From Bryoerythrophyllum caledonicum (taxonomy: Eukaryota > Streptophyta > Bryopsida > Pottiales > Pottiaceae): DNA of 64,000 bases. Position numbers and translations under genes: made by a program. The stretch's first letter is position 1, and each line of letters opens with the position of its first letter. Below, in pieces: positions 1-64,000 of the stretch. The DNA is taken from contig OZ020517.1 of NCBI GenBank assembly GCA_963971425.1, forward strand, positions 24,376,462-24,440,461. The letters are read 5' to 3'. Below the pieces are notes generated by a model. It searched no databases, was not told the DNA's origin, and saw only the letters and a list, made by a program, of their open reading frames with translations.

Positions 1-1
1 A

Positions 2-109
2 GAAGCTTCAATTCAAAACAGCAAAGACATGATTGATAGCTTCAAGTCTACTTCCTCATTGTTGCATATGATGGAAGGCCATATGGTAGCACTAGTACAA
101 AAAATCTAG
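2..109 (+). CDS. C-terminal end of a possible Harbinger ORF1 (partial)
   Basis: An open frame enters from the left edge and runs about 35 codons to TAG at 107-109, ending just before the convergent transposase. The visible residues are helical and Ser/Met-rich (SKDMIDSF, LLHMMEGHMV). PIF/Harbinger elements usually carry a second Myb/SANT-like gene beside the transposase, and position and orientation suit that. No diagnostic domain is visible, so the identity is inferred from context only. Confidence 0.3.
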   Translation, partial: EASIQNSKDMIDSFKSTSSLLHMMEGHMVALVQKI

Positions 110-111
110 GA

Positions 112-1515
112 CTAGGTGCTCATATCAGATTCACTATATGAATCATCAAACATAACTGTAGCATCTTCTCGCATATGATACTCCCAAAGTGCTTTTGCTA
201 TGCAAACATGTGAATCAGTTGCCTCCCGAAGCAATACAGACTCTTCTTCATTTTCCTTGATTAAAAACGCCTTCGCAGCTTCACCTTCGTCCTCTTCTAC
301 AATTCTAATTGGCTCGTCTCTTCCAATTCCTATCCTTCTTCTTACTTCAGCAATTGCAACCTGTTCGCCTCTAAGCTCTTGCCCTGTAGCTACTTCTCCT
401 TCATTAATTCTTCGATCTAAGTCATCTTCACCAATTTGGATCCACTCCCGATCAAACCTATCCGTTGAAAGGATACAAATATTGTGTAAAACAATACAAG
501 TAGCAACTACATCCGGCACAAATTTCAGAGGACACTCCATACGTTTCATAATTATCCGCCACCTACATTTTAGAATTCCAAAAGCACGTTCTACACACAT
601 TCGGGTAGAGCTTTGAATAAAATTCCAATGAACTTTATACGGTGGAAGACAAACATCAACCCCTCCCTTAAAAGGTGAATATATCCACGGCCTCACTGGA
701 TATGCCGCATCTCCAATCAACTTGTATGGTAACAATCCTCCTTGAATGCATTTTCTACCTACTTTTGTAAGCTTGAAGACCGTACAATCGTGCATGCTTC
801 CTGTCCATCCAAATTCATAATCACAGAAAATGCAATTTGTGTCAACTATACCTTGTAGTAATGCGGAGTGGAAAGATTTTCGACAATAGTAATCTTCACC
901 TCCAACTACTGGTGCTAAAATTGGTATATGAGACCCGTCTAGGCACCTGCTACATAAGGAATTCCATGTAATGCCTCAAAGTCCCTTGCTAATTTTTGTA
1001 ATTTAAACTCATTCGGAAACTTCACAAATTTTTTTGAAGATGTAATCTCACCGTACTACAAAATTGTCTCACTATGCTGAAACGGTAGATTTTGCTACTC
1101 CAAATAAATCATCTACAATTTGCAATCCATTTCTACTTCCAAGATGGATTAGAGAGATTGCTATCATTTTCTCAATAGAAATAGCATTTCTAAATTTTGT
1201 ATCATTTTTCTTTAGAAATGGACCCAATTCTATACAAAGAAATTGGAAAGTACGGTGGGACACTCTAGTTCTCCGTTTAAACATTAATTCTGTGTAGGAA
1301 CCCATCAAATGCCTATCAAAAAAACCCTCTTGCCTCTGAATGCTCCAGACACCTCTCTCCCTCATATTCCACAATTCACATAAAACTACAAGCAATGCTG
1401 AATTTTGCAATTCAAAGCCCATCATGAGGGCTTGCATGCTCAAAACATGTTGAATCAACATATAACAGGACCAATACACAGCTAGCACTGCTAGGGCTCG
1501 TTTTCTTCTATCCAT
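112..1515 (-). pseudogene. HARBI1: HARBI1-like DDE_Tnp_4 transposase, frameshifted
   Basis: This is the nuclease/transposase of the PIF/Harbinger element. I take the start at the ATG at 1515 (MDRRKRALAV); the frame also stays open upstream. The N-terminal part holds the helix-turn-helix-like segment (IHLGSRNGLQIVDDLFGV). The catalytic part has all three acidic motifs: first Asp in LDGSHIPI near 938, second Asp in GDAAYPVRPW near 700, and Glu in CVERAFGILKCRWRI near 590, with FHSALLQGIVD and TGSMHDCTVF between. Between about 935 and 1075 the reading changes frame at least twice and meets stop codons, so no intact protein is made. C-terminal length fits the family. An intron could explain one break but not all. 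Confidence 0.85.
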
Positions 1516-1848
1516 GATGCCAAAAAGCGAAAAAAATGGCCCAAAATTGAGAGAGATAGAACAAAACAGCACACAAAGATGTAGGCAAATGTAGAATACA
1601 AGAAATTCTTTCACTTCAGGGTAATTCTATAAAGAGCCCGTTTTCATGCAACTACTTAGAAATTCAGCCCAAGTGCACAATGGGCCACAACCCTTCTATT
1701 CGGGTTTACACCTAAACTTTGGGCCACAACCCACTTAGAACTCCCTTGTTTGGTGAAAGGTACCCCGTTTACAATGGTTTCATCCTTCAAGCGGGGTACC
1801 ACTTGTGTTTATGGGCTCCAACCCAAACCTTCAGGTGTAAACACCCCC

Positions 1849-2352
1849 TTAGTCTTATTTGAAACTTCTTTTTACCTTTATTTTTTCATTTCACTTTACC
1901 TTTGTTTTAATTTTTGCAAGGTTCGCTTTTGTTTCTCTATGGACCTTGATAGTATCACATTATACATGAATCCTTTAAATATGATATTATCACATATGTC
2001 ACACCCTCTTTACATCATGCTTTTAAGTGAAATGGAGGGTGTGATATTATCAAGATTAGACTCTAAGCACGATCTAAAGTTTAATAAAGATATCCATCTT
2101 TTATCTTTTGATACTATTTATTTCCACACTTGGATGAATGGAAGAGCTTGGTGGTCTCTAAACTCAAGTCAGTACCACTTTTGAGAATGAAGGAGAGGTA
2201 TGATTCTTACTCGCATTTTTCTTCTTTGAGCTGATTACAAATATTACTACTATTAGGCGAGATTGTAGTTATTTTGACAAAAAACATGACAAAATTCATG
2301 GTAATTATACCTTACTTTACAAATAACTTCAAAAATCACACAAAATGAATAT
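1849..2352. other. Gene-free AT-rich spacer with a short hairpin
   Basis: No credible gene. At about 1982-2052 there is an imperfect inverted repeat (TCACACCCTC / GAGGGTGTGATATTAT) around a loop of about 25 nt. At 2130-2215 lies a copy of a genic repeat (GAAGAGCTTGGTGGTCTC) that recurs at 55740-55860 and 56930-57010. Confidence 0.5.
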
Positions 2353-2543
2353 CGTACCCAAGGATTGGATTCGACACCCTTGTGCCAAGTAATGATTTAT
2401 TTTGCAAGGTTCTTAAAATAGAATATTCATCAAAATCCGTTTTTTCACCGAATTTTAAAAATGATGTTTTTGAAAAATAATTTCCTAAAAAATCCGGTAG
2501 CTATTTTGGAAATATTTTTCACCGAATCCAACCCTTAGGTACG
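2353..2543. mobile_element. 191-bp MITE with 21-bp terminal inverted repeats
   Basis: The ends are CGTACCCAAGGATTGGATTCG and its near-reverse complement ending CCCTTAGGTACG. Both sides carry ATAT, which could be a TA duplication (mariner/Stowaway type) or part of a palindromic end. There is no coding capacity. It lies 0.6 kb downstream of the ALMT gene's 3' end. Confidence 0.7.
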
Positions 2544-3144
2544 ATATGAAGGAGAGGTCTTGTTCTCCCATGTATTTTAGTTGCCTTTTCTTTTCTTGAC
2601 TTGATTATAGATAATTACATTCAAACCTCTATAACATCATCGGCTTGAAACCCAAGGACTTCACTATCACATGTCCCCATTGAAAAGCTACTATATTAAG
2701 TACCACTTTGAAACTGATTTGGAACATTAGTGGCCCTCCTTGATATCACAACACTGAGAATATGTTTTGGAGCTAAGCTTTGATAATATTACAGAAAGTG
2801 ACGTAAAAGAGGTTAATGAGTAGAACTATTCAAGTCTGATTGTAATATGAGAAAAGTGATCATAACTTAGAATACCTTCACCTCACTTTACAAACAATTC
2901 ACAAACAAGGCCTGCTCTTAAAATGAAAAAGAGATCAAAAGTCATATTACCTTGGTCTCAAAAGATTGATTCATCAACTGACCTGGTCGTTGGATGTGGT
3001 AAAGTGTGGTATGAGTGCAGCGGCCCTTGTTACACCCATCCCTCGTCTCCGTTCCCGTGAGGCCCCGCGGGCAGACCTTTCCACATATATTTGTAGCGTT
3101 GGGCGGCAGGAGATTACACTTGAATGAAATTGGAGGGGAGAAAT

Positions 3145-6100
3145 TCATAGTGTGGCAAACGCGGTAACATACTCATCCGAGGGCTTCGAGCCGCCAGACA
3201 ACGGCTTGTCAAAGCGAGCTTTCTCAGCAAGCTCGTCCACCACCCCGACCACGTACTTCGCTTTGGCGGCAATCTCAATGAGAAGCGACGCAAACTTGAG
3301 TAGCGACAGAGCTGCCAAGCGCTGCACTGTGGTCTCCCAATGGTGCCCAATGGAACCCCTTCTCCTGAGAAGCTCCCCAGCTCTACCGTCCAGGGTCGGC
3401 TTCTTCTCCTCGATCTTCTTCAGCTTCTCCTCATGCTCTTTTGCCCTGTAACATAACCACCAATTACTCATGAGAATTGGTAGAAACTTCTAGGAAGGAG
3501 TTTAATTATATACCATTAGAAAGAAGAATGTTGGTCTCGCAATAGAGTAAAGTGAGGCAAAAAAACATGAATTTTGACCTCTTTCCTCATTTTTTAACAG
3601 CTCAAAAATCCATTGAGAAATTGCTCCAAGAGGAAGAAGGCGACTAAGATTTGTGGTCCAACATGACCTCTCCTTCATTCTCAAAGGCGGCTAAAACTAG
3701 TTCACACTTGAGATCTGAGACCATCAAGCTCTTCCATTGATCTAGTGAATCAAAAGTACTAGTATTATGAAATGAAAGAAGGGGACCGTATCTTATTGAA
3801 ACTTTGGATGACTCTCAAAAGAGTGATCAAGCATGGTGATATGCAACAATGGAAAAAGCGTGATTTCTTACGCTTGGTGGTGAAGCTCAGGCAAGGTCAT
3901 CTCCGATGGATCTCGAATCGATTCTGTTTCATTGTCGTCGTCGTCGCCGCTGGAATTTGAAAAAAAATTGTTGCGAGACTGCAACAGTTCTCTCAGGAAA
4001 TTCGCCACGCGGCCTCCACTGTTGTCGTCGTCGTGAGCAGGTGGGTAGCGGTGGGAGACTTGCAACAATTCGTCAGATTTCCTGGCGATCCTGTGCTGCA
4101 GCAACAGAGCGACTTCATCTGCACGTTCTAGCACTTGATGGAAGTCGTGTTTCGTCATGGTGCGCATGGTTTTTCCTAGTGCTCGGAATACTCTATTCAC
4201 CATACAAACATTAACGGAATGTGAATTCATAATACAATATCCCAAATACACAAGCATATATCAGTTCACAAACAACACATATATACCATAACAGAGGACA
4301 TATTCCTGTCATGAGGACATGTACATGACATACATACATCGCATGGATGAACTTACTCTGCACACTCCTTCCCGAGCGCCATGAACTCTGTCCGGAACAT
4401 TGCACGTAGATGTATGGGCGCTTGAATCTCAGCACGCAGACATGAGTCTAAGGCCACCACATCGTAATACGCAAACCGAAGATTCTCTGCAACGTCTCGG
4501 TAGTGATGCCATGGGTACCCCACGAAAAACTTCCCATGTGGCGGCTCAAATCTCGCCGCCTTCAACTGCGAAAAGAGACACAGAGGTGGGAATTATTCAC
4601 TGATTCATGAAGGGAAAGAACCAATAGTATTCGTTACCACTAATAACAATAACCGGTGATGCCATGGCCCTGGTTCTAGAAAGATGCATGGTGAATAAGA
4701 GGATGAGGTTCTATCTCCTACTTTGTGACAGTCTCTTTTCCACCTTTCTAGTGTTCATGGAGTCATTGACCAAGTTGTTCTCCACGAAAGAGAAACACGC
4801 TTAAGCCTTATGGCAACATTCTAGATAAATCTAAAGAAATGACAAAGACATAGAGAGATCGTTTTTATGGCAACACTATGGATAAAGCCAAAGAAATGGC
4901 ACACAAATGAAGATGGCTTTTATGGCAACACTCTAGGGAGAATCGAAGAAATGACAAACAGGCACAGACTCTGAATGAATCCAAAGAAATGGCTAATGGC
5001 AAACAGACCCAGACAGAGATAGAGTTGGCAACACATTCTGGATAAATCCAAAGTACAATGGTGAATCACAAACCAGTTTCTCCACTTCAGAATCCGCCGC
5101 CACAATCTCATGAAAACAAGAATGTAGCTCATCGTTACCCGCCTGACCCAGCACCTCAGGATGCTGCTGCAACACGGTCCCCTGACAATACTCAAGCACG
5201 CACTTCTCCACGACATTCCCCGCGCGATCGAAGTTACTCGCCAGAAGCTCATTGATATTATCCCCAGCGAAGTTAGGCAACAGGATCACGTTCACAAGGG
5301 AGGCGATCAGGAACCCGATCGCGATGAGCGCCAGGCGTAGGAGTGGAAGCTTGACCTTCTCGTCGCTCTGCGTGAGGATGAGCAGGTGAAACGTGACCAT
5401 GGACATCACCACGGCGTAGTTCCAGCGGTCGCGGAAGGGGCGTCGGAACTTGAACATCGTGGGGATGGCGCCGCCGAAGAAGGTGCAGACGAAGAGCAGG
5501 TACTTCTCGTAGGAGCCCAGGTAGTCGCCCAGCACGTCCACTGAGAGGGCGAGTAAGGAGGCCATTAGAGTTCCCAGCGTCCTGTTCAACCCTGGAAAAT
5601 CACACATAAACATCAGCCCCTTGACACTGAGAGCTCAAGTTCAACCCTTGAACATCCACACAATTACTACATGAGACATATACAAACATGAACTCCAAAC
5701 TGTGGGAGCTCCAATCAAATCCTACACCATTACATCAGACATAAACACTAGAGCTCCACACTGTGGCAACTCAACTCTAAAAAAACCACACCATTACATC
5801 AGATGAGCTCTAAATTGTGGCACATTGAGCATGAGCTCCAATTCAACCATTACATCAGACATAAAACATGAGCTCCAAATTGTGGCATCCAAAATCAACC
5901 ATTACATCAGACATCAAACGTAAGCTCTAAACTGTGTGAGGTCCAATTCAAACCTAAAAAATCACAGAAATCCATGAAAAATAAGCATGAGCTCCGAAGT
6001 GTGCCATGGACATAAGCTCCATGTCAACCCTGGAAACAATCCACATGAACATGAGCTCCAAACCAAAACATCAACAATCCACACCGTTCCATGAAACATG

Positions 6101-6583
6101 AGCATGAGCATCACACTGTGCCATATTGAGCTCCAATTCAACCGTGATCTTCTCACCTTTGCTGAACGTGAGCCCGACATTAGTCTCCATAACGATATCG
6201 ATCGTAATCACCGCCCAGACTCCGTTCTTATTGAAAATCGAGAGGAAGCCGGGGGCGAAACAGAGCAGCGACCCGATCACAGCAGCCAGCCCGGCCTTCA
6301 TCGGGAAGAGGAACGGCAGCTTATCTCGGCTGAACTGCCGCAGGTGCACCACGGGCCAGTACCACCACGCCACCTTATCCTCATCGTCCTCACCACGCCG
6401 GTTCTTCTTCTTGAGGAGGAGCGAGCGCGTCCGCGCGTAGCTGAGCCCCGTGTGCGCCGACGCCGCGGCCAGGAGGCCCTGATCCCCCCCGCGCAGACGA
6501 CCCAGCAGGCTCGTGCGGTCCGCCTCGTACTGGCTGCTCTGCTGCAGCAACGGCGCAGCCAATCGCGTCGTGTCGTCCTCCAT
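3145..6583 (-). CDS. ALMT: Aluminium-activated malate transporter (ALMT) family anion channel, 5 exons
   Basis: Membrane anion/malate channel of the plant ALMT family (plasma membrane or tonoplast). Proposed exons, 5' to 3': 6583-6157, 5591-5074, 4565-4357, 4192-3872 and 3445-3145. All junctions are GT-AG and keep frame, giving 591 aa. The start ATG at 6583 (MEDDTTRLAAPLL) gives a cytosolic N-terminus before the first membrane helix (PMKAGLAAVIGSLLCF). The family signature WAVITIDIVMETNVG and FSKGLNRTLGTL spans intron 1, followed by further helices (YEKYLLFVCTFFGG, LLRLALIAIGFLIASLV). The soluble C-terminal half has EPPHGKF, the ALMT motif EIQAPIHLR, and the terminal helix FASLLIEIAAKAKYVV. 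Family members are usually 450-600 aa. An in-frame upstream ATG at 6808 exists, but its extra 75 residues look non-coding. Subfamily and substrate cannot be told from sequence. Confidence 0.93.
3500..3860. repeat. Genic dispersed repeat in ALMT intron 4
   Basis: Contains GAGACCATCAAGCTCTTCCA, the reverse of the GGAAG(T/A)GCTTGGTGGTCTC motif, and a block (TATTGAAACTTTGGATGACT) that recurs as TATTGAAACTTCGGGTGACT at 55950 in intron 2 of the CPBP gene. It is therefore an old dispersed repeat tolerated inside introns. Confidence 0.5.
4785..5055. repeat. Tandem repeats of about 58 bp in ALMT intron 2
   Basis: Four degenerate units, each with TTATGGCAACACT, then GATAAATCCAAAGAAATG and AAAGACA. The last unit abuts the 3' end of exon 2. 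Nothing suggests coding. Confidence 0.65.
5610..6130. repeat. Degenerate tandem repeat filling ALMT intron 1
   Basis: About eight irregular units of 45-65 bp share CATGAGCTCCAAATTGTGGC and ACCATTACATCAGACATAAA. The array takes up nearly the whole 565-bp intron between 6157 and 5591. Confidence 0.65.
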
Positions 6584-7398
6584 CAATTCCTCCACAGCAT
6601 CCAAAAAAACAGCCGCAAAAGAATTGTCCTCTTGGCAAAAGCTAGGAGGAAAATTTCGAACAAATGCAGAAACTACATCGCCGCTGCACAAAGCAATTGA
6701 TGTCCTCGCTCTCAACAAAAAATTTCGGAGAAAGATGTGACAAAATGCAGACACTACATTATCAGACCTCAAGATTTGTCCTCTTGGCGGAATTAGAAGA
6801 AGCTGCACTGCAGAAAGTGAGGGGAAATGCCGAGGCTACGCCATTAGCCCCATCTTTTGCAAAAACCTAGAAGTGGAACACCTGCAACCTCCTAAAGGCT
6901 CCAATTCTCTCAATTCTTCACCGAATTGTGTGAGACTAGTACCGATGGAAGCGATATGATGTGGTGGAGGTGGAAATCGTTGGCGATGAACTGGAATTTG
7001 AGCCGCAGGCGCAGCGATGGAGGTGGAGCGAGAGAGGAGTTTGTGGAGCTCTGATTTCCCTGGTCAGTGAAGGTGGGCTAAATCCGTCAGGTCTTTGTGG
7101 ATCAGTTCATAGAGTATTCTGGTTGCCGGTTTTAGATATTGTAACGGTTCTTGGTTTCGATTGATAGCTTGGGAAGGAAACTCAAAACCGCTCGATGTGT
7201 ACGCGTGGTCTAGATTTTGGGCTTGGGAGTCCAGATCAAGAGGTAGATCCAGTAGTGACGGTTTTGAATACAGTAGTAATTAGTTCTGTAATTAGTGTAG
7301 TCATTTCAGCACTTCTTATGCTATTACTCTCAAGTTCTGGGCTTCCAATTACTTGTGGAGGATAACTAATTTTGAAGGAGAATCTCGAAGTATTCTTA
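6584..7398. other. Upstream region of ALMT, no gene seen
   Basis: This stretch should hold the 5' UTR and promoter of the minus-strand ALMT gene. I see no convincing TATA box and no other coding region with recognisable features. Confidence 0.4.
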
Positions 7399-7559
7399 GA
7401 GCATCCGCACCGCTGTCGAGTAGCGAGAGTTTTCTTTGGGAAATCGCGGAGATCCTAGCTGCTGCTAGAAATGGTTTGAGAACAAAGGTTGTCTCCAAAT
7501 AAATCTCTAGTCTTGACCACGAATTCCTCTTGTCTTCAAGTCTTAGTCTTCACTCTTCA

Positions 7560-9030
7560 TTCTTCAGTCTTCAATCTTCAAACTCCTCCCCGTTGGCCTA
7601 TCCTGTGGTGGTTCTAAAGGGTTAAAGGTAAGGGTAGGTGATAAGAAACCACGGCCTCGGACGGGTAAAACGGGACGGCCAAACCACGAGCTGACCGTCC
7701 GAAAGATTGGCTCCTAAACTTCAAACCCACGGTGACCAGCAATCGCGCCTCACCGGTGGGAACAACATAAACACGACCGTGTGGGCCATTAACCCCACTT
7801 CGCCACAACAAAGTTTACGAAGCAGAATTGAAAAACAACTAGCCTCCAAAACTGGCTGGGAATAACAAATAAAGACAACGAGCCTCCAAAGCCGGCTAGG
7901 AATAACAAAGCCACAAGCCACAACACGCGAGTCTTCTTGTCTTCTTATCTTCAAGTCTTCATGTCTTCTTATCTTCAAGTCTTGAAGTGTTCAAAAACAC
8001 AAAAGACCTCCCAAAGTTCTTTACCACACTAGCTGCGAGCTTCTAATTGATGCCACAGATGGTTCGAGCCGCCAAATGTCAAGTGCTATAACTTTTTGGA
8101 AAGCTGGTGCAATAAGCTAACACCCTCCAAAATCTCAGGTTATTCTAAACTACCTTCTAAAAGTTATGGAGGTTCAAAGTTTGTGCCTTCTTATGTCGAT
8201 GGCAGCAAACCCCTCCAACTTCGGCGGCTATAACTTCTATACTACGATTCTAAATGAGCCGTATAATAGCTTTATAGAAAGCTAGTTTAATAAGCTACAA
8301 TTCCTCTAAATTTCACTTCAAACTAATCTACTAACTAAAAGTTATGTGAGCTTAAAACTCACGCCTCTTCACTTCCAAGACAGCAGAACTCTCTTCTACT
8401 TAGATGACTATAACTTTTTCATAGCACACTTAAATGAGTCGAGTGATAGCTTCTTAGAAAGCTAGTTCAATGAGGTATACTTCTCTCAAATTTCAAGTCC
8501 GAACACAAAGTATCGAAGCCATGGTGAAGGCCCGAAGTTGCTGCTCCTCTAATTGGGTAGCGGCCAACTACTCCTCACTCAATCTCTCGTAACTTTTGCG
8601 TATGAACTCCAAATTGAATAAAAACACCGCTCAAAGAAGCGCAACTTCACAAGGAACAACTTCACAAATTTTCATAACATTCTCATAAAAAACGAGTACA
8701 CACCGCCCGATCTTCCTCTCGGGAATTTTCTCACAGCACTCTCTACACACCAAAAACACACACCAAGAGGAAAGGAGAGTCGCCCTTTATCCTTCCACAT
8801 CAGCCCATGCCTAAGCCACATGGGCATCTAAAGCCTATTGGTTAACCTCCAAAAGCACTCTAAAGTCTATCAAGATAAGATAGGAAAGAAACCCCAACCA
8901 TTGGGCTTCAAAAGGTGTGGTTCCAAAAAAATTCTAAGACGGTCAAACTTTTTCTTAGTTTCTTTTCTTTTTCTTTCTTGGATCTTGATCTAATGTAAAC
9001 ATAAACATATAACAAACTCCTATATTAACA
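7560..9030 (-). repeat. Possible solo LTR, boundaries uncertain
   Basis: Read on the minus strand it begins TGTTAATATAGGAGTTTG at 9030 and passes through a GGATAAAGGG box. It then reaches GA-rich leader-like modules (GAAGACTTGAAGATAAGAAG) as often seen in plant LTR R-U5 regions. On the plus strand there is a 42-bp direct duplication (GCCTCCAAAACTGGCTGGGA / GCCTCCAAAGCCGGCTAGGA, about 7842 and 7890). Three related modules at 8060-8490 share CTATAACTTTTT and AAGCTAGTT. No matching target duplication was found, so this is tentative. Confidence 0.35.
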
Positions 9031-9052
9031 ACTAAATGGATTCTACCTTCAT

Positions 9053-9475
9053 CTAACCATATAAAAACTCTAGAATTTGACGGAGTACCGCTGAAACATA
9101 ATTTGCTCTCCGTTCATCGCTTAAAAAGGTCAGCGGCCCTCGAAGCCAAAGACGGTGGCCCATCTCATTAGAAAAGCGACTCACCATTTGGCCTTCATTG
9201 GTATTTTCAAAACACCCTTCAAACACCATCTGACGGCCACCCGTCAATGAAGCTTCAGCCTCCAATACAATCACTAGAACTTTCGCGTCCGGTTGTAGAT
9301 TCACAAATGCAAGTTGCCGTAGACTTGGATCTGGACGTGGTTGAACACGACGCTCGGAAGGCCCCGCTTCATCTCGCACTCGCCGTCTGGAAGTTGATGG
9401 CTGAGAAGATTGAAACGGATCCTCCGGTAATTGCGATAACGACAACTCCCACTCATCTGGGTCTTGAGAATCCAT
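9053..9475 (-). CDS. Hypothetical 140-aa protein inside Harbinger-type element
   Basis: I do not recognise the product. The single-exon frame starts at ATG 9475. The first 50 residues are acidic, then Ser/Arg-rich (MDSQDPDEWELSLSQL, STSRRRVRDEAG) and probably disordered. The rest (about 55-140) has alternating hydrophobic residues (LRQLAFVNLQPDAKVLVIVL, MVFEGCFENTNEGQMVSRF) suggesting a small folded domain, ending VLRQILEFLYG. A TATA box lies about 70 bp upstream. The stop is about 25 bp before an LTR-like segment, so it could be the last ORF of a retroelement, a Harbinger accessory gene or a captured host gene. Its uninterrupted frame amid decayed DNA hints at recent function. Confidence 0.45.
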   Translation of the reverse strand: MDSQDPDEWELSLSQLPEDPFQSSQPSTSRRRVRDEAGPSERRVQPRPDPSLRQLAFVNLQPDAKVLVIVLEAEASLTGGRQMVFEGCFENTNEGQMVSRFSNEMGHRLWLRGPLTFLSDERRANYVSAVLRQILEFLYG

Positions 9476-9544
9476 ACTATCAACTCTAAACTATCCAAGC
9501 TATTGGCTTGAAGCAAATCATGTGAGGCAAAGAAACTATCTTCC

Positions 9545-9552
9545 TTTTTATA
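9545..9552 (-). promoter_or_regulatory. TATA box of the 140-aa ORF
   Basis: TATAAAAA on the minus strand about 70 bp upstream of the ATG at 9475, the expected distance for a short leader. No other core element is clear. Confidence 0.5.
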
Positions 9553-9921
9553 TCTCTCAGTAACTTCTTTAAGAAGCTTGCCTTCACTGAATTACTCAAA
9601 TAGCCATAAATAATTCTATTTTAACTAAAAGTAGTCCGCATCAAAAGATCTGGCTAAAGGACAAGGTCGCGACATTGTACAGTCCCTCAACAGTTGTATA
9701 AAGCCACCTTGAGTCCACTAATGGTCGCCAAGTTGCGGACTTGGTTGGCTGTCAAGGTCCGTCGATTGTTGCCTGCCGGTTCCGGGTTCGAGCTTTATCA
9801 AACTCGTTGAACGGCTTGGATAGTTGCAACTTGGTACTTGCTAGTGAAAGCAGGAAATAAGCAGCCAACCGGCCACCTACGCTTCCCTGAGCTACAGTGA
9901 CAAGATGCAGGCTTCCAAGTT

Positions 9922-10199
9922 ATGCTATCAAGCTCCGGTTACCCCCCATTGTACCAAACCGTGGATTTCTCCACGACCCCAACCTTTTGTATCCTTCTCC
10001 TCATATTCTATCCGATGTCTAAGGCAACATCTTTAATATTTTCACACAATATATTAATTTACAACGCGACACCGCTCTTGCCAACCAGCACGCCAAGGGG
10101 CACATGGTGAGTTTGATTACGAGGAGCTCCCGACTACGTGTAGATATTATCCCCCCAAAGATACCAAGACGCCAAAACATGGTGTTTTCACGGTACTTA
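9922..10199. other. Non-coding part of the 3.5-kb element
   Basis: Between the small ORF's upstream region and the nested MITE I see no gene or repeat structure. Confidence 0.4.
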
Positions 10200-10672
10200 G
10201 AGCATCTCCACCCCGCACCGCAAACCGCCAAACCGGCGGTGCGGGGTAGCAGGGTGGCGGGAGAAGCCCCGCATCGCAAACCCCAAAACGGGGAAGCATG
10301 ACGGGGTTAACCCGTTGCCAGGCCTCCTGAACGGGGAATTGGAGCAGGGACCTCGGGGCCCCGGGGCCCCGGGCTGTACCGTTTCGGCCACCCCTCCCCA
10401 CATGCCACGTGGCATGCCGGGAGTGGCCCGGTCGGATTTTTTTTATAAAAATTAAAAAAAAAATTGAAAAAAAAGACACTAGAAAAAAAATAAGAAAATA
10501 TTTATATAAAAAAATAAGTTTTTTTTTTTAAATTTTTTTTTTTTTAAATGCAGCTGGCCGCACCTTGGCCGTGGGTGCGGGGAGGGGATGATAACTCCTC
10601 CCCCGTCCTCCTCCTCCCACGGGGTAATTTCCACTTGGCGTGGGAGTTTCCCCACCAGGGGTGGAGATGCTC
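10200..10672. mobile_element. 473-bp Tourist/Harbinger MITE, nested
   Basis: Ends GAGCATCTCCACCCC and GGGGTGGAGATGCTC are perfect inverted repeats. Both are flanked by TTA (10197-10199, 10673-10675). The interior is GC-rich at both sides with poly-A/T runs in the centre. The shared GAGCATC end links it to the 3.5-kb element in which it lies, so both may have used the same transposase. Confidence 0.85.
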
Positions 10673-11046
10673 TTAGAAGTGACGCCGCAAGGCACACCAA
10701 GCTTCGTTTGATGCGAGGTAAATCTACTACGGACAATGGATGAGCAACACGTTGCTGGTCGCTAGTTGATTTTAACTAACCATGAACCGAAGGGGTCGTT
10801 GGCACGGGCATGGTGGGGCAACGTTGTTGTATTTGGTTTTTGTCCCTGCACATGTTCCTCCACCGCTTCTCTCGCGAGGCTCCACACTGGGAGAGCGGTG
10901 CGGATGCCCTTAGATGTCAAGTGAATTATTGACAAGTGAATTGTAACAAAGGATATTATAGAATTGATCACATCTATTGAAACCGTATCCAAGGGTCAGG
11001 TTTGGTTTTATGTTTCTCATCTACAATTCTGACTTGTAGAAACAAA

Positions 11047-13719
11047 TTAACTCCTATGGATACCAAGACAGTTTCACACCAAAAACACTTCAAAATTGTT
11101 GGATTCTAGTGCAATTGTAAACATTAAAATTTTTATAGTAAACCTTTTTTCAAATTGACAGTGTAAATAGGGCTTCAAGTTAGGTTATTTTAGAAATAAA
11201 CTAGTAAAGTAACCTATGGCGGCTAGGAGATTTGAAAAGGTGTTTAGTTATACAAACGGTTAGGATTTGGGTAGTTTTTTTATAGTTATATGGCGGCTGT
11301 GACTTTTGAGATCCAGATTTGAAGCGGTGTCAACTAAACTTTCTAACCAACATAAGTAAGGCTGTGAAGAAAGAAGAACACCACACAACATTGCAGTTTT
11401 ATATTTTGAGTGTGTGAGTCCTTGTCGGTAAGCTTGAGTGCTAGTATTTAGAATAGGCTGAGTTATTGCAACACTGATGGATGTTCAAATCAAAGTCTGA
11501 TGAATTGTGCTTTGCAAGAATAATAATAACATTAATATCTATTATCAAAGTGTTGAATTTAAGAAGACTAGTTAACTGAGAGGAGTTTTGTCAATTAGAC
11601 TAAGGTAGGTGAGATACTGAATCATAGTTGATAGAGGTACAAAAAACAGGATCCAAGTCAAGTTGACTGATGAGGTGATGGAAGACCATGGTGATACATG
11701 AATGTGTAGTGAACAAAAGGGAGACTGTCAAATTGACATGGTTAACTGGAGCGCAACACATGTCAAATTAAAGTGTCACAGATGGGAAAGTGAGAGTTAT
11801 TTTTGGGAATTAAATTGTAGTTGAGTCAGTTGTATAATGAAGTAAACTGAACAATGCATTTCCCTATTAGCAAATTATTTACTGTGCACAATAGAATAAT
11901 TTGAATTATTAAATTAAATTAGAATGATGGCATAAGGAGATGCATCATTTGAAGGCATGGCGAGGAGCATGGCCTTGAAGAGTGTTAAGATGATCCCAGA
12001 GAGAGGAGTCTTAGTTAAGTGACATCATTGTGTAATTGTGAAATAGAAACCAATTGGATTCTGTAGATTAGTAGGCCTAACTAATTTAGTGGAAATCTAA
12101 TTGAAGGACTAGATACAAAATTAATAAATTAAAACTAGCATATGATTGATGAGAGATCTTGTGAGGATTGATCTCCCTCATTTAAGTATTGATTATTGTC
12201 GTTGTAATAATTTAGTTTCATTTCTTCTTGTAAGTCCATAAACGGTATTTACAATCAAGGGAGAATGATGTGAGAAAGAAAGAAATATGTAAATCCCGGG
12301 TATTATAATTATTATTAAAAATGAAATAGGAAGTTGGAAGTGAAAGATGAAGATGTATCGGAAGAGAAAAGCGGATATTGCTTGAGATAAGTAGATATCT
12401 TTATGTGAATGCCTTCTATAGATTGTGATTTATACATATTATAAAGTAAAGAAAATGGAAAGCAAAGTAATGGTGAAACTTGTCTATTGGACCAAAGTAC
12501 TGTCTATTTGACGAGGCTAGAACCGCCTAAGGGTGACATCCCTTGTTACAGTCGAATTGAATTACACCATAACCTTTAAGAGAATGGGACATGATAAGAG
12601 TGAGATTTAGATAATTTATAGTATAGCTTTGGGTTTACTTGGAAGAATACTTTGTGTATTGAAGAATTATCTTCTTGGTGAACTACAAGTGACCATTAAT
12701 TACACCAAAAACGCTAAACGAAAAGACCTTCTCCCGAACCAACCTTATTATGTAGCTTGGGGTTAATTAAAGGATTACAAAATTTAACACTACAGCAATG
12801 AATAAAGAAGGAAATAAAAACTTACATTTCAAGTTTTCAACATAGGATCTCAATTTAGACTTATTACATAACATACTCACAAAATTTTATAAACTTTGAC
12901 ACATGGATTGAAAGATCATAGTGTTTGAAGTCAAGCAAATAGTTCAAAGATCATGGTGTTTGAAGTCAAACAAGTGGTTTATTTTCTTCTCTGTGTTGAA
13001 TAGATCATGAGACTTTGACTTCACTTGGTCTCAAAGTTTTGCACTAAAGTACACAAGGTCTAAATCCATTTCCATAGTGTAAGCATGATGTTAGTTTCCT
13101 AAACACTAGTTTTTAGAGGTAGAAAAGGGGTGTAGCATATCCAAACAACTGTGCAAGGAGTAGAGGTTCAGAAATTGCCAATTCATGTTATAGTTTTGTG
13201 AGAACTTCATTTGTTTTAGATTGATAATCCGAATGGTCAATAAGAAGGTTTACACCACATATTGTTGTGGAAAGATAAAAAGTAAAATTATGAAGATCTC
13301 TAAGTTTTATATGGAAAGAAGAAGTTTTTTTGGTACCTTGCCTAACAATGTGTGACAATGTGTGAAAATGTTTGAGTTGGATTAATATGTTGTTTTTCAC
13401 TAAAGACAAAAACCCTTTTTTTTAATAATATGAAGGGAAAAAATATTACTTGCTAGTATTGAAAATTTCACATTCAATAGAGTGTCCTAGCAAAAGTTTT
13501 TGGAAGTGCCCAACACGCATGCTTTGTTTATTTGAAATCCAAAACCCTATTATTTTTTCATTTAATGTTGGATCTAGGAAAAAATTGCTCTCCCACTAAG
13601 ACCTTAATAATGCCCATCTACAATAAACATTTCAAAGATGAATGTTGGTAATTGACACTATAGGAACCCAACCAAACTTTCAAAAAGCCCATTTTTGACA
13701 CTTGATCCTTTAGGGTTAA
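11047..13719 (+). mobile_element. piggyBac-type MITE (TTAA family), split by an insertion
   Basis: Left border TTAACTCCTATGGATACCAA (11047) and right border CTTGATCCTTTAGGGTTAA (to 13719). The left part runs to about 11113 and resumes at about 12791 (GCAATGAATAAAGAAGG), exactly matching the continuous copy at 32637-33587. So a sequence of about 1.68 kb was inserted later. Net of that, the element is about 0.99 kb. No coding capacity. Confidence 0.75.
11114..12790. mobile_element. Unclassified 1.68-kb insertion inside the TTAA element
   Basis: Defined by interruption of the TTAA-family MITE. The ends (TTGTAAACATTAAAATTTT and AAAATTTAACACTACA) are imperfect inverted repeats, and GCAA occurs on both sides as a possible 4-bp duplication. 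There are no recognisable genes; the sequence is AT-rich and full of stop codons. The superfamily is unknown. Confidence 0.5.
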
Positions 13720-14849
13720 GCCTAATATCCACCAAAATCATTTACAGTCAAGTAGTATAGATCCTTGTTGTCTCCAATACAACAGGTAGTCCACAAAGAC
13801 CATGTTCCACTGGGAGACCCTATCTAGACGTGATACCTTGTCCCGGCGCAAGACCTATCCTGGCCCATGTTCCTTACTTAGTATTGCACCAAAATAGGAT
13901 ATTGCGCCTAAGTTTCAACTTCACAGGGTATCACATGTTTTCTTTTATATTGAAGGATACCAACATATGACACAGCAACCACTCTTTATTATACCAAACC
14001 TTGAATATGGATATCCAAAGTGCTTGAGAGACTATTGATTATATTTCTTCGACACAGATAATAGGGACTTTTTATCAAATGGTCAATTATTGGATCCCAT
14101 AGTTTACAACCAATTAGGATCTTTTGAATGAAAAGAAGGATAGTTGAGGGAGATTGATGAATGCTCCCTTTACAACAGCCCAATTAGTTCTATCTCTTAT
14201 CAAGAGAGGCTGCTATAATCAAGAAAATTTTGGTCTAGAAATGTGCAAAATTATGTACTTGGCAAGCCGAATGTTATAAACATGCAATTAAGCAATTATG
14301 CACTTGGCCATTTAAAAGTGCACTTGGGTACAACGGCGGCCATTGCAAACAAAAGTGGCAAACTTGCAAAAAAAAAAAAAATCAAAGAAAAAAAATGTTT
14401 TCCAAAGGAAAAATAATTGAGCTTCTGCAACAATATTACGTACAATCATGGTTGTAAATATTAGAAGCGATTTTTTGGCATTTTCAACTCATTTTTGGTG
14501 GCCCCTCGTTAATACTAGATAAATGTGTATTTAATATAGTTTCACAATATTTCAAAGATAGATTTGAAGGATTGTAATATACAAACAGGCGTAATCACAA
14601 AAAAACATACTTTATGTAAGGGTTGGCAATTGATTAAAAGATATTCTACGTAGTACATAATGCATACAATGGTGGAAACTAAATGTAGATGCTTCTACAA
14701 ATGGACCCAGCACCAATAGTAAAAATACCTTTACTCTATAGGATTAATGACATAACGTCTTATATCACCTTTAGAATATACTACTCTTACACATACACCA
14801 TATATCAATTACCATACACAACTAGTATACTCTCATAAAGGCACACTAT
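13720..14849. other. Repeat-derived spacer, no gene
   Basis: No gene supported. At 14274-14330 lies a segment (AAGCAATTATGCACTTGGCC) that recurs inverted at 18655-18700 (CACTTAGCCA reading on the minus strand). At 14445 TCATGGTTGTAAATATTAGA recurs directly at 18036. Confidence 0.45.
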
Positions 14850-15110
14850 CTACTCCATAGAATTTAGGGCTGCTTCCAAATGGTCGTCATCGATAGCTTC
14901 GGTTTGCATTGCAATATATTGTTGTATGTGAGCCTTTGCTGATTGAAGAATGCAAATCCTGCTTTCAACCTGCACTCCAAATACATTGCGCTTTTTCCAC
15001 CAGTTGGCCCCGAACATGGTTCTTTCCGATGAATCTACCGATGAAAAAATGCATGCATCTTTCTCTACCCAACTATGGCTCTCCCCAGATGGCTCCCATA
15101 ATGAATCCAT
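14850..15110 (-). other. 86-codon open frame of unknown origin
   Basis: Starts ATG 15110 (MDSLWEPSGESHSW) and ends EAALNSME. It abuts the truncated TTAA-family fragment at 15121. A Trp/Lys cluster (GANWWKKRNVFG) and an amphipathic stretch (AHIQQYIAMQTEAIDDDHLE) are visible, but no known domain. It may be a transposon ORF fragment. Confidence 0.25.
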
Positions 15111-15120
15111 GCAAGCGGTC

Positions 15121-15591
15121 AGGTTTACACCACATATTGTTGTGGAAAAAATAAAAAGTGAAAAATAAAAAGATATCTAGGTATTATTTGGAAAACAAGA
15201 AGTTTTTTTGGTACCTTGCCCAACACTGACTGACAATGTGTGAAAATGTTTGACCTGGGTTGGTATGCTATTTTTCACTAAAGACAAGAACTTATTTGAC
15301 AACATTAAGGGAAATAATATTACTTGCAAGTACTGAAAATCTCACATTCAACAAAGTGTCCTAGCAAAAGTTTTTAGACGTGCTCGACTAACCAGCTTCA
15401 TTTGAAATTCAAAACCCTAAAACTTTTTGATCAAATGTCCAATTTAGGTAAAAAATTGTTTTCCTACTAAAGTCTTGGTAATGCCTTTCTATAGTAAAAT
15501 TTTCAAAGAGAAATGTTGGAAATTGACACCATATGAACCTGACCGAACTTTCAAAAAGCCCTTTTTTCACACTTGATCCTTTAGGGGTTAA
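15121..15591 (+). mobile_element. 3' half of a TTAA-family MITE
   Basis: Begins abruptly at AGGTTTACACCACATATTGT, which is internal in the full copy at 32637-33587. Runs to the terminal CTTGATCCTTTAGGGGTTAA at 15591. The 5' half is missing. Confidence 0.75.
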
Positions 15592-15775
15592 ATATGCTAC
15601 ACCACTTCTACATCCCTAAACATTGGTGAAAAATGGAACTTATACCATATCTGACCTGATAATAATGAATCTAGATCATGTGTGATGCAATCTTTTGAAT
15701 CCAACTGAACTGAAACGTAGGGAATCCACTAAATCTAGGGAAGAAAATGAACCATGTTGTCTACTTGCTATTACT
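15592..15775 (-). repeat. Inverted fragment of the same TTAA family
   Basis: ATATGCTACACCACTTCTAC directly follows the TTAA of the previous fragment, and GGGAAGAAAATGAACCAT occurs near 15735. Both match the internal part of the family in reverse orientation, implying nested or back-to-back insertion. Confidence 0.5.
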
Positions 15776-16689
15776 GACACCATTGGAACTTGTTACAATT
15801 GCCAATAAAAGAAAGGATTTGTACATCCACATAAAGGTTATTCTACAAACAACATTGTATAGAAGATCAATCAACAATCAATCTTAAACTTGTATAAAAA
15901 TAAATGTTTACCTTAAAATACGTTGCAGGTGTTAGCGGTATACGCACTGATGCTTGATGGCGTTCAACATTAAATCACCATTCTGTTGTTGTTGTTGACC
16001 ATGTTTTTCAACCCTTCCCATTTTACCTGCAACACATGCATAAAATTGATATGGTAAACTATGCGATAAAAACTCCTAAGTATCTTCGTATTACATATCG
16101 CCCAAAATTTTAATATAATATGTAAAAAGTTTAAGCATAAGGAGAAACAAAGCAAAAGGCCCAATGTTCGAAAGTCAAATTTTGACTAGTATACTTCAGG
16201 CACAAGGTTCCAACATGGATATAAGGTTTCTATGCAAATCTAAAGGTCATTTCTCTTCCCAGTTTCTAAGGTCAGTCTCTTGCAATCTAAACCTTAAGGC
16301 CATGTGCATTTTTACTTCATTCACTTATTTCTGTCAACTTTGTATACTGTATAGATTGGAGGAAATTTGCATATCGAGGAGATTTTCGCAAATTTGGTAA
16401 GCTTCTAACTTTGTTTCTATTCTGCACATCAAGGAACTCCAGGATTAGATTCATGATGATTGAAGTTCAGTTAGAGTTACAATAGAGAGCAGTACCAATA
16501 CTAGTACACACAAATAAGGACATGAACTTAAGTATGTTTTAAATTGCACATTCAACAAAAGTTCAACATTCACACAAGATAGCAGTCAACAACTAGAGAG
16601 TGCTATTGAAATACTGACACAAAAACCACACAAAACTGAAGTCAAGAGAGTAGCTCATAAAATGGCTCTAAATTCTGAGTGTAGCACAT

Positions 16690-16800
16690 CAGCGCACTAT
16701 CTAAAACCCTAGCCTCTGCAACCAAACCCTAGCCGCCACTACCAAACCCTAGCCTCTGCAACCAAGCCCTAGCCGCCACTACCAAACCCTAGCCGCCGTT
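16690..16800 (+). repeat. Tandem AACCCTAGCC minisatellite
   Basis: Five to six units of about 19-20 bp with AACCCTAGCC followed by G/T-CC-A/G-C-A/T-ACCA. AAACCCTA cores resemble the plant telo-box often found in leaders of housekeeping genes. The array ends at CCATGG next to the CSLD fragment, but that ATG is followed after three codons by a stop. Confidence 0.7.
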
Positions 16801-16889
16801 GCCATGGATTTCGCGTGACGATCATGGAATAAACGTAGACTAGAGGTGTGGACGCGCACACCCCCAACTGCTGCTGCTCCTCCACCGAC

Positions 16890-17121
16890 CATATCCAGTT
16901 TCCGCATCGCTATGAGGGCGTTGACCCCAACGACCAGTACGCAAATCATAACACGGTCTCCTTCGATGTGAACATGCGTGCCTTGGACGACGGACTGTAG
17001 GGGCCGGAGAATGTGGGCACCGGGTGCGTGTTTCGCCGGATCTCTCTCTACGGATTCGATCCGCCCCGGTACAAGAAGCATTGCGGGTTCTGGGAGTCGG
17101 TTTGCTGCCGTGGAAAGAAGG
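16890..17121 (+). pseudogene. CSLD: Cellulose synthase-like D (CSLD/CesA) catalytic fragment
   Basis: One plus-strand frame reads [45 protein letters not shown] and [15 protein letters not shown]. This is the conserved stretch of the GT2 catalytic domain of cellulose synthases just downstream of the second catalytic region. YANHNTV with YGFDPPR favours the CSLD subfamily over CesA. A TAG interrupts the frame where the family has Gln/Met before GP. The fragment ends at a CCRGKK stretch and runs into a minisatellite, with no upstream or downstream exons in view. It is therefore a truncated pseudogene or transposed fragment. Confidence 0.85.
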
Positions 17122-17149
17122 TTACCGCGAATCGAAGTCAGTGTCTTAA

Positions 17150-17405
17150 AAGGAGCTGACGAGCGAGAGGATGATGCTAGCAAAGCGATACGGCGACTCC
17201 GTGATCACAGTTCGGCGATACCAAAGGGGTACGACTCCGTGATCGACGTTCTGCGGCAACTCCGTGATTGATCTTCGAAGTTGATAACGTTCTGCGACTC
17301 CGTGATGATGTTCTGCGACGTTGATAACATTTTGCGACGTTGTTGACATTCTGCGACTCGGTGATACGGCGACTCCGTGATCGAGGATCGACTCCGTGAT
17401 ACGAT
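17150..17405. repeat. GACTCCGTGAT minisatellite
   Basis: At least seven irregular units built on CGACTCCGTGAT alternating with GTTCTGCGACGTTGATAAC. The array runs straight into the assembly gap, so the true length is unknown and the gap probably results from collapse of this repeat. Confidence 0.8.
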
Positions 17406-17605
17406 NNNNNNNNNNNNNNNNNNNNNNNNNNNNNNNNNNNNNNNNNNNNNNNNNNNNNNNNNNNNNNNNNNNNNNNNNNNNNNNNNNNNNNNNNNNNNNN
17501 NNNNNNNNNNNNNNNNNNNNNNNNNNNNNNNNNNNNNNNNNNNNNNNNNNNNNNNNNNNNNNNNNNNNNNNNNNNNNNNNNNNNNNNNNNNNNNNNNNNN
17601 NNNNN
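17406..17605. other. Assembly gap (200 N)
   Basis: Exactly 200 N, a placeholder length rather than a measured one. Confidence 0.99.
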
Positions 17606-17624
17606 AGTTGAGAAAAGGCTCATT

Positions 17625-18040
17625 TTCATCCCTGCGTTTTCTAGATCAGCAGACTTTGACGTGAATTGGTGTCCAATTTTTGCATTTTAAAGGGTCTCAA
17701 TTAATTACCATAATGTTAAGCATGATGTTAGTTTGCAATATACCAATTCTTAGAGGTAGACAATGAGTGTAGCATATTCAAAAAAATTGTGCAATGAGTG
17801 GAGGTTCAAAAATTCTCAATTCACGTTATGGTTTTTGGGGAACTCGATATTGTTTTAAATGAGAATCCAAATGGTCAATGAGAAGTTTTACATCACATAA
17901 TGCTGTAGGAAAAATCAAAAGTGAATCATACGAAGATCTCAAAGTTTTATGTGGGAAGGTAGAGGTTTTTTGGGTACGTTGGCTGAAAATATGTGACAAT
18001 GTGTGAAAATAATTGACTTGGATTGATATGCTATTTCATG
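17625..18040 (+). mobile_element. Internal fragment of a TTAA-family MITE
   Basis: Matches the family from CAGACTTTGACGTGAATTGG through TTAGAGGTAGACAATGAGTG and AAGTTTTATGTGGGAAGG to TTGATATGCTATTTCATGG. Both ends are missing; the 5' side lies at the gap. Confidence 0.7.
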
Positions 18041-19901
18041 GTTGTTAATATTGGAAGCCATTGGACACGTGGAGGGAGTCGTTGCGCCAGATGATGAGCT
18101 CTGAGCCCTGGAGTTATATACTATAGTAGAGCATGCACGCAATTTAGGTGGCAAGTACGTTAGTATAATGCAGTTTGAGATGTGTCTAATGTTCGGTGGG
18201 TGGTATATATTTATATATTGGGTGGTCCATATGATATGTTTGATTTTAGCAATAGTGTGGAATTGCTTGATTATGTATGTTTTTGCATTATAAAATACAG
18301 TGAGGTACTTTAGACTGTCTTAGGAAATTGCGTATATATTTTTGTATCTCTTACACATTGTATTTGTAGTGCAGTACTCTAAAATCCTATAATAACTCAG
18401 AACACATTTATTAGCTCTTTGGGCACATGATTATAATTTTGTAGCAGGATTTGCAAACTAGATTAGAAATCATATATTTTCTAAAAAAAGGTAGCGAATG
18501 TAAAAAATATATTACTCATATGAACATGAAGATGCCAATGTTTGACACGACAAACACCAAAATTTTGTGACAAAAAACATACAGAACTTTTGCCAAATTT
18601 TGATTTAAAAAAAAGTTATGAGCAAATAACTTGCGGCTTTCTGCCAGCAACCAGTGCACTTGGCTAAGTGCATAATTGCTTAATTGCGTGTTTATAATGA
18701 AAGTGGTTGTTATAACAAATGCTATTGTAAAGGTGACTGTATCCACAATTCAAGCTTACTCATGTGTTGGTTTCCATCAACAAGCCTATGCCTTAATGAA
18801 AACTAAAGTACGACAACCCAAAAATAACCACTAAGGTATATCCACCATGACCGCCACCTTCCTAACACCGCCACTCTACATTTGGTCTCAATTCTACCCC
18901 ACATTCACCTCATTACCACCCAATCACTCTTTGTAAGCTCCAAATTAAGGCTTACTATTGGTCAAGACCCTTGACTTTTGGTAGGTGCTCACGGGGGGGG
19001 TATCTAGTGGCAAAATTAGGCTGAAGTGGCAGCACACTTTGAAAATTCATAACTAATTCAATTTTCGTTGAAAAAATATGAAATCACTTGGATTGAGATT
19101 GTAATTCTACTCTCTATTATTGTCAAACAAATGTATGATTATTTGCGTTCTCTGTATATGCACATTTCTTAATCTGGCGGTCATAGGCTCGTATATGTTG
19201 ACTAAATACAGTGACTTCTACTGGCTTCTCAGATTTCAGGATAGAAATATAGGTCGTCCATACATGTCAAGTGATGCATTGACCAATGAATTTCTAAGCG
19301 ATGTATTGAGAGCGTACATTCTCTTTGTGAATTTTACTAAATGTCTTGAAGTTGGTGGAATTGAATAAGTGGTCAGTCTTGGGTTGTCCTTTTGTTTCCA
19401 GCAACTCTTTCCAACTACCTCCCAAACACAGTGAATACCCCTAGTATTCATCATAGTGCATCTTTTACATTTGATTTGTGGTTCATATGTCCTCCACTGT
19501 GTGGCAGGGTTTCTTTTTTACCTGATTGGTGGGATCTTGAATTCCACAGCTTGGATACACCACCTTTCCAGTTATATCACAGATACTGCACTACTATTAA
19601 ATTCCAGATTAATCACCGTCTATGAATCATTCCTAGCATTTCCTGTGGTAGGTTCACTTTTCAGTGCACATTCATGCTGAGGAGCCTGGTCACACTAAGT
19701 CTGAAGTCCTACACTAATTTTAAAATCACATTGTCAACACGAGTGATAAAAGTCAGATATTGTGCTACAAGACAGGTGAAATCTGATTTTTGGTCATCAT
19801 GATATTACCAAGAGTTCGGGAACTGTGGCAGCATTTCACAATTTATGACACCTGAGGGTGACTGAAATCAATGAACATTGTGAAATCTATGGACATTTTG
19901 A
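18041..19901. other. Gene-poor AT-rich region
   Basis: Holds the inverted partner (18655-18700) of the 14274 repeat and otherwise random-looking sequence. Open frames of up to 82 codons near 19120-19680 show no recognisable domain or splice pattern, and I do not call them genes. Confidence 0.4.
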
Positions 19902-20690
19902 GGGGGTTTTCACACATGAACTATGGTACCAAGGTATCAAGTGCTACTAGCAACTTGATTGGTGTAGAGCCTCAAAATTGGCCTTGGTCAGGACCTTGGG
20001 GTTTCACACTTGGACCAAGATACCAAGGGCGTCTAAAATGCCGACATAGCAACACTTTTTGGAGGTTTTGGCGCCTAGAATTTGGCCCCTCAAATTTGGC
20101 CCCTCAAATTTGGCCCCTCAAAGGAAGTTTTGGTTTCTATTCTCGTTCGGACCCAACTCTTGCCAAGGTGCTGAACATTTCTTTCATGAAAATATTAAGA
20201 TTTGATAAGATCTCAACCATTAAATTAAAACAATAACTTATTTTACCGTGAAATATTTTACCCAATTCTTTATCCAATTCTTTTTGTCTAAAATTTTTAC
20301 CTGTAACTTTTTGTTCAATTTTTCACCTAAATGTTTAACCTAAATTTTTATGTGTCAGTGCTTGTACTAGAATTTTTTGTGTAATGAACATTTTGACCAT
20401 TTCTTGATTTTTTTTACCAAAAATATGTTTCCTAGTAGGCTCCATGGCTAGAGCATGTGAAGAAAATTTCATAAAAGCAAGACCCTTAAGAAGTAGAAAT
20501 TGACTTGGGATTTGCCAAATGGTATACGTAACGGCGTCTCAACTTGGTACCTTGGGCTTTCACACATGGACGGTCCCAAGCTCCACAAATTGCATATTCT
20601 AATATTTTTTTTCCAATTGAAAAACTCGACACCTCGGCATAGTTTGGTCCTTTGGTACCTTGGTACCATGGTCCATGTGTGAAACCCCCC
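19902..20690. mobile_element. 789-bp MITE with GGGGG ends and TGA duplication
   Basis: The left end GGGGGTTTTCACACATGAAC is continued by TATGGTACCAAGGTA, and the right end is its inverse (CTTGGTACCATGG then CATGTGTGAAACCCCCC). The inverted repeats are about 35 bp with few mismatches. TGA sits on both sides (19899-19901, 20691-20693). A 3-bp duplication and a G-run end fit PIF/Harbinger, and the end resembles that of the Harbinger relic at 1848. No ORF. Confidence 0.75.
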
Positions 20691-20739
20691 TGAAACTATA
20701 TTAGAGTTTTGCTAAAAGTAAAGCGAGGTGAGCGCATAT

Positions 20740-21010
20740 GTCATACCATACTTCTGATCTTATGTTAGAAATATCATTAAAAAATTGGGACCACATGGAT
20801 ATGGTGACTTGGCTTGGGAAAGGTGTGGGGGAACTACCGATCAATCCTTTGGGAACATAGGGTACCTTGGGGGAACAATAACTTGCATTGAATAGGGCCT
20901 AAGAGCATTGATTGCCATTACTACTCATGCATTGCATTGGTGCAAAAAAAATAGTATGAAACGCAAAATGATCTACTTTGGTGCAAAAACTAATTTCATC
21001 CTACCTTTCT
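20740..21010 (+). repeat. Dispersed repeat (with 34725-34950, and 26330-26470 inverted)
   Basis: Shared landmarks are ATTGGGACCACA, GCTTGCATTGAATA or TTGCATTGAATAGGGCC, ATTGATTGCCA(T/C)TA and AGTATGAAA. In the inverted copy these appear as CATGTAGTCCCAG and TAATGCAAGCTAAAGC. No coding content or clean ends. Confidence 0.5.
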
Positions 21011-21099
21011 CGTTTCTTTCTTCTTTGGGATATGTGCACGGTGGGGAGCTCCACATGCGAGTTGGCGTGCCCGTTGGGCCCGGGTGCTGATGCTCTAGT

Positions 21100-21532
21100 A
21101 TCCTACAGAAAGGGAGGATCCAAACCACTAAAGGAAGGGTCTAGTAAGCAACGTCTTTGAACAATGTATTGTCCGTCTTTCCATACATAAAAACCACGTC
21201 TGAAAAGAGGTTTTCTCTTATAAACCACAGACAATACATTGCCTAAGTCTCCTCATTGAACTAGCAGTGCGGAATCACGAAAGTTTTCCAACTTAATGTC
21301 ATTGATTATGAGCAAAATGATATACTGTACAAAGGAAAGTTGATGGATCAAAGTACAGGAGGTAAAATACCTAGGATGTCCTCCAAAGGTCTTATATTGA
21401 CAATTCCGCGTCAACAGTCATATTAAGTTCTGATTCAGTTCTGGTGAATAAGTTATTGTTCTGGACAGGAAAAAGGAGAATATGTTGCAACCACAAACCA
21501 ACTCTGGTCCTACTGGAAGTTACTAATTGATA
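21100..21532. other. 3' flank of KAI2, no gene
   Basis: No gene or structured element recognised. It should include the KAI2 3' UTR. Confidence 0.4.
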
Positions 21533-23285
21533 TCATGGATCTTCAATGCAGCGCAGCAGGATGGGCACCACTACTTCTGGGGAGGTCAGTTGCGGCAGAT
21601 GCCCTTCGGTTTCCATTATCTCCACTGATGACCGCCCGCCCAAGCTCCGGCTCATGTACTCCGCCACGTCAACTGGCACCGCCATGTCCTTCTGTGTTTG
21701 CAAAATGTAGCACGGCACTGTCACCTGCAAGAACCAGGAGGAGGTCAGTTATGGCCCATAATCACCCTACGGTACCGGGCCTTTTTGTGCGACAAGATCC
21801 GACCAGTGACCAGGCCCCGATTACGACACATCCAGTCGAGGAATTAAGTTCCGAATACGTGTCCGGTAATGTGCGAGCAGACCCAGATTATGGACCACAA
21901 CCTGTCTCCGGAAGATTATCGTTCTCATAACCAGGGGTTGCATGTCCCCATGATACGTAAAGCATGGAAAATTTATCGCCGTTGGCCCATGGTAGTGATT
22001 ACATGCCATAATCAACCTACTTTACAACATTATGGTGACTGACTTATCCAAGTTTGACCTGAAGATCCAACAATTTATGATGTGCTTGTCTAGGCGAGAT
22101 TATCGTTCTCATAATCAGCTGCTGGTTGCACACTACCTGGTGTTAAAACTGAGGTGATTACCTGGGGTAATATGCTGCGAAGGTCGCTTTGGAAGATGGT
22201 TTGGGCTACGCTGAGAGCCACGTCGGGCCGGATGGAGAACAGCGACCGGCTGAACTCCTGCACTGTGCCGGAGTCGGCATCGCCTCCCACCACGGCCGGC
22301 GCGAACCCCGACACCCACCCTCTGAAGTTGGACTTGATACTCGTGAACAGCTGGTCCAGATCGCTCTGCGTGAACCCTCCGTGATAGTCCGTGTCATTCA
22401 AGTATCTGTCGTGAAAGCAGATGCACGTGACGTCAAGGTTGTGTCCAGTTTTGATAAGATCCAACTGTTCACTTCATGGGCAGGCAGGCAGCCCACGATT
22501 ATGAACTATACCTTGTACTCACACCATACAAGGTTATGCCCACAATCAAGCTAGGGTTCCTTCGAAGTTATGATACCTGCCCCATCAGCCAACACTGTAT
22601 TCCTGACTTTAGGAGCACTCACAATCAACAAGTTCCTGAGACCATATAATGTTGCAGAATCTTGTCTTCTAGATCTATGCCACGGTGTCTGAGTTGTTGC
22701 AGAGTTATCTCACGTTACGTCCAGTGATATGCAGCTGTCTAAGCTGGGCATATAGTCACCTTAACGTCGACGCAATCACGACACGAATATGCACCATAGT
22801 CAGATAAGATTCAACTTCGGTTATTGCAACCAGACCTGATTATGGAACAGCCACGGCAAGGTGATAACGATTCTTGTAACGTAGAGGACTAGACTTGCTC
22901 ACCTCGGAGATGAAGCCAAGAGGATGAGCTTCTGGAATACCTCCGGGCGCACGATGGACGCCAAGCACCCCACCATCCCCGACATCGAGTGCCCCACGAA
23001 CACGCAGCTCTCAACGTCGAGCTCGTCCAGGATGTTGAGCAGGTCGTCCGCGTACGCGTGCAGCGAGGAGTAGCGCGCGAAGCTGAAGTCCGCGGTATCA
23101 GTGGTGCCCGCGCCCATCATGTCGTAGAGCACCACGCGGAAGCCGCGCGAGAGGAGCGACGGGACCACGTTCTTCCACATGGACTGGTCGCCGCCGTAGC
23201 CGTGGCTCAAGACCACCGTGACGTCGTCGCCGGCGCCGAGAACGCGGACATTGTGCGCTTCCAGCGTCGAGTTCGAAACCATCAT
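21533..23285 (-). CDS. KAI2: KAI2/D14-family alpha/beta hydrolase (karrikin/butenolide receptor), 3 exons
   Basis: Soluble alpha/beta hydrolase-fold receptor that binds and slowly hydrolyses butenolides and signals through the MAX2 F-box pathway. Exons 23285-22903, 22405-22162 and 21724-21533 join in frame at GT-AG sites to give 272 aa, the family's usual length of about 270. The catalytic triad is present: Ser100 in [10 protein letters not shown], Asp222 in [13 protein letters not shown] and His251 in [10 protein letters not shown]. Lid and core motifs [26 protein letters not shown] and [14 protein letters not shown] are strongly KAI2-like. Start: MMV at 23285 or 23282. [10 protein letters not shown] replaces the usual HGFGTDQSVW, with Tyr at the pocket Phe. 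Two introns are more than many seed-plant KAI2 genes have. Clade (KAI2 versus DLK-like) cannot be settled by eye. Confidence 0.93.
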
Positions 23286-24370
23286 GAGGATTGAACCTCT
23301 GCAGCTCCCAAGAAGCCGAATCTACAAATCACGAGGAGGAAAACAAACTTCCAGGATGAGTATCACCATGGTCGAGCTCTTGCTAGCTCTGTTTGTCAGA
23401 ATCCCAAATCTTCTCGTGCTTTGAATCTAGAAGCGTCGAAGTTCGTGGAGCAGCTATTTCGCATGTTTATGTAGACTTGGTGCAACTCGATGTGTAAAGT
23501 TGAAGCCAGAAACGAACTAATTCAGTCAACGTCCAACCACAAAACCAGATCAACACGAACTTAGACACGCGAGACCCAAATGATGGACACAAAACCAACT
23601 CAGACAGAAACGCTACGAAGCTACAAGCATCGTACATGATCAAGTTTGCAACTACAAATCTGACGTGCTGGTAGATAGAAAGTCGAGATCATGCTAATTC
23701 AGACAACGTATGTCACATCAATACATGAGCTTGGTAGACTTCAAAGAACGAACCCAGTACGACCACAGAAAGTAGCAGTAACTAAACCAAGCATCTGAAC
23801 CCGGGTTCAAGGATCAATCACTAGTAGAAACCGTTATGACTACAATAGAATTATGGCTTCTCTTCTAAATAACGTGGTTACGTTCAGGCGATTCTAGCAC
23901 TGTAGGATACACCAAGTTGCAGAAACCAGCAGCTGAATGTACCGACTGGGAGACCTGTGACGTACCGAATAAGTTGACACTGGAAGGTCTGGAAGGATAT
24001 GTTGGTGCAGGGAACTGGTTGAATGGAGAAGGAAGCTCGGAGGCCCTTGTTGATGATGCTGATGATGGAAGTCTGGTGGCGATGGTGGCGATGGTGGTAG
24101 GTTATAATTCTTTCAAAAGGAGGATCCGTGCCTCGTTTCCAACGATCAAAAAGGGCGCTGACGGTACGCTATTCCGAGGTGGCGAGAAAAGGTGTCTTTG
24201 ATATTTCCTGGCCTAATCTTCAGCTCACTAATTCCGCGTGCCTATCTTGGGCCGTAAAGGCCTCCCTTGACGTCTTCTTGCTCTCCAACGTGTTTTGTCT
24301 CACCTTCTTTATCGGTGATGCCTTCTTTTTAGAAACCAGTTCACTGATTCACCAAATTCGATTTGACAGG
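23286..24370. other. Upstream region of KAI2
   Basis: Expected to hold the KAI2 promoter and leader. No TATA box is evident in the first 200 bp. A 94-codon plus-strand open frame at 23917-24201 has no recognisable features and I leave it out. Confidence 0.35.
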
Positions 24371-24608
24371 ATATCCTCACGCTCGGATTTAGTGGTGGGG
24401 CCAAACCCGGCCCCTATTTTGTTTTTTGGATGGGGTCCTATTTATAGAAAAGGAAGGACCGCCAGGGTAAACAATAGGCGTGGTCCCCAAATTTGTCAAA
24501 AAAATATCCAAAAAAGCCTTTGGACTCCCCAAAATAAGAGGGTGAGAAATGTGACCCAATGCAATTAAGATGGGGCCCACATCGGGTAAGTCCGAGCGTG
24601 GGGGATAT
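24371..24608 (-). mobile_element. MITE of the GGGGCC family, copy 1 (inverted)
   Basis: Ends ATATCCTCACGCTCGGA and TCCGAGCGTGGGGGATAT form inverted repeats. The interior (GGGGCCAAACCCGGCCCC, AAAATAAGAGGG, ATGCAATTAAGATGGGGCCC) is the reverse of the next two copies. Confidence 0.65.
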
Positions 24609-24677
24609 CATGTCCACGCCCACAAAATTCTAGACAGAAAAATTTACAGGTTTTAGATGACCCTAAACTACTATACG

Positions 24678-24954
24678 TGCCCAGGGAGAATTGACCCCCT
24701 CGTTGGATCTTACCGGAGGTGGGCCCCGTCCTAATTGCATGGGGTCGTTTTTCTGGCCCTCTTATTTTGGGGTCAGAGGCTTTCTTTGGGATTTTTTTGA
24801 CAAACTTGGGGCCCGTGGCCATTGTTTATCCCTAGGAACTTACCTTGCTAAAATTAGGTCCCCATCCAAAAACAAAATAGGGGCCATGTTTGGCTCCACC
24901 ACCTCGTGGCCCCCTCGGGTAAGTACCAACGAGGGGGTCAATTCGCCCTGGGCA
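24678..24954 (+). mobile_element. MITE of the GGGGCC family, copy 2
   Basis: Starts TGCCCAGGGAGAATTGACCC and ends GGTCAATTCGCCCTGGGCA, inverted repeats of about 30 bp including CCCTCGTTGG / CCAACGAGGG. No clear target duplication is visible. Confidence 0.75.
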
Positions 24955-24999
24955 AACTACCTGGGTGAAGGTGGGTGTTATCCAAAGTCTTGGAGCAGA

Positions 25000-25270
25000 G
25001 GGCGAATTGACCCCATCGTTGGAAGTTACCCGAGGTGGGCCCCGTCTGAATTGCATGGGGTCTTTTTTTCCCTCTTATTTTGGAGGGTCCAAAGGCTTTT
25101 TTTGGATTTTTTTTGGACAAATTTGGGGCCTACGGTCATTGTTTATCCTAGAAAACCCTCCCTTGCTATAATTAAGGCCCCTTCCAAAAACAAAATAGGG
25201 GCCAAGTTTGGCCCCACCACCTCGTGGCCCAGGCCTCGGGTATCTCCCAACGAGGGGGTCAATTCGCCCT
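25000..25270 (+). mobile_element. MITE of the GGGGCC family, copy 3
   Basis: Ends GGGCGAATTGACCCC and GGGGTCAATTCGCCC. The interior is nearly colinear with copy 2 (GAGGTGGGCCCCGTC, CTCTTATTTTGGAGG, CATTGTTTATCCTA). It lies only 45 bp from copy 2 in the same orientation, so local duplication is possible. A degenerate fourth copy is at 36300-36440. Confidence 0.75.
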
Positions 25271-26599
25271 AGGCAAGTCTTGTATCTCTGAATGGAGTGG
25301 TTGCAAATTTAATCTCTGGCTATAAAATCTTCACTTGGATTTCCACAGGTTGCCAACATAGCAACTTGTCTGTGCCAAAACAATAATAGTAAAAAATTTG
25401 CGTGGTGATGTGATTTTGAACTTCTAATGCTACTACGCTAGGAGCATCTGCACAGTTGCATTTTTTAAGTTGACATCATAACTATCTCCAAAAACAATAT
25501 TTAAGTAGTATAGAGTTCTCATGAGAGTTTTTCTTTAAAATGATAGGAATGAAAAAGGTAGGGTGGAATTAAAATACATGGAAAGAAAGAGAGCATGACG
25601 AATTTCCAGCTCTACTATTCCTCACCAATGAAATGCATAGCAATCAATGGGAGTGACCAAGTTTCACTTTCAAGAAATCTCTACCATGTGACAACTATAT
25701 AGGGTGAAAGCACACTAGAGTGTACTAGTTTTGGTTTCACATTGTTACAAAATTACATTATTGAATATGAGAGAATGATTGACATAACTAATGGATCCGA
25801 GGATCCAAGGGAAATTTGCCAATTATAATCAATATTTGGTTTTATTCACTAAAATCGATAAAAACCGGGGAATTCCATAAAAATTCAAGAATAATTTTTT
25901 TGCACTTCTGTTGACTGGAAGAGTAAATTAACAAGATTTTACATGTAGTTCTCATTTTCGTTTAATTAGTTACTAGTTGAAATAAATGTAAACTCAAAAT
26001 TAGGAATTTTTAATGTTACAACGTCCCTCTTCTCAAGTTTGGCGTTCCTAAGAAATTCCTTGTAGAAGGAATTAAATAACAAAAAAATTAGTTCTACATT
26101 TAAAATCAAGTTAACTTCTACCACCAACCAACCAAACAAAATGTTTAAAAATCAATTTTTGTTGAATACTCTATTTTTGCCCAAAAATGAGAAAGCCTAA
26201 GATTCAACTCGTTTATCTTCCACATTAAGTTGAATTGAGATATTAAGTAACAACAAATGTCAAGCCACACCTAATATCATAATTAGTGTAGTTAAAATAG
26301 GATTGTATTAAACTATTATGCTCTCTTATGCACCTAATGCAAGCTAAAGCTCCTCATAGGACCCCAAATTCCCAAAGAGTTGAGTAGTGGTTCCCCCACA
26401 CCTTCCTTGAGCCAAGTCACCATGTGCATGTAGTCCCAGTTAGTAACATAAGACCATAAGATTGGAGGTGATATGTGGAGTCACCCCCCTTTACTTTCAT
26501 AAAAACTCTAATGTAAAAGAAAGTTGTTAAAACCTTGAGTATAGTATAAAAGTTTTGAAAACAACTTGCACTATACATTGTATTGATAGTGTAGATTGA
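25271..26599. other. AT-rich repeat debris, no gene
   Basis: Contains the inverted copy (26330-26470) of the 20740 repeat. No supported gene. Confidence 0.4.
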
Positions 26600-26725
26600 T
26601 TAAAATTGTGGATCACCTATACTAATTTACATCAAGCACATGCATGTCAAGTTTTAATTGGGTATTTGTTCGAAGCAAGAGTGTACCAGTCTACCATTAG
26701 ATGTAAATTTTCAATTAGTGTCCAC
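26600..26725 (+). repeat. Dispersed repeat GTGGATCACC (copies at 30553-30685 and 60815-60930)
   Basis: All copies share GTGGATCACC, CACTAATTTACATCAAGCAC, TGCATGTCAAGTT and AATTGGG(T/C)ATTTGTT. The third copy is inverted and begins just after the second assembly gap. No ORF or clear terminal structure. Confidence 0.65.
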
Positions 26726-26778
26726 AATATATTCAAGAATCGGTGTAATGAACTAGACCATACCTTTACATTATTTTC

Positions 26779-26781
<3 letters not shown>

Positions 26782-26810
<29 letters not shown>

Positions 26811-26811
26811 C
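26782..26811. repeat. (TA)n microsatellite
   Basis: About fourteen uninterrupted TA dinucleotides. Confidence 0.95.
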
Positions 26812-27017
26812 TCCTATAAAATTTGTGATGGATTGAAGTTTTCTTCATCTTTTTTCCTTAAGAAACTTTGGAATGTCCGAAATGATAGACATAATGATAG
26901 CTGATAGACTTCCAAAGGGAAAATCATTTCCATAATGATACCTGATAGAGTGATGAGAGGTTCAATGTAGGACAGTAATAACACACTAGGCCATCACTTC
27001 AGAGAAAAAGAAGGCTC

Positions 27018-27740
27018 TTAACCCTTAAAAGATGGAGCTATGACCGTGGCATCAATCCCGATTTTCATTGTAATATGTGCTCTAATTCTTCATCAAACAT
27101 AAGCGGAAATATTTTTATTTCATTTTTCAGAGATGACACCACATGTTTTGTTCATGTCACAAAAAACACAAGATTTTTTGGTGAAAATTCAAATTATTGT
27201 GATTTTCTGAGGAAAAATTTGAAGAATGTTCATATCATATACAAATTTTGCGTAAAAAATATGATAATTTCACTGAAGGTGTACATTATTGTGCTGAAAC
27301 TTGTGGTGTAGATAAAACTTCTTTTTTTAGCTTAAATTAGAAAAATGGTCATCCACTGTAATAGGCCCAAAGTTCAAATTGCAATAACTTACTCAATTTT
27401 ATGTATTTTTCAAATTTTCAAACTGGATTGGAAATTAGATTTGATAAAATTCATTTCATTAGTTGGACTCAATTTCAAAAAATATCATTTTAATGACTCA
27501 AATTCAGATTTAGAGCTAAAGCTAGAAGTTTCTAAAATACACTACGTTGAGTTCCATGTTACAAACATTTTCTTGTTTAGAGAAAAAGTTACACACTCTA
27601 TGAAGGGTATCTATAGTGCATGTGGTACATGCACTCATTGACAACACCTTCACAAAACTTGGATGAAAGTAATGTTTTATCATCACATTGAAGCATTTTA
27701 CATTCTTCCATCAACCAGATTTTGGTCGCCTCAACGTTAA
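27018..27740. mobile_element. Possible TTAA-flanked element, weak
   Basis: Left TTAACCCTTAAAAGATGGAGC (27018). On the right, TCAACGTTAAAGGGTTAT near 27732 gives a loose inverse. The interior is unlike the main TTAA family. Borders are uncertain. Confidence 0.3.
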
Positions 27741-27760
27741 AGGGTTATCCCTTTTAACCT

Positions 27761-27892
27761 TTAACCCTTTAAGGACAATGGTCAATTCTGGTTGCTAACA
27801 AAATCTATGAGTGTGGTAGATTTTGTTTGAAAATCTACAAGCTCATAGATTTTGTAAGTGACCATATTTAACCATCGCCCTTAAAGTATTAA
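27761..27892. mobile_element. 132-bp palindromic TTAA mini-element
   Basis: TTAA at both ends (27761-27764, 27889-27892). Arms of about 50 bp pair almost fully: CCCTTTAAGGACAATGG opens the left arm, CCATCGCCCTTAAAGTA closes the right, and both reach ACAAAATCTATGAG / CTCATAGATTTTGT. The loop (GTAGATTTTG / AAAATCTAC) forms its own hairpin. This fits a piggyBac-type MITE. Another TTAATCCCTAAAGGACC follows at 27889. Confidence 0.65.
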
Positions 27893-27999
27893 TCCCTAAA
27901 GGACCATTTGGACATGCTAGTTACAAATCAATTTTGGGCAGGTTTTGTAAGACTCCATTTTCAAAGATTAAATTTTTGGTGAGAATAGGAATATGGGTT

Positions 28000-30552
28000 A
28001 TCTTTGCAAGGGATTTTCTCTTTCTTCTTTTGAACTTATAGAAAAAAAAATTGCAGTGCTTTAAACATAAACAACTCGACTCTTTTGTCAGCTAGCAGGG
28101 TACTACAGAGATGAATAGTAGCACTGTAGAGTTGATAATTGCACTTTTAAAAGACGGGTAGTAGTGAAATAAATTTCTTTGCAACCTCCATTGTTTTCAC
28201 TTACAGAACAAATAAGAATTAAGAATTCTACTTTTTTTTTTAAAAATTGAATTGATAGAATAAGTCATTATAATTCTATTCACCATTCAAATTTTAGATC
28301 CAACAATTATTTCTCTATTTAAAAAAATAAAATTTCTTTCCTAAGTGAAGGGCCACTTTTTATACCCCTAGTCATTGCAGGTCCATTTTTGTATCTTAAA
28401 CACCTCTATCTCTTGGGATTTTTGGCGTCAGTAGGGAGCCGCAAACTGGAAACTAATTGCCAAAGGAGCTGTTGGGTATGCTTTAACGTTGAGGTGGCCT
28501 TTCATCTAAAAATATTTGTAGAGGATGATTTCTATATTAGTTCAAATGTCCTCAGAGCATCTGCACTATTGGGCACAGGAGAGTCGGCGCCGTGGAATGT
28601 GGAGCCGTGGCACGTATGGGACCAACCAAATTGATTTCAACTGCATCCGCACCACGTTGCCGCCAAAAAACTAGGGTCGCGACATATCAAAGCTCCACTA
28701 GCTCCCATGTCCCATCGGCTCTGACCATCTCCACATGCAATCACCATGTTTGGTCAACACTTCTTTGGGTGTCTGCAATTTATCGAGGAAAGGCCTCTCA
28801 TTGTTGTCCAAGGATTCTTTGCCGTGGATCAAAAATTGGCGGTTGAGGGTTTCAACGACATTGATTTGTTTTTTGCCCGTTGGCATACCTATTGTAGTGA
28901 GCGGCGTGGTTGCTCTAATTAAAAAGGATTATGAAATCAAAGCAAGTGACCATCAAAGGGAAAAAATAGATGTGTAATAGTGAAGAACGAAGCAAGATCC
29001 ATGTAATTTGCATGAATATGGCCCAATGTGATTCACACAAACATCCTTAGTTCAAAGTGACGCCCAAAATCCAAGAATTACAATAGTATTTGTTACAAGA
29101 TTTCATGTGCAATCAAGGTATAAATAAGTAGCTATGAGTTTGGTTGCATGATTAATATCAAAATGAAGTTCTTTGTGCTTATGATTGGTGCATAACTTTC
29201 ACTATAAAAGAATTGTCTTCATAAGTGCATGAGTTGTTCCTTGTGAAATTTGACCAAAATTCTAAGCTCATGCCATCTTTTTCCAAACTTTTGTAGATGT
29301 CCACAGTATTTAATGAACAGAGTAATCTACTTCTATAATTGAATATTATCTATCCAACAATCTCAGACACTTTTGTGCTAGGATTCAGTGGATGAAATTA
29401 ATTGAATAAAATTATAAACTTCAAAACGCAAAAGCCCAAAAGAAAGCGTTGGAGGATTGGAATTGCTAGAGAAGAAAAAGTATTTGACAAGGGGAAGCAA
29501 GAAAAAAGACTCACGAAATCTCAAACCCTAACCCCGCTAGTTCCAAATCCATAAATCTGACAATGCTTGAGCTAAAAATACTGAATCACATCGAAATAGG
29601 AGTGAGGCTTGATCTGAAAATTTTGGAGCTCAAACTTTTATGTGGCTTAGACTTTAAAACTCATGCTACTAAATTTTGCAGGCGTTGAAATGATGATGAT
29701 AGCAATGCTAGCCCAAGGAAATATTTGGACTGATGTGGTGAGCTTCGCATTTTGAGTTTCACGACGTTTTTGTGAAGGTTGATCGGACTTCTAGCATTTG
29801 CAATTAGCCGTAATCTGGAAAAAAACCTATGGCGACGGTGAAGGTGAGCAAAGAAAGACGACTACGAAATTCCATGATGACCAATATGCTTCCGTCCAAA
29901 ACAATCCAGCTTTGGGATTGCAATACAAACACGACAGTGCTATGGCACATAGCACGCTAGGTCTTAAAACAAGGCCAAAGTCGGGAGTGCGGGCGTAGCA
30001 GCCCCGACATGAATTTAAAGCTTGCAGGAGCAAGGAAAGAAGGGACAAGGGAGAGAGGCAACACATTGGACTAAGATGATTGGGAGAGCGCGAGGAGAGG
30101 GGGGGGAGCACGGAAGTAGGAGCAATGGGATAACGAGGGGGCAGACTCGACAAGAAGTTGTAAGATAAAAAGTGTTTTCCGTCATGTCCGTCCATTCGAC
30201 TGTCAATCCGTCGGCTCTCTTTGGGCCCTTGTCCGTCTATGTAGACAACTGTGGTGGACGCTCAAGCAGCTCGCAATGTACCCATTCCTCGAAGCAACCC
30301 TTGATCCTCGGTGTGAAGGTACTAAAAGTGTCATGCACATTGCAGCGAGCGCTTCGTCTAGCCACCCCATGTACGGCGCACATGACAATAACACTATCTT
30401 GAGCTCGGCGCGTACAGACAACAACACCCCGAGCTCAACAACAATACCTCGGGCAAGAGTGAAAGCACCCAAAAAAACCAATTTTTTGGCGGGCACCTCT
30501 AAGTTTAACCATAGTAATGATATACCATTCACTCAATATAGTATGGAATCAT
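28000..30552. other. Gene-poor region
   Basis: A possible MITE end (GAGCATCTGCACTATTGG) is seen at about 28557 with no partner. At 30185-30250 there is a fragment (TTTGGGCCCTTGTCCGTCTA, TGTAGACAAC) shared with 53190-53240. I see no supported gene. Confidence 0.4.
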
Positions 30553-30685
30553 AATTGATGTGGATCACCCACACTAATTTACATCAAGCACTTGCATGTC
30601 AAGTTCTAATTGGGCATTTGTTTTTTAAGCAAGTGTGCGAGTCAACAATTACATGTAAATTTCTAGTTAGTGTAGAATCTCGAAC
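30553..30685 (+). repeat. Second copy of the GTGGATCACC repeat
   Basis: GTGGATCACCCACACTAATT, CTTGCATGTCAAGTTC and AATTGGGCATTTGTT match the copy at 26600. Confidence 0.65.
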
Positions 30686-30996
30686 TACTCTAGTCCACAC
30701 TACATATGGAGAACAGTGTACTGTATGTATCTTATACGGGCTCATGATTTCCAAGCGGCAATATCTCTACAGATATTGCAGAGCAAAAGCGTCGTGGATT
30801 CTGCTTTCAACCTTTTCAATGATCACATGTCTGCCTCCACCACATTGAGGATCCCCCACATCAAATTCCTTCACTTTTTCTTTTCCTTTCTTGATCTTGC
30901 TCTTTTCAATTTCTTCTCCTTCTATTTTGGCATTTTTCTATTGTCATAGTAGTATGTAGAATTGGTAGGAAGTTTTCCAACATGATAAGTTCTTGA

Positions 30997-32257
30997 TTAA
31001 CCCCTAAAAGACCAAGTGTCCAAAAAGGGCTTTTTGAAAAATCGGTCAGGTTCCTATGGTGTCAATTTCCAACATTCCACTTTGAAATTTTTACTACATA
31101 AAGACATTACCAAGAGCTCAGTGGGAAAACAATTTTTCCCTAAATTGGACATTTGATGAAAAAGTTATAGGGTTTTGAATTTTAAATGGGGAGGGCGGGC
31201 ACCTCCAAAAACTTTTGATAGGACACTCTATTGAAAGTGAGATTTTCAGTACTCGCAAGTAATATTATTTCCTTCATGTTGTCAAAAAAAAGTTCTTGTC
31301 TTTAGTGAAAAATAGCATACCAACCCAAGTCAAACATTTTCACACATTGTCACTCATTGTCGAGCAAGGTACCAAAAAAACTTCTTCTTTTCCACATAAA
31401 ACCTAGAGATCTTTATATTTTTCACTTTTTATTTTTTCCACAACAATATGTAATGTAAACCTTCTTATTAACAATTCGGATTATCAATCAAAAACATATT
31501 AAGTTCAAAAACAAATAAAGTGTGAATTAACAAATTTCGAGCCTCCACTCCTTGCACACTTGTTTTGAATATGCTACACCCGGTCTCTACCTCTAAAAAC
31601 TGGTGTGTAAGGAGCTACACTAAACATTGCATTTAGTGTAGTCACACAAATAGTGTAATTACCCTACTACACTATTTGCGAACTTGTTCACAATTAGTGT
31701 TAGTTGCGGCAAGCTTTTTCATACACTAATAGTGATTTTATTCACTGTGGCAAGATTTTTCATACACTAATTGTGCACAAGTAAAAAAAAAACCACCCAT
31801 TTTTACTGCAATTCACATATAGTGTAATGTTTCACATTTAGTGTAATGTTGTGTCGTTACACTAATTGTAATTCTTCCTTTTAGTGTAAGGGTTCGTATT
31901 TTGTGTAGACGACACTAAATGTGATTTTTAGTGTAACATCATGCTTAACAAGATGGTAATAGATTTAGACCTTGTGTAGTGAAATTTTTTGACACCAACT
32001 GAAGTCAAAGTCTACTGATCCACTAAACGCAGGGAAGAAAATGAACCATATGCTTGACTTCAAACACTATAATCTTTTAATCCGTGCGGTCAAAGTTTAT
32101 GAAATTTTGTGCATGTATTACTTAATAAGTCTTTATTGAGATCCTACGGTCAGAACTAAAAATAAAAGTTTTTGTTACCTTCTTTATTCATTGCACTAGA
32201 ATCCATTAATTTTAAAGTGTTTTGGGTATAAAACTGTCATGGTACCTTAGGGGTTAA
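30997..32257 (-). mobile_element. TTAA-family (piggyBac-type) MITE with nested element
   Basis: TTAA borders at 30997-31000 and 32254-32257. Ends are CCCCTAAAAGACCAAGTGTC and CATGGTACCTTAGGGG. Orientation is opposite to the copy at 32637-33587, with which it is over 90% alike by eye. It is interrupted by the 316-bp element at 31618-31933; the remainder is about 0.94 kb. The left end matches the 7-kb piggyBac (CCCCTAAGAGCCCAAGTGT) at 17 of 19 positions. Confidence 0.85.
31618..31933. mobile_element. 316-bp CACTA-like MITE
   Basis: Starts CACTAAACATTGCATTTAGTG and ends CACTAAATGTGATTTTTAGTG, with TA on each side (31616-31617, 31934-31935). The uninterrupted sequence at 32960-32990 proves the borders. 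More than ten ACACTAA / TTAGTGT motifs fill it, as in CACTA subterminal regions. CACTA elements usually make 2-3 bp duplications; a TA duplication also allows a mariner origin. Confidence 0.7.
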
Positions 32258-32457
32258 AATGTAGGAATTACTTGTAGGATAGACTAAGGCAGAGTGAATA
32301 GTCCCTATTTGTTGGTTTATTTCCAATCAGTGAGTGGTTTTTGAGGTTTGTGACCAATTGGAAGATTAGAAGAGTCATGATCAAATTGTCATAACCAATA
32401 TGGCGTAGTACAAGTAAAGGAAAGGAAGTTGATTGACTTAGTTTTCATGCTAGAAGG

Positions 32458-32636
32458 CACCACGGCTTTGGTGTAGTGGTTTGAGTCATGGCACACTGGT
32501 GAGGTGGTTGTGAGTTCAAGTCCTGATGCCACCATGGTTCCTACCACCATAGTCCACCCAATTAAAGTGGGGGTTCTTAAGCCCTCGTTGTATGGGTACC
32601 CAAAAAGCCCTTGGGGGATGACATGTTGGTTGTCTC
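32458..32636 (+). mobile_element. tRNA-derived SINE
   Basis: A tRNA-like head has an A-box region (TTTGGTGTAGTGGTTTGAG) and, about 35 bp on, a B box (GAGTTCAAGTCC), followed by a tRNA-unrelated body (ACCATAGTCCACCCAATTAA, GTTGGTTGTCTC). It ends exactly at the TTAA of the next MITE. It cannot be a functional tRNA because the anticodon and acceptor stems do not pair well. Confidence 0.55.
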
Positions 32637-33587
32637 TTAACCCCTAAGGTACCGTGACAGTTTTATACCCAAAACACTTCAAAATTAATGGATTCTAGTG
32701 CAATGAATAAAGAAGGTAACAAAAACTTTTATTTTTAGTTTTGACCGTAGGATCTCAATAAAGACTTATTAAGTAATACATGCACAAAATTTCATAAACT
32801 TTGACCGCACGGATTCAAAGATTATAGTGTTTGAAGTCAAGCATATGGTTCATTTTCTTCCCTACGTTTAGTGGATCATAAGACTTTGACTTCAGTTGGT
32901 GTCAAAATTGTTCACTACACAAGGTCTAAATCTATTACCATCTTGTTAAGCATGATGTTAGCTCCTTACGCACCAATTTTTAGAGGTAGAGACCGGGTGT
33001 AGCATATTCAAAACATGTGTGCAAGGAGTGGAGGCTCGAAATTTGTTAATTCACACTTTAATTTTTTAAACTTAATATGTTTTTGATTGATAATCCGAAT
33101 TGTTAATAAGAAGGTTTACATTACATATTGTTGTGGAAAAAATAAAAAGTGAAAAATATAAAGATCTCTAGGTTTTATGTGGAAATGAAGAAGTTTTTTT
33201 GGCACCTTGCCCGACTATGAGTGACAATGTGTGAAAATGTTTGACTTGGGTTGGTATGCTATTTTTCACTAAAGACAATAACTTTTTTTTTACTATATGA
33301 AGGGAAATAATATTACTTGCGAGTACTGAAAATCTCACTTTCAATAGAGTGTCCTATCAAAAGTTTTTGGAGGTGCCCGAGGTGCCCGCCCTCCCCATTT
33401 AAAATTCAAAACCCTGTAACTTTTTTCATCAAATGTCCAATTTAGGAAAAATTGTTTTCCCACTAAGATCTTGGTAATGTCTTTCTGTAGTAAAAATTTC
33501 AAAGAAGAATGTTGGAAATTGACAGTATAGGAACCTGACCAAACTTTCAAAAAGCCCATTTTTGACACTTGGTACCTTAGGGGTTAA
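32637..33587 (+). mobile_element. Full-length 951-bp TTAA-family MITE (reference copy)
   Basis: TTAA at 32637-32640 and 33584-33587. Ends are CCCCTAAGGTACC and GGTACCTTAGGGG, perfect 13-bp inverted repeats. There is no ORF of note. Subterminal ATCTCAATAAAGACTTATTA and TTTGACCGCACGGATT match, inverted, the right subterminal part of the 7-kb piggyBac (49390-49560). The centre (GATAATCCGAATTGTTAAT, ACATATTGTTGTGG) matches 46780-46830 of that element. Confidence 0.88.
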
Positions 33588-33596
33588 GCATTTAGT

Positions 33597-33775
33597 GTAG
33601 GAAAGCACTTAGGATAGAAAAGTGTTCACCCTTGAAAGGGGGAAGTAGTTCTATTACGCTATGCTATGTCCTGTGGTCATGGGCTTAGTGAAGAGAATGA
33701 ACAAACACTATATTCATGCCGGACCCGGATTGGGACGGGACCGAAGTACTTCTTCTTCTTTCCATGCTTGAGATG
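33597..33775 (-). repeat. Copy of the kinase-like gene's 3' end
   Basis: Read on the minus strand, CATGAATATAGTGTTTGTTC, AAGCCCATGACCACAGGAC and GTAATAGAACTACTTCCCCC match 50510-50373 downstream of the kinase-like pseudogene and 37832-37998. It sits ten bases beyond the MITE's TTAA. Confidence 0.6.
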
Positions 33776-35177
33776 CTGTATCTAAGAGAGGAAATAAATT
33801 TTTAGTTTTGTTTGGTCTTTGACTGGATGTGGAATGATACTATAAAAGTGATGGAATATGTTTTCGGATACTGTGTATTGATTGGATTGAGTGATAATTG
33901 GAGATTTTGTACGGATGACAACTGGAATTGAATGGTTGGGGAGCTTGTGTGAGATCTGTGAAGTGAAAGTCAATTGGTAAAGAGATGGCATGGGTGCATG
34001 CCATGGCCATGCTTCCAATTGGTAACGAGGTTATTTAGTTATAGTTTAGATTGAATTCTATCGGTGGTGGAGCCGAACTGAAAATCATATGTAGAATTAA
34101 ATCAAATCTGGTGAAAGTAAAATTCGAAACTCAAAAAAATAATAAAAACAAATCAATGAAGGAAGTTATGAAATAAGAAGAATAAATGGGAAGTTAGAAA
34201 AGGGATGTCGTTGTAGAAAAAATGAATATTACTTGTTACTGGAGAATTCTATATATGAAATGTATCCATTATGTTATAATAAGAGTATAACTAACAACCT
34301 AACTACACCAACTTAGCAAATGACCTCCCTAGCAATCAAATCCGACCTCTTTGGATATTTTCCAATTGGGTGAAAATTGTATTCGACAGTTATTGGGCAT
34401 GAGAAATATGAAATTTTAGGAACTTTGCAACATTTTTCAACCGGTAAAAATTCCTGACACTTTCACACCATAAACACTTCAAAACTGCTTAATTTAGTGG
34501 TCAAAAACAAATTCCTTTCTATGTGTCCAATGAGAATAAAAATTACATTTCCATTTTTAAAATTCAAAGAACTTGGAAGAAATATTGCAAGCACAAGAAC
34601 ATGTCCAAGATGTGTAAAAGTGCACCTCATTATTCTAGTTTTTGAAGAGTATTCATATATCCTTTGGGGAAGCACAATAAAGAAAATTGTGTGAGAAAAT
34701 TGTATATTCCTATGCCAACCCTTGCCTTTATGTTAGTAATTGGGACCACAAGGAGAAGGTGACCAAACTTGGATAAAATGGAACTACTCCTAAACTTTTT
34801 GGGAACTTGGAATTCTAGACAAAAGCTTTAGCTTGCATTGAATATAGCCAAAGAAAATTGATTGCCACTATTACTTGTGCATTTCATAGGCGTAGATTAA
34901 AAAGTATGAAATTCCTTAACCTATATGCATTTATGTATTTAAAATCTCACATTCTTTTCTCTTGAACTCTTTCCTTTTTGAGAAGGACTTTCAAGACAAC
35001 TCTAATAAACTAACAAAAACATGCACAAAACCTTCTTTATTTACTACATTTAGGTGATACAAATTCCTTGATACCAATACACTTTTTTGATGCATTAGAA
35101 GTTTTCTAAAAGTGAAAAGGGGTGATCCCGCATGGCATTATATACTTTACAAACTTCTCTTAGTAACAATGAACATA
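33776..35177. other. Repeat debris, no gene
   Basis: At 34445-34500 there is a piece of a TTAA-family left end (GACACTTTCACACCATAAAC). At 34725-34950 is a copy of the 20740 repeat. No gene is supported. Confidence 0.4.
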
Positions 35178-35958
35178 CAGTGACTCACAAAAGTTGTTGG
35201 CCGCCCTAAAAATGGCTCTCATAAATTGAGAAATTAAAATTATAAAGTGAAATTTGGACATGTTATAATACATAAGGGAATCTACCTTCATGATGAATTT
35301 CACTTTAAATAGACTATTGTAAGACACATTTTTATTTGAATGAAATTTCTATGGAAATAAAAACTTTTTTGTGAGAAGTCAAAATGTTTCATTTTTTAAA
35401 TAGGAAGAATGTACATCTTGACTTGAGTCACATGTTACGAGTTTCATGAATTTGGGATTTTTATTCATTGAGATCTTATTGACTGAAATTTGACCCTAAA
35501 ATTTTGAAAACTTTATTTTTTACTCCATAAATTGCAAAAAAATACAATAAAAACACATATAGTTATTTGATTTTATTTTGTGTTTTTATTATATTTTTTT
35601 GCAATTTATGGAGTAAAAAATAAAGTTTTCAAAATTTTAGGGTCAAATTTCAGTCAATAAGATCTCAATGAATAAAAATCCCAAATTCATGAAACTTGTA
35701 ACATGTGACTCAAGTCAAGATGCACATTCTTCCTATTTAAAAAATGAAACATTTTGACTTCTCACAAAAAAGTTTTTATTTCCATAGAAATTTCATTCAA
35801 ATAAAAATGTGTCTTAAAATAGTCTATTTAAAGTGAAATTCATCATGAAGGTAGATTCCCTTATGTATTATAACATGTCCAAATTTCACTTTATAATTTT
35901 AATTTCTCAATTCATGAGAGCCATTTTTAGGGCTTCCCACAACTTTTGTGAGTCACTG
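35178..35958. mobile_element. 781-bp fold-back element, Tc1/mariner-type ends
   Basis: Two 380-bp arms (35178-35557 and 35579-35958) are nearly perfect inverse copies around a 21-nt spacer. Ends CAGTGACTCACAAAAGT / ACTTTTGTGAGTCACTG are flanked by TA (35176-35177, 35959-35960). CAGTG ends plus TA are typical of Tc1/mariner. The whole unit could fold into one long hairpin RNA if transcribed. The few arm differences suggest a young insertion. Confidence 0.9.
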
Positions 35959-36299
35959 TATCTTCATACTCTCTTTCTTTCCATATTTAAATGTCCCATG
36001 GTTTTTTTACTTTTCTATCCTCTTTGAAAAGGACTTTTAGGACATCTCTATTGTGGCAAATTTTTGCATCAAGATAAATATAGTGTAGAGAAATTTCACA
36101 AAAGAATAACAAATTATAGCAAATTCATTTTCACCTCACCTAACCAGGTTATTATTGTTGCTACTCCACAACATGGGAACTCACCAAATATACAAGGGAG
36201 CGCTGCACCAAGGCACACGCTTGGGAAGGTGGGAGTGAGAAGGTGGGAGGAGGGTGAGAGGGGTTGCCCCTAATTTTATGTTGGAGGAGAGCTCTCAAG

Positions 36300-36440
36300 G
36301 AAATTTGGGGTTGTAGGCTCAAAATTTGGCATAAACTCGTCCCAAAAAACCTCTGGATCCTCTAAAATAAGAAGGCAAAAAAAGGACCCCATGCCAATAA
36401 TCCTTTAGGAAAGAGGCGACCCGATTCAAATGCCCCACTT
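36300..36440 (-). repeat. Degenerate fourth copy of the GGGGCC MITE family
   Basis: AAACCTCTGGATCCTCTAAA, ATAAGAAGGCAAAAAAAGGA and CCCCATGCCAAT resemble the interior of copies at 24371-25270. The ends are lost. Confidence 0.4.
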
Positions 36441-36638
36441 GTTAAAAGGGTCAAATGTGGCCGCTGTATAAGCTCGAGTAATTTGTCGTGTTGAGCATGA
36501 TTTCATCCTTGCTCCCGCTTAATCATTTGTCTTTGCTTGTTGCACAACATGGAAATTGCAAAGATTCCCACCATCCTTGTTATAGGACTAAGGCACGAGA
36601 CCCACCCAAATTTGTGGTGCAATAATTGTTTCAGTTAA

Positions 36639-37039
36639 GAGCACCCGTACCGCTCTGGGTAGTGCAAGGGACGCCATCAAAAGCGAGGCAAGGCCATATG
36701 CTGGGTTGGAGAGCTATTTGAGCAACAACACCACACCGCGACCACAAAGCTTAGCCCTCCAACGAGCCCTTAATTAAGCACAATCCTCCACGGTACAACA
36801 CACAATTGGCTAGAGCACATGATAGCTTCCCCTCCAACCAACCTATGCCGTTGACAACCTAGTACTCCAAAAAATTTGGTGCTCTATCAACCTCACACCA
36901 AGATAGAGGGAAAACAACCAATTTTGGCATTCCTTTATGTTTGGAGTGCTCAAAGCTCTCAGCGGTGAGGAGCTTCCGCGGAAGCAGACATATTACATGC
37001 TTGTTGGTGCCCCTGTTGGCGCAACCGGCGGCCATGCTC
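36639..37039. mobile_element. 401-bp GAGCA-type MITE
   Basis: Left GAGCACCCGTACCGCTC and right CGGCGGCCATGCTC, flanked by TAA (36636-36638, 37040-37042). Terminal repeats are short and imperfect but the 3-bp duplication fits Harbinger, and the left end resembles that of the 3.5-kb element. Confidence 0.5.
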
Positions 37040-37204
37040 TAAGCAGAGGGATTCCACAATAAGTGGTATTTTCAAGCAAACGTGAACGGGACATTAATCT
37101 TTTACATCACACTGTACCTCACAAGTCACTACTACCATATCCAATGGCCGCTTTCAACACCACTTTGTCAAAAGAATTATTTTTCTTTGACGCAATGATT
37201 TGAA

Positions 37205-37320
37205 CACAATGGGTATCACCTAAGTATTACACGGATATCACCTAAACATTACAAGGATATCACTTATGCATCATACTGGTAGCACCTTGACATTACATGA
37301 GTAATCACCTAGACAAAAGC
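37205..37320 (+). repeat. GGATATCACCTAA minisatellite (second locus 48375-48465)
   Basis: Five units of about 24 bp with ATCACCTAA, then CATTACA and GGAT. The same array with flanks (GTATCACCT, CATTTTGAATCAATTATGTA) recurs inside the 7-kb piggyBac element, so a longer repeat of roughly 300 bp is shared by both loci. Confidence 0.65.
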
Positions 37321-37716
37321 ATTATATATTCCAAACTTTTGGACAATTCTCCATTTTGAATTAATTATGTACGAAAGCAACCACGGTGTAGGGAATTTCA
37401 AAGGCTCAACAATTCCACACACAACAGTCCAAATTACAGCTTTAGAATCATCTTGAAACATGTGTAGTTTGCACGTGCGCCTAGTCGATTAGGCACCGGG
37501 TCACTGGCTGAATGAGCACATGATGTGCATTTCTGCCCATGTTTTGAGGTCAAGTCATGGAAACCCATGCCTCATATTCCCCCATCCACACCCCTCCAGC
37601 CTAATCCTGTCCCCAAAAGCCACTTTTTGGCATTATCCCCCTGCTAATAAAAACACAGCCAGCTTATTTTAGGGCATCAGCATCAATTGGGAGGCCAACA
37701 AGGATCTCCTTAACCC

Positions 37717-38838
37717 TTAACCTCTAAAGGAAAAAGGAAAGGACCAACTGTCAAAAATGGGCTTTTTGAAAGTTCCGTCAGGTTCCTATGGTGTCAATTT
37801 CCAACATTCCACTTTGAAATTTTTACTGTAGAAGGAAGAAGAACTCCGGTCTTCGAAGGAGACGGGCGTGGATGTATTGTTTGTTCATTCTCTTCACTAA
37901 GCATATGGCCACGGGACATAGGCTAGTGTAATAGAACTACTTCCCCCTCTCGAGAGTAAACACTTTTCTACACTAATTGCCTTAGAGACAAATGTAGAAG
38001 GACATTGCTAAGACCTGAGTGGGAGAACAACTTTTTCCTATATCCAACATTTGATGAAAAAATTATAGGGTTTTGAATTTCAAATGGGAAGAGCGGGCAC
38101 ATTAGGCAACTCTAGAAACTCTTGTTGGGTCACTCTATTGAATATGAGATTTTCAATACTCGCAAGTAATATTATTTTCTTTCATATTGTCAAAAAAAAG
38201 TTCTTGTCTTTAGTGGAAAATAGCATATAACCCAAGTCAAACATTTTCACACATTGTCGGGCAAGGTACCAAAAAACCTTCTTCTTTTCCACATAAAAAT
38301 TAGAGATCTTCATATTTTTTGTTTTTAATTTTTTCCACAACAATATGTGGTGTAAGACTTCTTATTGACCATTTGGATTATAGATCTATAGCATGATAAG
38401 TTCACAAAAAAATAAAACGTGAATTGGCAAATTTTGCACCTCCGCTCCTTGCACAGTTGTTTTGAATATGCTACACCCCTCTTCTACCTCTAAAATTTGG
38501 TGTGTAAGGGACTAACATCATACTTAACACAATGGTAATAGATTTAGGCCTTGTGTAGTGCAAAAATTTGATAGCAAGTGAAGTAAAATTATGTTGATCC
38601 ACTAAACGTAGGGAAAAAGTTTAACCATTTGCTTGACTTCAAACACTATAATCTTTCAATCCGTGCGGTCAAAGGTTTTTAAATTTTGCAAGTATGTTTT
38701 TTTTATAAATCTTAATTTAGATCATATGGTGAAAAATAAAAAATAAAAGTATTTGTTTCCTTCTTTGTTCATTGCATTAGAATCCAATAAATTTCAAGTG
38801 TTTTTGGTGTCAAACTATCACGGTACCTTAGGGGTGAA
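37717..38838 (-). mobile_element. TTAA-family MITE carrying a kinase-gene fragment
   Basis: Left TTAACCTCTAAAGG at 37717 (a second TTAACCC at 37710) and right GGTACCTTAGGGG with TGAA instead of TTAA. It is interrupted at about 37832-37998 by a copy of the kinase-like gene's 3' end. The rest is colinear with 30997-32257. Confidence 0.75.
37832..37998 (+). repeat. Kinase-gene 3'-end copy inserted in a MITE
   Basis: GTATTGTTTGTTCATTCTC, CTAAGCATATGGCCACGGGA and AATAGAACTACTTCCCCCTC match 33597-33775 and 50373-50510. The flanking MITE sequence (TTTTTACTGTAGA / ATGTAGAAGGACATTGC) continues on both sides, so this was inserted after the MITE. Confidence 0.65.
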
Positions 38839-38872
38839 AGGTCAATGGTGGACCATATATATGGTCACATAA

Positions 38873-39745
38873 TTAACTCTTAAACCCTATATTTTCTTGA
38901 CAATTTTACACCAAAAACACTTCAAAATTGTGAATTCTAGCGCAAGGAGTAAGGAAAGAAACAAAAATATGTATTTCTAGTTTTAACCGTAGGATCTTAT
39001 TAAACACTTCATAAATAACATACTCACCAAATTTCATCGAGTTTGCTTGCACGGATTGACATTTTATAGTGTTTGAAGTAGAAACATTGGTTCATATTCA
39101 TCCTTGGGTTGAGTGGATCAACAAACTTTTACTTCACTAGGTGTCAACGTTTTGCACTACACAAGCTCCAAATTTTATGTCATCATGTTGATCATGATAC
39201 TAACTCCTTGTGCACCAATTTTTAGAGGTAGAGAAAGGATGTAGCATATTCAAAAACATTGTCCAAAGAGTGAAGGTTCAAAAATTGTGAGTTCACGTTT
39301 TTTTTGTTGGGAACAAAATATGTTTTAGAATGATAATCTGAACGGTCAACAAGTAGGTTTACACCACACCTTGTAACCTAAAAAATAAAAAGTGAAAAAT
39401 ATGAAGATCTCCAAGTTTTATGTGGAAGAGAAGAAGTTTTTTTGGTTCCTTGCCCAACAATGTGTAGCAATTTGTAAAAGTCTTTGACTTGGAATAAATT
39501 GCATTTTCTCTCTAAAGAAAATAAATGTTTTTGGACAATATGAAAGGAAACAATATTACTTCATAGAATTGAAAATCTCAAATTTACTAAAGATGGCATA
39601 ATTGTTTTAAAAATTATACTTCTATGTACCTCTTGTCTTCTTGCATCGCTGTACAAAATTTCAAGAATTCCAAATATAAATTGCAACCATGAAAACGTGC
39701 CCAAGATTTACAAAAGCCCACCTCGAGACTTTTTCGTTTAGGGAT
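38873..39745 (+). mobile_element. TTAA-family MITE, diverged
   Basis: Starts TTAACTCTTAAACCCTATAT at 38873, just 35 bp after the previous copy. Family landmarks are AACACTTCAAAATTGTGAAT and TTTTTAGAGGTAGAGAAAGG. The right end is unclear, perhaps at GTTTAGGGATTAA near 39745. Confidence 0.6.
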
Positions 39746-40075
39746 TAACATACAAAACATGTACTAAAATTTAGCAAGACATACACCTTTGGATAGAAGA
39801 TTCTTCAACTAACATCTTTCATTTGGAGGGTATTTCAATATCTGAACATTATCATGCTCAAATACAATACCATACATGTAGTATATATTACCATTTTGTA
39901 ACTTCTCAAGCACCTAGTAAGGTTCTAAGTAAAAATTGTCATGTGTTATTGGATTGGGCTCAACACAAATACAAACTTCTGTAACTATCGTATACATCAA
40001 TTTCTACACATTGTATGTCAAACACATAGAAAACATCATATTCCAACCAAGTGTGGCTTCTCTGACCTTGAAGGG

Positions 40076-40700
40076 TTAACCCTTTAATTCTTTTGACAAT
40101 TTCACACAAAAAAAACACTTCAAATTGTTGATTCTAATGTAAAGAGTGGAGAAGGAAACAAAAATGTTTACTTCCAATAATAATGAATATATCTTAATTA
40201 AGACTTCTTTAATAACATTCTTGCGAAATTTTATAAACTTTGTGTGCTTGGATTGAAAGATTATAGTGTTCAAAGTAGAGAAAAATGTTCACTTTCTTCC
40301 ATGCGTTTAGGGGATCAGCTGACATTGACTTTATTTAGTCTCAAATTTTGCGCTACACAAGGTCTAAGTTTCTCCATCATGTCAAATATGATCTTAGTTC
40401 CTTGGACACCAATTTTTGGAAGTAGAAAGAGGGAGCAATTTCAAAATAATTGTGCGAGGAGTGGAGATTCAAAAATTGCCATTACACGTTTATGTTTTAG
40501 TGAACTACATATGTTTTTGAGATAGGATCCAAATTTTCAATAAGAAGGTTAAGACCACATCTTGTGGTAAGGAAAATAAAAAGTAAAAAACTTAAGATCT
40601 CTATTTTGTGGAAAACAAGAAGTTGTTTTAGTACCTTGCCGGAAAATGTGTGGAAATGTTTGACTTGGATTGAAATGCTTTCTCACACTAAAGACACAAT
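40076..40700 (+). mobile_element. TTAA-family MITE, diverged and right-truncated
   Basis: Starts TTAACCCTTTAATTCTTTTG, with AACACTTCAAATTGTTGATT and GGTCTAAGTTTCTCCATCAT in family order. The right end is not recognisable beyond about 40700. Confidence 0.6.
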
Positions 40701-41503
40701 TGTATTATGACAAATCAAAGAAACTATTATTATTTATCTATATGAAATTTTTGATGTCAATAGAAAATTGTAGCAGACTTTTTGGAGCTACTCAACACCC
40801 CAATTTTGAAAATGTTCCAAACTTATACGAATCAAAGCGGAAGTTTTGTATGGGATAAGAGAGATCAACAATCACAAAACAATGAAGAATCTCTTAAAAA
40901 AATCATCCCAAATTTAAGACCAAAATAATCTTGCATGTCCATGTATTTTAGTATATTTTGTGTAGTTTGAGTTATATTTCTAGCTTTTCAAGGAGTTCTA
41001 TAATCCCAAATCATGATATGATTTGTGCAGAGTGTTCATATAATGTGTGCGCAAATTTTTAGTTCACATTTCACAACCTAATTCCTCATGGATTTCATGC
41101 AAATTGAGTTTTAACACCTCTAGAGTCCCATTTTGGGTCCCATGGGCAATAAAGGGATTGCCCTTTAGGGCCAAACGATCATATATGGGTCGTTTTGGCA
41201 CAAGAACCTTTGTAGCAAGCACTAGAGGCCACCTCAAAGGAAAAAATAGACCATAACTTAGACACGGAGGAAGATGGGCATGTATTGAAACCATTGCCAC
41301 GACAATTAGTGCAAGCATCGGCGAGCAACAGCGATTTCCTTGATACGAGTATGTAGATTTTCAAGCTGAAATGTATCCAATGCGTAGATGTCATCATGCA
41401 TGATCTTCAACACTTGTAGATTCTCAGAGGCAACAAAAGCTCATTGGCCTCAAGAAAGGGATAAGGTTGTCGGGCTCTACAAAACAATGAAATAATATCA
41501 TGC

Positions 41504-41830
41504 TTAATCCCTAACGGACCATTTCTCCTTAGGAGGACGTTTCTTATTTTAGAGAAGTTCCTACTGTTTCAATTTTGATCATGAAAATTTGAAGATTTGA
41601 ATGAAGATGTGGCATAGTAGTAGCTTTATAGGAATATAATTTTTTTTCATACTAGACCTTTAAAAAGAATGTTGTGCTATTCTCAGTGCAAAACTAAGGA
41701 GTGCGAGCAACTCTAAAATTTTGCTAGTAGTTTCTTTTGAGATTAAGACTTTTCATTCATATAAAGATATTAGTAATTACTATCATTTAAGATGTCAAAA
41801 AAAATCTTGTCTTTTATGTATACAAACATT
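41504..41830 (-). mobile_element. Possible end of another TTAA element
   Basis: TTAATCCCTAACGGACCATT resembles the CCCCTAA end, and AAAAAAAATCTTGTCTTTTA near 41800 matches the family interior. No right border. Confidence 0.3.
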
Positions 41831-41838
41831 TAATCCAG

Positions 41839-41960
41839 GCGCATCCCCATGAGGTTGTGCGCATGGGGGGCTGGGCACGTTTGCTGAGGAGGTTGGGCGC
41901 ACGAGCTTAGAGCCGCACACGCGCATGGAGGGGGTTGGGCGCGTGCAGCCTGTTTGGAGG
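41839..41960 (-). repeat. GC-rich GGTTGGGCGCGTG minisatellite
   Basis: Irregular units of 25-30 bp with GGTTGGGCGC and GCGCATGG(G/A)GG. Read inverted it is the same motif (GCGCCCGACC) as the arrays at 52140-52470 and 52890-53065. Confidence 0.6.
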
Positions 41961-42276
41961 TGGGATTGTGGAGTTGTTTGCATATATTTATTCACACCAC
42001 TAAAACCACAAAATGTTAAACTTTTAATTGATTTCGAGATGGGCATTACACACCATTACATCACGATGCTAGTCTATATTGCAAAAGGATCAAAAATTTA
42101 CTTTGACTATCAAAACACCAAGCCAAAATTGCTACATCTCATAGCGAAAGCAAGCGTCCGGTACTTTAAAGTTGAATGGCTTTGCCAATAGCTCCTCAAC
42201 CACTTTGGAGATTGACCACTGATTAATTGGATCTCGCTCCAATAACTTGTGAATCTTTACTTGAAAAGCAATGTAG

Positions 42277-42577
42277 TTGACGATTGATAAATATCTCAAG
42301 AAACAAGACCTCTATAACAACCTTGACACAATCGCAGAAAACTTCCCTAACATAGAAAAATGGACTGGCAACAACAACATAGACAATGAACTCTCTACAA
42401 ACATCTGGAAGAATGCCACCATCTCCGACTCGCAAATAACATGCCTCATCAAATTCCGTACCGATCAATTTATAGGAAACGCCCGAAAACAACTCTTCTT
42501 TGGAATAGAAAGATTCCCATCTATAACATGCCCCATATGCACTTCCACGGACCCCGACACATGGCTACATGTTTTAC
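42277..42577 (+). pseudogene. LINE ORF2 C-terminal region, part 1
   Basis: Plus-strand frame with FRTDQFIGNARKQLFFGI and the start of a zinc-finger CPICTSTDPDTWLH, as found after the reverse-transcriptase domain of non-LTR retrotransposons. It is cut at LHVLL by the TTAA of the 7-kb piggyBac element and resumes at 49591. The RT domain itself is not in the window, so this is a 5'-truncated copy. Confidence 0.7.
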
Positions 42578-43319
42578 TTAACCCCTAAGAGCCCAAGTGT
42601 ACCTGCGGGGTACGTTCTGGATTTTGGGCATGTACCTTTGAATGGAAAAAATGCTCCGATTCTTACGAAAATTTTACAGGGAATTGTTCTTGATGAAATC
42701 TATTTGGGGATCTTTTCAAAAGTGGATTTGGATATATGGTTCAAAAGTTATTAACCATCAAAGGTGAAAGTGGGGACTCTGGCCTATAGGGGCAGCCATG
42801 TCAACCAATGGAATTTGAGAACAAAACTGGACCACTATGGTCGGTTAGAAAGGGCGAGGAAGAGGGGGCAACAGAAATCATGGGTGGCAGTGAAAAGAAG
42901 TTCAAGTCTGCACTGTTGAGCTCGAGGTCCAAACACTATCGATTATCTAATATAGTAATTTTTTATTTAAAAAATATATTTAAAAAATATATTTATATTA
43001 AAAAATTCAGATAATTGTTGGCAGCCAAAGCTGCGGACCAGGAATGAGAACACAACAGTCTTCTTCAACAACTTGAAGGTGCGACCATGCATCAATACAC
43101 CACCCTTCTTTAGCAGCTTGATAATGCATTGTGAAGATATAGACTTGAAGGTGCACTCTGAAGGTGCGGATGCATTGACGTAGTCTACACCTTTCTGACC
43201 CACCGTCAACGCCGTACACATGCTCACAGCTGGAGCTCCGCCATTTGCTCCTCCAAGCGGAGTGATTACCTACAGCTTCACCAGCCCACGTCACCTGCAA
43301 CTCCACTAGATCAACTCTG

Positions 43320-43660
43320 ACTTTGTCGGTCAAGCTGAACCTCGTGAAATTATTATCGCGCATGGAGACTTGGTCATCATGCAAGAATACAATGCAAGAG
43401 CATACAGTGCAATGCACAAGTTTCAATAATGCTACTTCAATGTTCACCTTCCATAGACAAGCATCATCAACAAAATTCTACATAAACCCATGGTATCACA
43501 AGTATCAGTCACAGAGTTGACACGTTGTAGATCTTTCGGAGTGGAAAGAGACTCGGTTCACTAGCGTACCTGAGGAGCTTGAGCGTGAATATTGTTGGGA
43601 GGACGCATGCAAATTCAAGGAGCTGAAGGTATGTACGTTCCTGATGAGGTGAGTGTGGAA
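43320..43660 (+). other. Possible captured host exon inside piggyBac
   Basis: Frames with good residue patterns occur: HGDLVIMQEYNARAYSAMH near 43365, then after shifts VVDLSEWKETRFTSVPEEL and YCWEDACKFKELK, ending at AAG followed by GTATGT (43630), a strong splice donor. This looks like a decayed gene exon. A 2OG-oxygenase (AlkB-like) origin of the first piece is only a faint resemblance. Confidence 0.25.
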
Positions 43661-44099
43661 GAGCTTTGTTGGCCTCCAGAATTCCTGCACAACATCGATT
43701 TCAACAGTGAAAATAGACCCAAACGAGTGAGATTACACATTCAAGCAATTGTGAAAGGAGATAATCCTGGTACTACATACATGGAGGATGAAGAGCTTGG
43801 TATACACAGGAGAGACGGAGAGCATGGCACAGTGACAGAGGATATGTACACTACCATTGAGAGAGAGGAGAGAGTAACTGGCATTGAGAGGAAGTTGGAG
43901 AGCTTCACACAGTGAGAGAAGAAGTTATTTTCCTTGAAGAAGACGTCGAGGAGGAGGAGCGTGGAGATCTAGCCGTTGAAGCAAGGAATACATGCATGGG
44001 CGGGGTTCAGTCTGGGGAGGCGCGCCAGCCTGCTCCTGCATTAGCGTGGACATGAGGCCTGTCAATGCGCTCCGACAGTCTGTGTCTGCGGCGGCCTAC

Positions 44100-44560
44100 G
44101 GGAAGAAGGCGACATGGACGAGGTCTCGCGGGGGGGAGGGGGGTATCGAGAGGGGCAAGGGAGGCAAGGGGGGTATCGGGAGTGGCGGGGGAGGGTATCG
44201 GGAGGGGCGGGCGGGGAACTGAGAGGGGCAAGGGGGGCAAGGGGGGTATCGGGGTGGAGGTACAGGGGGACGGGGGGGAAGGGGGGGGGAAGGGGGTATT
44301 GAGGGCGGGTTCAGGGGGGTATCGGGGGTGGGTTTAGGGGGGGTATTATGAGAGGGGTTAGAGGGGTTATTAGAGGAGGGGTTAGGGGATATTAGGCGAG
44401 GAATTTGGGGGTGTTAGGGGAGGGGTTTGGGGGGTGTTAGGGGGGTATTAGTGGAGGGGTTAGGGGGGTGTTAGGGGGGTATTAGTGGAGGGGTTAGGGG
44501 GGGCGGGTGGGTATTGGGGGGGGGTGGGGGAATACCAGGGGGGGTAGGGGGGTATTACGA
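44100..44560 (+). repeat. G-rich array (GGGGTATTAGGGGAGGGGTT)
   Basis: Long runs of G4 to G9 separated by TATT, TTA, TATC or A. In-frame parts encode Gly/Arg-rich repeats (GGYREGQGRQGG). There are dozens of potential G-quadruplexes on the plus strand, directly upstream of the transposase. Confidence 0.85.
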
Positions 44561-46396
44561 GGGTTTTAAGGATGGGCATGGGGGATATTGGGGGGAAAGG
44601 GAGGTTTTTGAGGATGGTTATCAAAGTGGAACTAGAGGCAATCGAGGAGGGAATAGAAGGGGTTGGGGAGGGATGAGAGGGAGTCGAGGAGGAATGAGAG
44701 GGGATTGGAGGAGGAGACATGAAAGTAAGGTTGGAGGTCATGCATGAGTGGAAGGGAGCCTTGAAAGGGTGGGGGTGGACATGCAAGGTAGAGGAAGGAC
44801 AATTCAAGAAGACATTAATATTGCGGATCATGACAAGGATATTGGTATTATAGATATGATCATTCAACATTATGAGGATTATAATGATATTGTGGGCGAA
44901 TGATATGGCAAGGAAGGAATGCATGAACAAACAATTCCACATGGATTTGGCCCTATTTTACAACCACATATTGATGGGGAAGAATTGAACCTTCCAATTT
45001 TACATGACGAGAGCGATGATATTTATAAGAGTTCGAGTGAGGACAATGGTACAATTCTTGGTGAAGGATATTGACATTCCATGTTTGAAAGTATTTTTGG
45101 TGATATGTTTGTACATGGGTATGAAAAGACAACCAAATATGCAAAGTTATTGGTATCAGAAAGATTCGGTTCTCCATTGCTCTACTATATCAAACCTAAT
45201 GACAAGAACCCGATTTTTCTCCATTATGAGATGTTTACATGTTACTGATGCAAATACGTATGTAAGAAATAGAGAGCTTCCTGGATATGACAAAATAGGG
45301 CAAATTCGATGGCTCGTAACTTCTATACGGGATAATTGTAAAAGAATTTGGCATTTAGGTAAATTTTGTACGGTGGATGAAATGATGGTTAGATATAAAT
45401 GTATATATTACCCACTACGTCAAAATATGCCACAGAAACCGCAAAAGTGGGGAATAAAAATATGGTGTGTAGCATGTTCTACTACAAAGTATGTTTGGAA
45501 TTTTGAGGTGTATTGCGGTAAAACACCGGTTGCGAACAATCTTCCACCAACTTCACGAGGAGAGCCTCAACTAGCTCACAAAGTTGTTTTAGACTTGGTT
45601 CAAGACATTGGACATAGAGGACGTGTTTTGGTCATGGATAATTATTTTACAAGTATAGTGCTATTCTTGAGTTTATTAGATCGTGGCATTTATGCGACAG
45701 GTACAATTAGATCTAATAGAGTTGGCATTCCTAGTATATGTAAAAATATTAGAGCATTTGCTAGAGAGCGATAAGGTATTTTTGCGTGGAGAATGCATTC
45801 ATCACGGAAATGTGCATGCGTCATTTGAAAAGACAAGAAACCTGTTATTTTGCTTTCTATGCATGCATTGCCTCGAGTAACTCTTGGTTTTTCAGAAGTT
45901 ACGGTTCCTCGACAAAACGAAGCCATTCGTGAAAATATAACGACATCACCAATTCATTTGGAATATACTATACATATGAGAGGTGTGGATGTTGCCGATC
46001 AACTAAGGGCGTCGTATGCTACTCAAGATCGCACGCACAAGTGGTGGCATAGGATTTTTTTTTTCTTGCTAGATATGACATTGATAAATATGTATGTTAT
46101 TTATGTAGAAAAATGCAAATCCTGCTCTCCACCTAGGATCCTCTAACACATTTACAATTTATGGAAGAAATGTGTAAGGCATTGACCAAGAATTGGCAAA
46201 GAGGAGACGTGCGTGAAGTTTTTGCAATGTTTAATCGAGGATCCGTATGTTATCCGGTAATATCGGACAATCCTCGTGGGGTATGTGTTATTTGCAATGC
46301 ACAACCTCGTACTTATTGTCCAACATGTGGATATAGATTCATGTGTTTCAAAAAAGGGTGTTTCCAAATATGGCATGAGCGCCTCAACCGTAGATA
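44514..46396 (+). pseudogene. piggyBac (PGBD/DDE_Tnp_1_7) transposase, lightly broken
   Basis: Cut-and-paste transposase of the 7-kb element. The N-terminus is Gly/Arg-rich (GGVGGYYEGFKDGHGG, RGSRGGMRGDWRRR), then, after TGA at 44745, acidic (HDKDIGIIDMIIQHYEDYND, HDESDDIYKSSSED). The frame shifts near 45040-45100 into the catalytic domain: first Asp in FCTVDEMMVRYK, second in VLVMDNYFTS, third in MRGVDVADQLRASY with THKWWHRIFFFLLD. In that frame two stops occur, TAA 45772-45774 and TGA 45826-45828 (replacing Trp before KDKKPV). One further shift near 46130 leads to the C-terminal Cys-rich finger (CVICNAQPRTYCPTCGYRF, CFKKGCFQIWHE). All catalytic residues remain, so inactivation is recent. 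Introns are not needed to explain it. Confidence 0.88.
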
Positions 46397-47159
46397 GATA
46401 AATGTCTAGTTTGACTGTTAATAGCATATGTCAATTTATGTATTTTTTAATACATAAACAAAGAATGTTTTTTGTGAATTTACTATCTATGTCTAACAAA
46501 TATTATGAGTTTATGTATATCACACAAATGTCTAACAAAATTTTGTGCCTAACAAATGTCTACCAACTGTCTATATCTAACCACTATCTATGCCTAATAA
46601 ATGTCTATGTCTAACATACGTCTCTAACAAATGTTTATGTCTAACAAATATTGGTGTCTAATATATGTGTTTCATCCATATATTTCATTAATACAACATA
46701 TTGTTGATTTGCACTCCTAATTCAATTTTTTTTTGACATATCACGATTAATTTATTGGAAAACGGATTAAATATTGAATGATAATCCAAACGGTCAACTT
46801 AAAAGATTTCGCCATATATTGTTTTCAAAAGTTAAAAATATCAACATATTTTGATTTTATGTAGAAAAGATATAGGGCTTTCCCACCCTTGTCTAGGATG
46901 TATCAATAGTGTTTGACTTGGATGTCCAAATAAAGTTTGAATATTACATCCACAAACCACGTGAAAGTATTTGTTCCAAATAACATGTGAAAAAATCATT
47001 TGTTTTCCAAACATGCTTTCATATTGTCAAATAAGTTCACATATTTCTTACTACAACATCAAAGATGAGGAGAAGAAAATCATATGATTGCATTTCAAAA
47101 CCATTACATGCCTAAGGTAGTTTAGAGTAATCACTATACCTTTGATGCAAAATCGAGAA

Positions 47160-47900
47160 AATGAACTTCTGAGAATGTAATTGTGGAATCTTCTTCAAAA
47201 CTTGGCCGAGAGAATTTGGTAAATATTTAAAAAATTCATCGTATAAATTAAAAGATGAACACTATCAAAATAAAAAACATGGTACGACAAAGGTTCATTT
47301 CATCAATCAAAGGTTGATCCTAAAAGCTTTTGATTCATAGACTACATATTCATTAAATAATCTCTTGGTCCTTTAGGGAATAAATTTACATGGAATAGAA
47401 CATAGATATTTATTACAAAGGATGAAAGAAAAATTATATTTTTCATAAAACTACCACCAACATCACTTTCTGATATTTAACATGAAATAAATGATAAAAT
47501 CTATATTATTTTGGAGGAAAAATACTTACATGGAGGGTGAAGGAAGGAAAGGGTATGAATGATGGATATTTGGAAATGTAACTGTAGTATCTTCGTCTAA
47601 AAGTATTTGATATGTTGTGATAAATATGATTTGAAATTTTATTGTACAAATTGAGAGATGAATACAATGAAAGAGTGAAAAAAATTGTACCATGAAGGTA
47701 CACTTCATTAGAAGAATACATATTATAAAACATTCTAGAATCTTTTGATCAATGGAGTACAAAATCATAAAAACGTATCTTGGTCTTTTAGAGGTTCATT
47801 TTGCAAGACATAGACAATAAATTTTCATTACGAAGGATGGAAAAAAAGATGATGTTTCATAAAAATGAACCACTAATATATTTTTATAATTTTTTCCAAG
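47160..47900. repeat. Tandem duplication inside piggyBac
   Basis: Two diverged units of about 390 bp (from about 47160 and 47555) share AATGTAA(T/C)TGT, GTATAAATTAAAAGATGAA / GTACAAATTGAGAGATGAA, ACATATT near CATAGACTA, and CTTGGTC(C/T)TTTAG. Non-coding. Confidence 0.6.
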
Positions 47901-48579
47901 AAGTAAAATAATTTAACTACTTAGGGCAATAAGACATACACCAAGCTGGCATGAAGGGAAGGGTGTGAAAGAATATTCAAACTGGTCCAAATGGAAGAGG
48001 TCCTGTAGCACGTAAACATAGGCCGCCAAGTCAACCTCCAAGGTAGTCTTGGGCCGGCCTATGTCGCCATACTACTTCATCAATTTACAAAAGTGAATCA
48101 GATAATCAAATCTATTGTGAACAAAGTTAAAATGCAAAATAAACATAGAGGAAAATTGAAAGAGGGAATTGAAATTATATGGAATTTTTTTAAAATATGA
48201 AAAAATAAATCTATCATGATTTTATTGTAATAAAATATTAATATGTTGAATTTTCAATTAAAAAAAAGTACACAATTTATTACGGTAATTTTGTAATACG
48301 ATATGCCATGGTCCCTTTCAACACCTGCGTGTCGATATAATATTTTTTAATGCATGTGTTTCGGATACAATGGGTATCACATGGTATCACCTGACATTGG
48401 ACGGATATCACCTAGATGTTGTACGAGTGTCACTATGATATTACAGTGGTATCACCTAGCCAAGTCCTTTGAAATTTCCAAAATATTGTACGACTTCCCA
48501 TTTTGAATCAATTATGTACAAAAGCGACCACAACGTAGGATAATAAATTATATTTAAATATGTGAAAAGCAATCAAACA

Positions 48580-48800
48580 AAAAAGAACCCAAAAAACATG
48601 AACACAAGAAATGAGAATGGAAAAGAACAAAAAAAAACATATAAAAAAACAAAAAACAAAAAAATAAAAAAACCTGCCGCCCACTGTCAACGCCCCTCCA
48701 AGGTGGAGGAAAAAAAAAGAAAAAAGAAGAAGCAAATAACCCGCCACCCGCAGTCGACGCCCCTCCACGCTTGCACAAAAAAAAAAAAAAACTGTGGAAA
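48580..48800. repeat. A-rich stretch with GC islands
   Basis: Poly-A-rich sequence with short islands such as CCCTCCAAGGTGGAGG and CCGCCACCCGCAGTCGACGC. Encodes only low-complexity peptides; not a gene. Confidence 0.5.
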
Positions 48801-49590
48801 TTGCCGCCATCAAGGCAGTAGCCTCGCTGCGGTGGGTCCCGCGTACCACAAATGAAGAAGTTATGTTTATTTCTTTTTTATTGAATGTTTTGAAGACTCT
48901 TTTTACATTCGAAGTCTAATCCATGAAGACCCCGACTTCAAGTGGAGTGGGTAAATGACGTGGCCCTATATATTATGAAGTGTGCCCAATTTCAAGCACT
49001 GCCCTTCCCCATAATGCTTCATTTATTCCATAAATTCATGAAAATTAGGGATTTCACTATTTTTAGTCGTTTTTTCTTCTTAAATTAGTGAAAAAATAAA
49101 TTGAAAGTTCACACCGTTGGGATTCTCAAATGCAACAACTTGTATGAAACAAAGAATTTCATATCACTTATGTAGTAATTGTCATCATTTTTACCCCCTT
49201 TCACTAAAGTATATATTTCTACACCTATTACCCCTAGTATGGACCTCAAATTTTGCACACAAATAGCTAACAACATATGAGTCATATTTGTAAAAGATTT
49301 GATCACATTTCATTGTAAAAGATAGAAGATATACCTAGTCAAAGTAGGCTGACCTTGTCGGGCAAGGAGGGAAAAATGCTTTTCTTTGCACTTCAAACGC
49401 TATAATCTTCACATCCGTGCGGTGGATTGCATCCAAAATTGTTTAATAAGTTCACATACATGTCTATTTTAAGATTGTATGGTTAAAAGTATAAAATTAG
49501 ACTTTAATGTCAGATCTTGTTGCCACTTATTGATAATGGCAGTTTTGAAGTGTTTCATGAGCGAAAATGCTCTGGGCCTTTAGGGGTTAA

Positions 49591-50212
49591 ATGTCATAAC
49601 CACCACATACACTCCCTAATTGTCAAAAGACATAACAAAGCCGTATGGGAAATCCGTTAACTAATTACCTCCCATAACAAATTGAGATGTTTTATCCTCA
49701 TGAATGCCGGCACCTTTAACAACAATCCATAAGAAAATATGGTTCCACCATGGCTACTCCCATGTACATGTGAAACTCAACGATGCCACTGCAATGCTCG
49801 ACTCAAACCAAACATACTATGCGTTAGAGGCCTACCATATAATGACCCCCCATCCGACCACATTAATCAAGACTACACCATTCAATTCATCGAATTTACA
49901 TACTGTAATGACAGATTCTCCCCAGAAACAATTGAAAATAAAATCAACAAATACCAACCCCTTATTGATGACATTACTGCCCTCGGATGGAAAGTGGACC
50001 CCCTTATTGTAACCACAACCGACGCACGTGCCACTACCTTTATCCCATCTATAAAAACCCTAGAAGATACCTTCAAAATTCCTATTGATACTGTTACAAT
50101 CACTTTCAAAAATATTAACACCATTGCCATACAACATGCTATGTCCATCCTTCTACATAAACGCAAAATTGAAAACAACCAAGCCCTCTCCGATACACAA
50201 GACCCCCAATAA
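49591..50212 (+). pseudogene. LINE ORF2 C-terminal region, part 2
   Basis: Continues the frame of 42277-42577 beyond the piggyBac insertion, completing a C-C-H-C finger (KCHNHHIHSL) and RHNKAVWEIR, typical of LINE tails. It then has LKPNILCVRGLPYNDPP and a terminal domain with WKVDPLIVTTTDARATTF, ending at TAA after SDTQDPQ. Stops at GAAATCCGT TAA and AATCCA TAA show decay before or after the insertion. Confidence 0.75.
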
Positions 50213-50372
50213 AAATTACGACTTTACCTTATTTTTATCCCTAACATTGCAAAACGCACCCTACTCTCCATCTCTCCCCTCTCCATCTTCCCTGATCTCT
50301 CTCTCATCCCCCTCTCTCCCTCCTCTTTCCTTGTTGCTCTTTTTGGATGGTTTTGTGGTTCTCTGGCTACTT
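50213..50372. other. LINE 3' region, CT-rich
   Basis: AATAAAAATTACGAC just after the stop, then pyrimidine-rich sequence (CATCTCTCCCCTCTCC). May be the LINE 3' UTR. Confidence 0.35.
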
Positions 50373-51800
50373 GTCACATAGTATCTACTCTCGAGAAGGG
50401 GAAGTAGTTCCAGCTTACTAATTCCTTGTCCAGTGGGCATGGTCTTAGAAGTGGAACGAACAGACACTTTATTCACGCCGGCCTCCTCCGGAGACCGGCG
50501 TTCTTTGTCTTGACGATTGATTTGAAGAATGCCGAGTCAGATTCTCTCGACCAAATAGCTTTGGTCATCCACCGAATAGAGTATGAATCGGCAAGTTGGG
50601 TGTAATGGTGTCGCCGTTGCATCACATTCAAGGCCGTTTCCAAATTTTGTGGGCTGAATTTGTAAAACAACTCTAAAGCTACCCAATGTCGTGTACGGCG
50701 TTGATTGTCAAGTTCCGTGTCAGTCCGAAATCCATATTTTGATGGCTCTTTGTGTGACACTCGGCTCGCAATTCCCTAGTCACAAACGTCAATGAAGACG
50801 GACCCTGGTTTCTCTGGAGGAAAGTAGAGAAGCACGTTTGTGGGAGCAATGTTATTATGAATGACATTTGCCTTGTAGACTTGGGCCATGGTGTACATCA
50901 AAGCCCAAGCAAGTCTTGCCCTATTCGTTTGAAAGGCTAAGATCTATGCAGTGTCCTCTGCCAAAATGTATGGAGTTGAAAGGATTGTGTTGCTTGAAGC
51001 GGCCAGATTTGCCTTTGAATCAACGATTTTAAAATGGACCCAACTACCACCATTCCGCCACAATGTGTACGCATCCATATTCTTTGTATTAATTTCTGAA
51101 AACCTTATAAATCTTAGGTGTGCAACATGACATATCATGGCTTCGTGACACCATTGTCTAAATTTCTCCTTTGGATGGGACGCCGTTGGCATTTTCCGGG
51201 CAAATTCCATGTTTGCCAAAATGGCTTCACATCCACCATGTGCGCCTTTTGAACCCTTCCATATCCACCAATGGCATTATATCCGGAGAGTCCATAGACT
51301 CCGACATCTTCTCGAAGGAATTGCACGTTGTATAACATATGCATCTCCACGGTCGACTTCACTGCTTGTTCATTCCAAGGCATGCCTCTCGTACGAGAGG
51401 TTGAAAAGCTGCTGACTAAAGTTTTCACACCCTCGAGGAACTTGCGAAGTTCTAAGTCTCGAGGGAGATGATGGCCCCCTCCAGGTTTTATTACCTCGCA
51501 ATCGAATACATGCGATGCATTACTCGTGCATTGAGTGACCACTCTCTCCATGAATGAGGTATAATGGTACATGGTGTATGCGTCCTTGTACAAGTCAAAA
51601 GTCTCTAGAGCGCGTTCAAATTGTAACTTGAGGTAGACTACTTGTAGGTACATGATTCCAAGCTCTTCCTTCTCCAAGTACACTTGACGGAATCGCACCA
51701 CGTCAGTTTCACACCACCAACGATAATATTGTAATGCCACACCTCAAAGAAATGCAATATATTCCTTCGATGGATACCCCACGTCCTCCTCATGCGCAAA
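50373..51800 (-). pseudogene. Protein-kinase-like gene, decayed
   Basis: A minus-strand reading shows a kinase fold in order: glycine-rich loop AIGGYGRVQK (about 51270), Lys region FARKMPTASH, helix C-like KEKFRQWCHEAMICHVAH (Glu), catalytic loop IHNNIAPTNVLL near 50860, metal site VFIDVCD-stop-GIASR and then VALELFYKF. In the catalytic loop the usual His-Arg/Asn-Asp is HNN, so the catalytic Asp is lost. TAG codons at 50944-50946 and 50776-50778 (Trp expected) and a frameshift near 51135-51220 break it. An unrecognised N-terminal part (YRWWCETDVVRFRQVYLEK) precedes it. Its 3' end (50510-50373) recurs in two transposon-rich loci, so the gene may itself be part of a mobile unit. Confidence 0.7.
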
Positions 51801-51904
51801 CATTTTCTGCTTTGCCCTCCTAGACGGTGCCTTTGGTTCATTGGAAGGATGAAAGCTTGACAGCACAACAATTGTAGGAGGGAGCTCAGATGCATCTCGA
51901 GCAT

Positions 51905-52139
51905 CTAAATCAACTTTTGCATGGTGCTTTTAAGTATTAAGATATGAGGCCATTGCAATAATGTTAAGTCTACACAAACAAGATTTAAAAAAAAAGCCAA
52001 ACCCCCCAAAATGTGTGGTGGCCCTCCCTTTGGTTCCTAGCAAAGAACAAAAAAAACTAGGACAAGGATCCATTACAAGAGGCAAATATTAAACTAAGAA
52101 AATATTTTTTTATAGTGGCGTTGGCGCTACCGATCTCTT
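51905..52139. other. Spacer, no gene
   Basis: No gene or structured repeat recognised. Confidence 0.35.
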
Positions 52140-52470
52140 GCATGCGGGCATAGATGCGCCCATCTGGCACGCGCCCGACCCCTAAAGTCCGTACGCACCT
52201 GCCCCATAACCGTGTGCGCGCGCCCCAGATGCCACGCACCCGACCCGGATTAGGACGCCCCCGCTTTGATAAGTACGCGCCTGACCCCACCAAACGCGCG
52301 CACCCTCCCTATCCACACGCCTGTCCACCAGTTGTACACGCGCGACCTCCAAATTCCACGCGCCCGACCTTTATTTGTACGCGCGCAACTACTAGACGTA
52401 CATGCCTGACCCTCTAGGGAATGCGCCCAGTCCCCCTATGGCATGCGCCCAATCCACCGTGCCGCGTGCA
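52140..52470 (+). repeat. Irregular GC-rich minisatellite ACGCGCCCGACCC
   Basis: About twelve units of 24-30 bp, each with a (T/C)(A/G)CGCGCC core followed by CGACC and a short AT-richer spacer. Unit divergence is high but the core is kept. Confidence 0.7.
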
Positions 52471-52889
52471 CGCCTGCCTGCAAGTATAAATGTAGGGGTC
52501 GCGCACTACCCATCTCACATTACTTGACTTGGATATCGTGGCCTTCAACTATCTTTTTTAGGTGGTTGACTGCATGATCTTTGAGTGGAGCTCCATACTC
52601 GCAGACTAAAGAGGTATAGCACCTCATCTTCACTACCTTGGTTTAGAGTTTGTATTAATTAATATCACTAACTTGGATTATTTTTAAATCCAATGTGGTA
52701 ATTGTACCGCTGTGCTACTCAAATGTATTTGTTGAACAACTCTAATATATCAATTGTTCCACACTTAGTCTAGACCTCTAATTTTCTTTTTCCTTTTTTC
52801 GAGCTAGAGCTTACTGTAGTTTAAGGATATTTTTGTAGATTTTTAGAATTTCCGCACAATGGAATGTAAGAGTGAGCCAGAAACCCAAC

Positions 52890-53065
52890 TAAGCAGGTGC
52901 GCCTGCAGCCCACAACGGTACACGCGAGGCCGCAAATCCTGCGTGTCCGAACCATGACAATACGCGCCGAATCCTCAATGGTACGCGCCCAACCCTCAAT
53001 GATATGCGCCCGCCACTCAATGGTACACCTCGCCCCAAATGCTGTACGCGCGCCCGACCCTACGA
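52890..53065 (+). repeat. Second array of the ACGCGCCCGACC minisatellite
   Basis: Seven units such as GGTACGCGCCCAACCCTCAA, at 24-27 bp spacing. Confidence 0.7.
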
Positions 53066-53247
53066 TGTGACGTGGAAAGTGGTATGACGTGTCAACATAC
53101 GTGTTTTTCCATTGGATAAGTTGTAAATTTGATTCAGGTTTTGTAATTTTTTTTACACGCAACTGTCCGCTAAAAAGTGTTGTCCGTTCTGTTCGTCTGT
53201 TCACTGTCTTTGGGCCCCTGCTTGTCTATGTAGACAACCGTGCTATC

Positions 53248-53395
53248 ATCTTCATATCCGTGCGGTGGATTGCAACAAAAAACCCATGGCATGTGTATAT
53301 AGAAGTCTATATAAAAATCTTATGATTAAAAGTCCAAAATTTCACTTTAAAATGTGATTTTCATGCCTCTTATTGACATGTAATGTCTGCCTGTC
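53248..53395 (+). mobile_element. piggyBac right subterminal fragment A
   Basis: TCATATCCGTGCGGTGGATT and TCTTATGATTAAAAGTCCA match 49410-49510 of the 7-kb element. Ends without the terminal repeat. Confidence 0.6.
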
Positions 53396-53396
53396 C

Positions 53397-53631
53397 ACTC
53401 ATCGCAAGGAGGAAAATGAACCATTTTCTTGACTTCAAACGCTATAATCTTTCTATCCGTGCCATGGATTGTAGCAAAAATAAATGGTATGTTTACATGG
53501 AAGTATATTTAAGATCCTACGGTTAGAAGCCCAAAATTATACTTCAAAACTAGATTTTTTTGCCACTTGTTGATAGTATAGTTTTAGAGTATTTCTAACG
53601 GAAAATGCCAAGTTAGGGTTTTAGAGGTTAA
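53397..53631 (+). mobile_element. piggyBac right end, fragment B
   Basis: Starts near TCGCAAGGAGGAAAATG and runs parallel to 49360-49590 (CTTCAAACGCTATAATCTTT, GATCCTACGGTTAGAAG, TTGTTGATAGTATAGTTTT) to a terminal TTTTAGAGGTTAA (TTAA 53628-53631). Fragments A and B are tandem, suggesting repeated insertion or internal duplication. Confidence 0.7.
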
Positions 53632-54418
53632 TAAGGATTATGGTTTGATGGTACATTGCAATAACTTAACCTTTTTCATCCTCTACATTGCATAAGATAT
53701 TTTGCATTAAATCAATAATGAATGAAGAAATACATTAGGGAATTTGGTGTATGTTTTGTTACTTTGTGTTAACATCTACATAAGAGAAGCATAGATTTTG
53801 TTTAATTGTTTTATTGAGATTTAGGGTTATAAAGGTGCAGAGCATTAAATTTACTTCCAAAGGACCAAAATCCGTACAAAGGAGTTTTGACAATTAGAGA
53901 GGTTTTCATACCATGAATTTTGAGTATAAAAATCTCTACAAGGTTTGTAAGCATATGAACATCAAAGGAAAAAAATGATATTGCACATATTAACCCTTAA
54001 AGGTATAAGAGTCATAAAATAGGTTTTAACAATATTACACACATTCCCATGATTATACTTTACATCTCCAACTTTAAATAATCCTACTCAAAACTAAGGA
54101 TAAAGCCAAAATTCACAATCGTAATCAATTGAATGCGATACCAAAAAAGGACATGACAATGCACCTTCAAAACCTTAAAAAGAGCCATTTAAGGATATCC
54201 CTAGGAAATCCACAAGTGGGTACATTCATTGCGGCTCCTCATTACATCACCTACGTAGTGGGCACATTTCATCACGGTTGGTCACTACAAACATCACTAT
54301 AGTTTGCCTGTCAGATTCTGGCGTGCATTTTCACCACATTTGTTGGAAGCGCATGGATCCAAGCTAGGACGCAGATGAAACAAAGATGAAGTATCATTCC
54401 CCCAAATTTGCAAACTAT
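53632..54418. other. AT-rich spacer, no gene
   Basis: TTAACCCTTAAAGGTATAAG at about 53990 may be another TTAA element end. Nothing else is supported. Confidence 0.35.
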
Positions 54419-54625
54419 GGGAAGTTGCAAATTCTTGGGGATCATCAGTGGTGCCATTAGCGCATAAACCCTACACCCTAAACCTAGGTATCGTTCTCTG
54501 AATCAGGGTCCTTAAAGGGATAAGAAGTGGCTCAAGGGAAGTTGCAAACTCTTGGGGATCATCAGTGGTGCCATTAGCTCATAAACCCTAAACCCTAAAC
54601 CTAGGTATCGTTCTCTGAATCAGGG
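54419..54625 (+). repeat. Tandem duplication with telo-boxes upstream of CPBP gene
   Basis: Two units of about 90 bp at a period of about 117 bp share GGGAAGTTGCAAA, GGGGATCATCAGTGGTGCCA, ATAAACCCTA(A/C)ACCCTAAACC and TATCGTTCTCTGAATCAGGG. The second ends 16 bp before the ATG at 54641. The AAACCCTAAACC core equals the plant telo-box, so this is a likely promoter or leader element. Confidence 0.65.
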
Positions 54626-54640
54626 CTGTGTGAAGGGAGG

Positions 54641-56876
54641 ATGGTGCCACTAAGTGCAGCAGCACCGGGGCTCGCGCAGGCTTTGCATCCTCATCAGGCT
54701 GGCATCATCGTAACCCCGAGGAAGAGCTCGTTGTGCACATGGCCCGGGGTGGATCATGCGCTCAGGCTCAGGTCCGCATGGCGACTCTCCCACATTTGTC
54801 AGGGAAGAGTTCCTGGTGAAGAAGAGGGCCGAGAAGAGGTGGAGGATGTCGGGTCGTCTTCTCAGGTTCGGTTTCCTGCTCTTTGGAATAGTAGGTTGAA
54901 GGTTCCTAGGGTTCAGGGTTTGGGATCATCATCGAGAATTTGGGATTGATGTGTTATCTTAGGTTAATGCGAGGAGTGCTTGTTTGTTTGGTGTAATCTC
55001 AGAATTGGAGTGATCCTATTGTGACACTCCAGTTTTTTGTAGATGCGACGTACTTAGGGTTTAGGGTTTAGGATGTGCTCAGTGATCGTATTCAGGGTTT
55101 AGGGTTTAGGACGATACCCTAAGCTATAAGAATGGGTTTAGGGTTTAGGATGTGCTTGTCGAGCCTTTTGAATTGATGAGCACTTGTTTAATTGCTTGAA
55201 TTTGACGGAGGGCTCGGAATCGGTGTGATTCAATGTGGGTGTTGTTCGTAACGCTTCATGTTTAGTTCTTAGGGTTTAGGATTGATTTTCTGCTATTCGT
55301 CTCGTGTAGTTTCAGATGGTACCTTGGTGCATTGTTGTTTTCTAACAGCTGTGCAGTGGCAAAGAGTATAGGCGGAAGCGTTTTCCAGGTTGCCATCCAC
55401 GCTTCCATGGGGCGGCAGCGTTGTGGCGCCCACCATGGTCGTCTTCTGGGCCGGGTTTCACATCCCACTGGGCCTTGGTGGGCTGGACATCGTTGCCAAG
55501 CTCATCCCCCAACAATTCTCGGATCCACAGACTCAGGTATGCTGTGTAGTATCGTATAACATCTCCCTTTTTTGATGGTATGTTGTGTTTTGTAGAAGGC
55601 GAGGAGGTCACAGTCACGTGTTGTAGTGATGTCCATGTGTTCGGGGTTTGGGGTTTAGGATCTGATCGTGGTGCAGTTACTTGGAAACTCAACCGAACTT
55701 TTAAGATGATACCACCTCGTCTTTAGACTACAATAGTTATCAGATCGATAGAAGAAGAGCTTGGTGGTCTCATCCTTCAGTTCATTCAATGGAAGTGCTT
55801 GGTGGTCTCGAAAGTCAAGTCAAAGTGGTTTTAGTCGTCTTGGAGAGTGAAGGAAATGGTTTGCATGAGGTCAACCCTGATAGACAATCTTTGCCTTCCT
55901 TTGAGCTCCTTTCAGAGCTGACTTGAAATGAGAAAAGAGGGGGTGTTGTATTGAAACTTCGGGTGACTTCACAAGAAACTCTATCATGCAGCCGATGTTT
56001 GTTTTTTCAAGGTGAATCCTGGAAGCGTCGGTTTGGAGGACTTCATGATTATTTGTTATCACCTTGTAATGGGTTTGATATATGGATGTGTTGCAGGCCT
56101 TGTCGCTGGTGGTTGTGCAGGCCATGGAGCTTGCAGGCACGCTGTGGCTGATCCAGTCCACGCTGCAGCCATTTGGGCCCTTGCCTGATTGCTTCCGCTT
56201 CCGGTTCCATGAAGTGTGGAGGAACAGGGGCTGGTTGCCTGGCTCCGCTGCCGGCCTCCTGGTTCTTTTGGCTGCAGTAGCTGCAACTGCAAGCGTCACT
56301 CAGGAGGTTTCCTCTTCCGAGGTACTGGGATTTATCTTCTGAGTTCCATCATGTTTTCATCAGCTTGTATGTGGGTTCTTTCTGGCAGTGCTATTCTTGT
56401 TTCTGATTGGGTGTTGAACACTTCTCATGGCCATGCGAGTAGGTCTAGGGTGTTGCTGGTAGGTTGGTTCTTTCTTCCAGTGTTGTTCTTTTCTGTTCTT
56501 GATCCAGTGTCATGAATTTTTCTGTTCACAGATCAGCAACGGATCCTCGGCTCTGACATCGCTTCTCAGCGCCACACCGCTCTCACGCGTGGCGATATAT
56601 GTAGCATACTGCGGGCTGACTCCATGTTTAGAGGAGTATGTGTACAGGGGCTTTCTGCTCTCGTTTCTAGGGACTCGTATGAGATGGCCCTTTGCAGTCG
56701 CCATTAGCGCCCTCGTATTCTCTCTGAGCCATCTCTCAGCGCCAGGGTGGCCGTCCCTGTTCTGGGTGGGGTGCTGCTTAGGAGGCGCCTACGCCTGGAG
56801 CGGGAACCTGGCGACCTCATTTGTCATTCACAGCCTCTACAACGCAATTGTGCTCACCAAAGCTTTACTATATTGA
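54641..56876 (+). CDS. CPBP-family (CAAX-type Abi) intramembrane metalloprotease, 4 exons
   Basis: Exons 54641-54865, 55372-55536, 56097-56321 and 56532-56876 are all phase 0 with GT-AG borders, giving 319 aa. The N-terminal 75 residues are Ser/Arg/His-rich and lack acidic residues at first, like a plastid transit peptide. Hydrophobic segments follow (APTMVVFWAGFHIPLGL, ALSLVVVQAMELAGTLWLI, AAGLLVLLAAVAATA). The C-terminal domain has the three CPBP motifs: EEYVYRG (Glu239, Glu240, Arg244), FSLSH (Phe268, His272) and HSLYN (His305, Asn309), which form the zinc/catalytic site inside the membrane. Plant relatives are mostly chloroplast proteins, some called CAAX amino-terminal protease family; the substrate is unknown. 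The exon 2 acceptor (GTATAG before GCGGAAGCG) is my choice because it alone keeps frame. Confidence 0.9.
55058..55162 (+). repeat. Interstitial telomere repeats in CPBP intron 1
   Basis: Three clusters of (TTTAGGG)2 (about 55060, 55094 and 55137), each followed by GGA, in the plus orientation. Single copies continue at 55270 and 55645. They are too short to be a true telomere. Confidence 0.75.
55720..55990 (+). repeat. Genic dispersed repeat in CPBP intron 2
   Basis: GCTTGGTGGTCTC occurs twice (55759, 55798), with AAGTCAAGTCAAAGTGGTTT. The same repeat occurs at 2130-2215, in ALMT intron 4, and at 56930-57010 downstream of this gene. Confidence 0.5.
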
Positions 56877-57773
56877 ACCTGGTCTCGTTTGGATGACACC
56901 GGAGTTTTTCGTTTCTCACTGAAGAGTCATTGAATGAATGGAAGTGCTTGGTGGTCTTATCCGTCAACCAAGTGTGGAAGAGCTTTGTGGTCTTTCACAT
57001 CAGTTGGAGGTTTCTTTGAGAGCCTTATCTGTCATTGTTTACATTGTCTCATTTGTATGCTCATGGACATTGTATTTGTTTGTGTTTGTGGATGGATGGA
57101 GTGACTTTTGGATACGAAGAGTTGATTGAAGGAGTTCGATGATCAGTTTTACTATCAAGTTGGATCTATTGGATGATGTAGTCTGTTGCGATGTGATACT
57201 AACGAGAACAAGACGGTTTCTTTCTGCTGAAAGAGCAGATCAATGACGGTCCGTCTCCACATCTCACTTCCTTTTTGGCTTCTTCCGGTTGGGGTTACAC
57301 ATAGCTAGCTGAAATTTGCAGTTTGTTAGGGTGTTGACATCTTAGTCTGGAGCTCGTGGATGATTTTTTTTCTATATTCTGAATATGACCTGATTTTTTG
57401 AGAGAAGAATGACCACCCTTGACCAACACGGACAAAGTATGTGCAGCTTTTGAAGTTTAAGGCATTCTTGAACTGGGAGGTTTGGCTTCCTGAATCCAGA
57501 CGACAGATCTGGAATATGCAGGGCTCTGAATGTGAGGGTGACAGGCTGATCTGTGATGATGCAAGAATGACGACCAAACATGCGTCTGGCTGTAGAACCC
57601 TCAGAGAACTCACCAAACTCGTCTCCAATCATGTAAGCTTCCCTTTTGTCATTGTCTTGTAGAAATGCCCTTTCATACATCACATTGTCACCTTCTTGTA
57701 GGACCTGTACGTCTAGAGATGCTGATGCTCAGCCTGTCTAAGCTGCAGAAGGAGAAGAAACACCCTGTTTGGA
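56877..57773. other. Intergenic region CPBP to DUF642
   Basis: Contains the CPBP 3' UTR and one more copy of the genic repeat. A 73-codon open frame at 57441-57662 has no recognisable features. No TATA box is convincing. Confidence 0.35.
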
Positions 57774-58550
57774 ATGCAATTAACGATGATCACCTGCATT
57801 CTCCTCTTCTTGGCAGCCACCTTGGTGGATGGAGGCTCAGAGCTATGGCAACCAGAAGACGACGACATGATCAAAGTTTTTGACACACCAGCTCCCGCAC
57901 CGAAGGCACCCAAGGACATCATCTGGCTGCTCAACAGCGACTTCGAGCTCACGAACGTGACGACCTCCAACAATGCCACCGTGCCCGCGACCGTCACCGA
58001 CACCACGCTCATCCCCAACTGGTTGCCCGGCGGCGCCGGCGTGCAGATCCTGCAGAGCTCCTCGTACCAGATGTCCTCCTTCGGCCCCAGCGTGTTCGCC
58101 ATCCACCTCAACAACCCGGCCGCCAGCAACGGCACCCAGGGCTCCATCGCCACGCTCAACCTGACCTCGAATCCGCACCCTGCCACTCTCTACACAGTCC
58201 AGTACGACTGCGCCAGGCACCCGGACGGACCGCTTAACCTGCTCTCCTCCTTGAGAATCTCCTCCATGTCAGGGATCACGGTGAACTACTACAAGCTTCA
58301 CAAGGCGAGGTACAATGCGACGGACTCCAGGAGCCAGATCACGTGGAACAGGCAAAGTTTTCTGTACATGGGGACGGGCGCCCCGACGAGTATCAGCTTC
58401 GAGAGCATGTCGGAGAAGTATGGACCTATCATTGACAACGTTGTGCTTCTCCGCGGTGTTCATATTCTTCGCAACGGCTCTGCTTGGACCATGCCTTCTT
58501 CCCTTCTGCGGATGTGTACGCTCTTTGCCTTGATGGTACTGTGGCATTGA
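57774..58550 (+). CDS. DUF642 protein, short single-domain form, GPI-anchor candidate
   Basis: Plant cell-wall-associated DUF642 family (galactose-binding-like jelly-roll fold; members bind cellulose or pectin methylesterases). A single exon encodes 258 aa. The start at 57774 gives a signal peptide (MITCILLFLAATLVDGGS). One DUF642 domain spans about 50-225: LLNSDFEL opening, VQILQSSSYQM, ATLYTVQYDCARHPDGP and the closing motif YGPIIDNVVLL. Six N-glycosylation sites are visible. The C-terminus is hydrophobic (LLRMCTLFALMVLWH) after a small-residue stretch, as in GPI signals. Canonical members have two such domains in about 370 aa, so this copy has lost one. It lies 0.73 kb upstream of a two-domain paralogue in the same orientation. 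Confidence 0.85.
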   Translation: MQLTMITCILLFLAATLVDGGSELWQPEDDDMIKVFDTPAPAPKAPKDIIWLLNSDFELTNVTTSNNATVPATVTDTTLIPNWLPGGAGVQILQSSSYQMSSFGPSVFAIHLNNPAASNGTQGSIATLNLTSNPHPATLYTVQYDCARHPDGPLNLLSSLRISSMSGITVNYYKLHKARYNATDSRSQITWNRQSFLYMGTGAPTSISFESMSEKYGPIIDNVVLLRGVHILRNGSAWTMPSSLLRMCTLFALMVLWH

Positions 58551-58889
58551 TCTCCTCAAATTGGCTCATCGGTGTAACTTGAGAGTGTGTGTACGTGTGT
58601 GAACGTCAGTTTCGGATTGTGACGGAGTTGCGAAGTGGTGACCCTTCACTTCATGCCGATCTGGTCGTTAAGGTCAGTGTTTCCTGTAGTTCACCACATT
58701 TGTGGTTTCGGTTGGAAACCTGGCCAAGAGGCAACGCTCCAACTGTAACCATATCCGAGTTGACTGGTTGTCGTGTCGATGTAGTAGTATATTTTAGAAA
58801 TATGACCACAAATGGCATGGCAGAGCCTGGGAAGGAGTCACGATTCATCAACCTTGGCCATGACTCACTTAGTGACGTTCATATATAAC

Positions 58890-59250
58890 ATTATTGACGC
58901 TGGGTTGGAGGAAGGATGATGCTCGGGTGGAAATTATGATTGTTGAAGCGTTGTATGTCGATACTCACACAGCCTTTGGATTGCTACCCTTCTGCCATTT
59001 TTTAAGATGAGTTTATGATCCTGTCATGAACTCGGATATGGTTACCGTGACACAAACTGCTCAGGCGCGGTGCACGAGGATGACACAAATCCTCATCGTC
59101 GAAGCAGTGTCACTTGCTTGATGTTCACACCATAATTGACGCAGGATCGCAGAAGGATGATGAGAGCCTTGAGATGGTGGTTGGAGCGTTGTATCATGGT
59201 CCTGCCAACTCGGATATGGTTACAGTTGCTCTTCAGGGCGTAGTGCAGCA
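58890..59250. repeat. Tandem-like repeat between the DUF642 genes
   Basis: Two diverged units about 210 bp apart share ATTGACGC(T/A)GG, GAAGGATGATG, GAAGCGTTGTAT / GGAGCGTTGTAT, and AACTCGGATATGGTTAC. The second unit ends just before the next start codon and may include its promoter. Confidence 0.55.
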
Positions 59251-59275
59251 TCGGTAGGCCTATGATCCATGATCC

Positions 59276-60604
59276 ATGGCTTGTGGTGATTTCCGTGCTG
59301 CAATGGAGGCTCTGGCGTGCATCCTTTGGTTGTGTGCTTCTTCTTTTTCTTCGGTGTGGATGGTCCACGCCGACCCCTTCAACCTGGTTCAGAACGGCGA
59401 CTTCAACGTGGAGGGCTTCGTGTTCAACCAGTACCCAGTGATGGACGTGATCGCCACGGGCATCAACACGCTGGTTCCCTTCTGGGCCGCCACCCAAGGC
59501 GGCGTCCAGATGCTGGACTCTAAGGTGTACCAAGTTCCCGCGGACGTGAACTCCAGCACCATCATGCACCTCAACTACAAAGACGGCCCGGGGCGCGTGG
59601 TAAGCATGCCGATCTACACGCTCCGCGAGGGCGCGCTCTACACCGTCTCGTGCCGCTTGGCCGACAATCCGGACGGCGGCCCGGTGTACAAAGCCATGCG
59701 CCTCGGCCTCACCGACATCTTCGGCAAGCGTCTCGGACCAAAGCTGGAGCCGTTCGTGGTGAGCAACCACAGCACCACCAGGAGTAACATCCTCTGGGAA
59801 ACGGTCGCGCTCAACGTGCGCGGTACAGGAAAACCTGCGATTCTCACAGTGGAGTCCGACACGCCAGGCTCGTACGGGCCGCTCGTTGCGAACGTGCAAG
59901 TGACGCTCAGCAACATCGTGGAGAACGGTAGCTTCGAGGATATGGACGCGACGATCAACACGCAGAACGTGACGTACTTCGTCACGCTGAACGCACCGTC
60001 TGCCGCGCTGCTGAGCTGGTCTTTGGACGCCGGCTCCTTGAAGATCGCGTCGGCTGCCAGGTACCAGGCTTCCACGGACAACACTGCGGTGATGCTTGAC
60101 CTGAACGCGGACAACTCCGCTGCGATGCTATCCACCACGTTTGCCATCAAGCCGAAGACGCCGCATGTTTTGCTGTTTGACTCCGCTATCAACCCGGAGG
60201 AGCAGAACCCCGTCCAGGGCCAGATTCTGGTGCTGGTGCAGGGGCAACCGAGTGCAACCATGTTGCTGAACAAAGCCGTGGACATGGATTCCACGGGATT
60301 CTCCATTGATAACGTGGGGTGGAACACGTACGAGTTCGAGTTCGAGACCGGGAAGCAGGACATCAAGGTGAAGGTCACGTTCCAAAGCAAGATGAGTGGC
60401 AACTTTGGGCCGTTGCTGGATAATGTGTGCGTTTATGAGGTCATGAAGAGCCTCTCGAACGCGAACGAAACGATCTCGGATGTGCCGGCGTCTGTTGCTT
60501 CTTCGAACTTCAATCTTTACACCAACCTCCTGAGCAACGCTCACAGGAATCACCTCCATTCCACCTGCAGATTCTTGCTGCTGCTCCTCCACACCATGCT
60601 GCTT
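59276..60604 (+). CDS. DUF642 protein, two-domain form, 3' end in gap
   Basis: Secreted cell-wall DUF642 protein. 443 codons are visible before the 200-N gap. The start is at 59276 or, more typically, ATG 59303 (MEALACILWLC), giving a signal peptide cleaved near Ala32. Domain 1 (about 36-210) opens with NLVQNGDFNVEG and closes with YGPLVANVQV. Domain 2 (about 213-388) opens with NIVENGSFED and closes with FGPLLDNVCVYEV. A Ser/Asn-rich linker (390-430) and a hydrophobic tail (FLLLLLHTMLL) suggest a GPI anchor; the stop is probably just inside the gap. No intron is visible, whereas seed-plant DUF642 genes usually have some. The coding sequence is very GC-rich with many C/G third positions. Confidence 0.9.
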
Positions 60605-60804
60605 NNNNNNNNNNNNNNNNNNNNNNNNNNNNNNNNNNNNNNNNNNNNNNNNNNNNNNNNNNNNNNNNNNNNNNNNNNNNNNNNNNNNNNNNNNNNNNNN
60701 NNNNNNNNNNNNNNNNNNNNNNNNNNNNNNNNNNNNNNNNNNNNNNNNNNNNNNNNNNNNNNNNNNNNNNNNNNNNNNNNNNNNNNNNNNNNNNNNNNNN
60801 NNNN
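60605..60804. other. Assembly gap (200 N)
   Basis: Exactly 200 N; removes the end of the DUF642 gene. Confidence 0.99.
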
Positions 60805-60814
60805 TCTACAGTAA

Positions 60815-60930
60815 TTGAAAATTTGCATGCAATGCCGACTGCACTTGCTTGAAAACGAATACCCAATCAGAACTTGACATGCATGTGCTTCATGTACGTA
60901 GTGTAGATGATCCACATCAATAATGAATGC
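60815..60930 (-). repeat. Third copy (inverted) of the GTGGATCACC repeat
   Basis: GACATGCATGTGCTTCATGT and GATGATCCACATCAAT match, inverted, the copies at 26600 and 30553. Confidence 0.6.
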
Positions 60931-61459
60931 ACCCTATATACAGTGAACGGTGTAGTCTCCAAGAGAAGGAGAGATTGGACAGGCTAAAACCTGGCCCCCG
61001 GCGGAGTGCTTGCCCACCGGAATCTTCACTGTCAATGGCTGTGCATATTCATCTTGAATCTCAATGATGCACCTCAATGATGCAGGTCCTTATTGAATCA
61101 CAGATCTGGATTCAGGGGTTCAACAACAAACAGGCGTGTATCTTGTGACCACTCCAGCCTGTACCCAGTCCCAACAGCCTGCTTTTCCAGGGTCCACTTC
61201 CGCCGGGGGGTAATCTTCTGTTGAACATGCAAGACCACCTGGAAGCGTGAGGCATGCATCATTTGGTTGAGGTTGTGATCAGGTGTTGAATCATAGTCGT
61301 GATGATGCAGTGCTTTGGGTTCCGCCGCCGCGCCTCCAGCGAGATGAACTGCAACAGACACCTGGAGATGAGGCTCGCGTCTCCTGAAGAATTAGACTAC
61401 GGCAGGTACGAAATTAGCATCACCTGCGCGGAAGCATTGGTATCTAGCTCTTCTAGCTA
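60931..61459. other. Region without a supported gene
   Basis: An 87-codon minus-strand frame (61361-61098) with LEKQAVGTGYRLEWSQDTRL is open and fairly GC-rich and could be an exon, but it has no recognisable domain or partner exon. Confidence 0.3.
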
Positions 61460-61860
61460 GATGATGTCATGTTGTTGGCCCTTGGAGAGCTTGAAGTTTC
61501 TTCAGAGCTTGCATCAACTGTCTCGAATCAGCAGCGGCTCAGTACTACTGTGTCATACAGTCTTGTCGAAGAGCTTGAAGCATCGACTGTCGGTATAGTT
61601 CTGTTTGATGTCTTGAAGTTGCAGCGAGCGCCGGCGCTGGCATCAAGTTGAGCTTGTCTTGAAGTATACATTGGCATATACTACATGAGTCCCTGCTGCA
61701 TCAATCGTCGTTGAATAGCTTGAAGATTCTACAGAGCTTGCGCCGACTCATGTTGGCATAGACGTTCTAGATGATGTCATGATGTTGCCACTAAAGAGCT
61801 CAACGTTTCTAGAGAGCTTGCATCATCACCTGTCGACGTTGAAGAGCTTGCGTCTGATTT
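61460..61860 (+). repeat. Degenerate GAGCTTG tandem repeats
   Basis: At least five units of 60-100 bp built from GATGATGTCATG(T/A)TGTTG, GAGCTTGAAG, AGAGCTTGC(A/G)(T/C)C and TGTCGAC. They precede and partly enter the frame of the next gene. Confidence 0.55.
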
Positions 61861-63072
61861 CCTTGTTTTCGTGTGCACGCAGCGCGAACCAGCAACCGCA
61901 GCTGAACGAGCAAGTGGAGCTGGAGCGCGCGCGCAACAGCGTGCGCCTCATCCAAGAGAGCATCCTGTCGCCCTCCGACTCTGAAGACAACAACGCACCC
62001 ACGCCTCGCTACCGCGTCTCCTCCCCGAACGACTACACGCTTGCCATCGACTTCACCGCGGCCAGGATGGTCGCCGCCGTGGGCGAGAAGTGCAAGCTCT
62101 TCCAGTGCATCTCGTCCCTCCTGAAAGACGAGTCCCAGGAGCTTCTCTCCACTCTCGATGGCCTGCACGCCGCGCTCCTCGCCGCGGCCGGCAGCAGCCC
62201 CTCCTGCCTGAGCAAGCTCCAGCGCGTGGTCGAAGACGTCCTCCTCTACTCCACCAAGGCCTTCACCTTCCTGGAGAAGCTCTGCGTCGTCGCGCCCGCC
62301 CCGAGCTCCAGCCACAAGAACGCCGCGAAGATGAGCGAGTTCGCGTGCCGATTCGACAACCAAACAGTCCAGCTCTGCGAACCTGACTTCATCTTGAACT
62401 CCGATACCGAGAAGAACAACTCCCGCCTCTCTTTCGGCGTCACCACCTACACCATCCCCGTCGACGAGGTCCTCCCTCTCAAGAAGAAGCGCGTCGTGAT
62501 CCCAATCGTGGACCTCGAAGGCGCCTCCTCCTACAACGTCGAGCTCACCTCCACCTCCACCTCCAAGTGGCGCCTCTCCGGCTCCAGAGACCGCACCTTG
62601 AGTGCGCGAATCGAGAGCCACGACCGAGGATTCTCCTAACTGTTGCACGCGGACCGCGTGAAGATGAAGAAGGGCACCTTCGGATGGGAGGAGGCGCAGG
62701 AGACCGTGCTCCTCACCTACGACGACCTCGTGGTGGCGAACGTCGCATCCGTGACAGGGAGCTTGCTAACCACGCAAAACAAGCAGGACTCGACTACGTA
62801 CGTACAGGACGAGCATTCAGATTGTAGGCACAAGCAGGATCGACCTCGACCTGCAGCACTTGTTCGTGAAGAGCGTGAGGGAGAAGGACCAGATCTACTA
62901 CAAGTGCTTCGTGCACACGACCGGGCGTGAGGAGGTGCTGGCGATCTACAGGTTCCAGCAGAAGCATGAGCTCCACAAGAGCGAGGGGATACTGCATGTT
63001 TTGGGAAGAGGCAACCAGCGTGGGCTTAGGCATGTGCTCGTCTCCATCATCGCCTCCCTTGGATTCACATGA
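61779..63072 (+). pseudogene. Gene of unknown function, broken by a stop and a frameshift
   Basis: I do not recognise this family. A GC-rich frame begins by ATG 61779 or, more likely, at an exon border near 61883 (CACGCAG acceptor). It encodes a helical region (ELERARNSVRLIQESIL, FTAARMVAAVGEKCKLF, LLSTLDGLHAALLAAAG) and then a beta-like part (FGVTTYTIPVDEVLPLKKKR). A TAA at 62637-62639 is followed in the same frame by HADRVKMKKGTFGWEEAQET and LLTYDDLVVANVASVTG. From about 62800 the sense continues one frame over (IQIVGTSRIDLDLQHLFVKS, YYKCFVHTTGREEVLAIYRF) to TGA near 63072. Codon use is gene-like throughout, so this is a recent pseudogene or contains assembly errors; a small unrecognised intron could explain one break. 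Confidence 0.55.
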
Positions 63073-64000
63073 TCAGAGTGCGTTTTTCAACACTCTCTCA
63101 ACAAATAAAATTCAGGTGCAGCACATCTTGGAGCTGAGTTCACAAGTCTCATTTTTTTATGAATCCAGAGAAGTTAGAGTGCAGTGCTTGAGTCAAGGAC
63201 CACTCCTCCTTTTCTCAACTTCACTCAGCAGAGTATATATTCATGACAAGCCTTTTTTTCTCGGTTGATTGCAACCGAGGTACACTGGAGATTAATATTT
63301 AATTTTCACTAGCAGGCCTCTGTCTGAATTTGCGAAGCCGGACGTCGTTGTCGGGATACAAGTTTTTTTAGGATGTGCACATTGACGTTTGTTGATATTT
63401 TTACTCCAGACCTGGATCATAGGTGTAACCTTATAATTTGTAGAATAGTGTCGTGAGAGATAAGGAGCTGTTTGTGAAATGGATAGACCCAGATGCACTA
63501 CACTTTTTTTGCCGCATGTGCAAGTATTCCACCTGCTCTAAATAGTGGAAGGAATTAGACGCTGATCGACGTACAAGATTGGTAATCATGGTTAGATTAA
63601 GTGGAGGATGACGATGGTACGTTTTTTTTGGTAAGACTCATGTATATGGACTGGATGCTCAATAAATACAATAAGATATTATGCATTGTGCTGCCCCTAA
63701 ATTATGTGCATTAGATGTGTTATGAGCTCAGCTGTTAAACTAAACTCTAGTCGTTATTATAAGTGAATCCAACCAAGGGTTCTCAACACTAGAGACTCAA
63801 ATCTGCATTCCACTTTGATTGAAATCAAAAAAATAAACTGATTCTTTGATGGATCTGAAATTCAACAGAACAACATCAACGCACTTAAAGAGGTGAATTT
63901 CAAAACAGTAGTCTCCAAAGAACTTGTTTTAATTAGCTGACGCTTGGGCAAAATTACAGATAGTTATCAATCCAGATTATAGTGGTACAAATTTTCACAC
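63073..64000. other. AT-rich 3' flank, no gene
   Basis: No gene or repeat with clear structure seen up to the window end. Confidence 0.4.

Follow-up and report, generated by a model that had tools for sequence, protein, structure and literature searches.

The segment at 42578-49590 of the window, that is, of the whole 64-kb stretch of DNA analysed here, is with a probability of about 97% a dead class II transposon that belongs to the piggyBac superfamily, which was inserted by cut-and-paste at a TTAA target within a LINE and whose gene decayed later. A first-pass annotation had described this segment as a 7-kb piggyBac transposon in a plant genome, and the description is borne out by the ends of the element, the TTAA duplication, the PF13843 core, the catalytic Asp motifs and the split LINE.

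piggyBac is a cut-and-paste transposon best known from insects and mammals, and it is widely used as a footprint-free vehicle for gene delivery. The near-identical copies at different TTAA sites and the open transposase frames described below offer a natural plant piggyBac to study. They provide a plant system in which to test whether footprint-free excision works in plants, as well as a case for asking how plant silencing permits one group of DNA transposons to reach such numbers.

Boundaries and Ends of the 7-kb Element

The coordinates of the element as first annotated, with TTAA on both sides, are exact to the base. Its boundaries are formed by the following features.

42578..42581, strand not applicable: left target-site duplication TTAA, from reading of the sequence
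42582..42595, plus strand: left terminal inverted repeat CCCCTAAGAGCCCA, matching the right end at 12/14 positions
49573..49586, minus strand: right terminal inverted repeat, from inverted-repeat comparison
49587..49590, strand not applicable: right target-site duplication TTAA, from reading of the sequence

The inner ends, CCCCTAAGAGCCCA and TGGGCCTTTAGGGG, match at 12 of 14 bp as a 14-bp inverted repeat that begins with CCCCTAA, and the matching CCCCTAA ends noticed at first sight are real. As a control for chance, 17,256 pairs of TTAA lying 300-12,000 bp apart within the 64-kb window were compared, and the flanking 14-mers agree at 12 or more of 14 positions in only 12 of these pairs. Two of the 12 have a CCCC start, namely the 7-kb element and a short element at 32637-33587, and nine of the remaining ten fall within the inverted pair at 30997-33587 or a 35-kb palindrome. 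With one mismatch or none allowed, the window contains the motif TTAACCCYTAA 23 times where 3.45 occurrences are expected, and this excess led to the identification of short relatives of the element (see below). Scans of the window for Rfam families (at the gathering threshold) and for tRNAs gave no matches.

A LINE Split at a Single TTAA

The element is flanked by two parts of one LINE.

42286..42577, plus strand: upstream part of the target LINE, ending in WLHVLL, from its frame and the alignment of homologues
49587..50212, plus strand: downstream part of the target LINE, resuming with KCHNHH and containing two stops of its own

When position 42577 is joined to 49587 with one TTAA kept, the LINE frame is regained, just as the first-pass annotation had claimed, and reads WLHVLLKC. 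Among the 120 LINE protein homologues listed (of 351 found), 109 cross the joint without a gap, two cross it with a gap within ten residues, and nine end short of it. The annotation had also advised a search for LINE copies lacking the insertion and had tied the split-LINE reading to copies that run across the junction uninterrupted. In the host genome, the joint is covered at 85-90% identity by all of the 129 copies scored, the best-scoring ones of 9,253 first-look candidates; with scores for the best copies only, any interrupted copy would be missed. Three of the copies, read as DNA, are gap-free over 909 bases, have a single TTAA at the joint and are 89-92% identical. Since uninterrupted copies do cross the junction, the point is answered in favour of the split LINE. 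Our guess is that the target LINE is 5′-truncated.

The Transposase Gene of the Window Copy

Three parts of the transposase gene are recognised within the element.

43589..44563, plus strand: decayed remnant of an N-terminal extension, partly Gly-rich, weakly similar (31%) to the open frame of the relative L038
45064..46137, plus strand: catalytic core (PF13843), 85.8% to the L038 open frame
46137..46394, plus strand: C-terminal Cys/His-rich finger and last residues, in a frame that differs from that of the core

The open frame at 44989-45774 matches PF13843 (DDE_Tnp_1_7) with an E-value of 4.4e-50, and the read-through of the gene matches it at 3.2e-61, with no other Pfam family above its cut-off. 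A phmmer search of the PDB up to E=1 with the read-through returns T. ni piggyBac (1.8e-21) and piggyBat (5.4e-17) as the sole matches, and the profile check that had been proposed for the transposase thus places it within piggyBac. PF13843 is carried by all 44 homologues of one protein search and by all 120 homologues listed, of 173 found, in a second one. A PHROGs scan of the window open frame returned no families, and a scan of viral_contigs with a sequence alignment as query gave 12 pattern matches, none of which was confirmed.

The sequences TVDEM, MDNYFT and MRGVD are the three catalytic Asp motifs and align with those of T. ni piggyBac (6x67), in line with the earlier statement that all piggyBac Asp motifs are present. 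The corresponding catalytic residues of T. ni piggyBac are presumably D268, D346 and D447. The Cys-rich finger, which had been reported together with these motifs, is also present but lies in a frame different from that of the core; the Cys/His finger motif is likewise found in the open frames of the relatives L034, L038 and L039.

The gene of the window copy is dead and unable to code for a working transposase, because the core is interrupted by two stops (TAA at 45772 and TGA at 45826), a frame shift lies near 46137, and about 250 bp that all five sibling elements (L029-L033) possess are missing at about 45064. In these siblings, the stretch that the window copy lacks codes for residues N-terminal to the catalytic core. 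The copy had been called structurally complete, which is right for its ends and wrong for its gene. The region at 43589-44563 is of low complexity, with many stops and tandem G-rich repeats.

Siblings and Relatives With Open Frames

The siblings L029-L033 are 94.4-95.5% identical to the window element over about 4.5 kb and lie at about equal K2P distances (0.041-0.044) from it. Stops are found inside the PF13843 match in all five of them, and the gene and both ends lie together in one fetched stretch in four of the five. The left part of L029 is interrupted by other sequence, one end of L030 is mutated, and ATAA replaces TTAA on one side of L031. TTAA is present on both sides in all of the ten family elements compared except L031, a comparison in which the far ends used for L034 and L035 have since been revised and the far end of L036 belonged to a nested short copy.

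Some relatives have long open frames. For example, L038 (contig C8) is 7,557 bp long with TTAA on both sides and ends that match at 14/14 positions, and its open frame of 1059 aa contains the catalytic triad and the finger and is 83-86% identical to the window protein. L034 (6,555 bp) and L035 (6,476 bp), with open frames of 813 and 805 aa, respectively, are 99.4% identical over 5,761 aligned bases and 100% identical over 355 more, and their flanks differ on both sides. A first 3′ boundary for these two elements was rejected on account of identical downstream flanks, the true end being approximately 0.5 kb further, and a first boundary for L036 was rejected as the end of a nested short copy. 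The two ends of L034/L035 have only eight bases, CCCCTAAA, in common, and relative to the gene the ends of L034 are oriented opposite to those of L038 and the window element. The long open frames of L038, L034 and L035 belong to PF13843, and the layout of these elements, with the gene and both ends together, is that of the siblings.

L039 and L040 form a separate lineage, whose proteins are 35-38% identical to those of L034, L038 and the window element. They are 98.4% identical to each other, have different flanks and contain open frames of 981 and 988 aa, respectively. Because near-identical copies sit at different sites, the evidence suggests that both L034/L035 and L039/L040 moved in the recent past. 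The open frames of the relatives probably make working proteins.

A tree of 34 rows, which include 23 of 147 transposase homologues, eight host open frames and two reference stretches, puts the window element, L038 and the database protein P0043 together at 100/100, with the L034 group next (96/95). L039/L042/L008 and L041 branch elsewhere, and the place of the two reference proteins is unsure because of their long branches.

Short Copies and the Conserved 20-mer

Sequence related to the family recurs in twelve further stretches of the window, some of which are weak fragments, and together with the 7-kb element these stretches make up about 22% of the 64 kb. They include the following.

30997..32257, plus strand: short relative A, TTAACCCCTAA at both ends, nested insert at about 31617-31934
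32637..33587, minus strand: short relative B, 951 bp, TTAACCCCTAA at both ends
37717..38838, plus strand: short relative C, mutated ends (TTAACCTCTAA / TTCACCCCTAA), SINE-like repeat inside
38880..39748, minus strand: short relative D, decayed ends
40077..40735, minus strand: short relative E, fragment with one end
12787..13719, minus strand: short relative F, one end truncated
15121..15591, minus strand: short relative G, fragment with one end
53243..53631, plus strand: relative I, which resembles the right end of the 7-kb element more than any other stretch of the window does (73% over 211 bp)

In the host scan for short relative B, for which 40 candidates were scored of 9,128, 40 rows (its own included) cover at least 914 bases at 92-100%, and four further rows are partial. 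TTAA directly precedes 812 of the 862 exact CCCCTAAGGTACCAAG ends (94%) of one short type. The short copies are probably non-autonomous piggyBac elements, which transposases of this group would have mobilised in trans.

A profile made from one end of four short copies, with the 7-kb element left out, matches the right end of that element over 212 positions (7.3e-14), and 200 random sequences with matched dinucleotide composition give no match at E 10 or better. The same profile also matches the right ends of L029-L033 and L038, at 1.2e-11 to 6.1e-18. At the left end of the 7-kb element, a single 23-nt match to the short copies is found (E=0.001), and a profile of their other end does not find this left end up to E=10. 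The weak tie at the left end and the reversed polarity of L034 count against a simple story of trans-mobilisation.

The right end of the 7-kb element and the short copies have a subterminal sequence in common.

49390..49409, minus strand: conserved subterminal 20-mer AAGATTATAGCGTTTGAAGT, starting 181 nt from the outer end

The 20-mer AAGATTATAGYGTTTGAAGT has 4,295 exact copies in the host genome and its reversed control none, and TTAACCCCTAA lies 158-182 bases ahead of the 20-mer at 1,804 places of the host genome (control 0). The distance between the outer end and the start of the 20-mer is exactly 181 nt in the window element, in L032 (with one mismatch), in L038 and in short relatives A and B; near the ends of L034, L039 and L042, the 20-mer is not found at up to four mismatches. 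The 20-mer 181 nt inside one end is a candidate transposase-binding site.

Proposed Mechanism of Insertion

The element would have entered the LINE at TTAA by cut-and-paste, with duplication of the TTAA, and the decay of its transposase gene would have followed the insertion. For T. ni piggyBac, PMC7351741 reports that a DDD transposase cleaves the strands, that four-base hairpins form at the ends of the transposon, that integration takes place at an unpaired TTAA and that the donor site is repaired seamlessly. By analogy, a DDD transposase of the host elements would free the 3′ ends, form four-base TTAA hairpins and join the ends to an unpaired TTAA target. The TTAA duplication and the single TTAA in the insert-free paralogues are the footprint of the piggyBac mechanism, not its chemistry.

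Other Explanations

The long open frames in some relatives might suggest a domesticated, PGBD-like host gene lying outside any mobile element. The frame in the window is, however, broken and enclosed by inverted ends and TTAA duplications, and siblings and near-identical relatives are found at other sites with different flanks. Because of the stops and the inverted-repeat/TTAA boundaries, domestication is refuted for the window copy, and we consider it extremely improbable. A comparably minute chance is left for an assembly artefact, in which unrelated contigs would have been joined at a TTAA. There are N gaps in the window, at 17406-17605 and 60605-60804, but the element itself is without N, its flanks resume one LINE frame at exactly one TTAA, and siblings with the same ends lie elsewhere in the genome.

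The TTAA-CCCCTAA ends could also belong to another superfamily, with the piggyBac gene as a mere passenger. TTAA targets are used by other superfamilies as well, and most of the long (7 kb) element is free of open frames. Against this stand the four of five siblings that have kept the gene and both ends, and the same layout in L038, L034 and L035, whose long open frames are PF13843. This explanation is therefore very unlikely, if marginally less so than the other two, and a piggyBac copy that entered the LINE and later lost its gene to decay is the preferred reading.

Comparison With Known piggyBac Elements

The window element and T. ni piggyBac (6x67/6x68) have in common the TTAA target, ends starting with CCC, the DDD core and a C-terminal Cys-rich domain. 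The sizes differ: the T. ni piggyBac chain has 594 aa and its element 2,472 bp (PMC10140906, accessible part), whereas the open frames here are of 805-1059 aa in elements of 4.1-7.6 kb. Unlike T. ni piggyBac, the host elements have long, partly Gly-rich N-terminal extensions, and the window/L038 lineage has the 20-mer 181 nt inside one end. piggyBat of Myotis (PDB 9c0f) matches the core at 5.4e-17, yet it is distant in sequence with a long branch in the tree, and its ends are simple 15-bp inverted repeats according to the accessible part of PMC8086355. The database proteins P0165 and P0166 match the read-through at 57% over 98% and at 58% over 84% of it, respectively; P0043 reaches 84% over 168 residues. 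The host elements are to some extent unusual in their size, N-terminal extensions, 181-nt site and copy number.

In the literature searched, mostly without subscription titles, no intact bryophyte piggyBac is described with ends, target sites and open frames, and matches concerning Niphotrichum were rejected since the word was "piggybacking." The remark that piggyBac is rarely described in land plants holds broadly, though not without exception. In their accessible parts, PMC8086355 and PMC10140906 name plants among the piggyBac hosts, and the repeat table of the fern Ceratopteris in PMC6890710 counts 1,230 PiggyBac-labelled pieces (122,417 bp). Such plant piggyBac-like elements are alike in superfamily and in having a plant host; there they are merely named or counted, as far as these sources are accessible, whereas the present analysis gives ends, target sites, open frames and copy counts.

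The Host Genome

The host genome searched comprises 437,360,962 bp in 894 contigs. The window contains plant-type genes for ALMT (PF11744, 4e-27) and DUF642 (3.4e-12), together with an Rce1-like protease and a KAI2-like gene; the ALMT, DUF642 and KAI2 families are, we assume, typical of plants. For the KAI2 exon, the PDB gives Pp-KAI2-like proteins as the top four matches, where Pp presumably denotes the moss Physcomitrium patens.

On balance, we favour the view that the host is a land plant, probably a moss, with several coexisting and recently mobile piggyBac lineages, whose transposases are oversized (805-1059 aa) with long N-terminal extensions; that the window/L038 lineage shares the 181-nt site with thousands of short derivatives; and that piggyBac counts as one of this genome's successful groups of DNA transposons. 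A census of PF13843 found 120 matches in several lineages (305 first-look candidates, 116 scored), and none in a control panel of 14 genomes, which may not include plants. Of the 120 matches, 47 are without an internal stop, some of these being partial, and four pairs resemble halves of one gene.

Host-Genome Relatives

The family of the LINE that is split by the 7-kb piggyBac copy is abundant in the host genome, with 9,253 first-look candidates, and its open frames reach at least 3,757 aa among the matches listed; because of this abundance and these long open frames, the LINE family may itself be recently active. Among the relatives of the piggyBac copy elsewhere in the genome, the closely similar open frames of L034, L035, and L036 vary in the number of GGGEVGGE-type repeats in their N-terminal extension. 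None of the transposase, LINE, or short-copy matches listed fall on host contigs C5 and C13; these two contigs may be short or derive from a different source.

Other Features of the Window

A SINE-like repeat of ~130–160 bp is found at three sites in the window (33602–33759, 37830–37983, and 50380–50505), one being nested within short copy C, a short piggyBac relative, and another being placed after the 3′ end of the LINE. Short copy A, a second such relative, carries a nested insert of ~317 bp (31617–31934) whose ends resemble ACTAAA/TTTAGTGTA. Furthermore, a large, near-perfect palindrome occupies 35130–35990. In a comparison of TTAA pairs in the window, the 14-mers adjoining TTAA agree at 13–14 of 14 positions across 35234/35902 and neighbors, and the palindrome is perhaps another foldback element.

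Further genes were located by Pfam matches:

112–1626, minus strand, transposase with PF13359 (DDE_Tnp_4; 3e-26)
57726–60430, plus strand, tandem pair of DUF642 frames

The former is presumably of the PIF/Harbinger type, and a second frame adjoining it has no match in Pfam. The second DUF642 frame extends into an N gap at 60605–60804.
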